Shown: positions 1 through 64,000 of the stretch, one piece after another
Layout of the letters: every line of letters starts with the position of its first letter
How positions within the stretch are numbered: position 1 is the first letter of the stretch
Origin: Pedobacter sp. Leaf250
GTDB taxonomy: Bacteria > Bacteroidota > Bacteroidia > Sphingobacteriales > Sphingobacteriaceae
Direction: 5' to 3'
Assembly: GCF_920984735.1 (NCBI RefSeq)
Contig: NZ_CAKLBU010000016.1
Span: 1-64,000, forward strand
DNA length: 64,000 nucleotides
Made by a program: the position numbers and the translations under genes
The notes under the pieces: generated by a model
Told to the model about the DNA's origin: nothing
Database searches by the model: none
What the model saw: the letters and a program-made list of their open reading frames with translations, nothing else

Positions 1-685
1 AAAGTGTGTTCCAGGCAAGAAATTGCGTTTGAGACATAGAGCTCGCAGAGGAAATTCTTATTTATGATTGCCCGCTAAGTGTGGGTAGGTAATTCTTATT
101 GCATATTATTTATAGAGGAAATATACACAAATTCCTTTTTTGTGCAATTATCACATTACCAGCGAAGATTAGGCAACACGCGATGGCGTTTTTTCGTGAT
201 GGGCAATTCGCAGGCAGAAAATGTGTGAGCAAAACAACTAGTCTGACTTTTTTAAACTCTTTCGTTTTAAGGCAGTATTTTCGGCCTTTGCTCTATTGTG
301 GGGATTTCGGCAATAGTAGACAGAGGATTCCGTTCCAAACTGTACACCCGTAGATTAGCCCGACTTTGAGCAGGACATCTTGAGAAGAGTCCCAAATATA
401 TCCATTCCTATCAGAACCACCGCAAAAGAAATTTTGTCAATGCTCTGCCTCCCATCCGCACAAAACTTCACTCCACGGCATCCCGGATATGATTATCCAG
501 TCAATAAAGCTGTTCTGGGGAAAGATTACATCCAAAATCCGACAGACAAAAAACTTCAGCAACACTCTTTCTAAAAAAACCATTTTTAAGCACTTTAGCG
601 CTCCGCTGAAGCTGCCTTGAGCACAAAAACAATCATTGAATCAAGTTGGCTTTAAATAAGCATTAAAACCGCTTAAAATGAGCCG
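1..685. other. Gene-free decayed stretch left of the repeat array
   Basis: I find no recognisable protein in either strand here. Short open frames exist at 99-353 and 380-574 on the plus strand and on the minus strand around 400-590, but none has a family motif, a plausible promoter or a sensible composition. Base composition is more mixed than in neighbouring genes. The stretch lies directly left of a periodic repeat array that looks like an insertion sequence end, so it may be decayed mobile-element or flanking DNA; that is inference. Confidence 0.4.
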
Positions 686-766
686 AGTGGCCACTTTTAA
701 GCGAAAACAGTGGTCATTTTGAACCGAAAAAAGTGGCCACTTTGCAGAAAAACAAGTGGCCACTTT
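686..766. repeat. Four 12-bp repeats at exact 23-bp spacing, probable IS21-family end
   Basis: Copies of AGTGGCCACTTT begin at 686, 732 and 755, and a variant AGTGGTCATTTT begins at 709, so the four units are spaced exactly 23 bp apart. The core AGTGGCCACT is a perfect palindrome. Between units the spacer is A-rich (GAACCGAAAAA type). Multiple direct repeats near each terminus with about this spacing are a known property of IS21-family elements (IstA binding sites), and Bacteroidota IS21 ends carry similar TGGCCACTTT-like motifs from my memory. No istA or istB gene is present, so this would be a solo end or remnant. Confidence 0.6.
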
Positions 767-1622
767 TGGAATAATCCCCACCTTTATACTTATCTCCATT
801 AATTCTTTTGCCCAAACAAAAAACGATAGTATTCCTCTTACAATTAACGAACAAAACACGATTTTTGTAAAGGCAGTTTTCAATGATTATGATACATTAA
901 ATCTTAATTTTGATACTGGAACAACGGAAATGGTGCTATTAAATGATGTTTTAAAAAACAAACTAAAATCTTCGCCAAAGCTATATAACACTTTTTATAA
1001 TTTAAAAATTGGAAGCACAATCTATAATACCAAAGTATACGATGCGGAATTATCGGGCCACGGAACAGACGGCCGTTTTGGTTGGGATCTTTTTAAGGGT
1101 AAAATTGTAGAGCTAAATTACGACAAAGGTTTAATGATAATCCATAAAAAATTACCGGAAAATACAGTAAAAGATCAAAAGTTCACAAAGTTTAAAATGG
1201 AATTTTTTAAAGATCTTTTTTTAGTGGAAAGTAAGATCGCACAAGATGGTATCGTTAATTCAGACCTGTTTTTATTTGATACCGGTTATCAAAGAACGGC
1301 GATGCTGGGTAATGATTTATTAATGGATGGAAAATTTCCGGTTGAGAAAATGAAAGTCCTAAAAACAGCAATTATGAAAGGGGCGCAAGGAAATGAAATA
1401 CCTGTTATTACTTCAAACTTACAATTATTGCAAATCGGAGAATACGAACTGAAGGATGTTCCAATACAACGATTAACTGCAAACAAACCCTTAGAAGGTA
1501 GGAATATCCATATTTTGGGTAACGAGATTTTAAAAAGATTTAATATGTTTTTAGATTTTCAGAACAATGCAATTTACCTAAAACCAAATCAATTATTTAA
1601 CGATAAATATATCGACAAATAA
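756..1622 (+). CDS. Retropepsin-like aspartyl protease family protein, 5' end altered
   Basis: The 288-residue product has two aspartyl protease DTG motifs, FDTGTTEMV at residues 52-60 and FDTGYQRTA at 174-182, plus a C-terminal ILGNEILKRFN motif typical of bacterial pepsin/retropepsin-like exported proteases. A hydrophobic stretch ending in SFAQ (residues 5-20) is the rear part of a signal peptide, suggesting export to the periplasm. The only available start is GTG at 756, which lies inside the last copy of the 23-bp-spaced repeat array. A normal signal peptide would begin with a Met-Lys-rich stretch, so the first residues appear to have been replaced by insertion-sequence DNA. It may be expressed from a fortuitous start or be silent. 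Substrate unknown. Confidence 0.75.
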   Translation: MATFGIIPTFILISINSFAQTKNDSIPLTINEQNTIFVKAVFNDYDTLNLNFDTGTTEMVLLNDVLKNKLKSSPKLYNTFYNLKIGSTIYNTKVYDAELSGHGTDGRFGWDLFKGKIVELNYDKGLMIIHKKLPENTVKDQKFTKFKMEFFKDLFLVESKIAQDGIVNSDLFLFDTGYQRTAMLGNDLLMDGKFPVEKMKVLKTAIMKGAQGNEIPVITSNLQLLQIGEYELKDVPIQRLTANKPLEGRNIHILGNEILKRFNMFLDFQNNAIYLKPNQLFNDKYIDK

Positions 1623-1666
1623 ACAGATACGCTAACCGATACATACCTGCTAACAAATAAAATTAA

Positions 1667-1813
1667 ACTATTCTTAATGATCAAGGAATAGCAACAATAA
1701 ATTTTGATAATGCCTATACCAAAAGTAATTATAGAATTGTGATTGAAGGCATGAATAAACTCGGTCAATTAATTAGGGAAACCGTTGATTATAATGTTGA
1801 TAATAATCTATAA
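1667..1813 (+). pseudogene. C-terminal fragment of a large surface protein
   Basis: An open frame from 1667 to the TAA at 1811-1813 has no start codon near its beginning and is cut by a stop at 1664. Its translation includes GIATINFDNA and YRIVIEGMNKLGQL. This resembles the last residues of long Bacteroidota carboxypeptidase-regulatory-like or alpha-2-macroglobulin-type exported proteins, which commonly end in a G-x-Y-R-V-x-V-E-G strand. I infer a remnant of a deleted gene, consistent with the rearrangement seen just upstream. The family assignment rests on a short match from memory. Confidence 0.45.
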
Positions 1814-1897
1814 ATATCTTGAACATTTGAATCTGAAAATTGCTATTCCATAAATTCCTTCATATTCCTATCTTCAACCACAAATCATTCTTACAAT

Positions 1898-2878
1898 ATG
1901 AAGCACATTAAATGGGGTATTATTGGTTGCGGCGATGTTACCGAAGTAAAAAGTGGACCAGCTTTTAATAAGGTTCCCAACTCATCGTTGGTTGCAGTAA
2001 TGCGTAGAGATGCGGCAAAAGCTGCAGATTATGCTAAGCGGCATGGCGTTCCGAAATGGTACGATGATGCTACCGCTTTAATTAACGATCCGGAAGTGGA
2101 TGCCATTTACATTGCCACTCCTCCCCTTCAGCATGAAGAATATGCCATTCAGGCACTCGCTACCGGTAAACCTGTTTATGTGGAAAAACCAATGGCATTG
2201 AATAGTGAAGCTGCAAAAAGAATGACTGCCGCCGCGAAACAACACAATGTAAAGTTATCCGTAGCGCATTACCGGAGAGAACAACCACTGTTTCTTAAAA
2301 TCAAAGCTTTATTGGCGCAAAATGCCATTGGTGATATTCGTTTTGTCGATTTAAAAATGTTGCAGCCCAAACGTAATGATCTAATTGCTAAAGCAGAAAG
2401 CAATTGGCGCATGGATCCTGCCATAGCTGGTGGTGGTTTATTTCATGATTTAGCACCACATCAACTCGATTTAATGTTGTACTTTTTCGGACAGGTTAAA
2501 AATTTTCACGGAATCTCACTTAATCAAACTGGAGATGAACATGTAGATGATTTAGTTACTGGCCACATTTTGTTCGAAAACAAAGTGGTGTTTAATGGCA
2601 TGTGGTGCTTCTCGGTTGCGCCTGGCGCACATGAAGATCGCTGTGAAATTTACGGCTCCAGGGGAAAAATAAGTTTCCCTATGTTTGGACATGAAATTGA
2701 ACTTACTGTTGATGGTAAAGTGGAAAACATTGCATTTGAGCCGCTTCAACATGTAGAACAACCCATGATTGAAAAAGTGGTATCCTATTTTATTGGCGAT
2801 GCTGAAAACCCATGCAGTGGCGAAGAAGCAATTAAAACGATGGAATTACTGGATGGCTTTACGCTAAAATCAATTTAA
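1898..2878 (+). CDS. Gfo/Idh/MocA family NAD(P)-dependent oxidoreductase
   Basis: The 326-residue protein starts with a Rossmann nucleotide-binding motif (WGIIGCGDVTEV, residues 5-16) and carries the family EKP motif (VYVEKPMAL), whose lysine takes part in catalysis and cofactor binding, followed by the C-terminal substrate-binding alpha/beta domain. Members oxidise or reduce sugars, inositols or related cyclic polyols with NAD(P)H in the cytoplasm. Length is normal for the family. It stands alone on the plus strand, with no sugar operon around it, so the substrate cannot be read from context. Confidence 0.92.
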   Translation: MKHIKWGIIGCGDVTEVKSGPAFNKVPNSSLVAVMRRDAAKAADYAKRHGVPKWYDDATALINDPEVDAIYIATPPLQHEEYAIQALATGKPVYVEKPMALNSEAAKRMTAAAKQHNVKLSVAHYRREQPLFLKIKALLAQNAIGDIRFVDLKMLQPKRNDLIAKAESNWRMDPAIAGGGLFHDLAPHQLDLMLYFFGQVKNFHGISLNQTGDEHVDDLVTGHILFENKVVFNGMWCFSVAPGAHEDRCEIYGSRGKISFPMFGHEIELTVDGKVENIAFEPLQHVEQPMIEKVVSYFIGDAENPCSGEEAIKTMELLDGFTLKSI

Positions 2879-2997
2879 CAAATCTATAACGTTATATAGC
2901 AGCGTATTTACATGAATATTTTGGATAATAACCTCACGAGTTTTAATTTAGTGGTGCTAAAATTCAGCTTTTAGCATTAAATAAATCTCCCATCTAT

Positions 2998-3348
2998 ATG
3001 AAAAAGTTATCTCTCGTTCTATTTATCTGTTTGGCTTCGTATGTGGCCAAAAGTCAGACTCTAATTTTGGCTAAAGATGCAGCACAATACGTGGGTAAAA
3101 CAGTTAGCATTTGCGACTCTGTTTATAGCACAAAAGCTTTGGAAAAGTTAAGCTTAATTAATCTCGGAGGCGCTTATCCTAAAGAACTATTAACGGTTGT
3201 AGTCAATAAAGAAGATCAAGCTAAATTTACATCCGATCCTGCATCGATGTATATGGGCAACAATATTTGTGTTACCGGAGTGGTAACCGAGTTTAAAGGC
3301 AAGTATCAAATCGTGGTAATCGAACCAAAACAAATAGTAGTTAAATAA
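2998..3348 (+). CDS. Exported small OB-fold-like protein
   Basis: The 116-residue product has a clear N-terminal signal peptide (MKKLSLVLFICLASYVAKS, cleavage near residue 19-20). The mature part reads as a small beta-barrel: AAQYVGKTVSICDSVYSTKA, then a TVVVNKEDQAKF segment and GNNICVTGVVTEFKGKYQIV. The GxxVxVxGxVxxFKGxxxIVV pattern resembles OB-fold proteins of the type found exported in Bacteroidota, where ligand and role are not established. Two cysteines (in SICDS and NICVT) could form a disulfide. The gene ends one base before the stop codon of the convergent vsr pseudogene. Confidence 0.7.
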   Translation: MKKLSLVLFICLASYVAKSQTLILAKDAAQYVGKTVSICDSVYSTKALEKLSLINLGGAYPKELLTVVVNKEDQAKFTSDPASMYMGNNICVTGVVTEFKGKYQIVVIEPKQIVVK

Positions 3349-3852
3349 TTAATCGTTTAGCGTGGGTATTACATCAATTTTGGCCGCTTCTATAAATAAA
3401 GTAACCTGATTTACGCAAAGCGTTGGTTTTTCTTTTACCTGATGCTCCCAAAATCGCATTACGGTATAGCCTTTTGAGGAAAGCAACTCATTAATTTCCT
3501 GGTCTCTTTGCATATTTCGCTCAATCTTCGGAATCCAAAACCCTGGATTGCTCTTGATGGCTAATTTCTTTTTTTCCCAATCGAAGCCATGCTAAAAATC
3601 GCCATCAACGAATATGGCCAAACGATATTTATTAATTATGAGATCTGGTTTACCAGGAAAATCTTTTGGATGAATGCGGAAGCGAATGTTTTTTGCCCAA
3701 AGCGCTTTCCGCAACTTTAATTCGGGGAAACTATTCTTCCCTGCAATTTTTGCCATGTTTTTGCTTCGCGTTGGGGTAGTATAAAAGCGTGCACTTTCCT
3801 CGAAACGGGGTACCTTCATGATTTCCTTATTGCGATATGGCTTGCTTTCCAT
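3349..3852 (-). pseudogene. vsr: Very short patch repair endonuclease, broken by one in-frame TAG
   Basis: Reading the minus strand from ATG at 3852 gives a Vsr-type mismatch endonuclease: TRSKNMAKI, PELKLRKALW, the metal-binding PGKPDLIINK and AIFVDGDF. The next codon (3592-3594) is TAG where the family has Trp in the FWHG motif, and the frame then continues without error through HGFDWEKK, FWIPKIERN and YTVMRFWEHQ to TAA at 3349-3351. The whole frame is 168 codons, normal for the family (E. coli Vsr has 156 residues). Vsr nicks beside T:G mismatches arising from deaminated 5-methylcytosine. A single G-to-A change has therefore removed the catalytic and DNA-intercalating half. No cytosine methyltransferase gene lies nearby. 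Confidence 0.9.
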
Positions 3853-3943
3853 AACTTATAAACCCTGTTTATCGCTCTATTGTTTAGTACGGCACAGGCA
3901 AACAATCTGTTAGTGGACCTGTTTATGAATAAAATCATTCCTT

Positions 3944-4453
3944 ATGAAAAAATTCTTTTATCTATCCTTACTTTTTCTTGGAGGATTAATCACTAACGTT
4001 TTTGCACAAACAAATGCACCGGATACCGCAAAAAGATATATTAAAACAGCAACCGGATTTTTAATGGTACTGCGCCAAGGTGATGATGTATTGGCACATC
4101 TGGAAAATTTTGCAGTTAAAGAAAGTATCCCGAGCGCAAGTTATTCAGGAATGGGTTTTGTAAATGCAAAGTTTGGTTTCTTTAATTTTAAAACTAAAGA
4201 ATACGAACCGGAAGAATTTAAGGATGTAGAATTGGCCAGCATGAGTGGATCTATCGCCTGGCAAAATGGCAAAGCTTCACTTCATACTCATGGCACTGTA
4301 ACCGGTAAAGATTTTAAAGCCTACGGAGGGCATTTATTAGCGGCTACTGTCGGCACCGGATCGGTAGAAATCACCATTATAGTTCATCAGCAGAAACTAG
4401 AGAGAATAAAGGAAGAACCCTTAGGCGCCAATGTATTAAACTTAAGTAATTAA
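3944..4453 (+). CDS. PPC domain (DUF296) protein with a signal peptide
   Basis: The 169-residue protein begins with an export signal (YLSLLFLGGLITNVFAQ, cleavage after about residue 22). The rest is one PPC (plants and prokaryotes conserved, DUF296) domain: RQGDDVLAHLENFA at the start, SGSIAWQNGKASLHTHGTV in the middle and AYGGHLLAATVG near the end, including the conserved His residues of LHTH and GGH that form a metal-like site in bacterial homologues. Bacterial PPC proteins are usually cytoplasmic trimers of unknown function, and the plant members bind DNA. A periplasmic location is therefore unexpected. It stands alone, 91 bp right of the vsr pseudogene. Confidence 0.85.
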   Translation: MKKFFYLSLLFLGGLITNVFAQTNAPDTAKRYIKTATGFLMVLRQGDDVLAHLENFAVKESIPSASYSGMGFVNAKFGFFNFKTKEYEPEEFKDVELASMSGSIAWQNGKASLHTHGTVTGKDFKAYGGHLLAATVGTGSVEITIIVHQQKLERIKEEPLGANVLNLSN

Positions 4454-4520
4454 TTTTTTGCATATAATCTCTTCTGCAATCAGCGGAAAATGATAGTTTT
4501 GAAATATTCAATTTAACCTA

Positions 4521-5168
4521 ATGCAGTTAAAACTTAACACCGCCTTAATCATTTTATTTTTACTGATTTTGGCTTTCACCACTTTAAGTATTTTTATTGA
4601 TAAACATCCAATATTGCCATTTGATATTCGGGCGTCGTTATTTGTACAACAATATCAGGCCAATTGGTTGGATCAGGTGATGTTGGCCATTAGTTTTTTT
4701 GGTGAGTTGCCTTGGTCGCTTCTTTCGGTTTTGGTGGTGGCCGCTATTTTCTATTGGCAAAAATACAAGCGTGAAGGATTGTACATTGCTTCTATTTTAG
4801 TATCCGGATTGGTCATCCTTGGAATTAAAAATATGATCAACCGTCCTCGCCCTACCGCATTTTATGTACGCTTGGTAGAGGTTAATAGATTTCAGAGTTA
4901 TCCGAGCGGCCATGTACTTTCATATGTGTTATTTTTTGGTTTTCTTATTTTTTTAATGAGTAGATTAACCACCATTCCGAAAAATACCCGTAATATCGTC
5001 ACCTATCTTTCTGCTTTCTTAATGATTTTTATTGCGCCATCAAGAATTTATTTAGGTGCACACTGGCTTACAGATACTTTGGGTGGTTTTCTTTTAGGGT
5101 TAATATGCCTTTTTCCATTGTGCTATTTTTATCTCCAAAAAGAAAATCAGACTATAATTCAGTCTTAA
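4521..5168 (+). CDS. PAP2 family membrane phosphatase
   Basis: The 215-residue integral membrane protein has about six hydrophobic segments and the three PAP2 signature motifs in order: KNMINRPRP (motif 1), YPSGHVLS (motif 2) and SRIYLGAHWLTDTLGG (motif 3), with the catalytic His in the last. Such enzymes remove phosphate from lipid phosphates such as phosphatidic acid, undecaprenyl pyrophosphate or phosphatidylglycerophosphate on the outer face of the inner membrane. The exact substrate is not readable. Its end overlaps the convergent Crp/Fnr gene by four bases. Confidence 0.9.
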   Translation: MQLKLNTALIILFLLILAFTTLSIFIDKHPILPFDIRASLFVQQYQANWLDQVMLAISFFGELPWSLLSVLVVAAIFYWQKYKREGLYIASILVSGLVILGIKNMINRPRPTAFYVRLVEVNRFQSYPSGHVLSYVLFFGFLIFLMSRLTTIPKNTRNIVTYLSAFLMIFIAPSRIYLGAHWLTDTLGGFLLGLICLFPLCYFYLQKENQTIIQS

Positions 5169-5773
5169 GCTGCCGATTCTAATTTTTCTTTTTTCCTGAT
5201 TCTGCTTAGTGTTTCCAACCGCATACCCAAATAGGTAGCCAAAAACTTAATGGGAACACGGTTTTTTAAAGTTGGATTTCCAATTCTAAATTTATTGTAT
5301 CTCACCTCTGCTGAAGGAATTCTGCATAAAATAGACCGCTCTTGCAACAAATTAAAATGCAGGGCAAGTAACTTTCTAGCCAAAATATTCATATTAGGGT
5401 ATTTACGATATAGGGTATCAATAAAAGAATATCGAAGCACCAATAATTCTGAATTTTCGATGGCTTGAAATTTCTCCTCATAAATGGGTTTAGCCGTACT
5501 AGGATTACGAATTTGCCCTACAATACTATTTTCGTTTGTAATTACCGTGGTGATGTCTTTTCCATCATCGATGATAAAACCTCGAACCACACCTTTTAAT
5601 ATAATAAAAACGCAATCTTCGTTATTGCTATTTTTACATGAAATAAATTCGTTTTTTTTTGCAATGATCTTATAGGTTTCTTTTCTAGCCAAAGCGATAA
5701 CCTTTTTACTTAAGGGATGAAGGCTGTTTAAAAATTTGATCAAGCGCTCGCCCTCATCTGTTACATGGCTCAT
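5165..5773 (-). CDS. Crp/Fnr family transcriptional regulator
   Basis: The 202-residue protein has an N-terminal cyclic-nucleotide-binding-type beta-barrel (EFISCKNSNNEDCVFIILKG, then the VRGFI strand) and a C-terminal segment VPIKFLATYLGMRLETLSR that forms the recognition helices of a winged HTH. This arrangement is common in Bacteroidota Crp-like regulators. The usual phosphate-binding cassette of true cAMP receptors is not obvious, and no Fnr-type iron-sulfur cysteine cluster is present, so the signal is unknown. It is transcribed alone, convergent with the PAP2 gene and divergent from the HAD phosphatase gene at 5977, with which it shares a 203-bp upstream region. Confidence 0.85.
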   Translation of the reverse strand: MSHVTDEGERLIKFLNSLHPLSKKVIALARKETYKIIAKKNEFISCKNSNNEDCVFIILKGVVRGFIIDDGKDITTVITNENSIVGQIRNPSTAKPIYEEKFQAIENSELLVLRYSFIDTLYRKYPNMNILARKLLALHFNLLQERSILCRIPSAEVRYNKFRIGNPTLKNRVPIKFLATYLGMRLETLSRIRKKEKLESAA

Positions 5774-5963
5774 AAAAACAAAAATTATATTTGGGATAAT
5801 TATACTGCAATGTATTATTTGTAAGTAAATTTTCCAAATAAAAAATGATGAGTTAGTAATTATTTTTACACCGTATTTGTAGTATAAAATCTTATTATGA
5901 AACCGATTGCTGAATTAATTTTAATCATTAAAGTAATTTAACATAAACCTAAAATAATTCTGA

Positions 5964-5971
5964 TATTTTTG
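5964..5971 (+). promoter_or_regulatory. Bacteroidota -7 promoter element TATTTTTG
   Basis: TATTTTTG matches the TAnnTTTG element recognised by the Bacteroidota primary sigma factor and lies six bases before the ATG of the HAD phosphatase. Transcription would then begin at or very near the start codon, giving a very short leader. The match is seen directly; the start point is inferred. Confidence 0.5.
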
Positions 5972-5976
5972 CGGCC

Positions 5977-6645
5977 ATGATGGATAAAAAACCAAAAGCT
6001 TTTCTTTTCGATTTAAACGGAACAATGATAAATGATATGGAATTCCATAATCATGCCTGGCACTCTATTCTGACAAAAGATTTAGGTGCAAGTATTAGTT
6101 TCGAAGCCGTTAAAAAAGAAATGTATGGTAAAAACCAAGATCTTTTAGAAAGGGTTTTTGGCGTTGGGCATTTTTCTCAAGAGCAAATTGATCAGATATC
6201 AATCGAGAAAGAACACCGTTATCAAGCCGCCTATAAAAAGCATTTAACTTTAATTGATGGACTTGATAAATTTTTAGAAAAGGCAAAAGAAGCAGGTATT
6301 TTAATGGCAATAGGCTCAGCGGCTATACCCTTCAATATCAACTTCGTGTTGGATAATTTGGATGTTCGTTCTTATTTTTCGGCCATCGTTAGTGCAGAAG
6401 ATGTAAAAAATAGTAAACCAGATCCGGAAACGTTTAGCAAAGGCGCTAAATTGTTAGGCCTATCTGCTGAAGATTGTGTCGTTTTTGAAGATGCACCAAA
6501 AGGTATAGAAGCTGCACAAAACGCAGGAATGAAATGTGTTGCTTTGACCACTATGCACACCACTGATGAATTTTCTGCCTACAATAATATAATTGCCTTT
6601 ATTGAAGATTATAATGATCCGGCTTTAAACAATTTATTTCAATAA
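5977..6645 (+). CDS. HAD-superfamily phosphatase, beta-phosphoglucomutase-like, with atypical motif I
   Basis: The 222-residue cytoplasmic protein has the beta-phosphoglucomutase/phosphatase layout: motif I FLFDLNGTM at residues 9-17, an alpha-helical cap, motif II region MAIGSAA, then VSAEDVKNSKPDPETF (motif III lysine) and VFEDAPKGIEAAQNAG (motif IV). In the family motif I is normally DxDGT, with the second Asp as general acid/base. Here that position is Asn (DLNGT, codon AAC), while the nucleophile Asp is kept. I recall related Bacteroidota proteins with the same DLNGT form, so it may be a conserved variant rather than a mutation. Likely substrate is a sugar phosphate, not certain. ATG at 5977 or 5980 could be used. 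Confidence 0.85.
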   Translation: MMDKKPKAFLFDLNGTMINDMEFHNHAWHSILTKDLGASISFEAVKKEMYGKNQDLLERVFGVGHFSQEQIDQISIEKEHRYQAAYKKHLTLIDGLDKFLEKAKEAGILMAIGSAAIPFNINFVLDNLDVRSYFSAIVSAEDVKNSKPDPETFSKGAKLLGLSAEDCVVFEDAPKGIEAAQNAGMKCVALTTMHTTDEFSAYNNIIAFIEDYNDPALNNLFQ

Positions 6646-6668
6646 AAAGAAATATGTTTACTTCTTAG

Positions 6669-6771
6669 CCTCACCCTATCTATGGTAGCGGTTATTGTTT
6701 AAACATTGAATCCATCTCTCTGAAGAGAAATCACACAACATCAGCCTAAACCAAAAACTTATAGGGTGAGG
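6669..6771. repeat. Intergenic inverted repeat CCTCACCCTAT / ATAGGGTGAGG
   Basis: Perfect 11-bp inverted arms at 6669-6679 and 6761-6771 enclose about 80 bp containing a small hairpin CTCTCTGAAGAGAAA. The decamer CTGAAGAGAA recurs inverted inside a second inverted repeat at 10453-10510. Both sit between genes, are non-coding and look like worn copies of a dispersed genomic repeat or miniature element. Confidence 0.5.
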
Positions 6772-6803
6772 TAAAATTTAAACTTCAAAAATATCCACAA
6801 CTC

Positions 6804-7976
6804 CTAATTCGAAAACTTGTAAATAGAACTGGTTTTATAAACCTGACCTGGCTTTAAAACCGTTGATGGAAAACTTGGTTGATTTGGAGAATCAGGAAAG
6901 TGCTGTGTTTCCATACAAAATGCAGTTCTGAAATCATCTTTTGATCCATTTTTAAAGGTATTTTTGCTCTGCATAAAGTTGCCGCTGTAAAATTGTAATC
7001 CAGGTTCTTGCGTGTAAACATCCATTACAATTCCCGATTTATCTCCTCTAACACTTGCTGCCTGAAACATGTTCATACCTTTAGTTTTGTTAAGCACATA
7101 GTTATGATCGTAACCCTTACCAAATGTTAACTGCTCGTTGCTTTCTTTTATTCGAGCGCCAATTTTAGTTGCCGATGTAAAATCAAATGGTGTATTTTTT
7201 ACTTTTTCAATTTTTCCTGTTGGAATTAAGGTTGAATCAACTGGCGTATATTCATCGGCATATATTTTAACTTCATGATTCAACACATCGCCACTACCCT
7301 CGCCATTCAAATTGAAAAAAGCATGATTGGTTAAATTTAAAACGGTGGTTTTATCTGTTACGGCCTGATAATCCATTTTCAATTCATTATCATCAGTCAA
7401 CGTATAGGTTACGGTTACTTTCAGGTTTCCAGGGAAATTTTCTTCTCCATCTTTCGATAGGTAATCGAATTGAATAGTTTGATCATTAATTTGTTTTGCA
7501 TCCCATACTACATATTGATAGCCCTTTTTACCACCATGCAAGGTGTTTTGACCATTATTTGTAAATAACTGATATTGTTTCCCGTCTAAGGAAAATTTGC
7601 CTTTAGCTATTCGGTTACCAAAACGCCCAATCGTTGCGCCAAAATAAGGTTCTGTAGATTTTTCATAATCAGTTACACTTTTAAATCCAACTACCACATC
7701 GACCATTTTTTTATCTTTATCGGGAATTAATAAAGAAACCAAACGACCACCATAATTGGTAAAAACTGCTTCTGCGTTGTTTTTATTCTTTAACGTGAAG
7801 AGGTTTGTTTTCTTACCATCAATATCTCTTTGAAATGAATCGGTTACTAATTTCACCGAAGTAGCTGCATCTGCACTTTGTTCAGTTACGTTATTCGATT
7901 TTTTACTTTCAGATTGGCAGGCAACCAAACCAAGGGCAGCTAATGCGCAAAAGGTTGTGAGTGATTTAAAATTCAT
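6804..7976 (-). CDS. galM: Aldose 1-epimerase (galactose mutarotase), lipoprotein
   Basis: The 390-residue protein begins with a lipoprotein signal (ALAALGLVACQSES, lipobox Cys at residue 20), so it is probably anchored in the envelope rather than cytoplasmic. The mature part is a full galactose mutarotase: YGGRLVSLLIPD, ATIGRFGNRIAKG, TLHGGKKG, the catalytic-His motif NLTNHAFFNLNGEG, GYDHNYVLN, EPGLQFYSGNF and the C-terminal FCMETQHFPDSPNQPSFP with its glutamate region. It interconverts alpha and beta anomers of galactose, glucose or related sugars. It is a single minus-strand gene; an exported mutarotase is common in polysaccharide-degrading Bacteroidota. Confidence 0.93.
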   Translation of the reverse strand: MNFKSLTTFCALAALGLVACQSESKKSNNVTEQSADAATSVKLVTDSFQRDIDGKKTNLFTLKNKNNAEAVFTNYGGRLVSLLIPDKDKKMVDVVVGFKSVTDYEKSTEPYFGATIGRFGNRIAKGKFSLDGKQYQLFTNNGQNTLHGGKKGYQYVVWDAKQINDQTIQFDYLSKDGEENFPGNLKVTVTYTLTDDNELKMDYQAVTDKTTVLNLTNHAFFNLNGEGSGDVLNHEVKIYADEYTPVDSTLIPTGKIEKVKNTPFDFTSATKIGARIKESNEQLTFGKGYDHNYVLNKTKGMNMFQAASVRGDKSGIVMDVYTQEPGLQFYSGNFMQSKNTFKNGSKDDFRTAFCMETQHFPDSPNQPSFPSTVLKPGQVYKTSSIYKFSN

Positions 7977-8174
7977 ATATGATATTAGTTAGATTATTTT
8001 ATTTATTGATTAACACAAATAAAACGATTTACAATTATAAAAAACTCAATTAGATGTATTTATTCTGATATACTAAAATGTTAAAATTAATCAAGGCTTT
8101 AAAGTGTTATTATAGCAATTAATGAATTTAAATGTAAATCAGAATCCGTTAATTTGTTCTAAACATGCATAGAA

Positions 8175-9164
8175 ATGGAAAATAAAATATTAAATAATCG
8201 TTACGATAAAATGTTATACAACCGTTGTGGTAAAAGCGGATTGAAATTGCCAGCAATATCATTGGGCTTATGGCATAACTTCGGACATGTAAATGTATTC
8301 GAGAACAGTAAAAAACTTATTTACACTGCCTTCAATAATGGAATTACACATTTTGATTTGGCCAATAATTATGGTCCGCCTCCGGGATCGGCTGAGGAAG
8401 TTTTCGGGAAAATTCTTCATGAAGATTTTAAAGGCTTTCGTGATGAAATGGTTATTTCAACTAAGGCAGGTTATCACATGTGGAATGGACCTTATGGCGA
8501 ATGGGGATCGAAAAAATATCTGGTTTCAAGTCTTGATCAAAGTTTAAAAAGAATGAATTTGGATTATGTTGATATTTTCTATCATCACCGTCCAGATCCT
8601 GAAACGCCACTACAGGAAACAATGGATACCTTAAGTTTGATGGTGCAACAAGGAAAAGCGCTTTACGTGGGTATTTCAAATTACAGTGCCGAAGAAGCTG
8701 CTGCCGCCATTAAAATTTTAAAGGAGAACGGAACACCTTGCCTTATTCATCAACCGAAATATTCGATGTTCGAACGTTGGGTAGAAAATGGACTTTTAGA
8801 TGTGTTGGAAGAAAATGGTGTAGGTTGTATTCCATTTTCGCCTCTTGCGCAGGGTTTACTCACCGATAAATATCTGCATGGTATTCCTGCTGATTCCAGA
8901 GTGGCCACGAGTGGTGTATTTTTAAAGGAAAGTAACATCACGCCGGAAAAAATTGAAGTGGTTAATAAATTAAATGAAGTAGCCAAAACCCGCGGGCAAA
9001 AACTTTCGCATATGGCCCTTTCATGGATATTAAAAGACAAAAGAGTTACCGCAGTATTAATTGGCGCAAGCAAACCCGAACAAATTACCGACTCGATTAA
9101 AGCCCTGGATAATACTATTTTTAGTGAAGAAGAAATTAAATTGATTGATGAAATTTTAAAATAA
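8175..9164 (+). CDS. Aldo/keto reductase, YghZ/L-glyceraldehyde 3-phosphate reductase type
   Basis: The 329-residue TIM-barrel protein matches the YghZ (Gpr) and Kv-beta-like branch of the aldo/keto reductases: HFDLANNYGPPPGSAEEVFG carries the catalytic Asp and Tyr, VISTKAGYHMWNGPYGEWGS the catalytic Lys, and VDIFYHHRPDPETP the His. The C-terminal VLIGASKPEQITDSIKAL binds NADPH. In E. coli the orthologue reduces L-glyceraldehyde 3-phosphate and toxic aldehydes such as methylglyoxal. Length fits the family. It is transcribed alone, followed by a probable terminator at 9181. Confidence 0.9.
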   Translation: MENKILNNRYDKMLYNRCGKSGLKLPAISLGLWHNFGHVNVFENSKKLIYTAFNNGITHFDLANNYGPPPGSAEEVFGKILHEDFKGFRDEMVISTKAGYHMWNGPYGEWGSKKYLVSSLDQSLKRMNLDYVDIFYHHRPDPETPLQETMDTLSLMVQQGKALYVGISNYSAEEAAAAIKILKENGTPCLIHQPKYSMFERWVENGLLDVLEENGVGCIPFSPLAQGLLTDKYLHGIPADSRVATSGVFLKESNITPEKIEVVNKLNEVAKTRGQKLSHMALSWILKDKRVTAVLIGASKPEQITDSIKALDNTIFSEEEIKLIDEILK

Positions 9165-9180
9165 GTAACAGGCAAAAAAC

Positions 9181-9219
9181 ATCAATCGGTTAATCGCAAT
9201 TGAGCCGTTTGATTTTTTT
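9181..9219 (+). terminator. Probable intrinsic terminator after the aldo/keto reductase
   Basis: Arms ATCAATCGGTT (9181-9191) and AGCCGTTTGAT (9203-9213) pair imperfectly (9 of 11) and are followed by a run of seven T. It sits between two convergent genes. Confidence 0.5.
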
Positions 9220-9224
9220 AAATC

Positions 9225-10385
9225 TTAAAACAGACTTTTAATTTTCTCTTTTAAAACTGCAGCGGCTTTTGTATACCCACCTTCTGCCCCATCTACAAAA
9301 TGGATATGGTCATCTTCTAAATCGCGAACATAGCAAGACATTACAGATTCGCCACTAACATAGATACCGTATAAAATCTCATTATTTTTTTCAAGTTGAT
9401 TCAAAGCCTTTTCCAGCTTAGTTCTTTGTAATCGTGTTCCCGTAATCACCGTATTCAATCTGCCATCAATCACCAAGGTATCCGACATTTCTACCATTTG
9501 ATTTAAGTATTTTTTGCCGCTTTCTGTTCGAAAGTAAATGTAGCCATAAGCGTTAATGAACCAGGTTTTAACAAGCTCAAAAAATTTGATTTTACCTATT
9601 CGATGTCGCATTTCACGACCTAAATTATTAAAGCTCGTACGGAAAATCAACTTCGGAATGGAGATGGGTTGACGCTTTTCTGGCGCACCATAAATGATAT
9701 CCAATTGCGTAATGATTTTGCTTAATATTTCAGCCTGCTTTTTACAATCTTGCGCAATGGCAATTAATGTAACTACTTCTTCACTATTTTCTGGTGGTTG
9801 AATTTTATCCCATCGGCACTGCATGCCGCTTAAATCCAATTCCTCTTCCGAAGATTCATCTTTGGAAAACAAATAGTTTTCGCCCTTGATAATTTTTTCC
9901 GCATAATCCAATCCATCACCCAAAACAATTGGTATAGAGAACATTTTCGAAATACTAAATCGGCTGATATTGAGGTGATGGCCTGACTCATAAATTTCTT
10001 TTACAGAAACTATGCCCGCACGAAGATCTAAATTGAAATTTGCTAACGTATTACGTCTGTAAATTTGCAATGCGCTCATTGATTTATCAACAATCGAGGC
10101 TGGAACAACAAAAGTTGCTCCATCTCCTCCAAAAAAAAATGGGATGGAAATATTTGCTTTGAAAGCGATATTAAGTACAGTAACAATACTTCCGGTTGCT
10201 ATAAGATTTACGTTTTCGTGCAAACCAGCTTGTACAGCTTGTGTAGAACTTTTAATATCAGTGATGATGATGTGCCAATCATTCGGAACTTCCTTAAATA
10301 AATCCTTTCTTAATAAAAGTTGTTGTAAAGGGATTTTGTTTACTGGAAGATTGGAGAAAAAATGATCTTGATTAGCCGACATCAT
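9225..10385 (-). CDS. DUF3095 protein, resembles a class III nucleotidyl cyclase domain
   Basis: I place this 386-residue protein in the DUF3095 family. Its N-terminal half carries IIITDIKSSTQAVQAG (residues 39-54) and PFFFGGDGATFVVP (82-95). These mirror the two metal-binding aspartate loops of class III adenylate/guanylate cyclases, where a D-I/V-x-x-S/F-T motif and a G-G-D-G/E loop occupy the same places about 45 residues apart. The C-terminal half (RTSFNNLGREMRHRIGKIKF and onward) has no recognised fold. Activity has not been assigned for the family as far as I know. The start is taken at ATG 10385; a GTG two codons earlier and an ATG one codon later also exist. It is a single gene. Confidence 0.75.
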   Translation of the reverse strand: MMSANQDHFFSNLPVNKIPLQQLLLRKDLFKEVPNDWHIIITDIKSSTQAVQAGLHENVNLIATGSIVTVLNIAFKANISIPFFFGGDGATFVVPASIVDKSMSALQIYRRNTLANFNLDLRAGIVSVKEIYESGHHLNISRFSISKMFSIPIVLGDGLDYAEKIIKGENYLFSKDESSEEELDLSGMQCRWDKIQPPENSEEVVTLIAIAQDCKKQAEILSKIITQLDIIYGAPEKRQPISIPKLIFRTSFNNLGREMRHRIGKIKFFELVKTWFINAYGYIYFRTESGKKYLNQMVEMSDTLVIDGRLNTVITGTRLQRTKLEKALNQLEKNNEILYGIYVSGESVMSCYVRDLEDDHIHFVDGAEGGYTKAAAVLKEKIKSLF

Positions 10386-10452
10386 AAACACCTATATAGT
10401 TAGATAATATACGCAAATGATGTGAAAGGGTTTTGAAATTTAGCAACAAAAT

Positions 10453-10510
10453 TTGTGGCAACCTCGTCTACTTCTCTTCAGATAAAATAGCATGAGTGAG
10501 GTTGGCACAA
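10453..10510. repeat. Second intergenic inverted repeat with the shared CTGAAGAGAA core
   Basis: Arms TTGTGGCAACCTC (10453-10465) and GAGGTTGGCACAA (10498-10510) are complementary at 12 of 13 positions. The 32-bp spacer holds TTCTCTTCAG (10472-10481), the reverse complement of the decamer found inside the inverted repeat at 6669-6771. Confidence 0.45.
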
Positions 10511-10575
10511 ACTTTAGCGATATAGAAAGTCAAAATGTGCTCGTAAGCGCATTTGAAGTGAAACTTTACCTGTTT

Positions 10576-10872
10576 CTAGTGTGCATCATAAATGATTACC
10601 TTATCAAAGAAAATCTTAAATTCATCTAAAAATGCTTTGTGTAATGGATGAACCTGGTAAACATCGTGTGCAGCTAAATCTTCAAAAAATAAAACTAAAC
10701 TAAAAGTGTAAGTGGTATCAACAACTGCTCTTTGAATCGGCGCAGGCGTACCTACATGAAAAGTTTTAACAACTTCAATATTTTCTAATGTTTGTAAGCT
10801 TTTTAGAAAAGCAGCTTTTTGTTCTTCGGTGGTGTCGGTTTTTAACCAGAATAAAACGTGGTGGGATATCAT
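10576..10872 (-). CDS. Dabb family stress-responsive alpha/beta barrel protein
   Basis: The 98-residue protein is a single Dabb (stress-responsive A/B barrel, ferredoxin-like dimer) domain: it opens with MISHHVLFWLKTDTTEEQK, has the central hydrophobic YTFSLVLFFEDLAAHDVYQ and closes with HPLHKAFLDEFK and the VIIYD strand. The histidines of the opening and of HPLHK are conserved in the family. Some members act as small enzymes or stress proteins, but no activity can be assigned here. It lies 52 bp downstream of the ligD start-to-stop unit's end on the same strand side, and may be transcribed separately. Confidence 0.85.
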   Translation of the reverse strand: MISHHVLFWLKTDTTEEQKAAFLKSLQTLENIEVVKTFHVGTPAPIQRAVVDTTYTFSLVLFFEDLAAHDVYQVHPLHKAFLDEFKIFFDKVIIYDAH

Positions 10873-10924
10873 CTTTTATGTAATTTTTGCCCAAATATAA
10901 CAAATGATAAATAATCAATGTGGC

Positions 10925-13624
10925 TTAACCAAAAACGCTTTTAGCTTTGCTGATCGCTTTTTTCAAATCAATTCCTTTGCCCAATACACCTTTAAAAAGA
11001 TCGCCTTCCACTTTTAAACGATCAATGGCATTGAAAATATTGAAATCTTGCATTTTGAGTCCTGGTTTAACTTCATCCCAATGCAAAGGCATGGAAACTG
11101 TTGCCCCAATTTTTGGCCGCAGAGAATATGGACCAGCAATTGTTGCTCCAGGTCTGTTTTGCAGAAAATCCAAGTACATCTTTCCTTTTCTTGCCGAAAT
11201 CATACGCTCTAGTGATGTATATTCGGGTATTTGATCATGAACCAAATTGACCACAATTTTGGCAAACATTTGGCTTTGATCATAGTCATATTTTGCATTC
11301 AAGGGAATATAGATGTGCATGCCTGTTGAGCCTGATGTTTTGCAAAAACTAGGTACATCGATTGCATCCAACACTTTTTTGGTTTCCAACGCTGCCTCAA
11401 CCACCTGGTCAAAAGAATGTTTATCAGGGTCTAAATCAATTACACAATAATCTGGGTGGTCTGGACTTTGAATTCTACTGAACCAGGGATTCATTTCAAT
11501 ACAACCTAAACTTGCCATCCAAAGTAAGGATACCTCATCTGTGCCAACTAAATATTCTTTTTTCTCACCTTCACTATTTTCGTAAGGGAAAGTTTTTGCC
11601 CAATCCGGAGCTTTTCCTTTAACATCTTTCTGGTAAAAGCTTTTGCCATGAATGCCACCAGGAAAACGGTTTAAAGACTGTGGGCGATCTTTAAGATATG
11701 GCAAAATATACTCGGCAGCCTGATAATAATAATTAAACATATCCCTTTTAGTTACCTTATCTTCAGGCCAATAAACTTTGCTTAAGTTGGTAAACTTTAG
11801 CTCATGATTTTTTACTTTCCGTACCTGGGTTTCATCTTTAGGATTTAATAATGTCTTCCTATCTTTCGTTTTGGGTGGATTTATGGCTTCGGCATGTTTT
11901 TCCTTTTCATCCGGCAATTCATCCACAATTTTCTTTGTGGGTAATTCTGTTTCCCTAACTACATCCTTTGCCTTTTTATCTTCACGCATTCCTTGAAAAG
12001 ATGGATGACGAAAAACACCATCATCAGTAATTTCGGTAAATGCAACTTCACATACCAACTCTGGCTTTAACCATGTGGCTTTCGCTTTTGGAGGATTTGG
12101 ACGGAATCTTGATGGCTTGTTAACATCTGGCAATTCATCAAATGGGCTTTTATCTACAACCAATTCTTCAAATTGCTTCATCATATCTTTTTGCAATTTA
12201 TCAGAAAAACCAGTACCTACTTTCCCTACATATTTAAGTTTTTTATCTTCATAAACACCTAACAATAAAGAACTGAAAGATTTAGAAGTATCTTCATTTT
12301 TAGTGTATCCAGCAATTACAACTTCTTGACGTTTGTGCACTTTAATTTTCAACCATTCTTTCGATCGGCGATCTGTAGCGTAAGTGCTGTTAATTTTTTT
12401 TGCAATGATGCCCTCCAACCCCATCTTCTCTGCTGCAGCAAAAAAATCTATTCCACTTGCTTTAAAAACCTTACCCAATCTGATGCGATCGTCGTCAGTT
12501 GGCAGAATATCATTTAATATTGCCTGTCGCTTATATAGTGGAAGCTCCATTAGATTTTTACCTTCATACCAAAGTAAATCGAATACGTAAAATACAAGTT
12601 CACCGTCTGCTTCACTACGCCAATTTTGTAATGATCCGAAATTAGAAATGCCTTTTTCGTTCAACACCAATATTTCACCATCCAAAACAGCGTTGATCTT
12701 CCATTTTTGAAGTAAATCAAAAATGGGATAAAATTTTTCGTTAAATGATTTATTGTTGCGGGATAGTAGATCGACTTTATTTTTATTGATGAATGCCAAA
12801 GCTCTATAACCATCCCATTTCACCTCATATTGCCAATCTTCATCATCAAATGGTTCATCAACCAAGGTAGCCAGCATGGGCTTTATGTTTTTAGGGATGG
12901 CACTTTTAGGTGCATTTTTTAAGATATTTTTGGGTTCAATATCTATTTCTTCGCCCACTTCTGTGGTACCGGTTTGGTTAGCTTTCTTTGAACTTTTTTT
13001 TTCTGGTTTTAGCTTCTGCTCTTCACCATCTTTCCAAACTTTTTCAGAAGATTTTTCCATTCCGGCAATGGTTTTACCTGATAATACGGATTTATCTTGC
13101 TTGGTGATATCTTTTGCCGAAGCAAAATCATCCTTATGTTTGATCAGTAGCCAACCATTTTCGCCCATTCCGTTGGTTTTAACTAAGGCAAATTCACCGT
13201 TTAGCTTCTCACCGTGTAATTTTATTTTAACTGAACCATCTTTAAGTTGCTTTAACAAGTGTTTTTCTTGCGCTTTTTTCCCTTTAATGTTTTCAATGGG
13301 TTCATACGTACCTTCATCCCAAACAATTACAGTACCGCCACCATATTCTCCTTCAGGAATAATGCCTTCAAAATTTCTATAATCAAAAGGATGATCTTCA
13401 ACCATCATAGCCAAACGTTTATTTTTTGGATCTGTAGATGGACCTTTGGGAACTGCCCAACTTTTTAAAACACCATCCATTTCGAGTCTAAAATCGTAAT
13501 GCAAACGCGATGCATCATGCTTTTGGATTACAAACATCAATTTTGTTTTGCTTAAACTTCTACCAGCTTTCGGTTCAGAAGTTTTAGAAAAATCCCGTTT
13601 GGAATTGTATTTTTCTAAACTCAT
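10925..13624 (-). CDS. ligD: Multifunctional DNA ligase D for non-homologous end joining
   Basis: The 899-residue protein has all three LigD modules in the order PE-LIG-POL. The N-terminal 3'-phosphoesterase (residues about 30-170) has HDASRLHYDFRLEMDG and EDHPFDYRNFEG. The ATP-dependent ligase (about 245-540) has the nucleophile lysine in YEVKWDGYR (K269). The C-terminal primase-polymerase (about 610-899) has FPGGIHGKSFYQKD, the metal-binding VIDLDPD and KTSGSTGMHIYIP. LigD heals double-strand breaks together with Ku, mainly in non-growing cells. No ku gene is in this window although it is often adjacent. The DUF3606 gene at 13635-13808 lies 10 bp upstream on the same strand and may be cotranscribed. 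Confidence 0.97.
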   Translation of the reverse strand: MSLEKYNSKRDFSKTSEPKAGRSLSKTKLMFVIQKHDASRLHYDFRLEMDGVLKSWAVPKGPSTDPKNKRLAMMVEDHPFDYRNFEGIIPEGEYGGGTVIVWDEGTYEPIENIKGKKAQEKHLLKQLKDGSVKIKLHGEKLNGEFALVKTNGMGENGWLLIKHKDDFASAKDITKQDKSVLSGKTIAGMEKSSEKVWKDGEEQKLKPEKKSSKKANQTGTTEVGEEIDIEPKNILKNAPKSAIPKNIKPMLATLVDEPFDDEDWQYEVKWDGYRALAFINKNKVDLLSRNNKSFNEKFYPIFDLLQKWKINAVLDGEILVLNEKGISNFGSLQNWRSEADGELVFYVFDLLWYEGKNLMELPLYKRQAILNDILPTDDDRIRLGKVFKASGIDFFAAAEKMGLEGIIAKKINSTYATDRRSKEWLKIKVHKRQEVVIAGYTKNEDTSKSFSSLLLGVYEDKKLKYVGKVGTGFSDKLQKDMMKQFEELVVDKSPFDELPDVNKPSRFRPNPPKAKATWLKPELVCEVAFTEITDDGVFRHPSFQGMREDKKAKDVVRETELPTKKIVDELPDEKEKHAEAINPPKTKDRKTLLNPKDETQVRKVKNHELKFTNLSKVYWPEDKVTKRDMFNYYYQAAEYILPYLKDRPQSLNRFPGGIHGKSFYQKDVKGKAPDWAKTFPYENSEGEKKEYLVGTDEVSLLWMASLGCIEMNPWFSRIQSPDHPDYCVIDLDPDKHSFDQVVEAALETKKVLDAIDVPSFCKTSGSTGMHIYIPLNAKYDYDQSQMFAKIVVNLVHDQIPEYTSLERMISARKGKMYLDFLQNRPGATIAGPYSLRPKIGATVSMPLHWDEVKPGLKMQDFNIFNAIDRLKVEGDLFKGVLGKGIDLKKAISKAKSVFG

Positions 13625-13634
13625 TAGTCGCTAC

Positions 13635-13808
13635 TTATTTCTTTAAAAATTCTTCTACAGCATCTCCTGAATCGCCAACAATTTGAACTGCTGCTTTCAA
13701 CTTATCTTTACTTACGCCAAATTTATTGGACCAATAATCTACTTCATAGCTTTCGTTGATGTTGATACGACTGCGATCAGCACCAGTAGTTTTTGTTTCA
13801 TTATCCAT
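13635..13808 (-). CDS. DUF3606 small protein upstream of ligD
   Basis: I use ATG at 13808, giving 57 residues that begin MDNETKTTGADRSR; a longer frame from TTG at 13895 exists but its extra 29 residues do not match the family. The core NINESYEVDYWSNKFGVSKD followed by KLKAAVQIVG is the DUF3606 pattern, a short helical domain with a helix-turn-helix-like look and no established function. It is acidic to neutral and cytoplasmic. The gene sits 10 bp before ligD on the same strand, so a shared transcript and a link to stationary-phase or repair responses are plausible. Confidence 0.8.
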   Translation of the reverse strand: MDNETKTTGADRSRININESYEVDYWSNKFGVSKDKLKAAVQIVGDSGDAVEEFLKK

Positions 13809-14023
13809 GTTATCATCTGATTCAGAATAAATTAAACATCCATTAAACACAAAAGGTTTTACTTGATTGTTAGCATCAAAGCGTATTCCATGCAAGTCAA
13901 AAGTCGACTAGTTGAGAGGCAGAAAATATCTAGTATTTTTTTCAAAAAAAAGTTAAAAGTCCAAAACCAAATTAATGTTAATGATGTTAATTTATTTTAA
14001 CCAATTTATAAACTTTATAACCG

Positions 14024-14242
14024 ATGAATTACATTAACATTTCAACAACGGAAAGAAAAGAGCTAATTGACATTGCAGACGAGCAAGACCGCAATTATTG
14101 GGCAACCCGATTGGGAGTAAGCAGCGAAAGATTAAAATCTGCTGTTAAAGCTGTACAAAGTATGGAATTTTCAATTCTGAAGGATTATTTGAGTATGGAA
14201 AAAATCAAATCATCTAGCACATATCAACGTTTTGCCAGCTAA
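14024..14242 (+). CDS. Second DUF3606 family small protein, divergent from the first
   Basis: The 72-residue protein carries DEQDRNYWATRLGVSSERLK followed by SAVKAVQSM, the same W-x-x-x-x-G-V-S-x-x-x-L-K-x-A-V pattern as the protein at 13635-13808, so the two are paralogues. They are transcribed away from each other from a 215-bp region. The N-terminal residues (MNYINISTTERKELIDIA) differ from the first copy. Function unknown; the pairing next to ligD suggests a common stress regulation, which is inference. Confidence 0.75.
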   Translation: MNYINISTTERKELIDIADEQDRNYWATRLGVSSERLKSAVKAVQSMEFSILKDYLSMEKIKSSSTYQRFAS

Positions 14243-14292
14243 GATCATTTAAATCAATAGGATATATTTCGAAAATCGAATTTCTTAAATAT

Positions 14293-15429
14293 CTATTTAA
14301 TAAAGTTTTGATACAATAAATTTATAGCAGCCCGACTAAAATCAGGAAAGTCATCTGTATATGTCGGGTTTATTCCGTTTGTGATAATCACAAAACCAAA
14401 TTTCTCTTTTGGATTAAAAAACATGGTACTATAAAGTCCATAAGCCGATCCGGTATGACCTTTTAATTTAACATTGGGAATAAAATTATCAGCGCTTCTT
14501 ATGGCTAAACCGTAACCCTCATCACTTGTTATCGCGGTTTGCATTAACCTGGAACTTTTTTCAGAGATAATTTTTACCCCATTCGATTTGCCGTAGTTCA
14601 TGTGCATCATCATGTATTTAGCCAAATCATTTGCCGAAATCTTCATTCCACCTGTTGGAGAAAAAATTGGCGTCGAATAACCCATTACATATTTTTTAAT
14701 TTCATTTCTACGCGGTGCATAGGCGGCAGTTGCGTTGGTATATTCCTTTGAGTTTGAATTGTATTCGTAAAGCTTAACAAACCGTGTACTATCAAGAGAA
14801 TCTACACAATATCCACCGTAAAGTCCCAATGGTTTTAATACATGATTTCTAACATAATTATCAAAACGTTCACCAGACTTCTTTTCAATAATTGCTCCGA
14901 TAATATTAAAATTTAAATTACAATAATTGAATTTGCTTCCTGGCGCATAATCGTTGTAACATTTAGCCCAATCAGGGTTTTTTTCAGGATTAATTAAATC
15001 TAAATTTAAATATCCTTGCGAATCGTTAAGGCTTGAAGTGTGGGAAAGGGCCATTTTCAGCGTAATTTTCTGATCGGGATATTTTGGATTTCTAATCTTA
15101 AATCCAACCAGATCTCCAAAATCATCATCTAGAGAAAGTTTTCCAGCCTCTACCAATTGCATAATGGAAGTGGCCGAGAACGATTTTGAAATAGAAGCAA
15201 TGCGAAATATATCCTGATCAGTTAATTCAATCTTTTTTTCTAAATCCTTTAATCCAAATGAATGGGTATAAATTATTTTTCCCTTTTTTACCACTGCAAC
15301 CGATGCTCCTACTGCATTAAACTTTTGCATAACATCCTTAAAATCAGTTTCTATTTTCTCATTTTGAGCATAAACAGTTGTGCTGATTAATAAGAGTGTG
15401 AGCAGTAATTTTATAGAAGTTTTAATCAT
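14293..15429 (-). CDS. Exported serine hydrolase of the beta-lactamase class C / PBP4* family
   Basis: The 378-residue protein has a signal peptide (LLLTLLLISTTVYAQ, cleavage near residue 21). It then shows the beta-lactamase superfamily motifs: SxxK in IASISKSFSATSIMQ (nucleophile Ser), YxN in FNYCNLNFNIIG and a C-terminal HTGSAYG corresponding to the KTG-like box. Such proteins are periplasmic D-aminopeptidases, esterases or penicillin-binding-like hydrolases; true beta-lactamase activity cannot be inferred. It ends at the DUF3606 intergenic region and lies 33 bp downstream of the VOC gene, so the two may form a unit. Confidence 0.88.
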   Translation of the reverse strand: MIKTSIKLLLTLLLISTTVYAQNEKIETDFKDVMQKFNAVGASVAVVKKGKIIYTHSFGLKDLEKKIELTDQDIFRIASISKSFSATSIMQLVEAGKLSLDDDFGDLVGFKIRNPKYPDQKITLKMALSHTSSLNDSQGYLNLDLINPEKNPDWAKCYNDYAPGSKFNYCNLNFNIIGAIIEKKSGERFDNYVRNHVLKPLGLYGGYCVDSLDSTRFVKLYEYNSNSKEYTNATAAYAPRRNEIKKYVMGYSTPIFSPTGGMKISANDLAKYMMMHMNYGKSNGVKIISEKSSRLMQTAITSDEGYGLAIRSADNFIPNVKLKGHTGSAYGLYSTMFFNPKEKFGFVIITNGINPTYTDDFPDFSRAAINLLYQNFIK

Positions 15430-15462
15430 TGTAGTTACAAATTAATAGGGATAGATAAGTAC

Positions 15463-15909
15463 TTATTTGGCATCATTTACTTCCAACCAATGCCCATCAG
15501 GATCTTTAAAATAAATTTGTTTCACGCCATCTGGTCTTAAATTTATGGCTCCAACTTTACCTGCCCAATCTTCAAAAGGAATCTTCTTTTGATTTAAAGA
15601 TTGAATAAATTCCTCAATTGATGCAACGCTGAAACATAAGTGATCATTTCTATCGAAAGTTTGATTGCTTTTTTGCCCTTCAATTAAATGCAAAGCACCA
15701 GCATTTCCTAAGGAAAACCAAGTGTGTTTGCCATCTTTAAATGGCTCGGGAATCATTTTAAGATTAAATATACTTTGATAAAAAGTTGTAGATGTAGTTA
15801 AATTATTAACGTAAACCGCAATGTGATTGATTACAGCTGGTGTTTGGGCCATGGTTCTTGGTAAAATGCTAACAATAAATAAGAATGTAATTAATGCTAT
15901 TCTCTTCAT
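15463..15909 (-). CDS. Exported VOC (glyoxalase-fold) protein
   Basis: The 148-residue protein has a signal peptide (FLFIVSILPRTMAQ, cleavage near residue 22) followed by one vicinal oxygen chelate domain: INHIAVYVNNLTTSTTFYQS, then FKDGKHTWFSLGNAGALHLI, HLCFSV and the terminal YFKDPDGHWLEVND. The metal ligands expected of the family (His of the first strand, Glu of HLIEG, His of HLCF, Glu of WLEV) are all present. Members include glyoxalases, dioxygenases and resistance proteins; an exported form has no obvious assigned substrate. It precedes the serine hydrolase gene on the same strand. Confidence 0.85.
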   Translation of the reverse strand: MKRIALITFLFIVSILPRTMAQTPAVINHIAVYVNNLTTSTTFYQSIFNLKMIPEPFKDGKHTWFSLGNAGALHLIEGQKSNQTFDRNDHLCFSVASIEEFIQSLNQKKIPFEDWAGKVGAINLRPDGVKQIYFKDPDGHWLEVNDAK

Positions 15910-15990
15910 ATCTAAATATCAATATATTAGTTTAAGAACAGCAAAATTTTCGATATTTATTTTGCAACAATATCATTGAAGAATTGATAT

Positions 15991-16733
15991 TTACAATCTA
16001 TATTTATCGACAAATGCTTTTTTAGGAATTAACTGTAAATAATTGTAGTTGGCAGAAATTTGATGACGTTTTCTCAACCGGTATAAAAAATGACCGCCTA
16101 AATCGATAAAAATCGGACAGGAAGCACCTAACCATGCTTTGTGTGCATGCTTCCAACTAAAGGAATAAAATTCAGAACCAGCTGGAATATTCTTTAATTC
16201 TTTGTGGTAAAAAGTAAGCACTTCTGGCTGGGGATTTTCGGCTAGAGCATCAAACTTGCGTATCATAGATAAATGTTCTGAGACACAGAATTCATAATCG
16301 CTCAATAAAGGATTTAGCGGATTTGGGATGGATTTCAAAATTTTGAAGCCTTTAAACTTTAAGCCATTTACTATCCAGATTAATTTTGGATAAAAACATT
16401 CTCTGGATTGAAGTTCTTCGTAATTGATGGGCGAATTTTGGAGTTCGATAGTGAGGCCTGTATTAGTATGTATATCAGCCCGATGAAACTCCTGTAATGC
16501 ATCATCATAAAAACTTACTTCTCTAAATTCAGGCGCAAAAACTTCCTTCCATTGCCGATGCCACAATGTTTCGCTTTCCCACCACGATTCGCAATGGCAT
16601 AGGGAAACATGTGCCCAATGGTGAATTTTTACAGAACCACATTTTGCAATTACTTTCTCTCCACAACCCAAGCACACCGCACTTACGCCTTTTGAGGCTT
16701 CAGTTCGATTCCCGTTTACTAATGCAAATGCAT
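15991..16733 (-). pseudogene. CoiA-like competence nuclease with a 1-nt frameshift right after the ATG
   Basis: From GTG at 16677 the frame gives 228 residues with a CXXC zinc-type motif (CLGCGEKVIAKCG), IHHWAH, SETLWHRQWKEVF and TIELQNSPI, the E-x-Q core of a PD-(D/E)XK nuclease. This is the CoiA-like layout (competence-linked or DNA-processing nuclease). The same frame continues upstream with AFALVNGNRTEASKGVSAV, the normal start of such proteins, but contains no ATG, GTG or TTG there. An ATG at 16731-16733 is out of frame by one base: reading ATG-CA-(one missing base)-TTT would restore Met-x-Phe-Ala-Leu-Val. I infer a one-base deletion in codon 2, or a sequencing error. The GTG start, if used, would lose about 20 conserved residues. 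Confidence 0.65.
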
Positions 16734-16744
16734 GTAAGAAGAAG

Positions 16745-17059
16745 CTATGTGTTACCTTTAAAAATATTCATTACTGCAGTTTTCCACTGAATGTAGCCCA
16801 AATCTCCGCAGGTTTTGGCAACAAAGCCCTCCACTTCATCAGGGACATCATTCACAATCCGCCAGCGAATTTTGTATTTTGGATTATAACTGATATAAAC
16901 TACTACATCATCAGTGCGTTGTCCAACAGATTCTAGCGCCTGCAAATGAATATCTCTTAAATCGTCTGCCGCAACTTTCAATCTTTCATTCATTATTTTC
17001 CCTAAAGAAAGGTCTGGTTTAAAATCTGTTTCTAATATTGCCAAAACTGTAACAGTCAT
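16745..17059 (-). CDS. Hypothetical protein upstream of the CoiA-like gene
   Basis: The 104-residue product (start MTVTVLAILETDFKPD) is not one I recognise. It has no signal peptide or membrane segment and a central helical region KVAADDLRDIHLQALESV, followed by strand-like VVVYISYNPKYKIRWRIVN and CGDLGYIQWKTAVM near the end. The stop codon lies 11 bp before the ATG of the CoiA-like gene on the same strand, suggesting an operon of two. The composition and clean start after a 500-bp intergenic stretch argue that it is a real gene. Confidence 0.55.
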   Translation of the reverse strand: MTVTVLAILETDFKPDLSLGKIMNERLKVAADDLRDIHLQALESVGQRTDDVVVYISYNPKYKIRWRIVNDVPDEVEGFVAKTCGDLGYIQWKTAVMNIFKGNT

Positions 17060-17573
17060 ATCACTCCTCTTCGTTTGAAAGCCTTATAAACAGCTTTCTT
17101 CCTTAATTGTTTATTAAATCGCTAACCGCGAACAAAACAAATTTATACTAAAATATTTAGCAAACAAAAATATGAATGGTTATTTTTGATACTCAATGTG
17201 CTATCACTATAAACCGATTGATTTACAGATAAATAAAATTGATTATTTGTGTCAAAATTATATAACAAAATAAAGGGAGATTAATTTTTACATTATTCAC
17301 TTCAATCTACATCGTTCCGTTGCTTGATTCTAGCATCACAATCAACATAGATTTCAGGATAAAAAATACCTACACTTGGATGTTTTTTTACTGCATTCAT
17401 AAGTATAAAAGGAAGACCTGATGTATTACTAATAGACTATTAAAAAAAAGGATATTTCTATTTAGAAATAACAATGTGAATAAATCGAGATCACATAAGG
17501 CACAGGTTTTATCACATTCTACGCATCTTTGCACAACTCATTTGATAAATTTTAAGAAGGATACCCGGATAAG
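17060..17573. other. Long intergenic region between divergent genes
   Basis: This 514-bp AT-rich region separates the minus-strand hypothetical gene from the plus-strand helicase and must hold both promoters. I see no RNA gene or clear operator. A possible gene remnant on the minus strand (17302-17433) is listed separately. Confidence 0.5.
17302..17433 (-). pseudogene. Possible C-terminal remnant of a lost gene
   Basis: On the minus strand an open frame runs from about 17433 to TGA at 17302-17304 and reads TSGLPFILMNAVKKHPSVG then FYPEIYVDCDARIKQRND. Upstream in frame are TAA and TAG stops, and the only Met would give 31 residues. The composition is protein-like, which suggests the tail of a decayed gene, but I recognise no family. 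Confidence 0.25.
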
Positions 17574-19691
17574 ATGAATGCTAATAATATTACTGATCAA
17601 TCAGCTCATGAAAATCAACTTATTCTCGATTTTATCCAGTTCACTAATCAACCTATTTTTTTAACCGGAAAAGCAGGTACCGGAAAAACCACTTTACTAA
17701 GGAAAATTAAAGAATCTACAAAGAAAAATTTTGCAGTGGTTGCCCCTACTGCCGTTGCAGCAATAAATGCTGGAGGCGTTACCATTCATTCTTTTTTTCA
17801 AATGCCATTTGGACCAATAATTCCGGTTGCAAACGATCAATTTAAAGAGGTAAAATATAACGAAGAAAAAATAAAGCTTTTAAAATGTTTGGAGCTTCTG
17901 ATTATTGATGAAATTAGTATGGTCCGGGCCGATATGGTCGATTTTATTGATCAATCATTAAAGAAAGTTAAAGGTTCAAACATGCCTTTTGGTGGTGTGC
18001 AGATTTTAATGATTGGCGATTTATATCAGCTTTCGCCAATTGCACATGATGCCTGGCATATTTTAAAAGAATATTATTTAAGTCCTTACTTTTTTGATAG
18101 CCAGATTCTTAAATCCATTTCCTTAACCAGCTTCGAACTTAAAAAAGTTTACCGCCAATCTGATCCGCTATTTATCGAAATTTTGAACAGAATCAGGGAA
18201 AATGATTTAACACCAGCATTATTAGATCAGCTAAATTCCCATTTCGACCCAAGCTTAAACGATGTTTGGAAAGATGAATACATTACCTTAACAACCCACA
18301 ATAACCTGGTAACTCAAATTAATAAAGATTGCCTTGAAAAACTTGATGGTGATTTACACAGTTTTAGTGCAAAAATAACGGGCGATTTCCCTAAAGATGC
18401 CTACCCTGTTGATGAAGTTTTGCAGCTTAAAGTCGGTGCACAGGTCATGTTTATTAAAAATGATTCTTCAGGAAAAAAACAATATTATAATGGAAAGGCG
18501 GCAAAAATTGTATCCATTGCGAAGGATAGAATTAGTGTTCAGTTTTTAGATGATTCGGCTCATTTTGAAGTGGAGCGTGAAGAATGGCAAAATTTAAAAT
18601 ACAATCTCGATCAGGAGGAAAATAAAATTGAAGAAGTTAATACCGGGGTTTTTTCTCAATATCCATTTAAATTGGCATGGGCAATTACCATCCACAAAAG
18701 CCAAGGATTAACTTTTGAAAAAGCCATTGTAGATATTAGCGCTTCTTTTACCCACGGACAGGCATATGTAGCATTAAGTAGGTGTAAAAGTTTGGCTGGT
18801 TTAATTTTAAAATCTCCCGTTAAGATGGAAAATATCATTACCGATAAACGGATAATAGGTTTTACTAAAAACGCTGTAAGCCAAATACCAACAGATCAAA
18901 GCCTGGCACTTTATATTAAAAAATATACATGGGATTTGGTTGATGATTTATTTGATTTTTCTTCACTAAAAGAAAATTGGGAAAGCATTAAAGATGTTAA
19001 GTTTAGTGCCTTTGATGAAAATGCTGCATTTAAAGCTATGACAACCAATATTTCGGATGTTTTGAATGCTGGACTTATCAGCGTTGGGGCGAAATTCAGA
19101 AGTCAGGAAATTGCAAAAATTTCAAAAGAAACTAATCTTGCTGATGAGGAGTTATTTCTTAATCGATTAGAGAAAGCGGCCAATTACTTTGTGCCAAAGA
19201 TCAATCAGGTGATTTCAGAAATAACAAAATTTACATCCTTGAAATTATTGGCTGATGAGAAATCGGAGAAAACTTTAAGTGTACTTATTTCCTCATTAAA
19301 TACATTAAATGTTAAACTGTCTTTGTTCAGTTATACCTGGAACGATTTTAACAGAGAAAACTACACTAAAATATTTCTGGCAGCAAGTAATAAGTATGAC
19401 TTGACTCCAAAGAAAACTTTCGTAAGTAAAATAGAAATCCCTAAAGAAATTACCAATCAAAAACTTTATAAAAGCTTAATAGATTGGCGCAATGAGTTAA
19501 GTAAAAAAAGAAATGTTCCTGAGCACACCATCCTTTCAGATGTAGCATTGATTAATATTGCTTCAAAACCACCAAAAACAACTGATCAATTGGCATCAAT
19601 CAGAGGAGTTGGTATTGGAAACGCTGTAGATTTGGGTGGAGATATTATGAAAATTGTAAATAGTTTTATGGGCGCCAGTACTTTATTTTAA
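17574..19691 (+). CDS. Pif1-type SF1 DNA helicase with C-terminal HRDC-like domain
   Basis: The 705-residue protein has the superfamily 1B helicase motifs in order: Walker A GKAGTGKTT (residues 32-40), VVAPTAVAAINAGG (motif Ia), Walker B LLIIDEISMV, QILMIGDLYQLSP (motif III), and near residue 365-400 AWAITIHKSQGLTFEKA with AYVALSRCKS (motifs V and VI). The C-terminal 80 residues (YKSLIDWRNELSKKRNVPEH onward to SIRGVGIGNAVDLGG) form an HRDC-like nucleic-acid-binding domain. Such Pif1/RecD2-like helicases unwind DNA 5' to 3' and act in replication or repair. The gene is separated by 7 bp from a convergent small membrane-protein gene. Confidence 0.92.
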   Translation: MNANNITDQSAHENQLILDFIQFTNQPIFLTGKAGTGKTTLLRKIKESTKKNFAVVAPTAVAAINAGGVTIHSFFQMPFGPIIPVANDQFKEVKYNEEKIKLLKCLELLIIDEISMVRADMVDFIDQSLKKVKGSNMPFGGVQILMIGDLYQLSPIAHDAWHILKEYYLSPYFFDSQILKSISLTSFELKKVYRQSDPLFIEILNRIRENDLTPALLDQLNSHFDPSLNDVWKDEYITLTTHNNLVTQINKDCLEKLDGDLHSFSAKITGDFPKDAYPVDEVLQLKVGAQVMFIKNDSSGKKQYYNGKAAKIVSIAKDRISVQFLDDSAHFEVEREEWQNLKYNLDQEENKIEEVNTGVFSQYPFKLAWAITIHKSQGLTFEKAIVDISASFTHGQAYVALSRCKSLAGLILKSPVKMENIITDKRIIGFTKNAVSQIPTDQSLALYIKKYTWDLVDDLFDFSSLKENWESIKDVKFSAFDENAAFKAMTTNISDVLNAGLISVGAKFRSQEIAKISKETNLADEELFLNRLEKAANYFVPKINQVISEITKFTSLKLLADEKSEKTLSVLISSLNTLNVKLSLFSYTWNDFNRENYTKIFLAASNKYDLTPKKTFVSKIEIPKEITNQKLYKSLIDWRNELSKKRNVPEHTILSDVALINIASKPPKTTDQLASIRGVGIGNAVDLGGDIMKIVNSFMGASTLF

Positions 19692-19698
19692 TAATTGC

Positions 19699-20202
19699 TT
19701 ATTGCTCAAATAGCACAAAATAGCAAACTGTAAGTAAAATCCCCAGAACCATAAAACCGATGCGGGCGAGCCACTTATTTAAAATGCTTTGCCCTTGTTG
19801 CGTAATGTTTCTTTCGAGGTTTTTTAGAAGAATTTCTTGCTTATCTACCTTTTCTTTTAGATCAAGATTTTCATTTTTAAGGTCAAAAATGCTTTTTCCG
19901 GTGTCTTCTTCTAATTTATTTAAAGCATAACGTCTTTTAAAACCACCTTCGCTAAGAAACATATCTACACCAGCTTGCTTGCCAACCATGGCTGGAAGTG
20001 GAACGCCATCTACGCGACCAACTAAAATTACAAGATTCATTTGAACCAGAAGATCCAGATAATCAGAGGCTAACGTTCCGTTTCCCCGAAATATTTTAAG
20101 TACTCTGTCGGATTTGATGTAAACTTCTTCCTCGAATTCGTTAAGGATATTATCCAAAAGCTCACATTTAGCTGGAGTTAAACTTATGGCAAGATTTTTC
20201 AT
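19699..20202 (-). CDS. Hypothetical coiled-coil protein with a C-terminal membrane anchor
   Basis: I do not recognise this 167-residue protein as a named family. It has a soluble N-terminal domain with hydrophobic strands (YLDLLVQMNLVILVGRVDG), a helical coiled-coil region (NENLDLKEKVDKQEILLKN) and one C-terminal transmembrane helix (IGFMVLGILLTVCYFVLF), so it would be tail-anchored in the inner membrane with its main part in the cytoplasm. It is convergent with the helicase gene and has no operon partner. No catalytic motif is visible. Confidence 0.65.
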   Translation of the reverse strand: MKNLAISLTPAKCELLDNILNEFEEEVYIKSDRVLKIFRGNGTLASDYLDLLVQMNLVILVGRVDGVPLPAMVGKQAGVDMFLSEGGFKRRYALNKLEEDTGKSIFDLKNENLDLKEKVDKQEILLKNLERNITQQGQSILNKWLARIGFMVLGILLTVCYFVLFEQ

Positions 20203-20382
20203 TTAGGTGAACGTGGATTATTCAGCAAGAAAGCAAAAAAAAATTTAAACAGAAAGTTTTATTACAAAATAAGCCAGAATAGCACATTTGGGAGAGCGAA
20301 AAATGTATTTTTTTAATTTGATTTTAATTTTTAAGCAAAACTTAGTGATTGAAAGCGATGTTTATAATTTAAAAAACATGCT

Positions 20383-20601
20383 ATGGAAAATCAAGATCAA
20401 CAACCAATAAAAAATGATGAGAATTCGCATCATGAGCAGCATCCGGTAAACCAATCAAAAGACAATGTTACGGATCCTTCAGGAAAAGAAAATGAAGATG
20501 AAAAGTATACAGAAGATGAAATACCATTTGCAGATGGAGAAGGAACTCAATTAAACGAAGCTATAGATAAGCAAGAAGATAGTGATGAGGATAACGATTA
20601 A
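20383..20601 (+). CDS. Small, very acidic hypothetical protein
   Basis: The 72-residue product is almost entirely Asp, Glu, Asn, Gln, Lys and His and should be intrinsically disordered, with a short DEIPFADGEGTQLNEAID segment as its most structured part. Small hydrophilic proteins of this type are frequent in Sphingobacteriaceae and resemble stress or desiccation proteins, but no function is known. A strong hairpin terminator follows 9 bp after the stop, which supports the gene being real and monocistronic. A comparable acidic protein is encoded at 33098-33304. Confidence 0.7.
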   Translation: MENQDQQPIKNDENSHHEQHPVNQSKDNVTDPSGKENEDEKYTEDEIPFADGEGTQLNEAIDKQEDSDEDND

Positions 20602-20609
20602 ATAAAAAT

Positions 20610-20641
20610 AGAGCGTTCGATTAATTGAACGCTCTTTTTTT
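20610..20641 (+). terminator. Intrinsic terminator
   Basis: Perfect 9-bp arms AGAGCGTTC (20610-20618) and GAACGCTCT (20627-20635) with an 8-base loop are followed by a T-run. Confidence 0.9.
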
Positions 20642-20960
20642 ATTAATCTAAATCGCCTCGTTGATTTAATTCTAACCGATCAAACTTGTATTTTTTTTGT
20701 TATACAATTTATAAATAATGAAGTATAAATTAACTGTATCATAATCTACTTCTCTATAATTGACAATAACCTGTAAATCAATAAATTAAATAACTCCAAT
20801 TGTATTTATTTTATTCTAATTTAACACTATTAAAGCTTTTTAATTTGTCTTATTAATTCCCTAAAAAACGATTAAATCCCCCACTACAGCATAAATTATT
20901 TTTCATTTTTTTCTTACAGCAATTGCAATTACAAAAATTAAATGCAACTTTGTGGCGTAA
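20642..20960. other. AT-rich region upstream of the putative zinc cluster
   Basis: I find no gene in this stretch. It must carry the promoter of the cluster starting at 20961. A perfect 10-bp palindrome AATTGCAATT at 20921-20930, inside GCAATTGCAATT, lies about 30 bp before the start codon and could be an operator; CAACTTTG at 20943-20950 resembles the -7 element TAnnTTTG with one change. Both are suggestions only. Confidence 0.35.
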
Positions 20961-21305
20961 ATGAATATAAGGGAATTAAATGGCAAACATGGATTAGTTA
21001 AAGCGATAAGTGCTTTACTGATCTTTACTTTTTCCTTTATTTCTTTTGTCCAGATTACACATGCCCATAGCAATAATGATATTGAGCATGTTGGCGATCA
21101 AAAAGAAAACGTTTCTTTTACCGAGAAATGTTCTATTTGCGATTATTTAGTCCATAAACATGGAAAAGATATATTGCTGCCTCCTCCCTTTTCAATTTCT
21201 TATGTGCTGCCTGATATCAATACTCAATTTACTGGGGTATTTGTTGGCAATTATAAATTTACACTTCAAGGCTTTACCAATAAAGGTCCGCCCATATTAG
21301 CCTAA
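20961..21305 (+). CDS. Small exported Cys/His-containing protein heading the metal cluster
   Basis: The 114-residue protein has a hydrophobic N-terminal segment (AISALLIFTFSFISFVQITH) acting as signal or anchor. The mature part is rich in metal-ligand residues: HAHSNNDIEHVGD, then CSICDYLVHKHGKD with a CxxC followed by HxH. It resembles short hypothetical proteins often found immediately before TonB-dependent receptor genes in Bacteroidota. A metal-sensing or metal-handling role is inferred from this and from the downstream genes. The gap to the receptor gene is 109 bp and the order suggests one transcription unit. Confidence 0.65.
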   Translation: MNIRELNGKHGLVKAISALLIFTFSFISFVQITHAHSNNDIEHVGDQKENVSFTEKCSICDYLVHKHGKDILLPPPFSISYVLPDINTQFTGVFVGNYKFTLQGFTNKGPPILA

Positions 21306-21414
21306 AATATGCCATTGGGCATTCTCATTTACAATATTTCTTAATTTTTAATATGATTAAATAGCTATTCATACGCTTTTTTAATCATTTATCTATTGGC
21401 TCCGGCCTTTTGCA

Positions 21415-23802
21415 ATGCATAAATTTTTTATTACAGTTATTTTCCTACTAGGAATCGGAAGGGCGCATGCTCAACAATTTGAGTTAAAAGGAAAAGTTTC
21501 GAGTAACCTTAATCCTGTACCTCAAGCTACAGTTTATCTACTTCACTCTTCATTTTCAACCATTACCAATGATCGAGGTGAATTTGCATTTGCTGCGTTA
21601 CCAAAAGGGAAATATAACTTGGTGGCTGCTGCTGAAGGTTTTGCCAAGAAAGTAATTGTTGTCGAAATCGATGATCAACCGGTATTTAAAAATATAATTC
21701 TTCAAAAAGAAATAAAGCAGTTAAACGATGTAACCATAAAAGATAAACATGTTGAAGATCGCCAAAGTTCCGAGTCAATGAATATTGAAGTGGTTAATCA
21801 GGATTTCATTCAACGTAATTTGGGAGGAAGCCTGATGAAAAGCCTTGAACGGCTTCCCGGAATTAAAACTATTGGTATTGGTTCAGGACAATCAAAACCA
21901 CTAATTAGAGGTTTGGGCTTTAACAGGGTTGTTGTTGTAGATAAAGGAATTAAACACGAAGGCCAACAGTGGGGAGCCGATCACGGACTAGAAATTGATC
22001 AATTTGCCATAGGAGAAATTGAATTAATTAAGGGATCGGCATCTTTTATTTATGGCTCTGATGCCATTGGTGGGGTAATTGATATTCTCCCTGTGGATAT
22101 TCCAGCGCCTAATACCATTGGTGGTTCAATCGATCTTATTGCAAAAAGCAATAACAATCTGTACGGAACATCTGCAAATTTTTACGGCAGAAACCAAAAG
22201 TGGTTTTTCGATTCACGTTTTACCTATCAAAATTACGGCGATTATCGTGTACCAACAGATCAGGTTTATGTGTACGATTATGCAGTAAATTTATACAAAA
22301 ACCACTTAAGAAATACTGCCGGAAGGGAAACGGGTGTCCATTTCAATGCAGGTTATGTTGGAAATAAGTTCAGATCAATTTTTTATTTAAGCAACACCTA
22401 CACCAAAAGCGGCTTTTTTGCGAACGCACATGGACTTGAACCTAGGCGTGTAAATGAACAGCTTCATGATGGCTCAAACCGGGATATTTTACATCCATAC
22501 CAATCAGTTAACCATTTTAAAATTATAAATAGGTCGAGCTATCAATTTTTAAATCACAAAATCGAAGTAGAGCTAGGTTACCAGAAAAACTTCAGACAAG
22601 AATTCAGTCAGTATGTAAATCATGGTTTCATGCCTTCAATCTATCCTACATCATTATTAATTCCAAACGACTTGGAAAGGGAGTTTAACAAAACGGTTTA
22701 TTCCGCCAACCTGAAAGATAAAATTACAATTGATGCACATGAGTTAACTGTTGGAATAAATGCAGAGGCGCAAAACAATAATATAAATGGATGGAGCTTT
22801 TTAGTCCCTGCATTTAACCAAAAAACCCTTGGTGCTTTTGCATATGATAAATATAAAATTTCTGAAAATGTATTGCTACATGGAGCCTTAAGGTTCGATA
22901 GAGGGCAAATCGACATGTCTCAATATTACGACTGGTTTCCTTCCGATATCAATATTGATGGTATAGCAACATCACAAAACCTACAACGTGCTGCCAATTT
23001 AAACCGAATCTTTAACAGTTTTGTATGGTCTGCCGGATTAAACTACAATCTGGAAAAATTTAGTTTGAAGGCAAATTTTGGCAAAAGTTTTAGAATGCCA
23101 ATTGCCAAAGAACTTGGTGCCAATGGCGTTAATTATCACTATTTCAGTTATGAGAAAGGTAATCCAGATCTTGGTGCTGAAAAATCATATCAGGCAGATT
23201 TAACTCTGGCTTGGAACGCCGATAGATGGTCAATTCAATTGAGTCCGTTTTACAATTATTTTCCAAACTACATTTATCTAAACCCCACTTCTCGGCATGA
23301 TTACGCCTATGGTGCAGGTAATCAAATATTCGAATATCAACAAAGTAGAGTACAACGCTATGGTGGAGAACTTCAATTCAAATATGAAATTTCTAAAAGT
23401 TTAAGTGCTCAATTTTTAGGAGAAATATTACAGGCTAGGCAATTATCAGGTGATAAAAAAGGGTTTACATTGCCATTTTCACCTCCAGCTTCAACATTGA
23501 TAAACCTCACCTATTCTCCTTATTTAGGCAATATATGGCGTAATACTTATTTCTCATTCGATTATCGTTTAACCAGTAAACAGAATAACATTGTCCCTCC
23601 GGAAAAGAAAACGCCGGGTTATCAGGTAATCAATATCCAGGCTGGAACTAAGTTATCATTATATGGTAATCCATTACAATTAAGCTTCCAGGTTCAAAAT
23701 TTATTGGATACGAAATATCTCAACCATACCAGTTTTTATCGTCTTACCGAACTTCCTGAAGCGGGTAGAAACCTTGTGCTTTCTGTAAAAATTCCTTTCT
23801 GA
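21415..23802 (+). CDS. TonB-dependent outer membrane receptor, ZnuD-like
   Basis: The 795-residue protein has a signal peptide (FFITVIFLLGIGRAHAQ), an N-terminal carboxypeptidase-D-like domain (FELKGKVSSNLNPVPQATVY, residues about 22-105), a plug (KSLERLPGIKTIGIGSGQSK, then IKGSASFIYGSDAIGGVIDI) and a 22-strand-type barrel ending in the aromatic TLPEAGRNLVLSVKIPF-type strand. The plug segment GQQWGADHGLEIDQFAIGEI closely follows the H-x-G-Q-x-W-G-x-D-H-x-x-E-I-D pattern of ZnuD-type zinc receptors. It would move a metal or metal complex across the outer membrane using TonB-ExbBD energy. Two His-rich lipoproteins and an AztD-like protein follow within 50 bp each. Confidence 0.88.
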   Translation: MHKFFITVIFLLGIGRAHAQQFELKGKVSSNLNPVPQATVYLLHSSFSTITNDRGEFAFAALPKGKYNLVAAAEGFAKKVIVVEIDDQPVFKNIILQKEIKQLNDVTIKDKHVEDRQSSESMNIEVVNQDFIQRNLGGSLMKSLERLPGIKTIGIGSGQSKPLIRGLGFNRVVVVDKGIKHEGQQWGADHGLEIDQFAIGEIELIKGSASFIYGSDAIGGVIDILPVDIPAPNTIGGSIDLIAKSNNNLYGTSANFYGRNQKWFFDSRFTYQNYGDYRVPTDQVYVYDYAVNLYKNHLRNTAGRETGVHFNAGYVGNKFRSIFYLSNTYTKSGFFANAHGLEPRRVNEQLHDGSNRDILHPYQSVNHFKIINRSSYQFLNHKIEVELGYQKNFRQEFSQYVNHGFMPSIYPTSLLIPNDLEREFNKTVYSANLKDKITIDAHELTVGINAEAQNNNINGWSFLVPAFNQKTLGAFAYDKYKISENVLLHGALRFDRGQIDMSQYYDWFPSDINIDGIATSQNLQRAANLNRIFNSFVWSAGLNYNLEKFSLKANFGKSFRMPIAKELGANGVNYHYFSYEKGNPDLGAEKSYQADLTLAWNADRWSIQLSPFYNYFPNYIYLNPTSRHDYAYGAGNQIFEYQQSRVQRYGGELQFKYEISKSLSAQFLGEILQARQLSGDKKGFTLPFSPPASTLINLTYSPYLGNIWRNTYFSFDYRLTSKQNNIVPPEKKTPGYQVINIQAGTKLSLYGNPLQLSFQVQNLLDTKYLNHTSFYRLTELPEAGRNLVLSVKIPF

Positions 23803-23845
23803 AATAAAATCAATCAATTATACACATCCAAAAAAAACATCCATT

Positions 23846-24556
23846 ATGAACAAGATTACAAAACCATTTTTAGGTTTATTAATTATTACATCGATTTTTA
23901 CCGCATGTAAAAAAGATGAAGTTACAACGGATCCGCCGACCCTTACGAATTTGGAAGTCGGCACGAATAACAACAAAACGGCTTATCCAGGAACAGATAT
24001 TCATTTTGAAGCCGATCTTTTTTCCGTAAGTAATTTAGCCAGTGTTCAACTCACTATCAAACCTAAATCAGGTTCGGGTTGGAACTTTACTCAAACCTAC
24101 ACTGAAGGTTTTGCCAACTTAAAAAATGCAAGTTTTCATAAACATATTGATGTACCCGCTACTGCAGTGTTAGGCAATTACACTGTAACGATAAAGGTGA
24201 TCGATCAGTTAGGGAAGTCAACAGAAGTAAGCAGTGATTTAGAAATTAAATATGATCCAACGCTCCCTAACGCTTCAGCTTTCAAGGTTGGATTAAATAC
24301 TGCAGGAAACGATTTGCATGTAGAAGCTGCGATTGCAGCCATAAATAAGGTTGCTCGGGTTGAAGTAGAAGTTCATGGTTCGGCCTGGGAAAAGGATTTT
24401 TTATTTACCGATGCAGCTATGGTTGGAGTAACCAATTACAATTTCCACAAACACCTCGATGTTACCGCTGCACCTAAAGGCCATTATCACGTTCATTTAA
24501 AAATTGTAGATCAGCTAGGAAAAGAAAATGAATTTGAGGAACATTTTGATAAATAA
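23846..24556 (+). CDS. DUF4625 lipoprotein with two immunoglobulin-like repeats and His clusters
   Basis: The 236-residue protein has a lipoprotein signal (LLIITSIFTACKKDE, lipobox Cys near residue 20). It then carries two DUF4625-like beta-sandwich repeats: the first with NASFHKHIDVPA and GNYTVTIKVIDQLGKS, the second with YNFHKHLDVTA and GHYHVHLKIVDQLGKE. The repeated HKH and HYHVH clusters look like metal ligands. It is probably tethered to the outer membrane beside the receptor encoded 43 bp upstream. Role inferred: zinc capture or hand-over. DUF4625 itself has no assigned function that I know of. Confidence 0.8.
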   Translation: MNKITKPFLGLLIITSIFTACKKDEVTTDPPTLTNLEVGTNNNKTAYPGTDIHFEADLFSVSNLASVQLTIKPKSGSGWNFTQTYTEGFANLKNASFHKHIDVPATAVLGNYTVTIKVIDQLGKSTEVSSDLEIKYDPTLPNASAFKVGLNTAGNDLHVEAAIAAINKVARVEVEVHGSAWEKDFLFTDAAMVGVTNYNFHKHLDVTAAPKGHYHVHLKIVDQLGKENEFEEHFDK

Positions 24557-24568
24557 AAATTTATAACG

Positions 24569-25057
24569 ATGAAAAATAAATTCAATTTAAAAGCCAAAGC
24601 TTATCTGATTCTATCTGTTTTAACAATTTTCTTATTGAGCAATTGCAAGAAGGAAACTGAAGAAATTGATACCACCTACCCCGAAATTATTGCCAGTTCA
24701 ACGGCTTTTCCGCAACAGTGCAGCACAATTAAACGTGGCGAATCTTTCACCTTTAAAACACGGGTAAGTGATAATGTAGAACTGGGTTCTATGAGTATTG
24801 ATATACACCACAATTTCGATCACCACTCTCACAGTACAGAGGTAAACAGCTGCAATATGGAGGCAGTTAAATCTCCTGTAAAGCCATATTTATTAATTAG
24901 GGAAATTAGTATTCCAGCAGGACAAAAAAATTATGAGGCCACTGCTTCAATCAATGTTCCAGCTGATATAGACCCCGGCGATTACCACTTTTTAATCAGG
25001 ATTACTGATAAAGCTGGCTGGCAAACCATTAAAGGAATTAGTATAAAAATAAATTAA
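24569..25057 (+). CDS. Second DUF4625 lipoprotein, single repeat, His-rich
   Basis: The 162-residue protein has a lipoprotein signal (VLTIFLLSNCKKETEE, lipobox Cys near residue 27) followed by one DUF4625-like beta-sandwich. In it the segment DIHHNFDHHSHSTEVNS has six histidines within ten residues or so, a likely metal-binding loop at the position of HKHID in the preceding gene product. The end reads DPGDYHFLIRITDKAGWQT. It starts 12 bp after the preceding DUF4625 gene, clearly the same operon. Likely a surface or periplasm-facing partner of the receptor. Confidence 0.8.
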   Translation: MKNKFNLKAKAYLILSVLTIFLLSNCKKETEEIDTTYPEIIASSTAFPQQCSTIKRGESFTFKTRVSDNVELGSMSIDIHHNFDHHSHSTEVNSCNMEAVKSPVKPYLLIREISIPAGQKNYEATASINVPADIDPGDYHFLIRITDKAGWQTIKGISIKIN

Positions 25058-25074
25058 TCAATAAATCAAACCTT

Positions 25075-26313
25075 ATGTTATCTAAAAACAATTTTAAAAA
25101 GGCAGCAATGTTAGTTGCTGTAGCAGCAGCATTTGCAGCATGTAAAAAAGACAATGAGCAGCCTATTGAAGAGCCCTCGGCAACAGCCAAAGAATTTAAA
25201 TATGTTAGATTTTTAACAGCTGATGAAACTTCGAACAAACTGACTTTGGTTGACCCATCTACAGCAACTATTACATCTTTCGATGCAAAATTCCCATTGG
25301 CTAACCTTTATGCAACATCTTCAGGTAGATACGCCTCAGTACTTTATGGAGCACAAAACCTGGTAGAAGTGTTTGACAGTGGGTTAAGTTCTCATGTAGA
25401 TCATATAGATGTATTAAATAATCCAAAATGGGCCAGCATAACCGCTACAGGCATTAAGCCAACGCATTTTAAATCAAAATCCAATGAAAGTTTGATTTTT
25501 AATGATGGTGACGGAACTTTAAGCAGTGCTATGGAAAGCGATTTTAATACCGCTGGCGCAAAATTTTCTATCGTAAATGCAGGTCTGTTACCGCACCATG
25601 GCGCAATGGCTCAATTTACCAACGGAACGTATGCAGTTACTTCTACAGCTACCGCGGGAACTTCTCCAAACCGTGTTTTAGTAATTGATAAAGATGGTAA
25701 AACTATATATGCTTCAACATTGGAAATTGGCGCCATTCATGGTAATGCCAGCGATGGAACAAATGCTGTTTTTGGTGGCTTTACTGATTCTACAGCCAAT
25801 GCAGGTGGCATTTTAGTTGTAAAATCAACAGGTGAACAAAAATTAATTCCAAATCCTGATGGATTTGGGGCATTTAGATTAGCCAGTATTTATTATGCAG
25901 AATCAGCTAAAAAATTTATTGGCTATGTGGCTACAAAAGGTGCTTACTCAATAGATATCGCTAACAATAAAATTGCACCAATTTATAGCGGAGCCGATGC
26001 ATTTCAATGCAAAGTAGATTTTGCAGGCAAAAATTTATTGGTTTTAACTTTAGATGGTAAATTAAGAATATATGATTTAGCTACTGGTGCACTGAAAAAG
26101 GAAGGCTCCGTAATATCGGCAACTTCAAGTACCGATACCTATAAACCAGTGCTCGAAGCCACAACGAAATATGCATACATTGCAGTACCAACTTTAGGTG
26201 AGGTTCATCAAATTGATTTGTCGACTTTTAATTTAACGGCAAAACATAAAGTATCTTCCAAACCAGTACGTTTAGCTATTTTCGGTTTTGAAAGTAATGC
26301 TTCTCACAATTAG
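25075..26313 (+). CDS. AztD-like beta-propeller lipoprotein, putative zinc chaperone
   Basis: The 412-residue protein has a lipoprotein signal (AMLVAVAAAFAACKKDNE, lipobox Cys near residue 23) and a beta-propeller body. Histidines sit in the pattern I recall for the periplasmic zinc chaperone AztD: SSHVDHIDV, KPTHFKSK, LLPHHGAMAQF and LEIGAIHGNASDG. In Paracoccus AztD delivers zinc to the solute-binding protein AztC. Here there is no AztABC, and the protein is lipid-anchored beside a TonB receptor, so it may instead collect zinc at the outer membrane. It starts 17 bp after the second DUF4625 gene and closes the operon. The family match is from motif memory and needs a profile search. Confidence 0.72.
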   Translation: MLSKNNFKKAAMLVAVAAAFAACKKDNEQPIEEPSATAKEFKYVRFLTADETSNKLTLVDPSTATITSFDAKFPLANLYATSSGRYASVLYGAQNLVEVFDSGLSSHVDHIDVLNNPKWASITATGIKPTHFKSKSNESLIFNDGDGTLSSAMESDFNTAGAKFSIVNAGLLPHHGAMAQFTNGTYAVTSTATAGTSPNRVLVIDKDGKTIYASTLEIGAIHGNASDGTNAVFGGFTDSTANAGGILVVKSTGEQKLIPNPDGFGAFRLASIYYAESAKKFIGYVATKGAYSIDIANNKIAPIYSGADAFQCKVDFAGKNLLVLTLDGKLRIYDLATGALKKEGSVISATSSTDTYKPVLEATTKYAYIAVPTLGEVHQIDLSTFNLTAKHKVSSKPVRLAIFGFESNASHN

Positions 26314-26380
26314 AATTAAAATGAAAAGACTATTTCGAAAGTAGAAATTGGAATAAGCAACTAAATTTATTTCCTTTTCC

Positions 26381-26456
26381 CGTCATTCCCGCCAAGGTAG
26401 GATCTTAAAACGCTAAAAAAGCCATTTTAAAATCTCTAACTAAATTGGGAATGACG
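26381..26456. repeat. Intergenic inverted repeat CGTCATTCCC / GGGAATGACG
   Basis: Perfect 10-bp arms at 26381-26390 and 26447-26456 enclose 56 bp. The element lies between the convergent zinc cluster and DUF4142 gene. The CGTCATTCCCG motif is a frequent end of dispersed miniature repeats in many bacteria; the copy may also act as a hairpin terminator for both flanking genes. Confidence 0.55.
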
Positions 26457-26500
26457 GTCCTTTGAAATATAATTTACATAATTGAGTAGAACCTATATTT

Positions 26501-27190
26501 TTAACCTTTAACCATTGCAGTAACCTGCGATAGGTGCGCTTTAAATTTCGTAAGGTATTTTTTTGAGAATGCTTTCACCTCTTTGTCAGCTGATTTTGAT
26601 CCCGCCTCAAAAAGTGCTACAATATTTTGGTAATCCTGAATGCTCGATGCAAGGTAAGCGTTATCAAAATTTTCTCCCTTAACTGCTTTTAATTTGCTAA
26701 TTGATTCCTGAATGTCAGCATCGCGGAGCATTTTAAAACCCTGAATCATTACATCCTTAGCTTGACCAGTATTTCCAGCTTCTCCCTGATTTTGATTTCG
26801 GGAAGTATCTTGCAATGTAGTTGGGGCAGAATCGACTCTCCCATCTGGCCTTTGACCATCATCAGGTTTGCTGGCTGTTAAGGTAATATTCTTAATTTTA
26901 GCCAATGCGATAAGTTCTTTATTCGCGGCAGTATGAAGATCCAATGCCGATTTAGCAACTCTTTTAATTTTCTCATTGCCTGCATTTTGTGCCGCAATGC
27001 CGCTTTTTTGTACTTCTTTTAAACCGTAAAGCAAAGCCTGATTCATGAATGCTTCAGTAGGAAAAACATCCTGAATAAAAGATTTTTCTATCTGACCTGT
27101 TAACTTTCGACTTGGAGCTTCAGTTGCATACAAACTATTTCCAAGGGAGAACGACAATAGAAGTGCGAAAGCTGTTTTTATGTTTTTCAT
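26501..27190 (-). CDS. DUF4142 (ferritin-like four-helix) exported protein
   Basis: I start at ATG 27190 (MKNIKTAFALLLSFSLGNS), which begins with a signal peptide; the frame extends to a GTG 13 codons upstream that would bury it. The 229-residue protein has two DUF4142 helical pairs: SFIQDVFPTEAFMNQALLYG with LKEVQKSGIAAQNAGNEKIK, and later KDVMIQGFKMLRDADIQESI with YQNIVALFEAGSKSADKEVK. An unusual Gln/Asn/Gly-rich insert (about residues 105-140) separates them. DUF4142 proteins are periplasmic, stress-induced and of unknown activity. A second member is encoded at 34513-35118. Confidence 0.82.
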   Translation of the reverse strand: MKNIKTAFALLLSFSLGNSLYATEAPSRKLTGQIEKSFIQDVFPTEAFMNQALLYGLKEVQKSGIAAQNAGNEKIKRVAKSALDLHTAANKELIALAKIKNITLTASKPDDGQRPDGRVDSAPTTLQDTSRNQNQGEAGNTGQAKDVMIQGFKMLRDADIQESISKLKAVKGENFDNAYLASSIQDYQNIVALFEAGSKSADKEVKAFSKKYLTKFKAHLSQVTAMVKG

Positions 27191-27362
27191 GGCTGATGTA
27201 AATGGTATATAGAAACAACCTAAAAACACTTAAAATAGTTTGTAATAATGATAGTTTGTTAAAGGGTATAATTACAATAGTTAATAACTTATACTTTGTG
27301 AACAACTAACTTAAACAACTGGTAATGATAGTCGTTAAGCATATATACTTAACATAAAGCTT

Positions 27363-27725
27363 ATGAGAAAGTGCATATATGTTGTAGAAGATAATCCGAA
27401 TATTAGAGAGATTATCGAATTCTTACTTACCGAAGAGCTATATGATGTTAAAGCTTGCCGTAACACAACAGATTTCTGGATACAGATGCAAGAGAGCATT
27501 CCGGATATGGTTATTTTAGATATTATGTTGCCGGATGGAAATGGAATAGACATTTGCAGCCAACTCAAAACCAACATTAAAACGCACAAGATTCCTGTAA
27601 TGATGATGTCGGCAAATAATCATTTAAATGCCGTTAAAGCAAAATGTACAGCCGAAGATTTCATTAATAAACCCTTCGATTTAAATGATTTTGCCAGTCG
27701 CGTAGAACGGTATTTACCGAATTAA
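27363..27725 (+). CDS. Receiver-only response regulator
   Basis: The 120-residue protein is a single CheY-like receiver domain: acidic pair in VVEDNPNIRE, phosphoacceptor Asp in DMVILDIMLPDGNG (about residue 53), Thr/Ser switch in VMMMSANNH and the Lys in EDFINKPFD. There is no output domain. It is a close relative of the receiver at 51840-52208, sharing LLTEE, LPDGNGI, PVMMMSA and AEDFI-KPFD. Its stop codon is immediately adjacent to the stop of the convergent K+ channel gene. Partner kinase unknown. Confidence 0.9.
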   Translation: MRKCIYVVEDNPNIREIIEFLLTEELYDVKACRNTTDFWIQMQESIPDMVILDIMLPDGNGIDICSQLKTNIKTHKIPVMMMSANNHLNAVKAKCTAEDFINKPFDLNDFASRVERYLPN

Positions 27726-28550
27726 TTACTTAAATAATGATGAGCCGCAATGCTTGCAGAAAAGCGCATCAGTATCATGACCTTCCAAACTACAACTTGG
27801 ACAAGATTCGGGCATTTCTTTTTTTGATTTAGCGGCAATGGCTATATCGTGTGTAATAATTCCTGTTGGAACGGCAATAATGGCATAACCAATAAGCATA
27901 ACTACAGATGCAACAAATTTTCCCATCGGTGTAATTGGTGATATATCTCCATAACCTACCGTTGTTATGGTTACAATTGCCCAATAAATACTTTCCGGAA
28001 TGTTGGAAAAGCCGTTTTCTCTTTTTTCAACCAAGTACATAATAGAGCCCAAAATCACAGTAATGGTTAATACCGTTAATAAGAAAATACTAATTTTTCG
28101 AAAACTGTTTCTTAAAGCCTGTGTAAGAAAGTTAATCTCACTTAAAAATTCTCCGAGTTTAAAAATTCTAAAAACCCTTAACAACCTCAACGCCCTGAAA
28201 GCCAATAGCGACTGTGCCCCAAGAAAAAATATGCTTAAATAGGATGGCAATAATGAAATAAGGTCGATTATTCCTAACAAACTGAAAACATACCTTATCG
28301 GTTTTTTTATGCTGATTAATCTTAAAATATATTCTATTGTGAATAAGGCAGTAAAAACCCACTCTACGTAATAAAATAAATTACCATATTTATTGTGGAT
28401 ACTTATAACACTATCGAGCATTACCACAATAATGCTGGTAAAAATAGCGATGAGTAAACCTACATCAAAAGCTTTGCCTGCAGGTGAGTTCGATTCGTAA
28501 ATAACCTCGTGCAAACGAAAGCGCCAATGCCCAGATGTTTTTGGTTTCAT
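27726..28550 (-). CDS. Voltage-gated-like potassium channel with C-terminal zinc ribbon
   Basis: The 274-residue protein has six transmembrane segments of the Kv type. The S4 voltage sensor is recognisable as RALRLLRVFRIFKLGEF, with Arg at about every third residue, and the selectivity filter is TITTVGYGDISP. After S6 (VMLIGYAIIAVPTGII) a short cytoplasmic tail ends in CPSCSLEGHDTDALFCKHCG, a CxxC...CxxC zinc ribbon. It would conduct K+ across the inner membrane and set membrane potential. A zinc ribbon tail also ends the DUF421 protein at 30416-31111. Monocistronic, convergent with the receiver gene. Confidence 0.92.
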   Translation of the reverse strand: MKPKTSGHWRFRLHEVIYESNSPAGKAFDVGLLIAIFTSIIVVMLDSVISIHNKYGNLFYYVEWVFTALFTIEYILRLISIKKPIRYVFSLLGIIDLISLLPSYLSIFFLGAQSLLAFRALRLLRVFRIFKLGEFLSEINFLTQALRNSFRKISIFLLTVLTITVILGSIMYLVEKRENGFSNIPESIYWAIVTITTVGYGDISPITPMGKFVASVVMLIGYAIIAVPTGIITHDIAIAAKSKKEMPESCPSCSLEGHDTDALFCKHCGSSLFK

Positions 28551-28669
28551 TTTATAAAATTAATCATTTGCTAAATATGTGTTGCGATTATTATTATACT
28601 TTCATTTCTTGAATTGTTTTTTCATTCTATTGTTTTAAACATAGTAGATCATAATCTGTTAAATTGAAT

Positions 28670-29389
28670 ATGAAGAAATTTTTACTCCTAATATTTTTTA
28701 CATCCATATTTATTCATGCATCAGCCCAATATAGCGATAGTACCAACTATCATATTATGCTATCTTCTACCGGCTCAATTAATAGAACCAATGATCAACG
28801 TGCATATTTATTAAACAACGGTTTAAATTTTGGGATGAAAAAAGAAACTTTCGTGCTAAATTCTACTACCAGCTGGCTTTATGGGAAACAAAACAAGAGC
28901 TTAAGCAACAATGATTTTTCGAGTACACTTAACTTTAATTTATTCAAAGGTCCGGCACATTTTTATTATTGGGGTTTATTAAATTACAATACCAGCTATT
29001 CGTTAAAGCTAAAAAACCAATTACTTGCTGGTGGTGGTATTGCATATAGTTTTCTTGATGAACCAAATTCATATATCAATTTGAGCAATGGTATTTTATT
29101 CGATCAGAGTAGTTTGGTTATTGGCAAGAGCTATAACACATTACGAAATTCGTTAAGGTTACAATTTCATTTTCAGGTTAAAGAAATTCTTACCATCGAT
29201 GGAAGCCATTTTCTACAAAATTCCTTTTCGCGTGGCGGCGATTATATCATTCGCTCATCCACAACAATTGGCTTAAGGCTTCGAAAATGGATTAGTTTAA
29301 CAACCTCACTAAATTATAACAGGTTAAATATAACCAGTAGAGAGAACTTAAATTTCACATATGGTTTAAGTTTGGATAAATATTTCTAA
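28670..29389 (+). CDS. DUF481 outer membrane beta-barrel protein
   Basis: I start at ATG 28670 (MKKFLLLIFFTSIFIHASAQ), a clear signal peptide; a TTG two codons earlier is less likely. The 239-residue protein alternates aromatic and hydrophilic residues in barrel strands (FVLNSTTSWLYGKQNK, HFYYWGLLNYNTSYSLKLKN, LLAGGGIAYSFLDEPN) and ends with an aromatic residue typical of outer membrane proteins (LSLDKYF). This is the DUF481 or YdiY-like family, linked in E. coli to salt or acid stress. Ligand unknown. It is divergent from the K+ channel gene. Confidence 0.8.
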   Translation: MKKFLLLIFFTSIFIHASAQYSDSTNYHIMLSSTGSINRTNDQRAYLLNNGLNFGMKKETFVLNSTTSWLYGKQNKSLSNNDFSSTLNFNLFKGPAHFYYWGLLNYNTSYSLKLKNQLLAGGGIAYSFLDEPNSYINLSNGILFDQSSLVIGKSYNTLRNSLRLQFHFQVKEILTIDGSHFLQNSFSRGGDYIIRSSTTIGLRLRKWISLTTSLNYNRLNITSRENLNFTYGLSLDKYF

Positions 29390-29545
29390 CCGTAATTGCT
29401 TATCCATGTATTTGTATCTGGCAAAAAATATCTATCACCAAATGTTAATAATTTTTTAAGCATTGTATATCACTGATAAACAGATTAAAAGTTGCAATAT
29501 TTCAATTTATAAGATTTCGCTTACATCAATTTCATATTCAAATCA

Positions 29546-29553
29546 TAATTTTG
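29546..29553 (+). promoter_or_regulatory. Bacteroidota -7 promoter element TAATTTTG
   Basis: TAATTTTG fits TAnnTTTG and ends three bases before the ATG at 29557. It overlaps the upstream TTG that could otherwise be called as the start, so the ATG is preferred and the message would be nearly leaderless. Confidence 0.55.
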
Positions 29554-29556
29554 TGT

Positions 29557-29757
29557 ATGGCAAATACAAACGTTAGAAAATCAATTCAAAGCAAGATAGA
29601 ATCATTAGGTAGGGAAATAGAAAGCCTTCAGCAAGAACTTTTAAAATGGGAAAAAATAGCCGCTGATTACGAAACGAACTCGGAAAGTATTGATCTCATC
29701 TTGTCTATTCAAGTTCCAGAAAAAACGGAAGGCAAACCTAAAAGAGTAAAAGCTTAG
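29557..29757 (+). CDS. Small coiled-coil hypothetical protein
   Basis: The 66-residue protein (start MANTNVRKSIQSKI) is mostly one helix with a heptad-like pattern (IESLGREIESLQQELLKWEK) and a basic tail (KPKRVKA). I do not recognise a named family. The TTG at 29551 lies inside the -7 element and is rejected as start. It is probably a small cytoplasmic helical protein that forms a dimer or binds a partner. No operon partner is visible; the next gene begins 131 bp downstream. Confidence 0.6.
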   Translation: MANTNVRKSIQSKIESLGREIESLQQELLKWEKIAADYETNSESIDLILSIQVPEKTEGKPKRVKA

Positions 29758-29888
29758 GCTTTTTTCGAAAATATCATCGCCTAAACTTAATAGTCTACTC
29801 ATTTATTTATTGATCAATCAATTGCATCTTCAAAACAGAACAATAATGATCAAATTGTGTTACTTAAACATTAACCAATTTAAAAGTT

Positions 29889-30293
29889 ATGAGTTTAACA
29901 TTAGAAATAGTAGAAAAGTTATCTGCGGCGGCAAAAGCTAAAGCAAGCGAAATAGGTGTTCCAATGAATATTGCTGTTGTTGACGAAGGTGCAAACCTAA
30001 AAGCATTTCATAGAATGGATAATGCCTGGCTAGGATCGATTGATATCTCCATTAAAAAAGCTAAAACAGCACGTTTTTTTGATATGGATTCGGGAGAAAT
30101 CGGGAAATTATCACAACCAGGTCAACCACTTTATAATATCGAACATTCCAATGGCGGCTTAATCAGCTTCCCTGGCGGCGTAGTGTTAAAAGATGAATCT
30201 GGAAAAGTAATCGGTGCCATTGGGGTATCTGGTGGAAGTGTAGAGCAAGATCATGAAGTTGCAAGCGCTGGTGCAGCAGCATTAAAATCATAA
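29889..30293 (+). CDS. GlcG/HbpS-type heme-binding-domain protein
   Basis: The 134-residue protein is a full GlcG/HbpS (DUF336) domain: [77 protein letters not shown] and [19 protein letters not shown]. Members form octamers; HbpS of Streptomyces binds heme and responds to redox stress, and others are linked to glycolate or corrinoid metabolism. No signal peptide is present. The gene is monocistronic, with a strong terminator 8 bp after the stop. Function here is unresolved. Confidence 0.9.
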
Positions 30294-30301
30294 AAATCCA
30301 A

Positions 30302-30334
30302 AATGTTAGATGCATTTAAGCATCTAACATTTTT
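30302..30334 (+). terminator. Intrinsic terminator
   Basis: Arms AATGTTAGATGC and GCATCTAACATT (12 bp, perfect) with a short loop are followed by a T-run, directly after the GlcG-like gene. Confidence 0.9.
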
Positions 30335-30415
30335 TATCGAAAGATAAATACCTAAATCTTTAAAATTCCAAATCGTTTTCAATTAAAAGTTGTTATTGAG
30401 CTACAACTTATCAAT

Positions 30416-31111
30416 ATGATCTTAAACATCGACTGGAAAAGTTTCTTTATAGGTGAAGAAAACTGGGAATTTCTCTTTGAAATAGCACTCCGAACTTTCA
30501 TTATGTACTTTATTATCCTGATTGGCTTAAGGCTTTTAGGAAAACGGGGCGTTAGGCAACTTTCAGTTTTTGAGTTGGTAGTAATTATCAGTTTAGGATC
30601 TGCTGCCGGAGACCCCATGTTTTATAAAGAGATTGGTTTGCTAATACCAGTAATCATTTTTTTTATCATTGTTGGAGCATACAGGCTAACTACCTATTTA
30701 ACCGCAAAGAGTGAGAAATTAGATGATCTAATCGAAGGAAAATGTGTTTATCTGATTAAGCAAAGTAAATTTAATATTGAAGAATTTAAAAAAGAAGTGC
30801 TTGCCCAAGACGAATTTTTTGCTGAATTACGGCAACAAAGCATATCTCATTTAGGACAAGTAGAAAACGTAATACTCGAAACTTCAGGAACACTAAGCGT
30901 ATATTTTTATCCTGATGAAAAAGTTCAATTTGGTCTACCCATCTTACCAGAATTATTTGCGAAGAAAACAAAAATACTGAATACGAACATGCATTACGCT
31001 TGTTCTTTTTGTGGCAATGTCGATCAAGTAACTACAAGAACAGAACATATTTGTCCAAATTGTAACCACAACGAATGGGTAATTGCTATTAACAATTGCA
31101 GGATAAAGTAG
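30416..31111 (+). CDS. DUF421 (YetF-like) membrane protein with C-terminal zinc ribbon
   Basis: The 231-residue protein has three N-terminal transmembrane helices (TFIMYFIILIGLRLLG, then FELVVIISLGSAAGDP, then IPVIIFFIIVGAYRL) and the cytoplasmic DUF421 domain (KCVYLIKQSKFNIEEFKKEV, then QDEFFAELRQQSI, LGQVENVILETSGTLSV). The standard family ends here, but this copy adds YACSFCGNVDQ...HICPNCNH, a CxxC/CxxC zinc ribbon of about 35 residues. YetF relatives in Bacillus affect membrane potential or spore properties; function is uncertain. It is convergent with the broken monooxygenase gene. Confidence 0.88.
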   Translation: MILNIDWKSFFIGEENWEFLFEIALRTFIMYFIILIGLRLLGKRGVRQLSVFELVVIISLGSAAGDPMFYKEIGLLIPVIIFFIIVGAYRLTTYLTAKSEKLDDLIEGKCVYLIKQSKFNIEEFKKEVLAQDEFFAELRQQSISHLGQVENVILETSGTLSVYFYPDEKVQFGLPILPELFAKKTKILNTNMHYACSFCGNVDQVTTRTEHICPNCNHNEWVIAINNCRIK

Positions 31112-31120
31112 TTATAATCC

Positions 31121-32125
31121 TTACTCAAAAATACCGGCAAACAGTTTATTGGAATATAGCTTCGCTTGATGATCATAAATATGAGAGGTACTCATAACTT
31201 CATTAACCCCAAATTTTGATACAAAAGCAGCTAAATTTAGTTTTATAGTATCTTTGCTCCCGATAAAAGAATAGTATAACATTTGTTCAACAGCTTCTTT
31301 TTCCAGCTGATCCCAATGTGCGTTGATATTCTCTACAGGCGGTTTAAGGCGTTCTCTTTTTCCTGTTATTACCCCTAAAAACATTTTTTTAACGGAGCTC
31401 GATAAAAATTCTGCTTCATCGTCAGTATCAGCAGCTACAACATTAACACAGGCAATCACATATGGTTCAGCAAGATATGCTGATGGTTTGAAATTGTTTT
31501 TATAGATGGCAACAGCCTGTTCGAACAGAGCCGGAGCAAAATGACTTGCAAAAGCGTAAGGTAAGCCTTTTTCGGCGGCCAATCTTGCACTATCCGTACT
31601 CGAACCCAATACCCAAATCGGAATATCAAGACCTTCGCCAGGGATGGCACGAACTTTTGAATTGAAGTTATCGGCAGAAAACAGTTGCTGCAAGCGTTCG
31701 ATATCTTTAGGAAAATTATGTGCAGCATGCATATTTTCTCCCCTTATGGCCATAGCAGTAATCTGGTCAGTTCCTGGCGCTCTGCCCAAGCCCAAATCTA
31801 TCCGGTTTGGGTAAAGAGAAGCCAAAGTTCCAAACTGCTCTGCAACAATTAGCGGCGAATGATTTGGCAACATGATGCCGCCAGAACCCACGCGAATTGT
31901 TTTTGTGCCACCGGCAATAAAACCTATCAACACCGCAGTGGCCGAACTTGCTACGCCAGCCATATTATGATGTTCGGCAAACCAATAACGGGTATAACCT
32001 AATGCTTCTGACTGTTATGCAATTTCTAAACTTGTTTTAAAAGTATCTGCAGCGGTATAACCGTCTAAAACGGTTGCTAAATCAAGAACGGAATAAGGAA
32101 TATGTTTTAAGGAAGTAATATTCAT
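31121..32125 (-). pseudogene. LLM class flavin-dependent monooxygenase broken by one in-frame TAA
   Basis: Reading from ATG at 32125 gives MNITSLKHIPYSVLDLATVL then FKTSLEIA, a normal N-terminus of the bacterial luciferase-like (MsnO8-type) flavin oxidoreductases. Codon 37 (32015-32017) is TAA where the family has Gln. The frame continues with [20 protein letters not shown] and the rest of an intact 335-codon gene ([56 protein letters not shown]). A CAA-to-TAA change therefore splits it. An ATG at 31963 remains, but starting there would delete the first strand and the EHH motif of the FMN barrel. Confidence 0.9.
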
Positions 32126-32540
32126 GTTGCGGTGATGTGTAATTTTAAAGCGTAAAAATATCAGTAAAATAGATGGCTTGTATCGCAACAATGTTTATAT
32201 GACCTTCAATATACAAAGGTATACCATAATATACCGTCGCAATTTTTATTGCAGATATCATTTAAATCATTCTACAAATAGGTCAATATTCCACAAACTG
32301 TTTTCATTTAGGTCAAAATATTATTAAAATAAACCAGCTGTCAATTGTAACATATTAACCGTGTTTTCCTCCATCTAAAACGTTATACTACCCTAAAACA
32401 GTCTCTCAAGTATTGTTATGGAAGCTGACAGAAAATTCACGAGGAATAACTCAACAGTAATTATACGCGAATAAATAACGTTGAATATTATCGGTATGAA
32501 TTTTGCCAAATTATAAACGAATCACCTTAAACATTATCCC
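32126..32540. other. Intergenic region upstream of the ECF sigma gene
   Basis: I see no gene or RNA in this AT-rich stretch of 415 bp. It contains the promoters of the divergent monooxygenase pseudogene and the ECF sigma factor. I could not identify an autoregulatory sigma element with confidence. Confidence 0.5.
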
Positions 32541-33065
32541 ATGAACAAAACAGAATTTAGCAGCATTGTTAACAGCAATGCAAGCTCCCTGCGCTCTCAC
32601 GCTCTGCAGTTTACTAAGGACCTTGATGATGCCAATGATCTTGTACAGGATACTTTGATGAAGGCGATCCGGTTTTTTCATAAATTTGAAGAAGGATCAA
32701 ATTTAAAAGGATGGCTTTTTGTAATTATGCGCAATACTTTTATAAACGATTATCGTAAAACTGCAAAGAAAAATGCGCTTATTACTACTGAAGAAGAAAT
32801 CACCTATGCAAATTTAAGTCATAGCGCAACTAGAAATGTAGCAGAGAATAAGTTTATGATGAACGATATTCAAGGTGCATTGGATAGATTACCAAAAGCA
32901 TATCGCGATCCATTTGTACGCTATTTTGAAGGTTACAAATACCATGAAATTGCTGAAGAATTGGGTTTACCAATAGGAACTGTTAAAACACATATACACC
33001 AGGCTAGAATTGAGTTAAAAAAGAATCTCAAGAACTACAAAACTGATGCTTATTACAGACCATAA
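32541..33065 (+). CDS. ECF-type RNA polymerase sigma factor
   Basis: The 174-residue protein has sigma region 2 (DLDDANDLVQDTLMKAIRFF, then FEEGSNLKGWLFVIMRNTFI, with the aromatic-rich promoter-melting part) and region 4 (RLPKAYRDPFVRYFEGYKYH, then EIAEELGLPIGTVKTHIHQA, a clear HTH). There is no N- or C-terminal extension. No anti-sigma factor or membrane sensor gene is adjacent, so this is an orphan ECF factor of the kind common in Bacteroidota general stress control. Monocistronic, followed by a strong bidirectional terminator. Confidence 0.93.
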   Translation: MNKTEFSSIVNSNASSLRSHALQFTKDLDDANDLVQDTLMKAIRFFHKFEEGSNLKGWLFVIMRNTFINDYRKTAKKNALITTEEEITYANLSHSATRNVAENKFMMNDIQGALDRLPKAYRDPFVRYFEGYKYHEIAEELGLPIGTVKTHIHQARIELKKNLKNYKTDAYYRP

Positions 33066-33066
33066 T

Positions 33067-33094
33067 AAAAGCCCCGATTAGAATCGGGGCTTTT
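33067..33094. terminator. Bidirectional intrinsic terminator
   Basis: Perfect 13-bp arms AAAAGCCCCGATT (33067-33079) and AATCGGGGCTTTT (33082-33094), with A- and T-runs on either side, lie between the convergent ECF sigma gene and the small acidic protein gene, serving both. Confidence 0.95.
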
Positions 33095-33097
33095 ATT

Positions 33098-33304
33098 TTA
33101 TTTTGATTTTTTATCTTCATCAGCATCTGCACCATTCTGATCAACGTGGTTTTCTCCGAGTTGTTTAAACTCACCATTTTCATCGTATGCTTTATCAGCA
33201 TCACTTCCGTCTAAGTCATTGTTAGGAATAACTCCGGTCTTTACCTGATCTTTGTTCTCTTGTACTGTTCCTTCGTCTTCTTCAGAATTATTGATATTTT
33301 CCAT
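33098..33304 (-). CDS. Small, acidic, disordered hypothetical protein
   Basis: The 68-residue product is dominated by Asp, Glu, Asn, Lys and Gly (for example DLDGSDADKAYDENGEFKQ) and is probably disordered. It has no signal peptide. Its properties match those of the protein at 20383-20601, and each lies next to a strong terminator. Such hydrophilins are often stress-induced. The adjacent sigma factor might control it, but that is speculation. Confidence 0.65.
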   Translation of the reverse strand: MENINNSEEDEGTVQENKDQVKTGVIPNNDLDGSDADKAYDENGEFKQLGENHVDQNGADADEDKKSK

Positions 33305-33360
33305 AGTCTTTATTAATTACAACCGCTTAAATTGCCTTAGAGTTTTATTTATCTCTTCAT

Positions 33361-33621
33361 TTACTTTTTTCTATAGATATATTTTAAAATCAGCATCAAG
33401 ATATCCATAGAAAAAGAGAATGCATTGGTGATAATAATTGGCCAATCCATAATTAAAAAACCATAATACAACCACAACCCATTTCCTGAAAGCAATACCA
33501 AAAACATGAAAGGTGATATATTTTCAGATTTTTTGGTTCGCAATGTTTTTATAATTTGGGGTATTACTGCCGTTGCAGTTAAAATCCCAGCACAAATACC
33601 AATTATGAGTTTTAATTCCAT
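33361..33621 (-). CDS. SemiSWEET-type (PQ-loop) small transporter
   Basis: From ATG at 33621 the protein has 86 residues, the usual SemiSWEET length; a longer TTG frame adds ten unlikely residues. It is one three-helix PQ-loop unit: LIIGICAGILTATAVIPQII (with the PQ motif), ISPFMFLVLLSGNGLWLYYG and IITNAFSFSMDILMLILKYI, with Asn in the third helix lining the pore. SemiSWEETs dimerise and let sugars diffuse across the inner membrane. Substrate is not evident from context. Confidence 0.88.
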   Translation of the reverse strand: MELKLIIGICAGILTATAVIPQIIKTLRTKKSENISPFMFLVLLSGNGLWLYYGFLIMDWPIIITNAFSFSMDILMLILKYIYRKK

Positions 33622-33822
33622 CCTAGCTTCATCAATCACAGAACTGAGCAATTGTTTTTCATTAACTACAAATACCTAAAATACAGGTATAAGAACCATC
33701 AGCCATAAGTATTTAGCGCAAAATTTTAAGAAGAATATCTGTATTTCTACGGGACATTTCTATTGCCAAAACCAATTCCATTTTAATAGAGTTGTACAAA
33801 TAATAAACCTTAAAATAATATT

Positions 33823-34380
33823 ATGGCAACCACAGTAAAATCAAAAAAAACTCCAAAAAAACCTACGGGTAATACTGGAAAGATGGAAGATTCGGAATTT
33901 CATAAATTTTTTGTCGATGAATTAAAAGACATTTATTGGGCAGAGAAACATTTGGCAAAGGCACTTCCCAAAATGAAAAAAGCAGCAACTAGTCCAGAAC
34001 TTGTTCAGGCATTTGAAAAACACACTCAAGAAACCGAGCAACACATTGTTACTTTAGAAGAAGTTTTTTCTCTTTTAGATGAGAAAGCAGCCGCAAAAAA
34101 ATGCGAGGCTATGGCTGGCTTACTTGAAGAAGCTAATGGCATTATCGAGGAAACTGAAAAAGGGACTATGATTCGCGATGCCGGACTAATTTTGGCGGCA
34201 CAAAAAGTGGAGCATTATGAAATCGCAACGTATGGCACGCTTAAAGTATTTGCCGAAAACATGGGGCACGATGATGTTGCCGCATTACTTTCACAAACGC
34301 TAGAAAACGAAAAAGCTACTGATGTTGCACTTACAGAGATTGCCGAAAGCACAATAAATGCACAGGCAGCAACAGAATAA
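33823..34380 (+). CDS. DUF892 ferritin-like protein of the YciE/YciF family
   Basis: The 185-residue protein has a Lys/Pro-rich N-terminal tail of about 20 residues, then the DUF892 four-helix bundle: FHKFFVDELKDIYWAEKHLA, TSPELVQAFEKHTQETEQHI, EEANGIIEETEKGTMIRDAG and LAAQKVEHYEIATYGTLKVF. Glu and His residues at ferritin-like positions (ExxH in WAEKH, EQH, EHYE) could hold a di-metal site. In enterobacteria YciE/F are induced in stationary phase and osmotic stress. Monocistronic with a terminator 21 bp downstream. Confidence 0.92.
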   Translation: MATTVKSKKTPKKPTGNTGKMEDSEFHKFFVDELKDIYWAEKHLAKALPKMKKAATSPELVQAFEKHTQETEQHIVTLEEVFSLLDEKAAAKKCEAMAGLLEEANGIIEETEKGTMIRDAGLILAAQKVEHYEIATYGTLKVFAENMGHDDVAALLSQTLENEKATDVALTEIAESTINAQAATE

Positions 34381-34401
34381 TTACATAAATTAATCCATTG
34401 G

Positions 34402-34430
34402 AAAGCCCATTCACAGAAATGGGCTTTTTT
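34402..34430 (+). terminator. Intrinsic terminator after the DUF892 gene
   Basis: Arms AAAGCCCAT (34402-34410) and ATGGGCTTT (34419-34427), 9 bp perfect, end in a T-run. Confidence 0.9.
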
Positions 34431-34512
34431 ATGTCAATGATATTTTCAAGCATGATTTTAAATTTTTCAAAACTTTAAAATACTAATGGTGTTGGTTTTT
34501 TAAAGACTTGAT

Positions 34513-35118
34513 ATGAAACATACTTATTTTACATTAACAGCGCTATCCTTTACGTTTTTATTTAGCTGTACCAATTCAGATAATAATAGTGAGAAATTTA
34601 ATAATACCAGTCAAACAATTTCAGATACCTTATCCAAAACTACATCTACCAGTTTAAACAATGAAGCAGCTAATTTTTTAGTAAATGCTGAAATAAGTAA
34701 GCTCACTTTAGTAGAGCTTAGTGATAAACTGATGCAAGCTGGCACGAGCCAAGAACTTACAGCTTTTGTAAAAAAATTAATTGAAGATCAAAAAGCGAAT
34801 CATAAACTTTTAGAAAATTTAGCCGTAAAAAAAGATGTGAAATTGCCTCAAAATTTGCCCTTATCTAAAACACAACTTGTTAAACAATTAGAAAATACAA
34901 AGAAAGAAGGTAAGAATGAATTTTATTTAAAGGCTATAATTAACGATTACCAGAAGACAATAGATTTATTTACTCAAGCTACAAAATTAAAGGATGCAGA
35001 TGTAGCAGCTTTCGCCGAGATTACAAAGCCAACTTTAGAAAACCATTATCAGGAAATTATAAAAATGGAAAAGAAGATTATGGAGGCAAAAGCAGGACAA
35101 GGAAATGATCCCTTATAA
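34513..35118 (+). CDS. DUF4142 lipoprotein (ferritin-like four-helix)
   Basis: The 201-residue protein has a lipoprotein signal (YFTLTALSFTFLFSCTNSD, lipobox Cys at about residue 19), a Ser/Thr/Asn-rich linker and a DUF4142 domain: NFLVNAEISKLTLVELSDKL, ELTAFVKKLIEDQKANHKLL, NEFYLKAIINDYQKTIDLFT and EITKPTLENHYQEIIKMEKK. It is thus anchored in the envelope, facing the periplasm. A paralogue lacking the lipobox is at 26501-27190. Family function is unknown. Confidence 0.85.
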   Translation: MKHTYFTLTALSFTFLFSCTNSDNNSEKFNNTSQTISDTLSKTTSTSLNNEAANFLVNAEISKLTLVELSDKLMQAGTSQELTAFVKKLIEDQKANHKLLENLAVKKDVKLPQNLPLSKTQLVKQLENTKKEGKNEFYLKAIINDYQKTIDLFTQATKLKDADVAAFAEITKPTLENHYQEIIKMEKKIMEAKAGQGNDPL

Positions 35119-35133
35119 AATTTTATAAGTGAA

Positions 35134-35301
35134 TTATTTCGAGGTAATGCTTTTAAAAATCATTGCCATCTGCCCTAACTCCTGATTAAAGAATGGCTGT
35201 ACAAATGAAAAAATTACAGCTAATATAAAAGCTGCTATTATACAATAAAAACTAGCTTTAGCGCTATATTCCATTTGATCAGGTCGTCTGCCTTGTTCCA
35301 T
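35134..35301 (-). CDS. Small single-membrane-span hypothetical protein
   Basis: From ATG at 35301 the product has 55 residues; the frame extends to a TTG 21 codons upstream that would add an odd hydrophobic stretch. It has a polar N-terminus (MEQGRRPDQMEYSAK) and one membrane helix (FYCIIAAFILAVIFSFVQ). It resembles short uncharacterised inner membrane proteins; I recognise no family. It is convergent with the DUF4142 lipoprotein gene. Confidence 0.5.
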   Translation of the reverse strand: MEQGRRPDQMEYSAKASFYCIIAAFILAVIFSFVQPFFNQELGQMAMIFKSITSK

Positions 35302-35405
35302 TCCAGAATTAATTATTAGGGATATTGAATGAAAGACAAAAGATATCACAATTTGTTTGCTCAACTGAAAAATATTCTAACACTATTTTAATATTATTAA
35401 AAATT

Positions 35406-35762
35406 ATGGCAAAAAACACTACAAATAAACCGTATAACCTCTTAATTGAAGGACTTAGCGCAGCAGGAATGGGTTTAGGAATTTATTTAACAAAACCTAC
35501 CATAGAAAAAAGATTAGCCAAAAGTGTAAATCTTGCCGATTCCAGCTTAAGTAAAACTTTATCTCATAAACCAGAAAACAGGTTTTTAAAACCCCTGACA
35601 TTTGAATTAGCAGGTTTGGGCGGAATTGCAGCCTATCGTTTTTACAAAGGATTAAGAAAAAATAAGAAAGCTAATATTGTAGAAGGAATATTTTTAACAT
35701 CAGTTTTGGCAGCGGCAATAATTTATAGAGCCAGCATACCTAAAAATCGCATAGTAAGATAA
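35406..35762 (+). CDS. Hypothetical membrane-associated protein
   Basis: From ATG at 35406 (MAKNTTNKPYNLLIEGLSAA) the product has 118 residues. It has three short hydrophobic stretches: IEGLSAAGMGLGIYL, FELAGLGGIAAYRF and GIFLTSVLAAAIIY, separated by basic segments. It looks like a small inner membrane protein; the family is unknown to me. A TTG-initiated extension from 35325 is not convincing. A hairpin follows 11 bp after the stop. Confidence 0.6.
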   Translation: MAKNTTNKPYNLLIEGLSAAGMGLGIYLTKPTIEKRLAKSVNLADSSLSKTLSHKPENRFLKPLTFELAGLGGIAAYRFYKGLRKNKKANIVEGIFLTSVLAAAIIYRASIPKNRIVR

Positions 35763-35772
35763 AAAACTACAG

Positions 35773-35797
35773 GGGACATTTAAACGTTAAATGTCCC
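35773..35797. terminator. Hairpin between convergent genes
   Basis: Arms GGGACATTT (35773-35781) and AAATGTCCC (35789-35797) pair perfectly, with A/T-rich flanks on both sides; likely a bidirectional terminator although the T-runs are short. Confidence 0.55.
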
Positions 35798-35802
35798 TAA
35801 AT

Positions 35803-36084
35803 TTAAGCTTTTTCGATAGTGGAATACCAGTTGAGTGGATGAGACCTTAAACTCATTCCATCGCGTTCTACATGATATAAAATAATTGGGATGGTAAAAT
35901 CAATCATCCGTTCTACCTTTTTTGATAACCTACCTAAAAAATCAATACTGGAAATACCTTCTTTAAGGTGAACGTAAATCACCGTTGGTGTTTTAAATTC
36001 GAAACGATCAATCATTCCTGGCCATTCGTTCCTAATTCGATTGAGGAAATTAGGAATTTTAACGTACTCTAAATTTCTTTCCAT
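35803..36084 (-). CDS. Hypothetical protein
   Basis: The start is taken at ATG 36084 (MERNLEYVKIPNFLNRIRN), giving 93 residues; a TTG frame to 36144 is longer but less natural. The chain alternates short helices and strands (TPTVIYVHLKEGISSIDFLG, FTIPIILYHVERDGM) and has neither a signal peptide nor a membrane segment. I recognise no family. It lies alone between two signalling regions. Confidence 0.55.
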   Translation of the reverse strand: MERNLEYVKIPNFLNRIRNEWPGMIDRFEFKTPTVIYVHLKEGISSIDFLGRLSKKVERMIDFTIPIILYHVERDGMSLRSHPLNWYSTIEKA

Positions 36085-36285
36085 AATTAAGAATTTGATT
36101 GTCTTAAAATAACAAATCCATTTTATTATAACTAGGAAAATCAATAACTCAACAACTTTTTTACAATGGCAAATATGATATTAAATTAGCATTAGAGCGT
36201 AGTTAACGTAATTTATAACGTATTTATACACTCGCTTAAACAGGGCAAATGGATTAACTTTATCCCCTAAACCAACCAAGCACTA

Positions 36286-36648
36286 ATGCCTAAACGAATC
36301 TTAATATTGGATGATGACCGTTCTAACGGAGAGGCGCTGGGCATGATTTTGGAACAAGAAGATTTTCTTATTCGTTGCATCTTTTCTTCTATTGATCTAT
36401 ATGAATCATTAAATAATTTCGATCCACATATTTTATTTTTAGATATCTTATTGGGTGAAGAGGATGGGAGAATACTATGTAATGAAATTAAAGATAGGTT
36501 AGAAACAAATAATTTACCAATTATCCTGATATCAGCAATGTTGCCCAATCAAATAGAAATGGTTCCATCAAAAGCCGACGGTATTATTTGTAAGCCTTTT
36601 GATATTAATGAAGTAATTGCTATGACTAAAAAGTTTCTATTGAAATAA
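36286..36648 (+). CDS. Receiver-only response regulator
   Basis: The 120-residue protein is one CheY-like receiver: ILILDDDRSNGEALG with the acidic pocket, the phosphoacceptor Asp in ILFLDILLGEEDG, Ser in IILISAMLP and Lys in GIICKPFD. No output domain follows. It is more divergent than the pair at 27363 and 51840. The sensor kinase and NarL-type regulator just downstream on the other strand are possible partners by location only. Confidence 0.88.
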   Translation: MPKRILILDDDRSNGEALGMILEQEDFLIRCIFSSIDLYESLNNFDPHILFLDILLGEEDGRILCNEIKDRLETNNLPIILISAMLPNQIEMVPSKADGIICKPFDINEVIAMTKKFLLK

Positions 36649-36770
36649 AAATTGTCGATAGATAAACTCATTTATCATTACAAATTTTGAATAATCAGTA
36701 ATATTCTATTGAAGCAAATGAGCTATACATTACCGTTAAAAGTATTAATACGCAATAAAATACTGAATTT

Positions 36771-36807
36771 AAAAAAGTCCAATTTTCTGACTCGAAAATT
36801 GGACTTT
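36771..36807 (-). terminator. Intrinsic terminator for the NarL-type regulator gene
   Basis: Perfect 14-bp arms AAAGTCCAATTTTC (36774-36787) and GAAAATTGGACTTT (36794-36807) are followed on the minus strand by a T-run (36771-36776), just after the stop of the regulator gene. Confidence 0.9.
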
Positions 36808-36809
36808 AA

Positions 36810-37460
36810 CTAGATGGCGTAGCCGTTTAATATAGAAAAACGAACCAATGCCGCTGTATTTTTGCAACCTGTTCTATCAATAAGTGCTTGCCTTAAACCT
36901 TCAACAGTTCTTCTGCTTAAAAAGAGTTTATCGGCCATTTCCTGATTGGTCATCCCCTCACCTATTAACTTTAAAACACTTAACTCTCTCTCAGAAAACT
37001 GTAGGCGATGATTTTGCTCTGGCGAAAGCATAACAAGCTGTTTATTAAATCTTTCCAAGATGGAAATACATAAACTTGATGAGATATATTTATGTCCTTT
37101 CATTACATGCTGAAGGCAAAACATTAATTCATCGGCATCTACACTCTTTAATAAATATCCATTTGCACCCGCCAAAAAAGCGTTAGATGGATATTTTTCA
37201 TCCTCCAATACACTAAGCAATACAACTTTGAGGCTTTTAGATTTCTTTTTGATCAATGGAATCATTTCAATACCATCTATCTCGGGCATCATTATATCCG
37301 ATAAAATGATATCAGCCTGAATACCAGCATCTATTAAATTGAGTAATTCTCTTCCATTAGCAACATCGGCCACAACTTCAACCGACTCGTATTTATTCAT
37401 AAGTGCGGTAAGCGACTCACGCATTAAGTGATGGTCATCTACCAGGATTATTTTGATCAT
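36810..37460 (-). CDS. NarL/LuxR-type response regulator
   Basis: The 216-residue protein has an N-terminal receiver (IILVDDHHLMRESL, phosphoacceptor in ILSDIMMPEIDG at about residue 56, Ser in VVLLSVLED, Lys in YLLKSVD) and a C-terminal LuxR-type HTH (FSERELSVLKLIGEGMTNQE, then MADKLFLSRRTVEGLRQAL). It binds DNA as a phosphorylated dimer. The PAS-containing sensor kinase gene lies 89 bp upstream on the same strand, so the two probably form a two-component pair. Confidence 0.93.
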   Translation of the reverse strand: MIKIILVDDHHLMRESLTALMNKYESVEVVADVANGRELLNLIDAGIQADIILSDIMMPEIDGIEMIPLIKKKSKSLKVVLLSVLEDEKYPSNAFLAGANGYLLKSVDADELMFCLQHVMKGHKYISSSLCISILERFNKQLVMLSPEQNHRLQFSERELSVLKLIGEGMTNQEMADKLFLSRRTVEGLRQALIDRTGCKNTAALVRFSILNGYAI

Positions 37461-37549
37461 AAACCAAATATAATTGAAGGAAATTGATTCAGAAAATAGT
37501 GTGTTTTCGGAATGCCTTAATCTGCCATGGAATGCCTCAATTAAAGTAT

Positions 37550-38626
37550 TTATTTGGGTAATTCTACATAAAATGTAGTTCCCTTTCCAGTTTCTGTTTC
37601 AAACCAGATTCGGCCATCGTGAGACTTAACTATGTTATGTATAATGCCCAAACCTAAGCCACCAGAATCGCGTCCAACTAAGCCCGCTCTAAAACCCTGC
37701 TCTGCCCTTTCAAATAACGTCGATCTCATTTCTTCTGGTATTCCTCTACCATTATCATGAACAGAAATAATTACCGAATCACCTAAATCATTCGCTGTAA
37801 TGCCAATGGTGCCATTTTCATCAGTAAACTTTATTGAATTAGAAATCAGATTATTGATTACCTGCAAGAATTTCATCCCATCGAGGGGTAAATAAATTTT
37901 ATCTTTATTGCTACTGAATTTAAAATTACGAACCTGGCTTAATCTTGATCTCCGGTAGTAACGAAGGGCATCTTTCAATTCCCAAACAAGCTCCAGTCGA
38001 TCTTTCTTGAGCTCCACCACATTACTTTTAATAAATTCATGATTAATTACACTTCTAATCAATCGCGTATTCCTATCGCACATATCTGCGATGAAATTTA
38101 AAGAACGTTGCAAACTTTTATCACCAGTTTTTGCGATTTCTTTCTCCATTGATGAAGCCGTTAACTTCATCATTCCCAAAGGCTCCTTTAAATCGTGTGA
38201 TAAAACTTCGAGTGTAATATTCTTACGGTAATTAATTTGCTCGATATGCAGTTTATTATGACGCTCGACAGTAATATCTTCAGCTATTCCACAAATTATT
38301 GTACTCTCGTTATTAAATGGATACAAACTAACTTTAACATATTTCTCTCTGGAATTTTCAAAGCCTAATCGAAATTCATACTTTTTAGGCTCCATATCTT
38401 CTAAACATTCTTCGTAGCACGATACAACATGTTCTACATCATCCTTATAAATTTTATCTAAAAACAAATGCGGTTTGTGGAAAAGGGCTTCCTTTTCTAT
38501 TTCCCAAATATTGGCCAAACCAAAATTTATGTAGGTAAAATTTTCAGTTTGCAAATTGTAGATGAAGTAACCATCATTAGCACTTTCCCCAATTTTACAG
38601 AATAAATCATTACTTATCTCTTTCAT
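37550..38626 (-). CDS. PAS-domain sensor histidine kinase
   Basis: I take ATG 38626 (MKEISNDLFCKIGESANDGY); an ATG 14 codons earlier at 38668 is possible. The protein has one PAS domain (YFIYNLQTENFTYINFGLAN, about residues 20-120), a HisKA helix with phosphoacceptor His (EVLSHDLKEPLGMMKLTASS) and an HATPase_c domain (NNLISNSIKFTDENG, HDNGRGIPEEM, DSGGLGLGIIH). There are no membrane segments, so it senses a cytoplasmic signal, possibly redox or small ligand. Partner: the NarL-type regulator downstream on the same strand. Confidence 0.92.
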   Translation of the reverse strand: MKEISNDLFCKIGESANDGYFIYNLQTENFTYINFGLANIWEIEKEALFHKPHLFLDKIYKDDVEHVVSCYEECLEDMEPKKYEFRLGFENSREKYVKVSLYPFNNESTIICGIAEDITVERHNKLHIEQINYRKNITLEVLSHDLKEPLGMMKLTASSMEKEIAKTGDKSLQRSLNFIADMCDRNTRLIRSVINHEFIKSNVVELKKDRLELVWELKDALRYYRRSRLSQVRNFKFSSNKDKIYLPLDGMKFLQVINNLISNSIKFTDENGTIGITANDLGDSVIISVHDNGRGIPEEMRSTLFERAEQGFRAGLVGRDSGGLGLGIIHNIVKSHDGRIWFETETGKGTTFYVELPK

Positions 38627-38817
38627 TTGGCTGTGTATTAATTTGGCATTAGAGCAAAACTTGAACATGAATTATCCAAAATGGTTTTATTAATTTTAAA
38701 AAAAATAAATGATTTTTATCATTCCCATTTAAAATTTATTCAAAAATAAACTACGTGATGAGTTTTAGCTAAACAATTAAATTTATACTTATTGTAAAAC
38801 CATTTAGTTTTCATTTG

Positions 38818-38825
38818 TAGCTTTG
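38818..38825 (+). promoter_or_regulatory. Bacteroidota -7 promoter element TAGCTTTG
   Basis: TAGCTTTG matches TAnnTTTG and lies four bases before the ATG of the DUF6965 gene; a TTG about 23 bp upstream (38792) could belong to the -33 element. Confidence 0.5.
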
Positions 38826-38829
38826 CAAC

Positions 38830-39048
38830 ATGACGATGCAAGAACTCCAGGAGCTAGAAGATTTTTTTACCAAAGCAGGAAAACAACCTGTACCTATTTT
38901 TTTAAACCAAGCTACTGAAATTACAGATTATGATCATTTTTTGCAAAGTCATTTCCAACCTTTAAAAGCCAATCTTACTTCAAAAGTAAATCAGCCACTT
39001 ATCTATCGATTGAAAACACTTAAGTTAATCATTGAATCGAATGCCTAA
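38830..39048 (+). CDS. DUF6965 family small protein
   Basis: The 72-residue protein (MTMQELQELEDFFTKAGKQ) matches the DUF6965 pattern I recall from Sphingobacteriaceae: an ELEDFF helix, a PxxIFLNQATEITDYDHFLQ segment and a final helix with YRLKTLKLI. It is cytoplasmic and of unknown function. The promoter element is four bases from the start. Its end lies 1 bp from the stop codon of the convergent SelW-like gene. Confidence 0.65.
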   Translation: MTMQELQELEDFFTKAGKQPVPIFLNQATEITDYDHFLQSHFQPLKANLTSKVNQPLIYRLKTLKLIIESNA

Positions 39049-39049
39049 G

Positions 39050-39328
39050 TTATTTGCGATCGGTATGCCCTAAATCCATACCAGGACTTATATGATCGCG
39101 AACCAGTTTTTTTAATTCTTTAATTTCTGGAAAACGCTCCATCGCTTTGCGATCAAAAACCAATTGATCATCAATAGAGATAAAAAATGCGCCACTAACT
39201 TCACTTGGAATTAATAAAACACCTTTAATTTCACCAGTAAAGGTATTTAAAAGTTCTTGCGCCATATATGCCGAACGCAACATCCATCCACATTTGGGGC
39301 AATATTCTATCGAGATTGTAGGTTTCAT
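39050..39328 (-). CDS. SelW/Rdx family thioredoxin-like protein
   Basis: The 92-residue protein carries the SelT/SelW/SelH (Rdx) fold with the redox motif CPKCGW at residues 10-15 near the N-terminus, followed by YMAQELLNTFTGEIKGVLLI and SGAFFISIDDQLVFDR. Both positions of the CxxC are Cys (no selenocysteine TGA). Such proteins are small cytoplasmic thiol-redox proteins of unknown partner. Length is right for the family. Confidence 0.88.
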   Translation of the reverse strand: MKPTISIEYCPKCGWMLRSAYMAQELLNTFTGEIKGVLLIPSEVSGAFFISIDDQLVFDRKAMERFPEIKELKKLVRDHISPGMDLGHTDRK

Positions 39329-39477
39329 AGCACCAATATAGAAATATCTTTTTGATGGGCATTTTTAGCATAAAATTATATCCATAAACACACCAGCTAA
39401 TTTTTTAATATAGATTTAAAAAATTTCCAACTATATTGGCAACAGTTGGTTATTGTAATCAGTATTATCCATTTTTT

Positions 39478-41565
39478 ATGACGAAAAATATCTTTATAGC
39501 ATCTGCAGAGCCCTATACCGGAAAATCAGTAATCGCATTTGGCATGATTAATATGCTCTTGGCTAAAACCCAAAAGGTAGGATATTTCAAGCCCATAATT
39601 GCACAAGAGGATCCAAATCAAAAGGATGAACATGTAGAAGCAATGCTTGATTATTTCTCATTACCCATTCGTTATGAAGATGCTTTTGCTTTTACCCGGC
39701 AGGATATGCTTCACCAGGCAGAAGATAGTGGAACAATTATTAACACCATCATCAGTAAATATAAAAAGCTAGAAGACAACTACGATTTCACGGTAATTGA
39801 AGGCAGCGATTTCTTAGGCGAGGGCAGTGCTTTTGAATTCGAATCGAACGCCTTAATGGCGAAAAACCTGGGTGCGCCTGTATTAATCGTGGTTTCTGGA
39901 AAAGGTAAAACTGCTAGTCAGTTGTTTAAAAGTGCCATTAACATTTATCGCAATTTCTTGTTAAGAGATGTTCAGGTTTTGGGTGTTGTGGCTAACATGG
40001 TTAATCCAGAGGAAGCTGAACGGATTAAACAAGCATTAACCAATCAATTGCCACCAGAATTATTGATCGCAGTGATTCCTATAGAAAGTGGTTTGCAAAG
40101 TCCAACCATGAAAGAAATTGCGGCAGCTCTGGATGCTGATATTTTATTTGGTGCAGATTTGCTCGATAACCAGGTTGATAATTTTGTAACAGGAGCAATG
40201 ATGCTGCCTAATTTTTTAAGGCACATTAAAGATAACTTGTTAATTGTTACACCTGGCGATAGAGGCGATATTATAATTGGTTCATTGCAGGCTAATCTTT
40301 CTGCTAATTATCCAAAAATTGCTGGGATTGTACTTACAGCAGGCAGTTTACCCGATGAACCAATGATTAAGCTAATTGAAGGTTTACAAACCATTATCCC
40401 AATTATTGCGGTGCAAAAAGGGACTTTTGAAACTACAACAACTATTGGTTCTATCCATTCTAAAATTACTATTGATAATAAAAAGAAGATTGAATTAGCC
40501 ATAGATATTTTTGAAAAACATGTTGATTTGAAGGCGCTTGATGATAAAATCATCACATTTAGCTATCAGGGAATAACGCCTCACATGTTCCAATATCAAT
40601 TGGTAAAGTGGGCCAAGCGGGAGAAAAAACATATTGTACTTCCTGAAGGAAATGATGAACGGATACTAAAAGCTGTAGAAAAGCTAATTGCACAAGATAT
40701 TGTAGACATTACTTTATTGGGCGATCCACTGGAAATTGGAAATTCTATAAAGAGATTAGGCTTAAATTTAGATGTAAATGCCATTCATATTTACAACCCT
40801 GTACTTTCCGATCAGTATAATTCTTATGTAGACACCTTACACGAGTTACGCAAAGCCAAAAATGTGAATATGGAAATGGCTCGTGATATGATGACCGATG
40901 TATCTTATTTCGGCACCATGATGGTGTACAAAGGCGATGCCGATGGAATGGTTTCTGGCGCAGTACATACCACACAGCATACCATCCGCCCTGCGTTGCA
41001 ATTTGTAAAAACCCGACCAGGTGTATCAGTGGTTTCTTCGATATTTTTTATGTGTCTGCCAGAACGTGTAGCCATTTTCGGCGATTGTGCGGTAAACCCA
41101 AATCCAACCGCACAACAACTTGCAGAAATAGCCATTTCATCAGCAGAAAGCAGCGCCAAATTTGGTATTGAACCAAGAATCGCGATGTTATCTTATTCTT
41201 CGGGCACTTCTGGTGAGGGGGAAGATGTAGAACGGGTAAGGGAAGCAACCGCAATTGTAAGGAAAAGATATCCGGAATTAAAAATTGAAGGTCCTATTCA
41301 ATATGATGCAGCGGTTGATCCAATTGTTGGACGCCAAAAAATGCCAAATTCGGAAGTTGCCGGAAGAGCGAGTGTATTGATTTTCCCTGATTTAAATACA
41401 GGAAATAACACTTACAAGGCAGTGCAGCGTGAGACCGGTGCTTTGGCTATTGGCCCTATGTTGCAAGGTTTAAATAAGCCCATCAACGATTTAAGTCGCG
41501 GCTGTACGGTCGACGATATTTTTAACACGGTAGTAATTACGGCAATCCAATGCCAGGATTTATAA
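39478..41565 (+). CDS. pta: Phosphate acetyltransferase, long form
   Basis: From ATG 39478 (MTKNIFIASAEPYTGKSVIA) the protein has 695 residues, the usual long Pta. The N-terminus is a P-loop dethiobiotin-synthetase-like domain (ASAEPYTGKSV), the middle a DRTGG domain (LLIVTPGDRGDIIIGSLQAN), and the C-terminal 330 residues the catalytic PTA domain (HIVLPEGNDERILKAVEKL, SGAVHTTQHTIRPALQFVKT, PNSEVAGRASVLIFPDLNTG). It converts acetyl-CoA and phosphate to acetyl phosphate. The acetate kinase gene follows after 7 bp. Confidence 0.96.
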   Translation: MTKNIFIASAEPYTGKSVIAFGMINMLLAKTQKVGYFKPIIAQEDPNQKDEHVEAMLDYFSLPIRYEDAFAFTRQDMLHQAEDSGTIINTIISKYKKLEDNYDFTVIEGSDFLGEGSAFEFESNALMAKNLGAPVLIVVSGKGKTASQLFKSAINIYRNFLLRDVQVLGVVANMVNPEEAERIKQALTNQLPPELLIAVIPIESGLQSPTMKEIAAALDADILFGADLLDNQVDNFVTGAMMLPNFLRHIKDNLLIVTPGDRGDIIIGSLQANLSANYPKIAGIVLTAGSLPDEPMIKLIEGLQTIIPIIAVQKGTFETTTTIGSIHSKITIDNKKKIELAIDIFEKHVDLKALDDKIITFSYQGITPHMFQYQLVKWAKREKKHIVLPEGNDERILKAVEKLIAQDIVDITLLGDPLEIGNSIKRLGLNLDVNAIHIYNPVLSDQYNSYVDTLHELRKAKNVNMEMARDMMTDVSYFGTMMVYKGDADGMVSGAVHTTQHTIRPALQFVKTRPGVSVVSSIFFMCLPERVAIFGDCAVNPNPTAQQLAEIAISSAESSAKFGIEPRIAMLSYSSGTSGEGEDVERVREATAIVRKRYPELKIEGPIQYDAAVDPIVGRQKMPNSEVAGRASVLIFPDLNTGNNTYKAVQRETGALAIGPMLQGLNKPINDLSRGCTVDDIFNTVVITAIQCQDL

Positions 41566-41572
41566 ATAAACC

Positions 41573-42769
41573 ATGAACATTTTAGTCATCAATTCAGGAA
41601 GTAGCTCTTTAAAATATCAACTTTTTAAAATGCCAATAAAAGCCCCGATCTGTAGCGGATTGGTTGAACGCATTGGTATTGAAGGATCATATATTAAACA
41701 TACTTTATTTAGCGGAGCAGAAAAATTTGTAACAGAAAAAACCGATTTTATTGCTGATCATGGCGAGGGTTTGAATCAGGTATTGGCTTTGCTAACCGAA
41801 GGAGAACAAGCGGTGATTGCAAGTCCGGATGATATTGCAGCCGTAGGCCATCGGGTAGTTCATGGAGGAGAGCATTTTTCAGGTCCAACGTTGATTACCG
41901 GGGAAGTGAAACATCAAATTAAAAAACTTTTTTCACTTGCTCCGCTTCATAATCCGGTTAATTTAAAGTGCATCGAGGTGGCTGAACAAACTTTTCCAAA
42001 TGCAAAGCAAGTGGCTGTTTTTGATACCGCTTTTCATCAAACTATCCCGCAACAGGCATTTCGATATGCAATTCCCGATCAGTACTACATAGATCATGGC
42101 ATTAGAGTTTATGGCTTTCATGGCACCAGTCATAAATATGTAAGCGAGCAGGCCATTAAATGGCTGGATAAAGGAGATTCGAAAATCATTACCATCCATT
42201 TGGGTAATGGTTGCAGTATGGCAGCCGTTCGTGATGGAAAATCAATCGATACAAGCATGGGATTTGGACCTTTGAGTGGCCTCGTTATGGGTACACGCTC
42301 TGGCGATATCGATCCGTCGGTTATTTTTCATTTGATTGAACATGCGGGTTACAGCTTAGATCAGTTAAGTACTTTGTTCAATAAACAATCTGGTCTATTG
42401 GGTGTAGGTGGCTCGAGTGATATGCGTGATATCGGCAAACTTGCTGTTGAAGGTAAAGATGGGGCAATCCTATCGCTAGAATTATATGCCTATCGCATCA
42501 AGAAATTTATTGGTGCTTATGCTGCCATTCTAAATGGTTTGGATGCCATTGTTTTTACGGCGGGTGTTGGAGAAAATGATAAATCTATGCGGGCAGCAGT
42601 TTGTAATGAACTAGATTACCTAGGCATTAATATGGATCAAGAAAGTAATTTGAAATATACAGGCGGCATTGTTGATGTTAGCTCTAATGAATCGAAAGTG
42701 AAAATCTTGGTTATTCCAACCAATGAAGAGTATGAAATTGCACATCAATGCTTTGGATTATTAGCATAA
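41573..42769 (+). CDS. ackA: Acetate kinase
   Basis: The 398-residue enzyme has the acetate kinase signatures NILVINSGSSSLKYQLF at the N-terminus, VGHRVVHGGEHFSGPTLIT, FDTAFHQTIP, YGFHGTSHKYVSEQA and TIHLGNGCSMAAVRDG, MGFGPLSGLVMGTRSGDIDP and FTAGVGENDKSMR. It transfers phosphate from acetyl phosphate to ADP, yielding acetate and ATP, and works in reverse for acetate uptake. It forms an operon with pta and is followed by a terminator. Confidence 0.97.
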   Translation: MNILVINSGSSSLKYQLFKMPIKAPICSGLVERIGIEGSYIKHTLFSGAEKFVTEKTDFIADHGEGLNQVLALLTEGEQAVIASPDDIAAVGHRVVHGGEHFSGPTLITGEVKHQIKKLFSLAPLHNPVNLKCIEVAEQTFPNAKQVAVFDTAFHQTIPQQAFRYAIPDQYYIDHGIRVYGFHGTSHKYVSEQAIKWLDKGDSKIITIHLGNGCSMAAVRDGKSIDTSMGFGPLSGLVMGTRSGDIDPSVIFHLIEHAGYSLDQLSTLFNKQSGLLGVGGSSDMRDIGKLAVEGKDGAILSLELYAYRIKKFIGAYAAILNGLDAIVFTAGVGENDKSMRAAVCNELDYLGINMDQESNLKYTGGIVDVSSNESKVKILVIPTNEEYEIAHQCFGLLA

Positions 42770-42773
42770 AATA

Positions 42774-42814
42774 AAAAATCCCTCATCAGAAATTTTTACT
42801 GAAGAGGGATTTAT
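42774..42814. terminator. Terminator after ackA
   Basis: Arms AAATCCCTC (42776-42784) and GAGGGATTT (42804-42812), with A- and T-rich flanks, lie between convergent ackA and the VOC gene and can serve both. Confidence 0.8.
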
Positions 42815-42817
42815 AAA

Positions 42818-43195
42818 TTAAATTTCTAACACGGATAAAATATTGCCAGACGGATCTTTGAACCATGCAATTTTTGGACCCTGTGCCCCTTTCGAAATTC
42901 CTTTCTCATTGGTTTTGATATATTCCGAATCGTATTGTTCGAATTTTATGCCCTTTGAAATCAGTTCATCGACGGTTTCATCAATATTCCCGACAGGAAA
43001 ATTCAAAACCGTAAAGGTTGCTGGTTCATGATTATCTTTTGGATACAGCATAATATTTTCGGCACCATCGATTACCAATTCTAGTATACCCATTTCTCCA
43101 ACTTTGGTTTTTAATCCAATAGATTCATAAAATGCTTTTGCTTCTTCTATATTTTTTACAGAAAAAGAACTAAATGCTTTGCTTGTTTGCAACAT
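42818..43195 (-). CDS. VOC family protein (cytoplasmic)
   Basis: The 125-residue protein is one VOC domain with FSSFSVKNIEEAKAFYESIG, MGILELVIDGAENIMLYPKD, FTVLNFPVGNIDETVDELIS and WFKDPSGNILSVLE. It has no signal peptide, unlike the VOC protein at 15463. Several canonical metal ligands are changed (the first His is Ser in FSVKN), so it may bind a ligand rather than catalyse a glyoxalase reaction. Family substrates vary widely. Followed on the same strand upstream by a DinB-like gene. Confidence 0.83.
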   Translation of the reverse strand: MLQTSKAFSSFSVKNIEEAKAFYESIGLKTKVGEMGILELVIDGAENIMLYPKDNHEPATFTVLNFPVGNIDETVDELISKGIKFEQYDSEYIKTNEKGISKGAQGPKIAWFKDPSGNILSVLEI

Positions 43196-43239
43196 GATTT
43201 AAAAAATTAGTTAAACAATATGTAGAGTGTAGTATTCAG

Positions 43240-43716
43240 TTAGCTTTTCCAGGCACCGATTAACCTTCTTATCACAACAATTTCTGCAATGTGATAAGCA
43301 TTATGATCGGCTATTTGCAATGCTTCACGTAGAAGAGTTTGCCCCTGCCCATGTGGGATTTCGTTGTAAAGATTTTCAGTTTCGATCAATTCAATAAATT
43401 CCAATAGATCTTTTTCAATGCTGGAAATAGTTTTATTCCAGGCTTCCTCATTTTCGGGTGCAGTTTCTATAGGCCAATATTCATCCGGCCATTTCGGCGA
43501 TTGATGATTTCCATCTTTACTAAATTCCAACATATCCCATTGTGCAATCCGAATGTGTTCCGCCAGCTGCCAAATACTATAAGGTAAATTTTGAGGTTTT
43601 TGTGAAACTTGCTCCAAATTTAAATTGGCGATTGCTTCTGTTAAACCGACATGCGCTCCGCCTCCACTTAACAATTTTTTGAGTTCGTTGATGAGGATTG
43701 AGGTATGATTTTCCAT
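43240..43716 (-). CDS. DinB-like four-helix protein
   Basis: From ATG 43716 (MENHTSILINELKKLLSGGG) the protein has 158 residues. It follows the DinB/YfiT pattern: SIWQLAEHIRIAQWDMLEFS with the first His, ETAPENEEAWNKTISSIEKD, and ALQIADHNAYHIAEIVVIRR with the HxxxH pair. These three histidines form a divalent metal site. DinB proteins include thiol-dependent S-transferases and have unknown roles in many cases. The gene is divergent from the PLP enzyme at 43795, and EgtB, encoded nearby, contains a related DinB-like N-terminal fold. Confidence 0.85.
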   Translation of the reverse strand: MENHTSILINELKKLLSGGGAHVGLTEAIANLNLEQVSQKPQNLPYSIWQLAEHIRIAQWDMLEFSKDGNHQSPKWPDEYWPIETAPENEEAWNKTISSIEKDLLEFIELIETENLYNEIPHGQGQTLLREALQIADHNAYHIAEIVVIRRLIGAWKS

Positions 43717-43783
43717 GAGCTTTATTAATGTGCTATTAAATAACAAAGTTGAAAGCGGATGGTTTGGAGTTGCAATTTTCTAT

Positions 43784-43791
43784 TACTTTTG
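43784..43791 (+). promoter_or_regulatory. Bacteroidota -7 promoter element TACTTTTG
   Basis: TACTTTTG matches TAnnTTTG three bases before ATG 43795. A TTTG at 43763-43766 may be the -33 element. The position supports starting the PLP enzyme at 43795 rather than at ATG 43759. Confidence 0.6.
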
Positions 43792-43794
43792 AGT

Positions 43795-44868
43795 ATGAAT
43801 TTTCAAGACCTCTTCCCTGTCCTAAATGAATATACTTATTTTAATACCGCTTATTCGGGAATTTTATATCAACCGTTGATAGAATGGCGACAGCAGCATG
43901 ACCAGGAATACCTGGCTGGAGGAAGTAATTTCAGATTGGAGAGCGGAACAATCATTGAAAATTTAAGGCTTCGGCTTGCCGAAATATTCCAGGCTAAAAA
44001 TGTCTTGCTTACACCAAATTTTTCGTTTGGCTTTAACACCTTGTTAAATGGTTTGGAAAAAAATCATCGCTTTTTATTGTTGCAAGAGGATTACCCTTCT
44101 GTAGCTTATCCAATAAAATCTAGCGGTTTTGAATTTAATGAAGTTAAGATCGATGAAAATCTTGAAGAAAACATTTTGATAGCAATTGATGCATTTAAAC
44201 CTACAATATTTGCATTTAGCATGGTGCAATACATTAGTGGTTATAAATTTTCAGAAAACTTTATTAAAAAAATCAAACAAACATATCCAGAAATTTTGCT
44301 GATCGCCGATGGAACACAATTCTGTGGTACAAAGGCATTTAATTTCGATAATTCAGGATTGGATGCTTTGCTTTCAAGTGGGTATAAATGGCTTCTTTCT
44401 GGTTTTGGTAATGGATTTTGTTTATTGTCAGATCAATTGGTTGGAAAACTTTATCAGGATAAATCTGCCAATGGCTTGCCAACTGCACCTTTTCTACAAG
44501 GCAAAAGCCATTTGGCAATGAGTTTTGAACCTGGACATATAGATACATTAAATTTTGGTTCGCTTGATTACAGCCTTAACTTTTTACAATCAGTCGGATT
44601 TGAAAATATTGAAAAAAGCAATCAGTTACTTTGCGATAAAGCCAGAACAGAGTTTTACAACAGAGGTTTGCTTCCTGAATGGATGATAAACAGAGAAAGT
44701 CAATCCACCATCATTAGTTTGCCCTTAAAAACAGAAATGGTCGAAAAAGTGGAAAAAGCCAATATTTTATGTTCAGCACGAGGTGCGGGAACCAGATTCT
44801 CTTTCCATTTTTACAATACTGTAGATGATTTACAAAAATTACTCGATGTGGTTGACGGAAAGTATTAA
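43795..44868 (+). CDS. Class V aminotransferase-like PLP enzyme, possible C-S lyase
   Basis: The 357-residue protein begins MNFQDLFPVLNEYTYFNTAY and shows the class V fold-type I pattern: PLP-binding Asp in ILLIADGTQ (D172), the Schiff-base lysine in SSGYKWLLSGFG (K198) and a C-terminal segment RGAGTRFSFHFYNT. Members include cysteine desulfurases, kynureninases and the ergothioneine C-S lyase EgtE. Its last four bases overlap the stop region of convergent egtD, so the association with the egt operon is by position. I infer it could supply the lyase step; a plain aminotransferase is the alternative. Confidence 0.82.
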   Translation: MNFQDLFPVLNEYTYFNTAYSGILYQPLIEWRQQHDQEYLAGGSNFRLESGTIIENLRLRLAEIFQAKNVLLTPNFSFGFNTLLNGLEKNHRFLLLQEDYPSVAYPIKSSGFEFNEVKIDENLEENILIAIDAFKPTIFAFSMVQYISGYKFSENFIKKIKQTYPEILLIADGTQFCGTKAFNFDNSGLDALLSSGYKWLLSGFGNGFCLLSDQLVGKLYQDKSANGLPTAPFLQGKSHLAMSFEPGHIDTLNFGSLDYSLNFLQSVGFENIEKSNQLLCDKARTEFYNRGLLPEWMINRESQSTIISLPLKTEMVEKVEKANILCSARGAGTRFSFHFYNTVDDLQKLLDVVDGKY

Positions 44869-45839
44869 TCTACTTTCCAAACCGCATCAACAAAGTATTC
44901 CTTCCGATCAAAAAAGCGATGAATTGGCGTAAATCCAGTTTTACTGGCCAAAGCATCTATATCAGCTAAGGAATATTTCTGCGAAATTTCCATGTATATA
45001 TGTTCACTTTTATTGAAGTGAATGGTTTCGTCGCCAATATTTACACGCTGTTCGTTCAGACTGATCAAATAACTTTTACAGGCGCCCGTTTCAGGATCAT
45101 AAGAAGCATAATGATCAAAATTTGAGATATCAAAATCCCCATCCAATTCCCTGTTGATTCTATCCAAAAGATTCAGATTAAAAGATCGGGTAATTCCGGC
45201 AGGATCATTATAAGCAGCGAGAATTTGTTTTGGGTTTTTCTTCAAGTCAAAACCGATAATCAATAGATCATTTGGCGAAAGTTCGTTCTGCAAATCACAA
45301 CAAAAGTTTTCCGCTTCTGCTAAATCCATATTGCCAATATTGGCGCCCATAAACAAAACAACTTTTCGCCGATTGGAAATGGTTTTGGCCTTTTGGAGCA
45401 TTTTAAAATAATCACCATTCAAGCCTTGTATTTGCAATTCAGGCAGTTTTTTAGGTAAGTTTTCTTCCAGATCATCTATTACATGACTCGAAATATCAAT
45501 GGGAAAATAAGTGAAATCCAATTGCGATTGCAATAATGCAGATAACAAATGGATGGATTTAGTAGCATCTCCAGCACCAAGCTCGATTAGATCAAATCCA
45601 TCACCACCGGAAGAAATGAAATCCGCCAGTTTCGCTGATTGTTCTTCAAGGATTTCCATTTCAGAATTGGTGAGGTAATATTCCTTCATTTCCATAATTT
45701 GCTGAAAAATCTGATCTCCTTTTTCATCATAAAAATATTTGGAGCTTAAGAATTTTGGATCGGCCTGCAAACCATCTAAAACATCACTTAAAAATTGCGA
45801 ACCAACCGGAACCATACGTTTAGTAATCATTGTATCCAT
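44865..45839 (-). CDS. egtD: L-histidine N-alpha-methyltransferase
   Basis: The 324-residue protein matches EgtD: the SAM-binding loop DLIELGAGDATKSIHLLSAL (residues 83-102), YFPIDISSHVIDDLEENLPK, VLFMGANIGNMDLAEAENF, YNDPAGITRSFNLNLLDRIN and the C-terminal EHIYMEISQKYSLADIDALA. It adds three methyl groups from SAM to histidine, giving hercynine, the first step of ergothioneine synthesis. It is the last gene of the five-gene minus-strand operon, 4 bp after egtB, and overlaps the convergent PLP enzyme gene by four bases. Confidence 0.95.
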   Translation of the reverse strand: MDTMITKRMVPVGSQFLSDVLDGLQADPKFLSSKYFYDEKGDQIFQQIMEMKEYYLTNSEMEILEEQSAKLADFISSGGDGFDLIELGAGDATKSIHLLSALLQSQLDFTYFPIDISSHVIDDLEENLPKKLPELQIQGLNGDYFKMLQKAKTISNRRKVVLFMGANIGNMDLAEAENFCCDLQNELSPNDLLIIGFDLKKNPKQILAAYNDPAGITRSFNLNLLDRINRELDGDFDISNFDHYASYDPETGACKSYLISLNEQRVNIGDETIHFNKSEHIYMEISQKYSLADIDALASKTGFTPIHRFFDRKEYFVDAVWKVD

Positions 45840-45843
45840 AAAA

Positions 45844-46992
45844 TTATTTTGCTAATCGAATGCCTGTAAATTGCCACCTTAAATGTGGATGAAAAAAATT
45901 TCTGTAAGTAACGCGTTCATGACCTTGCGGCGTAGCAACAGATGCACCACGCAACACTTTTTGATTAACCATAAACTTGCCATTATATTCACCTATTGCG
46001 CCAGGGGCTTTGCTAAACCCAGGATAGGGCAAGTAAGCACTTTCGGTCCACTCCCATCGTGTACCCCAATTAAATTGTTGAGCAGCTACTTCCCACTCAA
46101 ACTCTGTTGGTAAACGTAAACCTTTCCAACTGGCATAAGCATAAGCTTCGTAATAACTCATGTGGGTAACTGGTGCGTTCAAATCAATTTTATGAAAGCC
46201 GTTTAGCGTATAGTTGAACCAGTCACCATCAACCAGATTCCAGTATAAAGGCGCATTAATCTGATTGTTTTTTACCCAATCCCAACCTTCGGCATGCCAA
46301 TAGCTAAAATCCTGATATCCGCCTGTATTGATAAAATCGAGGTATTCTAGATTGGTGACCAAAGAAGTGCTGATGGAAAAATGATTTAGGTAGACTTTAT
46401 GCCGTGATAGTTCATTGTCAAAACAAAAGCCATTGGCATTAAAACCAATTTCATAAATTCCTTCTGCAATATCAATCATTTCATCACCACACAATTCATC
46501 CGTTTTATCTTTCCAATCTGTTGAATAAGCTGGAAACAATGGATTATTTCCCAAAATGTATTTAATATCAGTAAGCAATAATTCCTGATGTTGTTGTTCG
46601 TGATTAAAACCTAGGAGCAATAATTCAGTTAGTTTTTCATTTATTGGGCAGGAAAGTAAATGTGTCATGGCTTCATCCACATAGGCACGATATTGGTAAA
46701 CATCATTCACACTTGGTCTGCTTAAATTTCCGCGATCAGTACGGATTACCCTCGCACCTACAGATTCGTAATAGCTGTTGAAAACGTAATTAAAATCCGG
46801 ATTAAATTCCTGGTAAGTAAGAGAAAAAGCTTTAAGGATAAAAGTTTCAAAAAACCATGTAGTGTGTCCCAGGTGCCACTTCGGCGGACTCACATCTGCA
46901 ATTGGTTGAACAACATAATCCTCCGTTTGCAAAGGCTCACATATTTGTTCAGAATGCTTTCTTATACGCAAGTATTCTTCAATAAAATTCAT
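45844..46992 (-). CDS. egtB: Ergothioneine biosynthesis sulfoxide synthase
   Basis: The 382-residue protein has the EgtB layout: an N-terminal DinB-like helical domain with HLGHTTWFFETF (His43 region) and the iron-binding HxxxHxE in FNHEQQHQELLL (residues 131-137), then a C-terminal formylglycine-generating-enzyme-like domain (LRLPTEFEWEVAAQQFNWGT, RGASVATPQGHERVTYRNFF, LRWQFTGIRLAK). It uses O2 and a non-heme iron to join hercynine with a thiol (cysteine or gamma-glutamylcysteine). No EgtA or EgtC is present, suggesting direct use of cysteine. Its start overlaps the transporter gene's stop by four bases (ATGA type). Confidence 0.94.
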   Translation of the reverse strand: MNFIEEYLRIRKHSEQICEPLQTEDYVVQPIADVSPPKWHLGHTTWFFETFILKAFSLTYQEFNPDFNYVFNSYYESVGARVIRTDRGNLSRPSVNDVYQYRAYVDEAMTHLLSCPINEKLTELLLLGFNHEQQHQELLLTDIKYILGNNPLFPAYSTDWKDKTDELCGDEMIDIAEGIYEIGFNANGFCFDNELSRHKVYLNHFSISTSLVTNLEYLDFINTGGYQDFSYWHAEGWDWVKNNQINAPLYWNLVDGDWFNYTLNGFHKIDLNAPVTHMSYYEAYAYASWKGLRLPTEFEWEVAAQQFNWGTRWEWTESAYLPYPGFSKAPGAIGEYNGKFMVNQKVLRGASVATPQGHERVTYRNFFHPHLRWQFTGIRLAK

Positions 46993-48563
46993 TTGTTGTT
47001 ATCCAGATATTGCTTAAGATCTGTGATGGTATAAACACCTAGATCTTTTGATTGTTTTCGCCGCATCATTAAAGCATAAGAATTATTGAAGCCAATTGGC
47101 GTTAACCATTTGATCTGATATTTCTTTTTAAATTCATCCTTTACGTATTGATAAGTCTGATTTTTATCATGAGCTATTTTCTTCGCAAATTCGGCATTGG
47201 GTTGAAGCAATACCAATAATCCTGTACCGGTATATTCCGGGTAGAAATCAATCTGATCATTCACTAAGGCATCAAAACATATTTTTGTACCGCCTAAACC
47301 TGTTTTAGTAGCCACCTGATAATTGGTATTTCCCTGGATAAGCATTTTATACATTTCGGCAAGGATGTACTGTTCACCAAAAATTTTGGAACCAATACGA
47401 ACAATACCTCCTTTACTATTTTTCGATACTTTAAAAAGATTTTGACTCACCAGGAAATCTTTTGCTACCTTTTCGGGGCTTTGATGCAGCTGATCGGTTT
47501 TATAATTCAGATCAGTCATTACTGCATCAGTTATTTTCCCTGCAAGAAGATTTAACACGCTTTCGAGTTCAGGAAACTTTTTTAGTGAAGATTCCCGCAC
47601 AATTGGCGCAGCGTAGTATGGTGGAAAAATAAGTTTGTCATCTTTCAAAATGGTTAGATCGAAAGCTTTCAGTCTTCCATCGGTAGAATAACCACTGATT
47701 ACGTCTAACTCTTTTTCAAAAGCCGCTTTGTACATCACAGCATCGCTGATTACTATGGTATTAATTTTTAATCCATACACCGATTTCAGGCCCAAATCGC
47801 CATCTTGCCGACCCATAAATTCGGGTGTGAAACCTGCAGTAAGTGAATTACCGTAGGCTTTAGGAAGTAAATAAAGGCCACTCAAGATTAGGATGGCAAC
47901 TGGTACCACAATCAGGATTTTTCTTAACTTTTTGAAATTTAGATTTTGAATCAATGCGAGCAAACCATCTAAAACAATTGCCAAAATTGCTGCAGGAATT
48001 GCTCCTGCCAAGATCATATTGGTATTGTTTAAAGAAATACCTCCGAAGATAAATTCGCCTAAACCTCCCGCAGCGATATATGATGCGAGTGTTGCAACAC
48101 CAACATTGATTACCGTTGCCGTACGTATTCCAGCCAGAATAACAGGCATAGCTAAGGGCAGTTCGACTTTAAAAAGAATTTGCTTAGCACTCATTCCCAT
48201 CGCTTTTGCAGCTTCGCGAACGCTCGGATCTACCCCAACAATTCCGGTATAAGTGTTTCGAATAATGGGTAATAGCGCATAAATTAGCAGCGCAACAATT
48301 GCAGGTTTGGCACCAATTCCAAGTAGCGGAATCATGAAACCCAGTAGAGCGATGCTCGGAATAGTTTGTAAAATACCTGCGAAAGCCAAAACTGAGCCGG
48401 ATAATTTTTGTTTTCTGGCTATTAAAATTCCTAAAGGCAAACCTATTAGAACAGCGAAAAAAAGTGATATGAATGTTAACCCTAAATGCTGCAATGTTTG
48501 ATTAAGCAACTTATCAGATTGCTCGATCATGAACTGCCATAGGCTTTGCTGGTTTTCACTCAT
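46989..48563 (-). CDS. ABC permease fused to substrate-binding domain, OpuC/EgtU-like, permuted
   Basis: The 524-residue protein joins a permease (residues 1-235: EAA loop EAAKAMGMSAKQILFKVELP, six hydrophobic helices) to a betaine-type substrate-binding domain (about 240-524). Motifs of the binding domain occur in the order EFMGRQDGDLGLK, GYSTDGRLKAF, FPPYYAAPIVRES, KVAKDFL, then IGSKIFGEQYILAEM, TGLGGTKICFDAL, YPEYTGTGLL and GFNNSYALMM...YTITDLKQYL. In ordinary OpuCC or EgtU the second group comes first, so the domain appears circularly permuted. Genetic context (egtB, egtD) argues that the ligand is ergothioneine or hercynine rather than glycine betaine. It overlaps both neighbours by 4 bp. 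Confidence 0.9.
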   Translation of the reverse strand: MSENQQSLWQFMIEQSDKLLNQTLQHLGLTFISLFFAVLIGLPLGILIARKQKLSGSVLAFAGILQTIPSIALLGFMIPLLGIGAKPAIVALLIYALLPIIRNTYTGIVGVDPSVREAAKAMGMSAKQILFKVELPLAMPVILAGIRTATVINVGVATLASYIAAGGLGEFIFGGISLNNTNMILAGAIPAAILAIVLDGLLALIQNLNFKKLRKILIVVPVAILILSGLYLLPKAYGNSLTAGFTPEFMGRQDGDLGLKSVYGLKINTIVISDAVMYKAAFEKELDVISGYSTDGRLKAFDLTILKDDKLIFPPYYAAPIVRESSLKKFPELESVLNLLAGKITDAVMTDLNYKTDQLHQSPEKVAKDFLVSQNLFKVSKNSKGGIVRIGSKIFGEQYILAEMYKMLIQGNTNYQVATKTGLGGTKICFDALVNDQIDFYPEYTGTGLLVLLQPNAEFAKKIAHDKNQTYQYVKDEFKKKYQIKWLTPIGFNNSYALMMRRKQSKDLGVYTITDLKQYLDNNK

Positions 48564-49510
48564 GATACTGGATTTTTTTGATATTGACTAAAAGCAGCTG
48601 TTAATTGATCGAAATCGATGTTTTTCTGATCACCGGATTCGTTTTTTATCCCAAGTCTGCTTTGCGTTTGTAATTTCTCCATTGCATCCCAAACATTTTC
48701 TGTTGATGAAATGATGTTCGGCGTTTCATGATCCGATGCTGGCAAAAAATCCCAGATATCATTTAACGAAGCAACTTTAAAAGCCAGGGATAACTTTTCA
48801 CTTGCTAGAAAATCTTCAGAAAATTTATTTACAGGCTGGTAAAGCAGTTCTTTGGGTGTTCCTATTTGAATAATCTCTCCCTTGTCCATCAAACAAATGC
48901 GGTCTGCAAGTTCAAAAGCTTCATGAATATCATGGGTAACCATTACCATGGTCTTTCTTTTCAGTTCTTCCAATGCCTTAAACTCTTTTCGAATGCTCGA
49001 ACGGGTTACATTATCCAAAGCGCCAAAAGGTTCATCCATTAATAGAATAGATGGATCTGTAACCAATGCCCTGGCCAAACCCACACGTTGTTGCTGTCCG
49101 CCGCTTAATTCACTTGGAAACATAGCTAAATACGATTCAGGCAAATGAAGTTTTTCTATAATTTCGTTTATTCTGGATGTAATTTTTTTATTATCCCAAT
49201 TTAATAGCTTGGGTACAATGGCTATATTTTCAGCAACAGTGTAATGAGGGAACAAACCATTATTCTGTAATACATAACCAATGTTACGCCTTAAAATTTC
49301 TGGTTTTTCTTCGTATATTTTTTTTCCATGGATAGTAATTTCACCAGAATCTGGAACAATTAGGCGGTTTATCATTTTAAGCGTTGTGGTTTTTCCGCAA
49401 CCACTTGTACCGAGCAAAATCAGGCTTTCTCCTTCTAAAACCTCAAAAGAAACCTGATTAACAGCAAAGGTGCTACCGAAGCTTTTGCTTATTTGCTTAA
49501 CGCTAATCAT
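48560..49510 (-). CDS. ABC transporter ATP-binding protein, OpuCA/EgtV-like
   Basis: The 316-residue ATPase has Walker A LLGTSGCGKTTTLKM, signature LSGGQQQRVGLARAL, Walker B ILLMDEPFGALDNVTR and the switch His in VMVTHDIHEAFELADR. A C-terminal extension of about 75 residues (WDFLPASDHETPNIISSTEN onward) resembles a shortened CBS-type regulatory tail as in the betaine transporter ATPases. It drives the permease-binding-protein fusion encoded next, overlapping its start by four bases. The reductase gene upstream overlaps it by eight bases. Part of the egt operon. Confidence 0.9.
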   Translation of the reverse strand: MISVKQISKSFGSTFAVNQVSFEVLEGESLILLGTSGCGKTTTLKMINRLIVPDSGEITIHGKKIYEEKPEILRRNIGYVLQNNGLFPHYTVAENIAIVPKLLNWDNKKITSRINEIIEKLHLPESYLAMFPSELSGGQQQRVGLARALVTDPSILLMDEPFGALDNVTRSSIRKEFKALEELKRKTMVMVTHDIHEAFELADRICLMDKGEIIQIGTPKELLYQPVNKFSEDFLASEKLSLAFKVASLNDIWDFLPASDHETPNIISSTENVWDAMEKLQTQSRLGIKNESGDQKNIDFDQLTAAFSQYQKNPVS

Positions 49511-50885
49511 CCAATTTCATAAAAAGATTATTTAACGATTCGGTATATGTTGGATGTGCGAAAATTCCATATCGGATTTTATCATAAGTGATTCCGCCTT
49601 GCATTGCCATTTGTAAAACCGACATAATTTCGCCACCATCAGCAGCGATAACGGTAGCACCTAATATTTTTTTAGTTTTAGCATCAACAACTGCTTTCAT
49701 CATACCAAATGTTTCGCCAGTTTCAATTCCCCGTGCAACATTTGCCATGGGCAATACAGCAACTTTGTAATTTAATCCTTGCTCCTTGGCTTCATTTTCC
49801 GAAATTCCCACTCTTGCCATTTGCGGGTCGGTAAACATACAATAAGGAATTGGGCGACCTTTTGTCGACACATTTTTCTTTTCTATTAAATTTTGGTAGA
49901 TAACCACATGATCATTATATGCAATATGCGTAAAAGCAGGTCCGCCTTTTACATCACCCAATGCATAAATACCTTTTACATTGGTCTCCAACTTATTGTT
50001 CACCATGATATGACCTTTATCATCGGTTTTTACACCGCAATAATTTAAGCCAAGGCTTTCGGTTTGGGGTTTTCTACCTACAGCAATTAAAACATGACTG
50101 CAGTTTATTTTTCTGCTTTGCGATTTTTGCTTCACTTCAATAGCTATTCCTTTATCAGATTTTTTGATCTCAGTAACGTCTACTGAAGTTAAAAATTTAA
50201 TATCTTCATTTGCTAAAACCTTGCAAATTTCATCAGAAACATCGTGATCCTCTTTTGCCAAGACATGAGTAGACTTTTCGAGAATAGTAACCTTACTACC
50301 AAAGCGGCTAAACATTTGACCAAATTCCAAACCGATGTAATTGCCTCCAATAACCACGAGATGATCAGGAATTTCCTGTATATCCAATATTGAGGTAGAT
50401 GTGAGATAATCGATATTTTTTAAACCCTTAATTTCTGGAATAACTGTACTTGCACCTGTATTAATAAAAATTAAATCTGCCGATAAGTGTTCAATCTTAC
50501 CATTTTCCATTTCTACTTTTATCTCTTTTTTTCCGGTAAAAGAGGCAGCGCCCATGAATAACTTTAAGCCTTTGGTAGATTCTATTCCCTTTTGAGCTGA
50601 TCCTTGAAATAATTTTACAATTTCATCCTTCCTCTTTTTTATCTGCTTTAGATCGATCTTAACGTCACCTATAACTACACCAAGTTTTCCAGCATTTCTT
50701 GCTTGGTAAGCAGTTCTTGCAGATGCAATCATTGTTTTTGTAGGTGTACACCCATCAATAATGCAGGTTCCACCAACTATTCTTTTTTCAATTATGGCGG
50801 TTTTTTTTCCTGATTCAGCCAGTTTTTTAGCTAATGGTGTACCAGCCTGACCAGCACCTATTATTATTGCATCGAAATGTTTCAT
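49503..50885 (-). CDS. FAD-dependent pyridine nucleotide-disulfide oxidoreductase
   Basis: The 460-residue flavoprotein has the FAD motif DAIIIGAGQAGTPLAKKLAE, the redox-active CxxxxC in GGTCIIDGCTPTKT (C41 and C46), the NAD(P)H motif VVIGGNYIGLEFGQMFSRFG, the second FAD site GIYALGDVKGGPAFTHIAYN and the C-terminal AHPTYTESLNNLF with the conserved His-Pro. This is the family of glutathione, mycothiol and mercuric reductases. Being the first gene of an operon with ergothioneine transport and synthesis genes (overlap 8 bp with the ATPase), it may reduce ergothioneine disulfide or a related thiol; other substrates are possible. Confidence 0.9.
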   Translation of the reverse strand: MKHFDAIIIGAGQAGTPLAKKLAESGKKTAIIEKRIVGGTCIIDGCTPTKTMIASARTAYQARNAGKLGVVIGDVKIDLKQIKKRKDEIVKLFQGSAQKGIESTKGLKLFMGAASFTGKKEIKVEMENGKIEHLSADLIFINTGASTVIPEIKGLKNIDYLTSTSILDIQEIPDHLVVIGGNYIGLEFGQMFSRFGSKVTILEKSTHVLAKEDHDVSDEICKVLANEDIKFLTSVDVTEIKKSDKGIAIEVKQKSQSRKINCSHVLIAVGRKPQTESLGLNYCGVKTDDKGHIMVNNKLETNVKGIYALGDVKGGPAFTHIAYNDHVVIYQNLIEKKNVSTKGRPIPYCMFTDPQMARVGISENEAKEQGLNYKVAVLPMANVARGIETGETFGMMKAVVDAKTKKILGATVIAADGGEIMSVLQMAMQGGITYDKIRYGIFAHPTYTESLNNLFMKLDD

Positions 50886-50912
50886 ATAAAGTAATTACAG
50901 CAATAAAACGAG

Positions 50913-50946
50913 GAAAGCCGGCCATTGTTTGGCTGGCTTTCTTTTT
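50913..50946. terminator. Hairpin between doxX-like gene and the egt operon promoter
   Basis: Arms GAAAGCCGGCCA (50913-50924) and TGGCTGGCTTTC (50930-50941), 11 of 12 paired, end the minus-strand DoxX gene upstream of the operon. Confidence 0.7.
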
Positions 50947-50974
50947 AGCGCTTAAATAAAACTATTCAATGAAA

Positions 50975-51379
50975 CTACAAAGCCTTTAACCTTTTTTGTT
51001 GCGTGCTCTTTATGGCCCAAAAAATAAGTACTGGCTGAAAAAACAATCGCATCAATCGTTTCTGATCGGTATCCAAACCAAAACCATCGCGTTTATTTAC
51101 ATATTGAGAAATGTTGCCCGGAAACACGGCGACAAATAACGATGCTGCTAAAATCCCTACTGCAGGCCTATACTTTTTAGGAGCAAAAACCAATGCCGTC
51201 CCCATTGCTATTTCTACTAGTCCTGAGTAAATTACCGTATCATCTTTTTTAAGAGGAATCCAATCAGGAACCTGCGCTTGAAATTCCTTCCGGGCAAAGG
51301 TTAAATGACCAATTCCGGCAATAATTAATCCAGTACCCAAAATGATTCTGGCGATACTTTTTCCAGTTGTAGTTTTCAT
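50975..51379 (-). CDS. DoxX family membrane protein
   Basis: The 134-residue protein has four membrane helices with the DoxX pattern: IARIILGTGLIIAGIGHLTF, VIYSGLVEIAMGTALVFAPK, RPAVGILAASLFVAVFPGNI and LMRLFFQPVLIFWAIKS. The GHL and PGNIS motifs are conserved in the DoxX/SURF4 family. Some members take part in oxidoreductase or thiosulfate-linked membrane complexes; this one is uncharacterised. It is transcribed separately from the egt operon because a hairpin lies between. Confidence 0.83.
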   Translation of the reverse strand: MKTTTGKSIARIILGTGLIIAGIGHLTFARKEFQAQVPDWIPLKKDDTVIYSGLVEIAMGTALVFAPKKYRPAVGILAASLFVAVFPGNISQYVNKRDGFGLDTDQKRLMRLFFQPVLIFWAIKSTQQKRLKAL

Positions 51380-51543
51380 CTTTTAATAACACATTCCAAA
51401 AAGAAATGTTTACGATAGCATCGCAACACTAAGTATTTGGATTGATGCATCTCAAAAGATTTTCATTAATCAACATTTGTAGAAAACTTTTTAGATCTGA
51501 ATAATGTTATCATGCAGAAATTAGGCACTCAACACATACTAAA

Positions 51544-51738
51544 ATGATCAAAATTCACAACGACCAGGACTATAAAAAAGTTATCAAAAGACTTAAGCAG
51601 CTTTCAGAAAATTCTGTTAATCATTCTTTCGTACCAGAAATTAACAACCTTACTGAAATGGCTATAAAGTATGAATATTGGAGATATGATTTAACAACAA
51701 TGGATCAAAATAATCAGAAACTTTCAGCCACAGGATAA
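51544..51738 (+). CDS. Small helical protein, resembles an antitoxin N-terminal helix region
   Basis: The 64-residue product (MIKIHNDQDYKKVIKRLKQL, then FVPEINNLTEMAIKYEYWR) follows the pattern of the N-terminal helical part of HigA-type antitoxins, D-Y-x-x-a-x-x-r-x-x-x-L followed by E-i-x-x-L-x-x-m-i-x-x-Y-E, but lacks the HTH half and has no toxin neighbour. I therefore do not call it a toxin-antitoxin gene. It is probably a small cytoplasmic protein of the genus. Confidence 0.5.
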   Translation: MIKIHNDQDYKKVIKRLKQLSENSVNHSFVPEINNLTEMAIKYEYWRYDLTTMDQNNQKLSATG

Positions 51739-51839
51739 TTAGGGAATAAAATAAATCCTATATTTTAGCTTAAATAAAAAAAATCTATTTAGTATTATTT
51801 GTGAGATATTGGTTTTTAAGTAATGATCAGTATAATGTA

Positions 51840-52208
51840 TTAATTAGCTTGTCCAACAAAGTTTCCAACTCTTTTCAATAAGTCGAATATATCAAAAGGT
51901 TTTGCAATAAAATCTTCTGCGCCACATTGTTTTTTCATTTCACTTAAAGCAGCATGTGCGCTCATCATCATCACGGGGATACCCTTTGTTGATTCATTGC
52001 TTTTAAGCATTTCACAAACCTCTATCCCATTTCCATCTGGTAGTTTAACATCAAGCAAGTATAAATCTTGTGAGGCTTTATCATCAAATGCCATAAAATC
52101 TTTTACATTCGAAAATCCAAAAACCTCATAATCTTCTTCAGTTAAAATCAATTCAATAATTTCTTTAATACCCTGATCATCCTCGAGCAGGCATATTTTC
52201 TTACCCAT
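51840..52208 (-). CDS. Receiver-only response regulator
   Basis: From ATG 52208 (MGKKICLLEDDQGIKEIIEL) the protein is one CheY-like receiver: acidic pocket in LLEDDQ, phosphoacceptor in LYLLDVKLPDGNG, Ser in VMMMSAHAA and Lys in EDFIAKPFD. It closely resembles the receiver at 27363-27725 in sequence and length. A TTG start five codons upstream is less likely. There is no output domain and no adjacent kinase. A phosphorelay role, perhaps shared with hybrid kinases elsewhere, is inferred. Confidence 0.9.
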   Translation of the reverse strand: MGKKICLLEDDQGIKEIIELILTEEDYEVFGFSNVKDFMAFDDKASQDLYLLDVKLPDGNGIEVCEMLKSNESTKGIPVMMMSAHAALSEMKKQCGAEDFIAKPFDIFDLLKRVGNFVGQAN

Positions 52209-52471
52209 AAAATTCTTAGTCAATTACTAGTTCGCAATGCTTATTCACTGTGTGAAACCAACAATATGCAAAATTGTTTTGGTTAAATCGAAGTATTTCA
52301 CTGTTGTAAACAAAAAACCACAATAGTATAGAATTAATAACCCGTACTTTCAGATTTAATTATCACATGAAAAGTATCACCAATAATTTCTTACAAACAC
52401 CCTTTAGCTAAATTAATAAATTGATAATAAGATTGTTGCTTATTTAGTAAATTGGCGAAGTTGAGTTTACT

Positions 52472-52479
52472 TATCTTTG
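52472..52479 (+). promoter_or_regulatory. Bacteroidota -7 promoter element TATCTTTG
   Basis: TATCTTTG matches TAnnTTTG nine bases before ATG 52488; TTGG at 52452 is 17 bp upstream and may be the -33 element. This makes the TTG at 52452 unlikely as translation start. Confidence 0.6.
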
Positions 52480-52487
52480 TTACATTA

Positions 52488-54149
52488 ATGAACATTTCAG
52501 CGAAGCACGATTATATACTTAAAGTAAGTATCATCATACTCATCTTATTTAACATTTTCTCTAATAAATCTTATGCACAACTGCAAAAGTCATCGGTAGT
52601 TTACGCCACAGTTAACGAAGGAAGACTGGAAGGAAAAATCCAAAACGATGTGTTTGTTTTTAAAGGTGTTCCTTATGCTGCACCACCAATCGGACCATTG
52701 CGCTGGAAAGCACCACAGCCCTTAACTAAATGGTCTGGGGTTCGCAAAGCGATAGAATTTAGTGCTCGCCCTGTTCAAAAATCTGGTATTCTTTATGAGT
52801 TCCGATCTGAAAGCATGAGTGAAGACTGCCTTTACCTTAACATTTGGTCTACCGCTAAGCCTAACGAGAAACCGCATCCGGTTTATATTTTTATTCATGG
52901 TGGCTCATTTATTCACGGAGATGGATCGCAGCCCGCTTATGATGGAGAAAGCATGGCAAAGAAGGGAATTGTATACATTTCTATTAATTATCGATTGGGC
53001 GTTTTTGGCTTTTTAGCGCACCCCGATTTAGCTAAAGAAAATCAGTTCGGTGCATCGGGCAACTATGGTTTATTAGATCAGGTAGCAGCATTAAAATGGA
53101 TTCGTGAAAATATTGCTGCTTTTGGCGGCGATCCCAATCGGATTACCATTGGTGGCGAATCTGTTGGTTCGCAATCGGTAAGTGCACACATGGCCTCCCC
53201 TCTTTCAAAAGGTTTATTCTCTGCTGCTATTGCCCAAAGTAGTTCTTTACTTGATTCAAGAAGATTGATAAAATCAAAAGAATCATCAGAAAAAATGGGT
53301 ATTGACTTTGTTGCTTTAACTAAAAGCGAATCAATTGCCGAAATGCGGGCCATTGACGAAAAGCGCTTATTAAAAATTGCATCCAAAGGAGATCCCAGAA
53401 GATTTAAACCCACTGTTGATGGTTACTTTCTTCCAAAATTCCCGACAGAGGTTTTCGAAGCTGGAGAGCAAATTAAAGTTCCACTGCTTGTAGGTTGGAA
53501 TGCAGATGAGGTACCATCTCTGGCCTTTTACAGATTAAAACGGGCTACGCCAGAAAATTTCTATAAAAGAGTTCGGAAAATATATGGTGAAGATGCAGCC
53601 GAAGTATTGAAATATTATCCTGTAACAACAAAAGAACAGGCAAAAATAGCTGGTGCAAAATTAGGTAGCGATTGGCTAATTAATTTCGGAACATGGCGTT
53701 TGGCAGAATTACATGCTAAAAGTAATGCGCCTGTTTATCGGTATTTGTTCGATCAACCCCATCCTGGATTAACCGCAAGTACTATTAATGATGGTAATTT
53801 TTTTCAAGTTTTACTTAAAAAGATGATTAATAAAGCCATTACAGGTTCTGCGTTTCATGCTGCAGAAATAGAATATGCTTTGGGAAATCTTGATGTTCAA
53901 CGAAATTACGCATGGAAGCAGGAAGATTATAAAGTTTCGCAACAAATGCAGGCTTACTTTTCCAATTTCATTCATAATAACAATCCAAATTTGGGCAGTA
54001 AGGAAATCAACCTTATTAATTGGCCTAAACAGAAAGCTGGAGTAAAACAAGAATATTTACGAATTGGCTTACCTAGTAAAGTTGAGGTTGAACTTGATAC
54101 GACCAGAAACAGGTATTTATTATTACAGCGAATTAAGTTTGCAGAATAA
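52488..54149 (+). CDS. Type B carboxylesterase/lipase, exported
   Basis: The 553-residue protein starts at ATG 52488 with a signal region (ILKVSIIILILFNIFSNKSY). It has the type B carboxylesterase signatures VFKGVPYAAPPIGPLRWKAP, SEDCLYLNIW (EDCLYLN box), oxyanion loop FIHGGSFIHGDG, nucleophile Ser in ITIGGESVGSQSVSAHM and the His in the SAFHAAEIEYALG segment. It hydrolyses esters or amides in the periplasm; natural substrate unknown. Length is typical. It is followed by a terminator that mainly serves the convergent gene. Confidence 0.92.
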   Translation: MNISAKHDYILKVSIIILILFNIFSNKSYAQLQKSSVVYATVNEGRLEGKIQNDVFVFKGVPYAAPPIGPLRWKAPQPLTKWSGVRKAIEFSARPVQKSGILYEFRSESMSEDCLYLNIWSTAKPNEKPHPVYIFIHGGSFIHGDGSQPAYDGESMAKKGIVYISINYRLGVFGFLAHPDLAKENQFGASGNYGLLDQVAALKWIRENIAAFGGDPNRITIGGESVGSQSVSAHMASPLSKGLFSAAIAQSSSLLDSRRLIKSKESSEKMGIDFVALTKSESIAEMRAIDEKRLLKIASKGDPRRFKPTVDGYFLPKFPTEVFEAGEQIKVPLLVGWNADEVPSLAFYRLKRATPENFYKRVRKIYGEDAAEVLKYYPVTTKEQAKIAGAKLGSDWLINFGTWRLAELHAKSNAPVYRYLFDQPHPGLTASTINDGNFFQVLLKKMINKAITGSAFHAAEIEYALGNLDVQRNYAWKQEDYKVSQQMQAYFSNFIHNNNPNLGSKEINLINWPKQKAGVKQEYLRIGLPSKVEVELDTTRNRYLLLQRIKFAE

Positions 54150-54185
54150 TTTTTTGATTTTCTAAACTTTCATAAAAATATAAGC

Positions 54186-54215
54186 AAAAAAAAGCCGCTG
54201 AATTATTCAACGGCT
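54186..54215 (-). terminator. Intrinsic terminator for the DUF2383 gene
   Basis: On the minus strand AGCCGTTGAA and TTCAGCGGCT pair with one mismatch (54193-54215) and are followed by eight T (54186-54193), just after the DUF2383 gene's stop codon. Confidence 0.85.
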
Positions 54216-54236
54216 CTGTAAAGAATTAGATTTTTT

Positions 54237-54698
54237 TTACAATGATTTATGGGCATCTCTTAATGCCTTAATTGCATCGTGACTAATATTAATTCCATCT
54301 TGTTGTTTTAACAATACGGTTCTAACATTTTCACCTAGCTCATTTTCCTGAAGTGCATCTTTATATGCTTTTTTAATTGCATCCTCACCTCTTTCGCACT
54401 CAGCTAAAATGCTATGACGGTCATCACCACCAAAGCTTGCTTTGATATCAATCCATGCTCTGTGTAATGTTCCCAAAATGGTATTTCCAGTATCTGGATC
54501 TTCGTTATTTCTGCCTACAAGACCAGCAAGTTCAGTCACATTTGATCTGCTATCTGATGAAAGCTTATCGAAAGTTGCTTTTAAATCGATGTTTTCATCA
54601 CTTAAATCTTTAGATGCTTTATCAAAGCCATCTGCTCTGTCGTTGTTAATTTGAATAAGGTCGTTTAATACCTCTACTGTTTTTTCTTGATTTTCCAT
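54237..54698 (-). CDS. PA2169/DUF2383 four-helix bundle protein
   Basis: The 153-residue protein is a ferritin-like four-helix bundle of the DUF2383/PA2169 family: TVEVLNDLIQINNDRADGFD, DLKATFDKLSSDSRSNVTEL, ILGTLHRAWIDIKASFGGDD and SILAECERGEDAIKKAYKDA, ending with the last helix VLLKQQDGINISHDAIKALR. It is cytoplasmic and stress-related in genera where studied; no enzyme activity is known. It joins the DUF892 and DUF4142 genes of this window as a set of helical stress proteins. Monocistronic. Confidence 0.9.
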   Translation of the reverse strand: MENQEKTVEVLNDLIQINNDRADGFDKASKDLSDENIDLKATFDKLSSDSRSNVTELAGLVGRNNEDPDTGNTILGTLHRAWIDIKASFGGDDRHSILAECERGEDAIKKAYKDALQENELGENVRTVLLKQQDGINISHDAIKALRDAHKSL

Positions 54699-54903
54699 AG
54701 TAATTATAATTCAATAATTGGTAGTTGGAATTACAACAACAGTCATCATTGAAAGTTTTGCTAATTGTAAAAAATACTTTTCTGTTTATACTTAAGTGTT
54801 GGACGTTGCTATGGTATGATTTTCAGATTGCAGAAAACACTTTTAGTTGACAAACATTAAAGCCACCTAACCGTTATTTCAATATCATATAACAAATAAT
54901 ATT

Positions 54904-55656
54904 ATGTCAATTTTAAACAATAAGGTAGCTGTGGTTTCTGGTGCGGGTTCTGGAATCGGTAGGGCAATTGCAATTACTTATGCTAAGGAGGGCGCCAAAG
55001 TAGTTGTAGCAGATATCAATGAAGCGCATGCCAACGAAACTGTTAAATTAATTATTGATAATGGTGGTGATGCATTTGCTGTATTAGCAGATTCTTCAAA
55101 AGCCGAAAACAATAAAAAATTAGTAGATGAGGTAGTGAAAAAATATGGACGCATAGATATTGCCTGCAATAATGCTGGAATGGGTGGCCCTGCAAAACCG
55201 ACAGGTGATTACGAGCCCGAAGAGTGGGATCGTGTAATTGCACTAAACCTGAATGGTGTTTTTTATGCTTGTAAATACCAGCTTGAACAAATGGTAAAAA
55301 ATGGTGGTGGTTCAATTATTAATATTGCCTCTATTCATGGACAGGTTGCTGCACCAAATAGCCCTGCCTACACGGCCTCTAAACATGCCGTTGTAGGTTT
55401 AACGAAAAATATCGCGGTAGAATATGCTCAAAAAAATATCAGGTGTAATGCAGTTGGGCCAGGTTATATTGAGACACCGTTGCTTACTGCAAATTTAGAT
55501 GAAGAAGGTTTGAAAGCAGTTGCAGGAAAAAGTGCCATTAATAGATTGGGAACCGTACAAGAAATTGCAGATTTAGTTGCGTTTTTAAGTTCCGATAAAT
55601 CATCATTTACAACTGGTAGTTACATTATAGCTGATGGTGGCTACACCGCTGTATAA
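54904..55656 (+). CDS. SDR family NAD(P)-dependent dehydrogenase
   Basis: The 250-residue protein is a classical short-chain dehydrogenase: TGxxxGxG-type motif in VVSGAGSGIGRAIAITYA, NNAGMGG (NAG), catalytic Ser in IINIASIHGQVA and the YxxxK in AYTASKHAVVGLTKN, ending with the AxxVxFLxSDxSSFxTG box (DLVAFLSSDKSSFTTGSYII). It follows the glucose 1-dehydrogenase or 3-oxoacyl-reductase-like branch; the substrate is not clear. Monocistronic with a terminator 23 bp after the stop. Confidence 0.93.
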   Translation: MSILNNKVAVVSGAGSGIGRAIAITYAKEGAKVVVADINEAHANETVKLIIDNGGDAFAVLADSSKAENNKKLVDEVVKKYGRIDIACNNAGMGGPAKPTGDYEPEEWDRVIALNLNGVFYACKYQLEQMVKNGGGSIINIASIHGQVAAPNSPAYTASKHAVVGLTKNIAVEYAQKNIRCNAVGPGYIETPLLTANLDEEGLKAVAGKSAINRLGTVQEIADLVAFLSSDKSSFTTGSYIIADGGYTAV

Positions 55657-55678
55657 TTTTAAACTTAATATTTTTTTG

Positions 55679-55713
55679 AGGATCAAGTTTGATAAAAATT
55701 TGATCCTTTTTTA
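55679..55713 (+). terminator. Intrinsic terminator after the SDR gene
   Basis: AGGATCAA (55679-55686) and TTGATCCT (55700-55707) pair perfectly and are followed by a T-run. Confidence 0.85.
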
Positions 55714-55815
55714 TAAAAAAAACAATTCAAACCTCCTGCCGCATTTTTAAACAATTAAAAACCAATTAGTTATTTATTCTGTTAATAATGTTACCGATAA
55801 CTAAAACTTAATACC

Positions 55816-57048
55816 ATGAAAGCGATAACCAATTCAATTTTGGTGGGATGTAGCCTACTCCTATTATCAAGTTGTTCAAAAACAGAACTTGTTGATGATA
55901 ATGATACGGGTTTAACCGATGGACCAGGTGTTGAAACAAGCCAACCAAATACTAACTACGCTCCTGCGTTTGCAGGCCAAACAAGAGTAAAAGCAGTACG
56001 TACAACCGTAGCATTTCAAGGCACTGCAATCAGTACTGGTTTAACTGCTCCATGGGGTATTACCGCGCTACCTGATGGAAGGTTATTAATTACACAAAAA
56101 GCAGGAACAATGCGGATTGCGACGACATCAGGTACATTAAGTTCACCAATTAGTGGTATACCAGCAGTAAATTCATCTGGACAAGGTGGGTTGCTAGGGT
56201 TGTGTATTGATCCTCAATTTGCAAGCAATAGAATGATTTATTGGGTATTTTCTGAAAACGTTACTGGTGGAACACAAACCTCAGTAGCGAAAGGAAGATT
56301 GGCTCAAAATGAACAAAGTATTGAAAACGCAACGGTTATTTATAGAGCTGGCCCTGCTTATAATGGCACCCTTCATTATGGTGGCCGAATTTTATTCGAC
56401 CGTACTGGAAATTTGATTGTTAGTACTGGTGAGCGTTCTGATCTTGCAACAAGACCACTTGCGCAATCAGTAACATCTGGACTAGGGAAAATTATCCGCA
56501 TTAATACAAATGGTCAACCTGCTGCCGGAAACCCAACATTTTCAGCAGCCGGAGCATTACCAGAACTTTATAGTATCGGACATCGCAATCCTCAAGGTTT
56601 AGCCCTGCACCCAACTAGTGGAGAAATTTGGCAAAGCGAACATGGTCCTCGTGGGGGCGATGAAATTAATCGTTTACAAGCAGGCCGAAATTATGGCTGG
56701 CCAACTATCACTTACGGAATAGAATATAGTGGATCAGCAATTGGCGCACCAATACAGCAACAAAATGGATTGGAACAACCTGCTTATTATTGGGATCCTG
56801 TAATATCTCCGAGTGGGATGGTTTTCTATACTGGTAATCGAATTGCTGAATGGCAAAACAATTTGTTTATTGCAACTTTAAGCGGTACACATATAGTTAG
56901 ATTGGTTGTAGAAAACAATCGTGTAATTGGAGAAGAACGCTTATTAACAAGCGAAAACCAAAGATTTAGAGATATTACCCAAGGAACAGATAATATGCTC
57001 TATGCAATAACAGATGGTGGAAGGTTATATCGTATCGACCGATCGTAA
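55816..57048 (+). CDS. PQQ-dependent sugar dehydrogenase, lipoprotein
   Basis: The 410-residue protein has a lipoprotein signal (ILVGCSLLLLSSCSKTE, lipobox LSSC) and then the six-bladed propeller of the soluble glucose/sorbosone dehydrogenase family: GLTAPWGITALPDGRLLITQ, GGLLGLCIDPQFASNRMIYW, LHYGGRILFDRTGNLIVSTG, SIGHRNPQGLALHPTSGEIW and SEHGPRGGDEINRLQAGRNY. It oxidises aldose sugars with PQQ as cofactor, passing electrons to quinone or cytochrome, in the periplasm. PQQ synthesis genes are not in this window, so PQQ may come from elsewhere. Followed by a terminator. Confidence 0.9.
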   Translation: MKAITNSILVGCSLLLLSSCSKTELVDDNDTGLTDGPGVETSQPNTNYAPAFAGQTRVKAVRTTVAFQGTAISTGLTAPWGITALPDGRLLITQKAGTMRIATTSGTLSSPISGIPAVNSSGQGGLLGLCIDPQFASNRMIYWVFSENVTGGTQTSVAKGRLAQNEQSIENATVIYRAGPAYNGTLHYGGRILFDRTGNLIVSTGERSDLATRPLAQSVTSGLGKIIRINTNGQPAAGNPTFSAAGALPELYSIGHRNPQGLALHPTSGEIWQSEHGPRGGDEINRLQAGRNYGWPTITYGIEYSGSAIGAPIQQQNGLEQPAYYWDPVISPSGMVFYTGNRIAEWQNNLFIATLSGTHIVRLVVENNRVIGEERLLTSENQRFRDITQGTDNMLYAITDGGRLYRIDRS

Positions 57049-57075
57049 ATATCCACTTAATGATATGAATTTATT

Positions 57076-57114
57076 TGGCGCAATAACATTAAAATTATTG
57101 CGCCATTTCTTTTT
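57076..57114 (+). terminator. Intrinsic terminator after the sugar dehydrogenase gene
   Basis: Arms TGGCGCAATAA (57076-57086) and TTATTGCGCCA (57095-57105), 11 bp perfect, are followed by a T-rich tract. Confidence 0.9.
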
Positions 57115-57282
57115 ATGATTACTCCAAACTATATTTAATCCTCTTACATATCAAAGAAAGCTAAACATATTGCTAAAAAACGCTAAATCATTGAATAATA
57201 ATCAAATATGTAAACTTTTATTTTGCCAAATCAGCAAATTTCCCTATATTGAGATCATTAATAGCAACTAAATCAGATTATT

Positions 57283-57456
57283 ATGAAAAATTTCCTGTTT
57301 TTCTTAGTTTCTTGTCTGATATCTGCTACTGCACTATTACTTTCTGGAAAAATTGCCGATATCGAATTAGGGATAAGCACCGTAATTTGTGTTTGGATTA
57401 TTTTTGCTTGGAGCATCATTAATAAAGTTAGCCAAGGCAGCGATAGCCAAAGTTGA
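57283..57456 (+). CDS. Very small two-helix membrane protein
   Basis: ATG 57283 to TGA 57454-57456 gives 57 residues: MKNFLFFLVSCLISATALLL as a first hydrophobic segment, then SGKIADIELGISTV, then ICVWIIFAWSII as a second, and a polar tail KVSQGSDSQS. It looks like a small inner membrane protein with both ends on one side or a signal plus anchor. It is preceded by an AT-rich promoter region. No family recognised; its composition and clean frame make it likely real. Confidence 0.55.
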   Translation: MKNFLFFLVSCLISATALLLSGKIADIELGISTVICVWIIFAWSIINKVSQGSDSQS

Positions 57457-57726
57457 AATTAAAAATGATGATAAGAACGCTTAGCATGTTTCAATTTTGA
57501 AGTAAGTATTTACTTGCTTTCGGCTTTGCTATATTCGTGATCTTATATCAATCATCTACAGAAAATTTTCTGGATAGAAATAATTAGATATCAATTGATA
57601 TTTTAGTTAAGAATCAGTTTTTCAATTCCTTAGATATTCAAATGTTTAAAACAACATTTATGTGGATAAAATCTCCCAAACAAATATGGATCGTCTTTTA
57701 TTTATCTCTTATCTAAAACGAATTAT

Positions 57727-57957
57727 ATGCAAAAGACAATTACTCCAACTAACGATCTTCAACAATTTATAGACAAATTCCAGCCAAGTAAATTTAAATT
57801 ATTAAACAGAGGTATTGAAATAAGAGGCAATAACGATGTTTATAGAAGTATTACTGCGGCGAAGGAATTGATTGAAAGAATGAAACTTAGACTAACAGTT
57901 CTGCATTCTGCCGAAATGGCCATGTATGGTGGTTTTGAAGTGGTGCATGCAGCATAA
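57727..57957 (+). CDS. Small hypothetical protein
   Basis: The 76-residue product (MQKTITPTNDLQQFIDKFQP) is a mixed helix-strand protein with no signal or membrane segment; the middle GIEIRGNNDVYRSITAAKEL and end RMKLRLTVLHSAEMAMYGGF look folded. I recognise no family. A perfect 13-bp hairpin follows 6 bp after the stop, supporting it as a single-gene transcript. Confidence 0.55.
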   Translation: MQKTITPTNDLQQFIDKFQPSKFKLLNRGIEIRGNNDVYRSITAAKELIERMKLRLTVLHSAEMAMYGGFEVVHAA

Positions 57958-57962
57958 ATTTT

Positions 57963-57998
57963 ATATCCTCAAAACCTTTAAAAAAGTTTTGAGGATAT
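57963..57998. terminator. Hairpin after the small hypothetical gene
   Basis: Arms ATATCCTCAAAAC (57963-57975) and GTTTTGAGGATAT (57986-57998) pair perfectly; T-runs on either side are weak, so it may act in both directions. Confidence 0.7.
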
Positions 57999-58036
57999 AT
58001 TAACAATAAAAGGAAAAGCATACTAAACTAAACTCA

Positions 58037-59155
58037 CTACTCTGCAAACATATACGTATTATCAACCCGATGCTCTGGGTCAATATTTATGCCTTTATAA
58101 AAAACGGTTTCTGTTTTTAAGTCTGCATCAATGCTGTACATCACACCATTTTGGCAAACGTAATAATAGTTGTTATTTGCATGGTAAAGTATGCCATAAG
58201 CCTCACTAGCCAGCTTTTTACGAGCTATAACTTTACCCTCGTCATCTAATTTTAAAATCTCTTTGCGGGTGCTCACCATTACGCCATCATCACATTCGGC
58301 AACGCTAAGTAATGCATTATCTTCTTTGTACAGTTCGGTTTTCCAGAGTAGTTCCCCTTTTTCCTTATCAACTGCATATAAGGTAGAACCCCCAAAATAA
58401 ACCGCATTATCCGTGATCAGCATGTTGTGCGTAGAACTTTGCGAAGTAATATCTGCCTTGAAATCCCACAGAGAATTATATTCAGGTGTGAAATATGATA
58501 ATAGGTTATTCTGACTAAGTGTAAAAATATTGCCGCCATCGATCATCATTTCACCAGTAACCGGTTCATTTTCATCATAATTAACAGATGATACTTTTTT
58601 GCCGGTTTTAATATCAATTGCAATCATACTTCCATTTAAGCTTACCAGCACCAGGTTTTTCACCACTTTAGGACTAGAATATATGATGTTGGGATTGTGA
58701 TACACCCAATTCACTTTTTTAGTTGCAATGTTGATCGATTTTATTTCACCATGGCTATTGGCAAAGATAATATTGCCGTTTACCACTAACGGATACTGGT
58801 AAAACAATCGAAAGGCTACATCCGTAAAATTGTAGTTGTACAAATCGGCATCTGATGAAACGGTATCTTTTATTTCCCAAACCTTGTTACCTGTTTTTTT
58901 ATCGTATTGGATAATCGAGCCATCGATATATGCTTTGATTAAATGTTTGTCATCGACTGTAAAAAAATTCACCTCATCATTCTCGATTTGGTTAAACGAA
59001 TCTGCATGCCACAACAATTTTTTGTCTTTGAGATTAAATGCGTACACATCATTTGCACTTGTGGTTAAATACAGTATGCTTTTATCGTTCTCTGACTTTT
59101 TCTTACAGGAAAGTAAGGTGGCGCACAACAACACAAGGGTTAATAATTTTACCAT
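58037..59155 (-). CDS. PQQ-like beta-propeller lipoprotein
   Basis: The 372-residue protein has a lipoprotein signal (LLTLVLLCATLLSCKKKSE, lipobox LLSC) and repeated PQQ-like propeller blades such as DVYAFNLKDKKLLWHAD, GSIIQYDKKTGNKVWEIKD, GEIKSINIATKKVNWVYHN and SMIAIDIKTGKKVSSVN. It is built like BamB and related scaffold proteins rather than PQQ enzymes, and would sit in the outer membrane facing the periplasm. Its start overlaps the end of the upstream membrane-protein gene by 7 bp, so the two are translationally coupled and their products may work together. Role unknown. Confidence 0.83.
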   Translation of the reverse strand: MVKLLTLVLLCATLLSCKKKSENDKSILYLTTSANDVYAFNLKDKKLLWHADSFNQIENDEVNFFTVDDKHLIKAYIDGSIIQYDKKTGNKVWEIKDTVSSDADLYNYNFTDVAFRLFYQYPLVVNGNIIFANSHGEIKSINIATKKVNWVYHNPNIIYSSPKVVKNLVLVSLNGSMIAIDIKTGKKVSSVNYDENEPVTGEMMIDGGNIFTLSQNNLLSYFTPEYNSLWDFKADITSQSSTHNMLITDNAVYFGGSTLYAVDKEKGELLWKTELYKEDNALLSVAECDDGVMVSTRKEILKLDDEGKVIARKKLASEAYGILYHANNNYYYVCQNGVMYSIDADLKTETVFYKGINIDPEHRVDNTYMFAE

Positions 59156-59862
59156 CTATCTTTATTTAAAACATAATCATAAGGAATACTTTGGCTAAAA
59201 TCGGCAAGATGCCATGTGTTTGGGTCTGATTGATATTTTACGAAATCGTAAATTACATTTAGCGGCGCCTGGATATTGCCAAGATTTCCACGCTCTTTAT
59301 TAAATGCTGAAACCATAGCCGTAACCCTTGCTATTTCCCTATCACCTTCCGATTGTTGCAATGGAGCAGTATAACAAACTCCAATTTTAATGGTTGCTTT
59401 ATATTGCTTAAGCAAACTTGCCACCTCGTTTTGGTAATTTCTAACAATGGCTTCTTGCGCCTCTTGGTCTGTAGGTTTTTCTTCGGCAACTTGTAGTTTA
59501 GAAAAGTCTCTCTTCTTATAATTGATAATATCTTCCATTACACTTTCCGGAATGTAATCTTTATTTTTGATAGCGTTTTCCCACATTGTGGTATCTATCG
59601 GGCTTTGCGGCGCAGCTGTTGCATAATCTACATTAGTGGTATCTTTCGCACTTTCTGCAATTAAACGCTTGTTATTTTCGTAATTGGCCCAATCTTCCTT
59701 GCTGTAGGTAAGATATTGTTGCACCTTATATAGCGGAGTTTCCACATCGTTTCTGTAAATATATTCTGTAACACCCGCAACAACGATGAGCAGCAGAATA
59801 AATAGCCCAACAATTTTTAATACTTTTTTAGCTTTAGATTTTTTAACAGGAATTTTTTCCAT
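59149..59862 (-). CDS. Hypothetical single-span membrane protein coupled to the propeller gene
   Basis: The 237-residue protein has a basic N-terminus (MEKIPVKKSKAKKVLK), one transmembrane helix (IVGLFILLLIVVAGVTEYIY) and a mainly helical periplasmic domain (KVQQYLTYSKEDWANYENNK, EAQEAIVRNYQNEVASLLKQ). The C-terminal ends in FSQSIPYDYVLNKDRW. I recognise no family. Its gene overlaps the propeller lipoprotein gene by 7 bp on the same strand, a two-gene unit that probably assembles in the envelope. Confidence 0.7.
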   Translation of the reverse strand: MEKIPVKKSKAKKVLKIVGLFILLLIVVAGVTEYIYRNDVETPLYKVQQYLTYSKEDWANYENNKRLIAESAKDTTNVDYATAAPQSPIDTTMWENAIKNKDYIPESVMEDIINYKKRDFSKLQVAEEKPTDQEAQEAIVRNYQNEVASLLKQYKATIKIGVCYTAPLQQSEGDREIARVTAMVSAFNKERGNLGNIQAPLNVIYDFVKYQSDPNTWHLADFSQSIPYDYVLNKDRW

Positions 59863-60081
59863 TGATGCGTTTTTCTGATGGGTTTATGATAGTATAATTT
59901 GATGGCTAAAAGTTATGAACCGATACAATTTGATGGAGTTAAGATCATATTTTCGAGGTTTTGCATTCCTTTAATCTATACCGGATGATATTTTTTAAAA
60001 CTTAATTTAAGAGGTAGGTTAAGAGGCTAACATATTTAAATGTTGTAGCTTTATAATAGCACCACCTATCTGAAGGTTAAA

Positions 60082-60624
60082 TCAAAATCCCATTAGGGTT
60101 GGTTCACCCTCATAACGGTCAGTTGTAGTAAAAACCTTATTGGAGCTTAACTCTTTTATATTTATTAACTGATTTCCTTTTTTAGTAAGCATTAATCTTA
60201 TGGTTTCGTTACCATCATCACTTACAATATTGATGTTATCACCTTCGATAGCTACCTTTTTATAATCTTTGTATTTGATAATTAAATTTTGAGCCAATTC
60301 TACTTCTCCATCTTTTGGCTTTTTATACTCAAAACCATTTTTCGGATAAACCGTACTAATTCTCACATTTTTACCTTGACTACTAAAAGTGTAGCTTTTT
60401 TCAAAAATATCTGTGGGGGTTATTGTAGTAAGTGTAGCTGGCTGAATTTTCCACTTAAAGGTGATGGTTTCGGGAAAAGAATTCTTAACCAATGATTCAG
60501 GATCTGCCTCACGTATTGACCTAACCGGAGGTGGAGGTAAATAACGCGTTTTTTTAACCGGCTTCTTCTGGGCATAGGCAGCAAAAGAAATTAAAGTTGC
60601 GAGGATAAAAAATTTGTATTTCAT
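60082..60624 (-). CDS. Exported hypothetical protein
   Basis: The 180-residue protein has a signal peptide (FFILATLISFAAYAQ, cleavage near residue 18), a basic-proline segment (KKPVKKTRYLPPPPVRS) and a beta-rich body (FKWKIQPATLTTITPTDIFE, VRISTVYPKNGFEYKKPKDG, NETIRLMLTKKGNQLINIKE). No family recognised. The proline and lysine patch may cross or bind the cell wall. Direct 10-bp repeats upstream of the start (listed separately) may regulate it. Confidence 0.65.
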   Translation of the reverse strand: MKYKFFILATLISFAAYAQKKPVKKTRYLPPPPVRSIREADPESLVKNSFPETITFKWKIQPATLTTITPTDIFEKSYTFSSQGKNVRISTVYPKNGFEYKKPKDGEVELAQNLIIKYKDYKKVAIEGDNINIVSDDGNETIRLMLTKKGNQLINIKELSSNKVFTTTDRYEGEPTLMGF

Positions 60625-60688
60625 GGTAATTAACTTTAATAATTTCTTACCGAAATAACGTTTAATTCATAAAGATTTTTAGTGCCAA

Positions 60689-60763
60689 TTATAATTCGCT
60701 GGGTTTGAGTTATAATTCGTACTGTTTATGTTTTTTTTTGATAATAAGCATTGACGAATTATA
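60689..60763. promoter_or_regulatory. Paired TTATAATTCG direct repeats 21 bp apart, plus an inverted copy
   Basis: TTATAATTCG occurs at 60689-60698 and 60710-60719, start-to-start 21 bp (two helical turns), and CGAATTATA, its inverted form, at 60755-60763. The cluster sits 65 to 139 bp upstream of the start of the exported protein gene on the minus strand. Nine- or ten-base direct repeats with a 12-bp gap are the geometry of LytTR-type regulator sites, so an operator is plausible; the identity is inference. Confidence 0.35.
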
Positions 60764-60884
60764 TTAATTGAGGCTAATGCAGTTGATTGTTACTTCAATT
60801 CTATTCTCATTTTAAAAAATAGATATCAGATAATAGAAACAGAACTCACAAATTAAAAAATGCTTGAGATTCCATTTTAGATTT

Positions 60885-62006
60885 TTATGCTTCTATATAG
60901 TTTTCTGGCTCGTAAGTTACCCTTGCGAAGTTTTTCATCACCAGCTCGGTTGCTACAATTTTCCCACCTTCAAACTTTAATAATTTATCTCGCCAAATTT
61001 CATTTTTGCGGTAAAACTGTCCATCTATCTTTAAAAACTGATGTTCTTTTTCTACAACGTGGTAAGCATAATTCAATTCTGTATCAACGCGGAGTTCGCC
61101 CTCCAAACATTTATCGGTAAACCATAAATTAATTTGAAAATTGTGTTCGGTATTGTTTTTAAACTGATAATCTATATAGTTGTAAAAAACAGTGGCGCCA
61201 CTGCCGAATGGCAAAACTCTCCCATCATCAGGGAAAGGATCGAATGAATGGTGCCGTCGCTCAGTAACTGTTAGCGGACTATGAATAACCAACCAATGAA
61301 TAAGGTTAGAGATTTGACAAATTCCACCGCCGATGCCTGCTTTTGCTTCGCCGAATGATAATTCCATCCCCAATAAATAGCCTTTGTTTTTGGTAGGTAA
61401 GCCAACCAGCTTACAAAAAGAGAATGTTTCGCCTGGTTTGATTATAATTCCGTTTATTTGGGCCGCAGCAATTTTCAGGTTGGTAATTTTATTTAATTGC
61501 AACTGCTCGTTATTTTCGCCAAGCTTTTTCAGCAGAACTGATTGATGTTTTTTAATCCTGAAAGCTAATTTATCAGCAGTTTTGGATTTGGCATATTTCT
61601 TACCATCAAAAACCCATTCTAATCTGCGTTTTAACCGCCGAGCCCAAACTGCAAAAAAATACAAGTACGGGTGCCGCTGACTGATCAATTTTCGCCTCTT
61701 TTTATTAGATAAAGAGTGGGCACTTTTTCTTTTACTTTTTACTTTAAAATAGAAAAAACATCCAGCGATAAGCAATAAAAATCCAATAATTAAAACCAGC
61801 GTCGATGCTTCAAATACACCCTCACCAACGGCTTGATTTTCACCAGAACAATTCACCTTATCTCCAAATATGGTAATACCTTGTTCTCCTTCAACCATTG
61901 TTCTTTCGCATGCAAAATATTCTGGTGCAATTAGCCAACAAAATAAAGCTAGAAAAGATAGCAGGAAAACAGCAAAGGAAATAAGCAGGATTTTAAACGC
62001 TTTCAT
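60885..62006 (-). CDS. VanW-domain membrane protein
   Basis: The 373-residue protein has two N-terminal membrane helices (ILLISFAVFLLSFLALFCWL and VLIIGFLLLIAGCFFYF) separated by a short periplasmic loop with two cysteines, a basic segment and a C-terminal VanW domain: IIIKPGETFSFCKLVGLPTK, FGEAKAGIGGGICQISNLIH, RRHHSFDPFPDDGRVLPFGS and GATVFYNYIDYQFKNNTEHN. The VanW family is named after a vancomycin-resistance cluster gene but has no assigned activity. It occurs here with unnamed envelope genes, no resistance genes nearby. Confidence 0.87.
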   Translation of the reverse strand: MKAFKILLISFAVFLLSFLALFCWLIAPEYFACERTMVEGEQGITIFGDKVNCSGENQAVGEGVFEASTLVLIIGFLLLIAGCFFYFKVKSKRKSAHSLSNKKRRKLISQRHPYLYFFAVWARRLKRRLEWVFDGKKYAKSKTADKLAFRIKKHQSVLLKKLGENNEQLQLNKITNLKIAAAQINGIIIKPGETFSFCKLVGLPTKNKGYLLGMELSFGEAKAGIGGGICQISNLIHWLVIHSPLTVTERRHHSFDPFPDDGRVLPFGSGATVFYNYIDYQFKNNTEHNFQINLWFTDKCLEGELRVDTELNYAYHVVEKEHQFLKIDGQFYRKNEIWRDKLLKFEGGKIVATELVMKNFARVTYEPENYIEA

Positions 62007-62014
62007 GATGGGTT

Positions 62015-62497
62015 TTATTTAATCAGCTCTGCAGCAAAATCCTTAAAAGTTTGTTTTGCGCCCCCCAACATATTGTTTAAGACATTTTCATTTTCACCAT
62101 CTTGAATAATCTTTTCAATTTTATGCTCGGCATTGTAGATAAAATTGTAAGTCTCATCGAAAGTTTCTGTCTGTTTCTCATCGATATACATGTCTACCTT
62201 AAAAATCACTTTAATTGAGGTTTCATTAATTTGATTGATATCTTTCACATTGTATGTCATTGCGCAACCACTTCCACAACTGATAACTAAAGATTGATTT
62301 TTAATTTTGCTAAAATCTTTTTTCGAATTAACACTTTCTACGCTTATCTTTTTATCACCACTAGATTGCTTTTCTACAGTATCCTTAACTGTAACTTTTG
62401 CTATCTTTTTCTTACCCTCATTTTCATTGCATGCAATAACCAAAACAACACTGTAAGCCAGTAAATAATATTTTAAATTTTTCATCCTATTTTTCAT
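62015..62497 (-). CDS. Hypothetical lipoprotein
   Basis: The 160-residue protein has a lipoprotein signal (YYLLAYSVVLVIACNENEG, lipobox VIAC) and a Lys/Glu-rich soluble part with a CxxGC-like LVISCGSGCAMTYN. I recognise no family. Its ATG at 62497 overlaps the TAA of the upstream gene by one base (TAATG), a translational coupling that supports this start over ATG 62485. It would be envelope-anchored. Function unknown. Confidence 0.65.
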   Translation of the reverse strand: MKNRMKNLKYYLLAYSVVLVIACNENEGKKKIAKVTVKDTVEKQSSGDKKISVESVNSKKDFSKIKNQSLVISCGSGCAMTYNVKDINQINETSIKVIFKVDMYIDEKQTETFDETYNFIYNAEHKIEKIIQDGENENVLNNMLGGAKQTFKDFAAELIK

Positions 62498-63066
62498 TAA
62501 TACATCAAATCTAAAGGCACAAAATTGTCTAGGTTTGGTAAGGGATTGATTTTTTCAATTGTGGTTTTCTCTACTAAAATTTTATCAGTCTCATAACTGA
62601 TTATTTTGTAAATCTTATTTCCTGTAATCAGATTAAAATCGGTAAACTCAACGCCTCCTGCATCAGCATTATTAAAGGTGTAGCCAATAAGTTCGAAGTG
62701 ATTATTTTGATACCTGAATTTATGCAACATGCTTACCTTCATCAGCTGATTTCTAAAAATTAAAACACCTTTTATAATGGTTAGCTCTTCCAATATGCAG
62801 GCATCCATTTGATTTGATTTTTTTGACTTTAACGCAGTTTCTAATTCTAAAACTGTTGTATATTTTCCGTCATTTTGATTAAACTTAATTTCAAGTATTA
62901 AAGGTTTATTAGCATGATGAAGTTGTTCCTTCATCGTAACCAAATCAGCCAAACCATCTTTATTCAAATCGCCTTTTACATTAAAAACCATTTTGGTATT
63001 ATCTGTTTTTTGGGCATTTGAAACATCAAATATTAAAAGAAAAAAAGCCAGGAATGCGTATTTCAT
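62497..63066 (-). CDS. Exported hypothetical protein with a VCBS-like calcium loop
   Basis: The 189-residue protein has a signal peptide (YAFLAFFLLIFDVSNAQ, cleavage near residue 19) and an early loop NVKGDLNKDGLADLVTMKE, the DxNxDGxxD pattern of VCBS/FG-GAP calcium-binding repeats. The rest is beta-rich (LILEIKFNQNDGKYTTVLEL, KVSMLHKFRYQNNHFELIGY). The family is unknown to me; similar proteins are annotated as hypothetical in Bacteroidota. The gene overlaps the downstream lipoprotein gene by one base, so they form a two-gene unit. Confidence 0.68.
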   Translation of the reverse strand: MKYAFLAFFLLIFDVSNAQKTDNTKMVFNVKGDLNKDGLADLVTMKEQLHHANKPLILEIKFNQNDGKYTTVLELETALKSKKSNQMDACILEELTIIKGVLIFRNQLMKVSMLHKFRYQNNHFELIGYTFNNADAGGVEFTDFNLITGNKIYKIISYETDKILVEKTTIEKINPLPNLDNFVPLDLMY

Positions 63067-63230
63067 AGTTAATTCTATACATTAAGGTAAATGAAAATTT
63101 TGTTTAAACGCATATTAGAAATACCACATTGAATTTACTATTGAATTACTTTCGCATACCTCAAACTACTTCCCTGGCGAAACAATAGCCACCAATTATT
63201 AATCAGCATTACTATAAAAAATATTATAAC

Positions 63231-63518
63231 TTACATACCGAAAAAGCCCATTGTAACTACAATCAAAATTATTAATAGGTAAATAATATTGAGCGATGAG
63301 ATTATAATCCCTATGATGCAGAGTCTTTTAGCTATTTTTAAATTTTTATGCTCTTGCAAAGTATAATTTCCTTCGGTCTTCTTTAACTCCTTATTACTTA
63401 GCACCAAAACAATTACCGATAAAGCTAAACCTATTCCTAAAACACCAATAAAATAGGAAAGAACTGATAGTATAAGCGCAGCTATTGATAATAACAGGTA
63501 AAGCTTAGGGTTTTGCAT
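63231..63518 (-). CDS. Small two-domain membrane protein of the DUF4190-like type
   Basis: The 95-residue protein has two hydrophobic regions, LLSIAALILSVLSYFIGVLG with GLALSVIVLVLSNKELKK, and a second IAKRLCIIGIIISSLNIIYL with LIILIVVTMGFF. The layout resembles short DUF4190-like or CCC-motif inner membrane proteins found in Bacteroidota. Its start overlaps the upstream gene's end by 14 bp. Function unknown. Confidence 0.65.
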   Translation of the reverse strand: MQNPKLYLLLSIAALILSVLSYFIGVLGIGLALSVIVLVLSNKELKKTEGNYTLQEHKNLKIAKRLCIIGIIISSLNIIYLLIILIVVTMGFFGM

Positions 63519-64000
63519 TACTTCTTAGCTTTTTGGTTTTTGCTTTAGCCTGTTCGTATAATTTACTACACTTATCTGCGTAATCATAATAAGTGGCATC
63601 GCTAAAATCTTCCAAAAAAATGCTTTTATAAATCATCTTAGTTTTAATGGTTGGGATTATAACCAATTTTCCTTTTTCGTTATTGGCTAAGTGATCAAAA
63701 TAATTCCAGTTGCCTATGTAATCTCCGGTGAGTAGGTTAACGCTACTTTCACCACTGCCATCGTTAGCCGCATTGCCAAATTCGTAACGGCTCATGCCTA
63801 TTAATTGTATTCTTTTTAACGTTTTATTGTAGCGGAACTGATTGGAATATCCTGCCCGCATCCAATCGCTATGGTACTCGAAACCATTTTTAGTAGGCTT
63901 GAAACCTGCATTTTCTGTAGATGACTCACTTCCCTTACTTTTCATTTTTTTAAAATTTAAACCAGATAAGCGGCAAACAATTTCTGCAGTTTTGGCATCC
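63505..64000 (-). CDS. Partial hypothetical protein running off the right edge
   Basis: The minus-strand frame is open from the window edge (64000) to TAA-type stop at 63505. An ATG at 63945 gives 146 residues, but the upstream codons continue in frame with DAKTAEIVCRLSGLNFKKMK, so the true start lies outside the window. The visible part contains GFEYHSDWMRAGYSNQFRYN, TLKRIQLIGMSRYEFG, SSVNLLTGDYIGNWNYFDHL and a Lys-rich end. The pattern resembles FG-GAP/DUF-type exported Bacteroidota proteins that report on a hydrolase-like body; no family is firm. It overlaps the following gene by 14 bp. Confidence 0.6.
   Translation of the reverse strand, partial: DAKTAEIVCRLSGLNFKKMKSKGSESSTENAGFKPTKNGFEYHSDWMRAGYSNQFRYNKTLKRIQLIGMSRYEFGNAANDGSGESSVNLLTGDYIGNWNYFDHLANNEKGKLVIIPTIKTKMIYKSIFLEDFSDATYYDYADKCSKLYEQAKAKTKKLRSNAKP

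Follow-up and report, generated by a model that had tools for sequence, protein, structure and literature searches.

The soil bacterium Pedobacter sp. Leaf250 carries a set of five genes that probably serves to catch zinc at the cell surface. The genes lie in the 64,000-nucleotide stretch of DNA analyzed here (the window) and encode a small CxxC protein, a ZnuD-like TonB-dependent receptor, two DUF4625 lipoproteins, and an AztD-like β-propeller lipoprotein (Table 1). On balance, we favor reading them as an operon for zinc uptake across the outer membrane in times of zinc scarcity, under Zur-type repression and with the propeller seated on the receptor in the manner of BtuB-BtuG.

Table 1. Positions in the window of the five genes and of the candidate operator.
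Feature	Coordinates	Strand	Evidence
Small CxxC protein, 114 aa	20961..21305	+	ORF list
ZnuD-like TonB-dependent receptor, 795 aa	21415..23802	+	Pfam, PDB, NCBIfam matches
DUF4625 lipoprotein A, 236 aa	23846..24556	+	PF15418; lipobox read from sequence
DUF4625 lipoprotein B, 162 aa	24569..25057	+	PF15418; predicted Ig-like β sandwich
AztD-like β-propeller lipoprotein, 412 aa	25075..26313	+	NF038015, 6cmk/6ck1 matches, VIA-align
Candidate Zur-type operator TGCAACTTTGTGGCG	20943..20957	+	conserved in related promoters

The propeller is a genuine relative of AztD. This relationship, which a sequence-only reading had proposed, is upheld by sequence, profile, predicted fold, and a complete set of ligands, although the match to the NCBIfam AztD model NF038015 (E 3.2e-22, 78.8 bits) falls far below the model's cut-off of 400 bits, a score reached by none of 296 genomes of the phylum. 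AztD was also found in the PDB by sequence (6cmk, E 3.8e-13) and by a profile search (6cmk and 6ck1). With the predicted fold, the top nine Foldseek matches were all AztD (E 9.6e-26 to 4.8e-21; the next match, 1.8e-11), and VIA-align superimposed the propeller on AztD 6ck1_B with a Z of 40.4 (rmsd 2.4 Å, 357 residues aligned), the first non-AztD entry appearing at Z 24.0. Sequence identity to AztD is about 20%.

According to PMC6689063 (excerpt), zinc is bound in PdAztD by H124, H167, and H218 at site 1 and by H99, H102, D104, and H408 at site 2. The matching residues of the propeller are H131, H175, and H222 for site 1 and H107, H110, D112, and H411 for site 2; six of the seven were placed by profile alignment, and H411 from where the structural alignment ends (411 versus 408). 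All seven are invariant in 26 aligned sequences, the invariant histidines of which comprise the six histidine ligands and H174, the neighbor of H175. The metal handled by the cluster would be zinc.

The receptor has the TonB plug and barrel domains of Pfam, preceded by an N-terminal CarboxypepD_reg domain. Its description as ZnuD-like is borne out by its nearest solved structure, ZnuD 4rdr (E 8.5e-22; the next match, 1.6e-8), although it scores 131.4 bits against the NCBIfam ZnuD model NF038289, whose cut-off is 950, and slightly higher, 142.3 bits, against the NCBIfam TonB-hemin (haem-receptor) model. Nine of its 19 histidines are invariant among 21 orthologues. Within the genome, it shares 26% identity over 840 columns with the C2 receptor, and the C12 receptor is far from it.

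Both intervening lipoproteins belong to DUF4625, as had been claimed, with scores against PF15418 of 97.1 bits (A) and 133.9 bits (B) and a gathering cut-off of 27. Lipoprotein A consists of two repeats (two PF15418 stretches), each with an HKH motif. Lipoprotein B has a conserved DxHHNFDxHxHSTEV motif; in 19 sequences, D78, H80, H81, N82, F83, D84, H86, H88, S89, T90, and E91 are invariant, as are C51, C95, and H140. Its predicted model (pLDDT 85.7) is an Ig-like β sandwich. A search for a closer fold name gave a carbohydrate-binding module as best match (VIA Z 9.8, 2.7 Å, 101 aligned) with many near ties, and we therefore limit the claim to an Ig-like sandwich. These lipoproteins may take part in zinc capture.

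The small protein has a hydrophobic N-terminus ending in HAH, by which it is a candidate secreted or membrane protein, followed by CxxCD and HKH motifs and a C-terminal NYKFTLQGFTNKGPP. Among 19 sequences, including the C12 paralogue, H34, C57, C60, G109, P110, and P111 are invariant and H36 is nearly so. Neither Pfam nor NCBIfam matched the small protein of the window; across the 19 members, seven Pfam families match one or two sequences each (best E 0.0024), and these matches look like chance. A part in zinc handling is conceivable for this protein.

All five open reading frames lie on the + strand in the order previously described, with short gaps of 109, 43, 12, and 17 bases from 5′ to 3′ along 20961–26313, and each motif named earlier is present (QQWGADHGLEID, HKH, DHHSHS, HVDH, PTH, PHHG, and IHG). 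The five genes may be read as one transcript. A scan of promoters and terminators gave 27 promoter-like sites (25.2 in shuffles) and seven terminator-like sites (4.6 in shuffles), with no terminator-like site in 26314–26700. A weak terminator-like hairpin occurs at 21309–21322, 3′ of the small-protein gene, and a single transcript is thus not certain.

The gene set recurs, as the earlier reading had proposed to check. Among 37 named loci gathered by similarity to the propeller alone, 25 loci in seven genera have the receptor, DUF4625, and propeller genes together, which argues that the grouping is not due to chance. In eight of the 37 loci, including L082, which lies at the edge of its contig, the propeller gene occurs without other cluster genes in the surrounding stretch, so a relay with the other lipoproteins cannot be obligatory for the propeller.

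The propeller may lie outside the cell surface and may contact the receptor. A lipobox is evident in its sequence, and its gene shares a cluster with that of a TonB receptor. Of 47 propeller rows (some genomes being present twice), 41 have a recognized lipobox, and 30 of these begin with CKKD; a protein of locus L058 that begins with CKKDF is, as we take it by eye, SusD-like. A surface export signal, C-X-K-(D/E)2, has been defined in another genus (PMC5080379, excerpt). The mature N-terminus of DUF4625 A that follows the lipobox, CKKDE, matches this signal of another genus exactly, and that of the propeller, CKKDN, is one residue short of it. Placing the lipoproteins on the periplasmic side instead, so that the receptor imports zinc while the AztD-like protein and the DUF4625 pair act as buffers or chaperones, as AztD does in Proteobacteria, is unlikely but worth keeping in view. 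It would suit the propeller-only loci of Hymenobacter and Telluribacter, where the propeller has a palindrome in its own promoter; the exact export signal of DUF4625 A (PMC5080379, excerpt), the prevalent CKKD start of the propellers, shared with the L058 protein, and the presence of a receptor gene nearby at 25 of the 37 loci speak against it.

Zur-type control, a part of the reading we favor, is consistent with the promoter. A conserved candidate operator of a Zur-type regulator, which fits the Fur family, stands before the cluster: TGCAACTTTGTGGCG has two mismatches to the consensus TGCAAC-NNN-GTTGCA, which we take to resemble Bacteroidetes metal-regulator sites, and is separated from the ATG of the first gene by three bases. 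Of 36 promoters from related loci, 32 have this palindrome with up to two mismatches (the exceptions being L063, L065, L067, and L077), as compared with 0.9% of 2289 control windows. In ten related promoters aligned, its core is unchanged while the flanks have diverged. Within the window alone, two palindromes were found versus 2.7 expected, which is not significant by itself. The proposal of a Zur-like site before the cluster is supported by this palindrome, but not by the element that had been named, AATTGCAATT. That sequence is present at 20921–20930, but has 46 copies in the 4.82-Mb genome; as an operator it was rejected, occurring twice in the window (0.97 expected) and not being conserved in the ten aligned promoters.

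Across the genome, the palindrome with two mismatches allowed has 149 places a strand versus 95 for the control; an initial pattern with three mismatches (25 places versus 17 in the control) gave mostly noise. Nine places have no or one mismatch: C12:126824, C2:261616, C1:103618, C24:4984, C3:185815, C4:257768, C6:52350, C12:21615, and C23:48614. Flanks were read at the first four, and no metal gene was seen by eye around C1:103618 or C24:4984. Among the matches listed with two mismatches, C4:41088 lies by eye amid what are presumably molybdenum-cofactor genes, and C1:51432 falls within a gene.

A divergent Fur-family regulator is linked to the same palindrome. Nine of its 16 loci have MerC, and in all nine the palindrome precedes MerC, at 15–48 bases from the MerC match. 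In the genome analyzed here, palindromes stand in tandem ahead of a MerC-ABC-regulator operon. Within 1.5 kb of flank, 14 of 30 regulator loci have a palindrome with no more than two mismatches, versus 35 of 300 shuffles; a third control was excluded because it was contaminated with known sites. Three genomes (L050, L057, and L042) have the regulator gene near that of the propeller. This regulator may respond to zinc. Its nearest PDB matches are Fur chains (8e-8), with Zur chains weaker (2o03, 1.5e-4; 4mtd, 2.7e-3), so the sequence does not decide which metal it senses. The genome was found to have only two Fur-family genes, and the other, C21, scores much higher against Pfam FUR (100.8 versus 45.2 bits), which makes it the better candidate for an iron regulator. 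It is very improbable that the cargo is another metal (haem iron, copper, cobalt, or manganese) and the palindrome part of a Fur- or copper-type response. The proximity of the regulator to Fur chains, the TonB-hemin score of the receptor, and the suitability of MerC and CxxC proteins for soft metals would accord with such a cargo, but the complete AztD zinc ligands of the propeller count against it, as do the PDB search of the receptor, which puts ZnuD far ahead of haem receptors, and the availability of C21 for iron.

The exact palindrome leads to other operons. In nine of 12 other genomes of the genus that have it, it stands ahead of a gene for a pinensin-type lanthipeptide, in most cases one whose core is rich in His, and in the genome of the window it lies upstream of an operon with a siderophore-type receptor. 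Both observations, along with the movement of pyochelin by Zur-controlled operons of P. aeruginosa (PMC11481552, excerpt), would be in keeping with import of zinc as a metallophore complex, the receptor taking up a peptide- or small-molecule-bound form from which the lipoproteins strip or hold the metal. We consider this improbable for the cluster, whose receptor is nearest ZnuD rather than siderophore receptors and around which no biosynthetic genes were apparent by eye among the open reading frames of 18000–30000.

An ABC-3 permease (ZnuB/AztB type) was found neither in the genome nor in 13 other genomes of the genus sampled, and no ABC gene occurs among the cluster's open reading frames, in agreement with the permease part of the predicted absence of AztABC. 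Entry across the inner membrane would accordingly proceed without a permease of this type. The genome has two ZIP matches, which may be two halves of a single gene, and no palindrome with fewer than three mismatches lies in the 4 kb around a ZIP match. The earlier interpretation is partly supported, by AztD homology with the zinc ligands, the ZnuD-like receptor, recurrence, the ABC-3 result, and a conserved palindrome other than AATTGCAATT; a relay between the lipoproteins would be a putative addition to these.

In the mechanism we favor, the divergent Zur-type protein of the Fur family would bind the palindrome and repress the operon, and zinc scarcity would switch the operon on for outer-membrane uptake. 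The AztD-like propeller, lipid-anchored in the outer membrane and probably on its outside, would load zinc both at site 2, which is exposed, and at site 1 in the pore, and hand it to the ZnuD-like receptor, as BtuG hands vitamin B12 to BtuB. The His-rich DUF4625 lipoproteins would collect zinc close to the receptor, and the small CxxC/HxH protein would bind zinc after import, in the periplasm or at the inner membrane. The genome's ZIP carrier or another transporter may perform the inner-membrane step.

If this is correct, bacteria that lack a ZnuABC-type importer may have a route for scavenging zinc, and DUF4625, a name not found in the open PMC papers searched, gains a first candidate function. 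The palindrome would in turn serve as an operator sequence for tests of the zinc regulon in Pedobacter-like bacteria.

The propeller shares its fold and both zinc sites, with seven ligands, with AztD of the AztABCD zinc ABC transporter systems of Paracoccus and Citrobacter. It differs in being a lipoprotein of low identity to AztD, and in having its gene alongside those of a TonB receptor and DUF4625 proteins rather than with an AztB-type permease, which was not found in the Pedobacter genome. This suggests that AztD was recruited from ABC transport to a new machine. The word Bacteroidetes is absent from the main text of PMC6689063, and the titles and abstract starts of the open PMC papers searched did not describe AztD together with a TonB receptor. 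ZnuD is the nearest solved relative of the receptor, which departs from it in scoring under the curated cut-off, in its CarboxypepD_reg domain, and in traveling with lipoproteins. The C2 operon of the genome, separate from the cluster, comprises an ABC pair of MacB type that is split, proteins with a weak likeness to DUF3299, palindromes, MerC, and a Fur-family regulator. Its split pair, weak DUF3299 likeness, and palindromes recall the Zur-regulated MacB-type PA4063-PA4066 of P. aeruginosa (PMC11481552, excerpt), from which its MerC and its own regulator set it apart. A DUF3299 identity was not adopted for these proteins, since the match is weak (7 of 10 members, best E 0.0024); the best PDB match of their profile has an E of 0.077, and one single sequence gave nothing.

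BtuB-BtuG of Bacteroides, in which a surface propeller sits on a TonB receptor (PMC10404256, excerpt), likewise has genes for a TonB receptor and for a lipoprotein with a propeller, and a chain of the B12 receptor-lipoprotein complex, 8bmx_D, is among the matched folds of the propeller, at rank 22. The pair described here, known from its genes alone, differs in its putative cargo, a metal ion, and in a propeller nearest AztD and not BtuG. More tentatively, and as a scenario that is plausible but short of probable, AztD may have turned into a lid that, like BtuG, sits at the surface on a TonB receptor, here to capture a bare metal ion, in several Bacteroidota genera in which no ZnuB/AztB-type permease was found, with the same Zur-type control extending in relatives to pinensin-type lanthipeptides as possible zinc-binding peptides. 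The TonB receptors described with lipoprotein lids take up vitamin B12 or, in SusCD, glycans (PMC10404256, excerpt), and a metal-ion version, if true, would widen that principle.

The cluster is a new variant assembled from known kinds. All five genes described by the sequence-only reading were confirmed, in a window that is part of contig 16 of the 4.82 Mb Leaf250 genome. The nearest solved structure to the TonB receptor is ZnuD (E 8.5e-22), followed by PhuR (1.6e-8), and the receptor misses the NCBIfam ZnuD cut-off (131 vs 950 bits). Two of the lipoproteins belong to the DUF4625 family, and the last protein is an AztD-like propeller, whose nearest named relative is in Pedobacter agri (87% identity).

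Coordinates of the cluster, its candidate operator and related loci
Feature	Position	Strand	Details
Five-gene cluster, window	20961-26313	+	intergenic gaps 12-109 bases
Candidate operator TGCAACTTTGTGGCG, window	20943-20957		2 mismatches to TGCAAC-NNN-GTTGCA
Regulator run, Leaf250 contig C2	L100:4049-10467		TonB receptor divergent from MerC, ABC ATPase, MacB/FtsX-type permease, two weakly DUF3299-like proteins, Fur-family regulator
Second small-protein locus, Leaf250 contig C12	L099:7345-13839		small CxxC...GPP gene, then ABC ATPase, a DUF3526 permease (Pfam), a further permease presumed from labeling by eye, siderophore-type TonB receptor
Compact island, Pedobacter quisquiliarum (L057)	5609-14392		Fur-family regulator, small protein, propeller, presumed ABC ATPase, DUF3299-like protein, DUF4625 protein

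The propeller was modeled with AlphaFold2 from 26 sequences (pLDDT 84.5), comprising the window and 25 of 37 loci; four of the other 12 loci are fragments or frame-broken, and eight are intact and were omitted for brevity. AztD ranked first in both structure comparisons, with the next fold over nine orders of magnitude behind in Foldseek E-value and at Z 24 against 40 in a second aligner. According to PMC6689063, PdAztD binds zinc at site 1 through H124, H167, and H218, and at site 2 through H99, H102, D104, and H408. The equivalents in the window propeller are H131, H175, H222, H107, H110, and D112, with H411 identified as the H408 counterpart from the end of the structural alignment. The histidines invariant across the 26 propellers (H107, H110, H131, H174, H175, H222, and H411) are these ligands plus H174, the neighbor of H175. 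An Asp/His-rich tail directly follows the lipid cysteine in the propellers of L060, L064, L071, L074, and L081, and the window propeller has none.

The cluster had been proposed to operate without AztABC, and a PF00950 (ABC-3 permease) search of the Leaf250 genome found no ZnuB/AztB partner; the 13 other sampled genomes of the genus also gave zero matches. Among 121 family genomes, 20 have matches, and the only one among the nine with a propeller (G031) is marginal, at 23 bits. ZIP carriers exceed the cut-off in 110 of the 121, including Leaf250.

A scan of genome contigs with the propeller as sole query yielded the 37 loci. The gene order recurs with some variation: in 22 loci, a single stretch contains the whole set (small gene, receptor, a DUF4625-type pair, and propeller). 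These include L080 and L081, which frame shifts disrupt, and L083, in which the contig ends inside the propeller. Receptor, DUF4625, and propeller occur together in 25, as L048 (truncated at its start) and L053 and L077 (small gene not recognized) add to the 22. Record titles place this receptor form in Pedobacter, Daejeonella, Dyadobacter, Chitinophaga, Segetibacter, Niabella, and Flavobacterium. L054 and L058 have the small gene, DUF4625, and propeller, and in L050 and L057 the small gene adjoins the propeller. Eight loci have a propeller without cluster neighbors (L066, L069, L070, L073, L074, L076, L078, and L082, the last at a contig edge); L073 has a much weaker receptor match (25% identity) upstream on the opposite strand. 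The spread is patchy: propellers occur in 9/121 family genomes, and at E 0.001 the AztD model matches 12/296 genomes of the phylum, four of these matches being weak. In Hymenobacter and Telluribacter (L066, L069, L070, L073, L076, and L078), the lone propeller gene has its own palindrome with 0-2 mismatches, and the propeller can therefore serve without a ZnuD-like receptor next door.

The palindrome consensus was fixed from general background and the window before other loci were read. Taken alone, the window site is not significant. Across 36 promoters (the window and 35 loci; L048 and L082 have no usable upstream sequence), mismatches numbered 0 in 6, 1 in 11, 2 in 15, 4 in 3, and 5 in 1; two or fewer occur in ~0.9% of 2289 equal windows from the same loci and in 1.6% of shuffles, with the 36 promoters being related and thus not independent cases. 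In a 10-promoter alignment, the flanks have diverged and the palindrome core is nearly unchanged.

A search of the Leaf250 genome turned up two Fur-family genes, one ending the C2 run, where tandem palindromes (1 and 2 mismatches) sit between receptor and MerC. This regulator has matches in 88/121 family genomes; 16 regulator loci were sampled from relatives. MerC is present in nine, all with a palindrome (1-2 mismatches) 15-48 bases upstream of the MerC match; MerC and regulator are co-directional in eight, and an opposite-strand gene separates them in L187. No MerC match was found in the other seven: in L185, sites lie about 170-195 bases upstream of a receptor-like gene; L177, L183, and L190 each have one site with two mismatches, located elsewhere; and no palindrome was found in L178, L186, and L191. 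L050, L057, and L042 also have a relative of this regulator close to the propeller gene. The link between palindrome and regulator is good because of these relatives and the nine MerC loci. Gene content, rather than regulator sequence, leads us to infer zinc sensing. The L057 island also holds genes that we take, by eye, to be MerC-like, alkaline-phosphatase-like, and permease genes.

The sole exact palindrome in Leaf250 is on C12, where it overlaps the beginning of another gene for a small CxxC...GPP protein. Of 40 genomes of the genus searched, 12 besides Leaf250 have an exact site; in nine of these (L107-L112, L115, L116, and L118), TGCAACNNNGTTGCA lies 82-139 bases upstream of a conserved 63-amino acid pinensin-type lanthipeptide precursor, and no such precursor occurs within the 3 kb in L113, L114, and L117. 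Both precursors tested exceed the NF038180 cut-off. The core is mostly PTHTEPTDDHHTP..KCTTVIC or close, L111 lacking DDHH. A LanM-like cyclase gene and presumed ABC-2 type permeases (labeled by eye) adjoin the precursor gene in L142 and L144, the latter with a Zur-like regulator nearby. The lanthipeptide is a candidate zinc-controlled, perhaps zinc-binding, peptide.

The lipoprotein starts bear on surface exposure. In PMC5080379, C-X-K-(D/E)2 is the surface signal of Capnocytophaga; DUF4625 A (CKKDE) fits this form of it, and the propeller (CKKDN) and DUF4625 B (CKKET) are near fits. DUF4625 B has invariant D78, H80, H81, F83, D84, H86, and H88 and two further cysteines. Its model is poor at the His-rich stretch (residues 86-92 below pLDDT 50), which we would guess to be a metal-ordered loop. 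The earlier interpretation, a surface-exposed zinc relay, is supported in part, and we sharpen it: the AztD-like propeller would form a lid on the ZnuD-like receptor. In Bacteroides, as described in PMC10404256, the surface propeller BtuG covers the TonB receptor BtuB like a lid. The receptor-propeller pair of the cluster has the same parts as BtuB-BtuG, but with AztD in place of BtuG.
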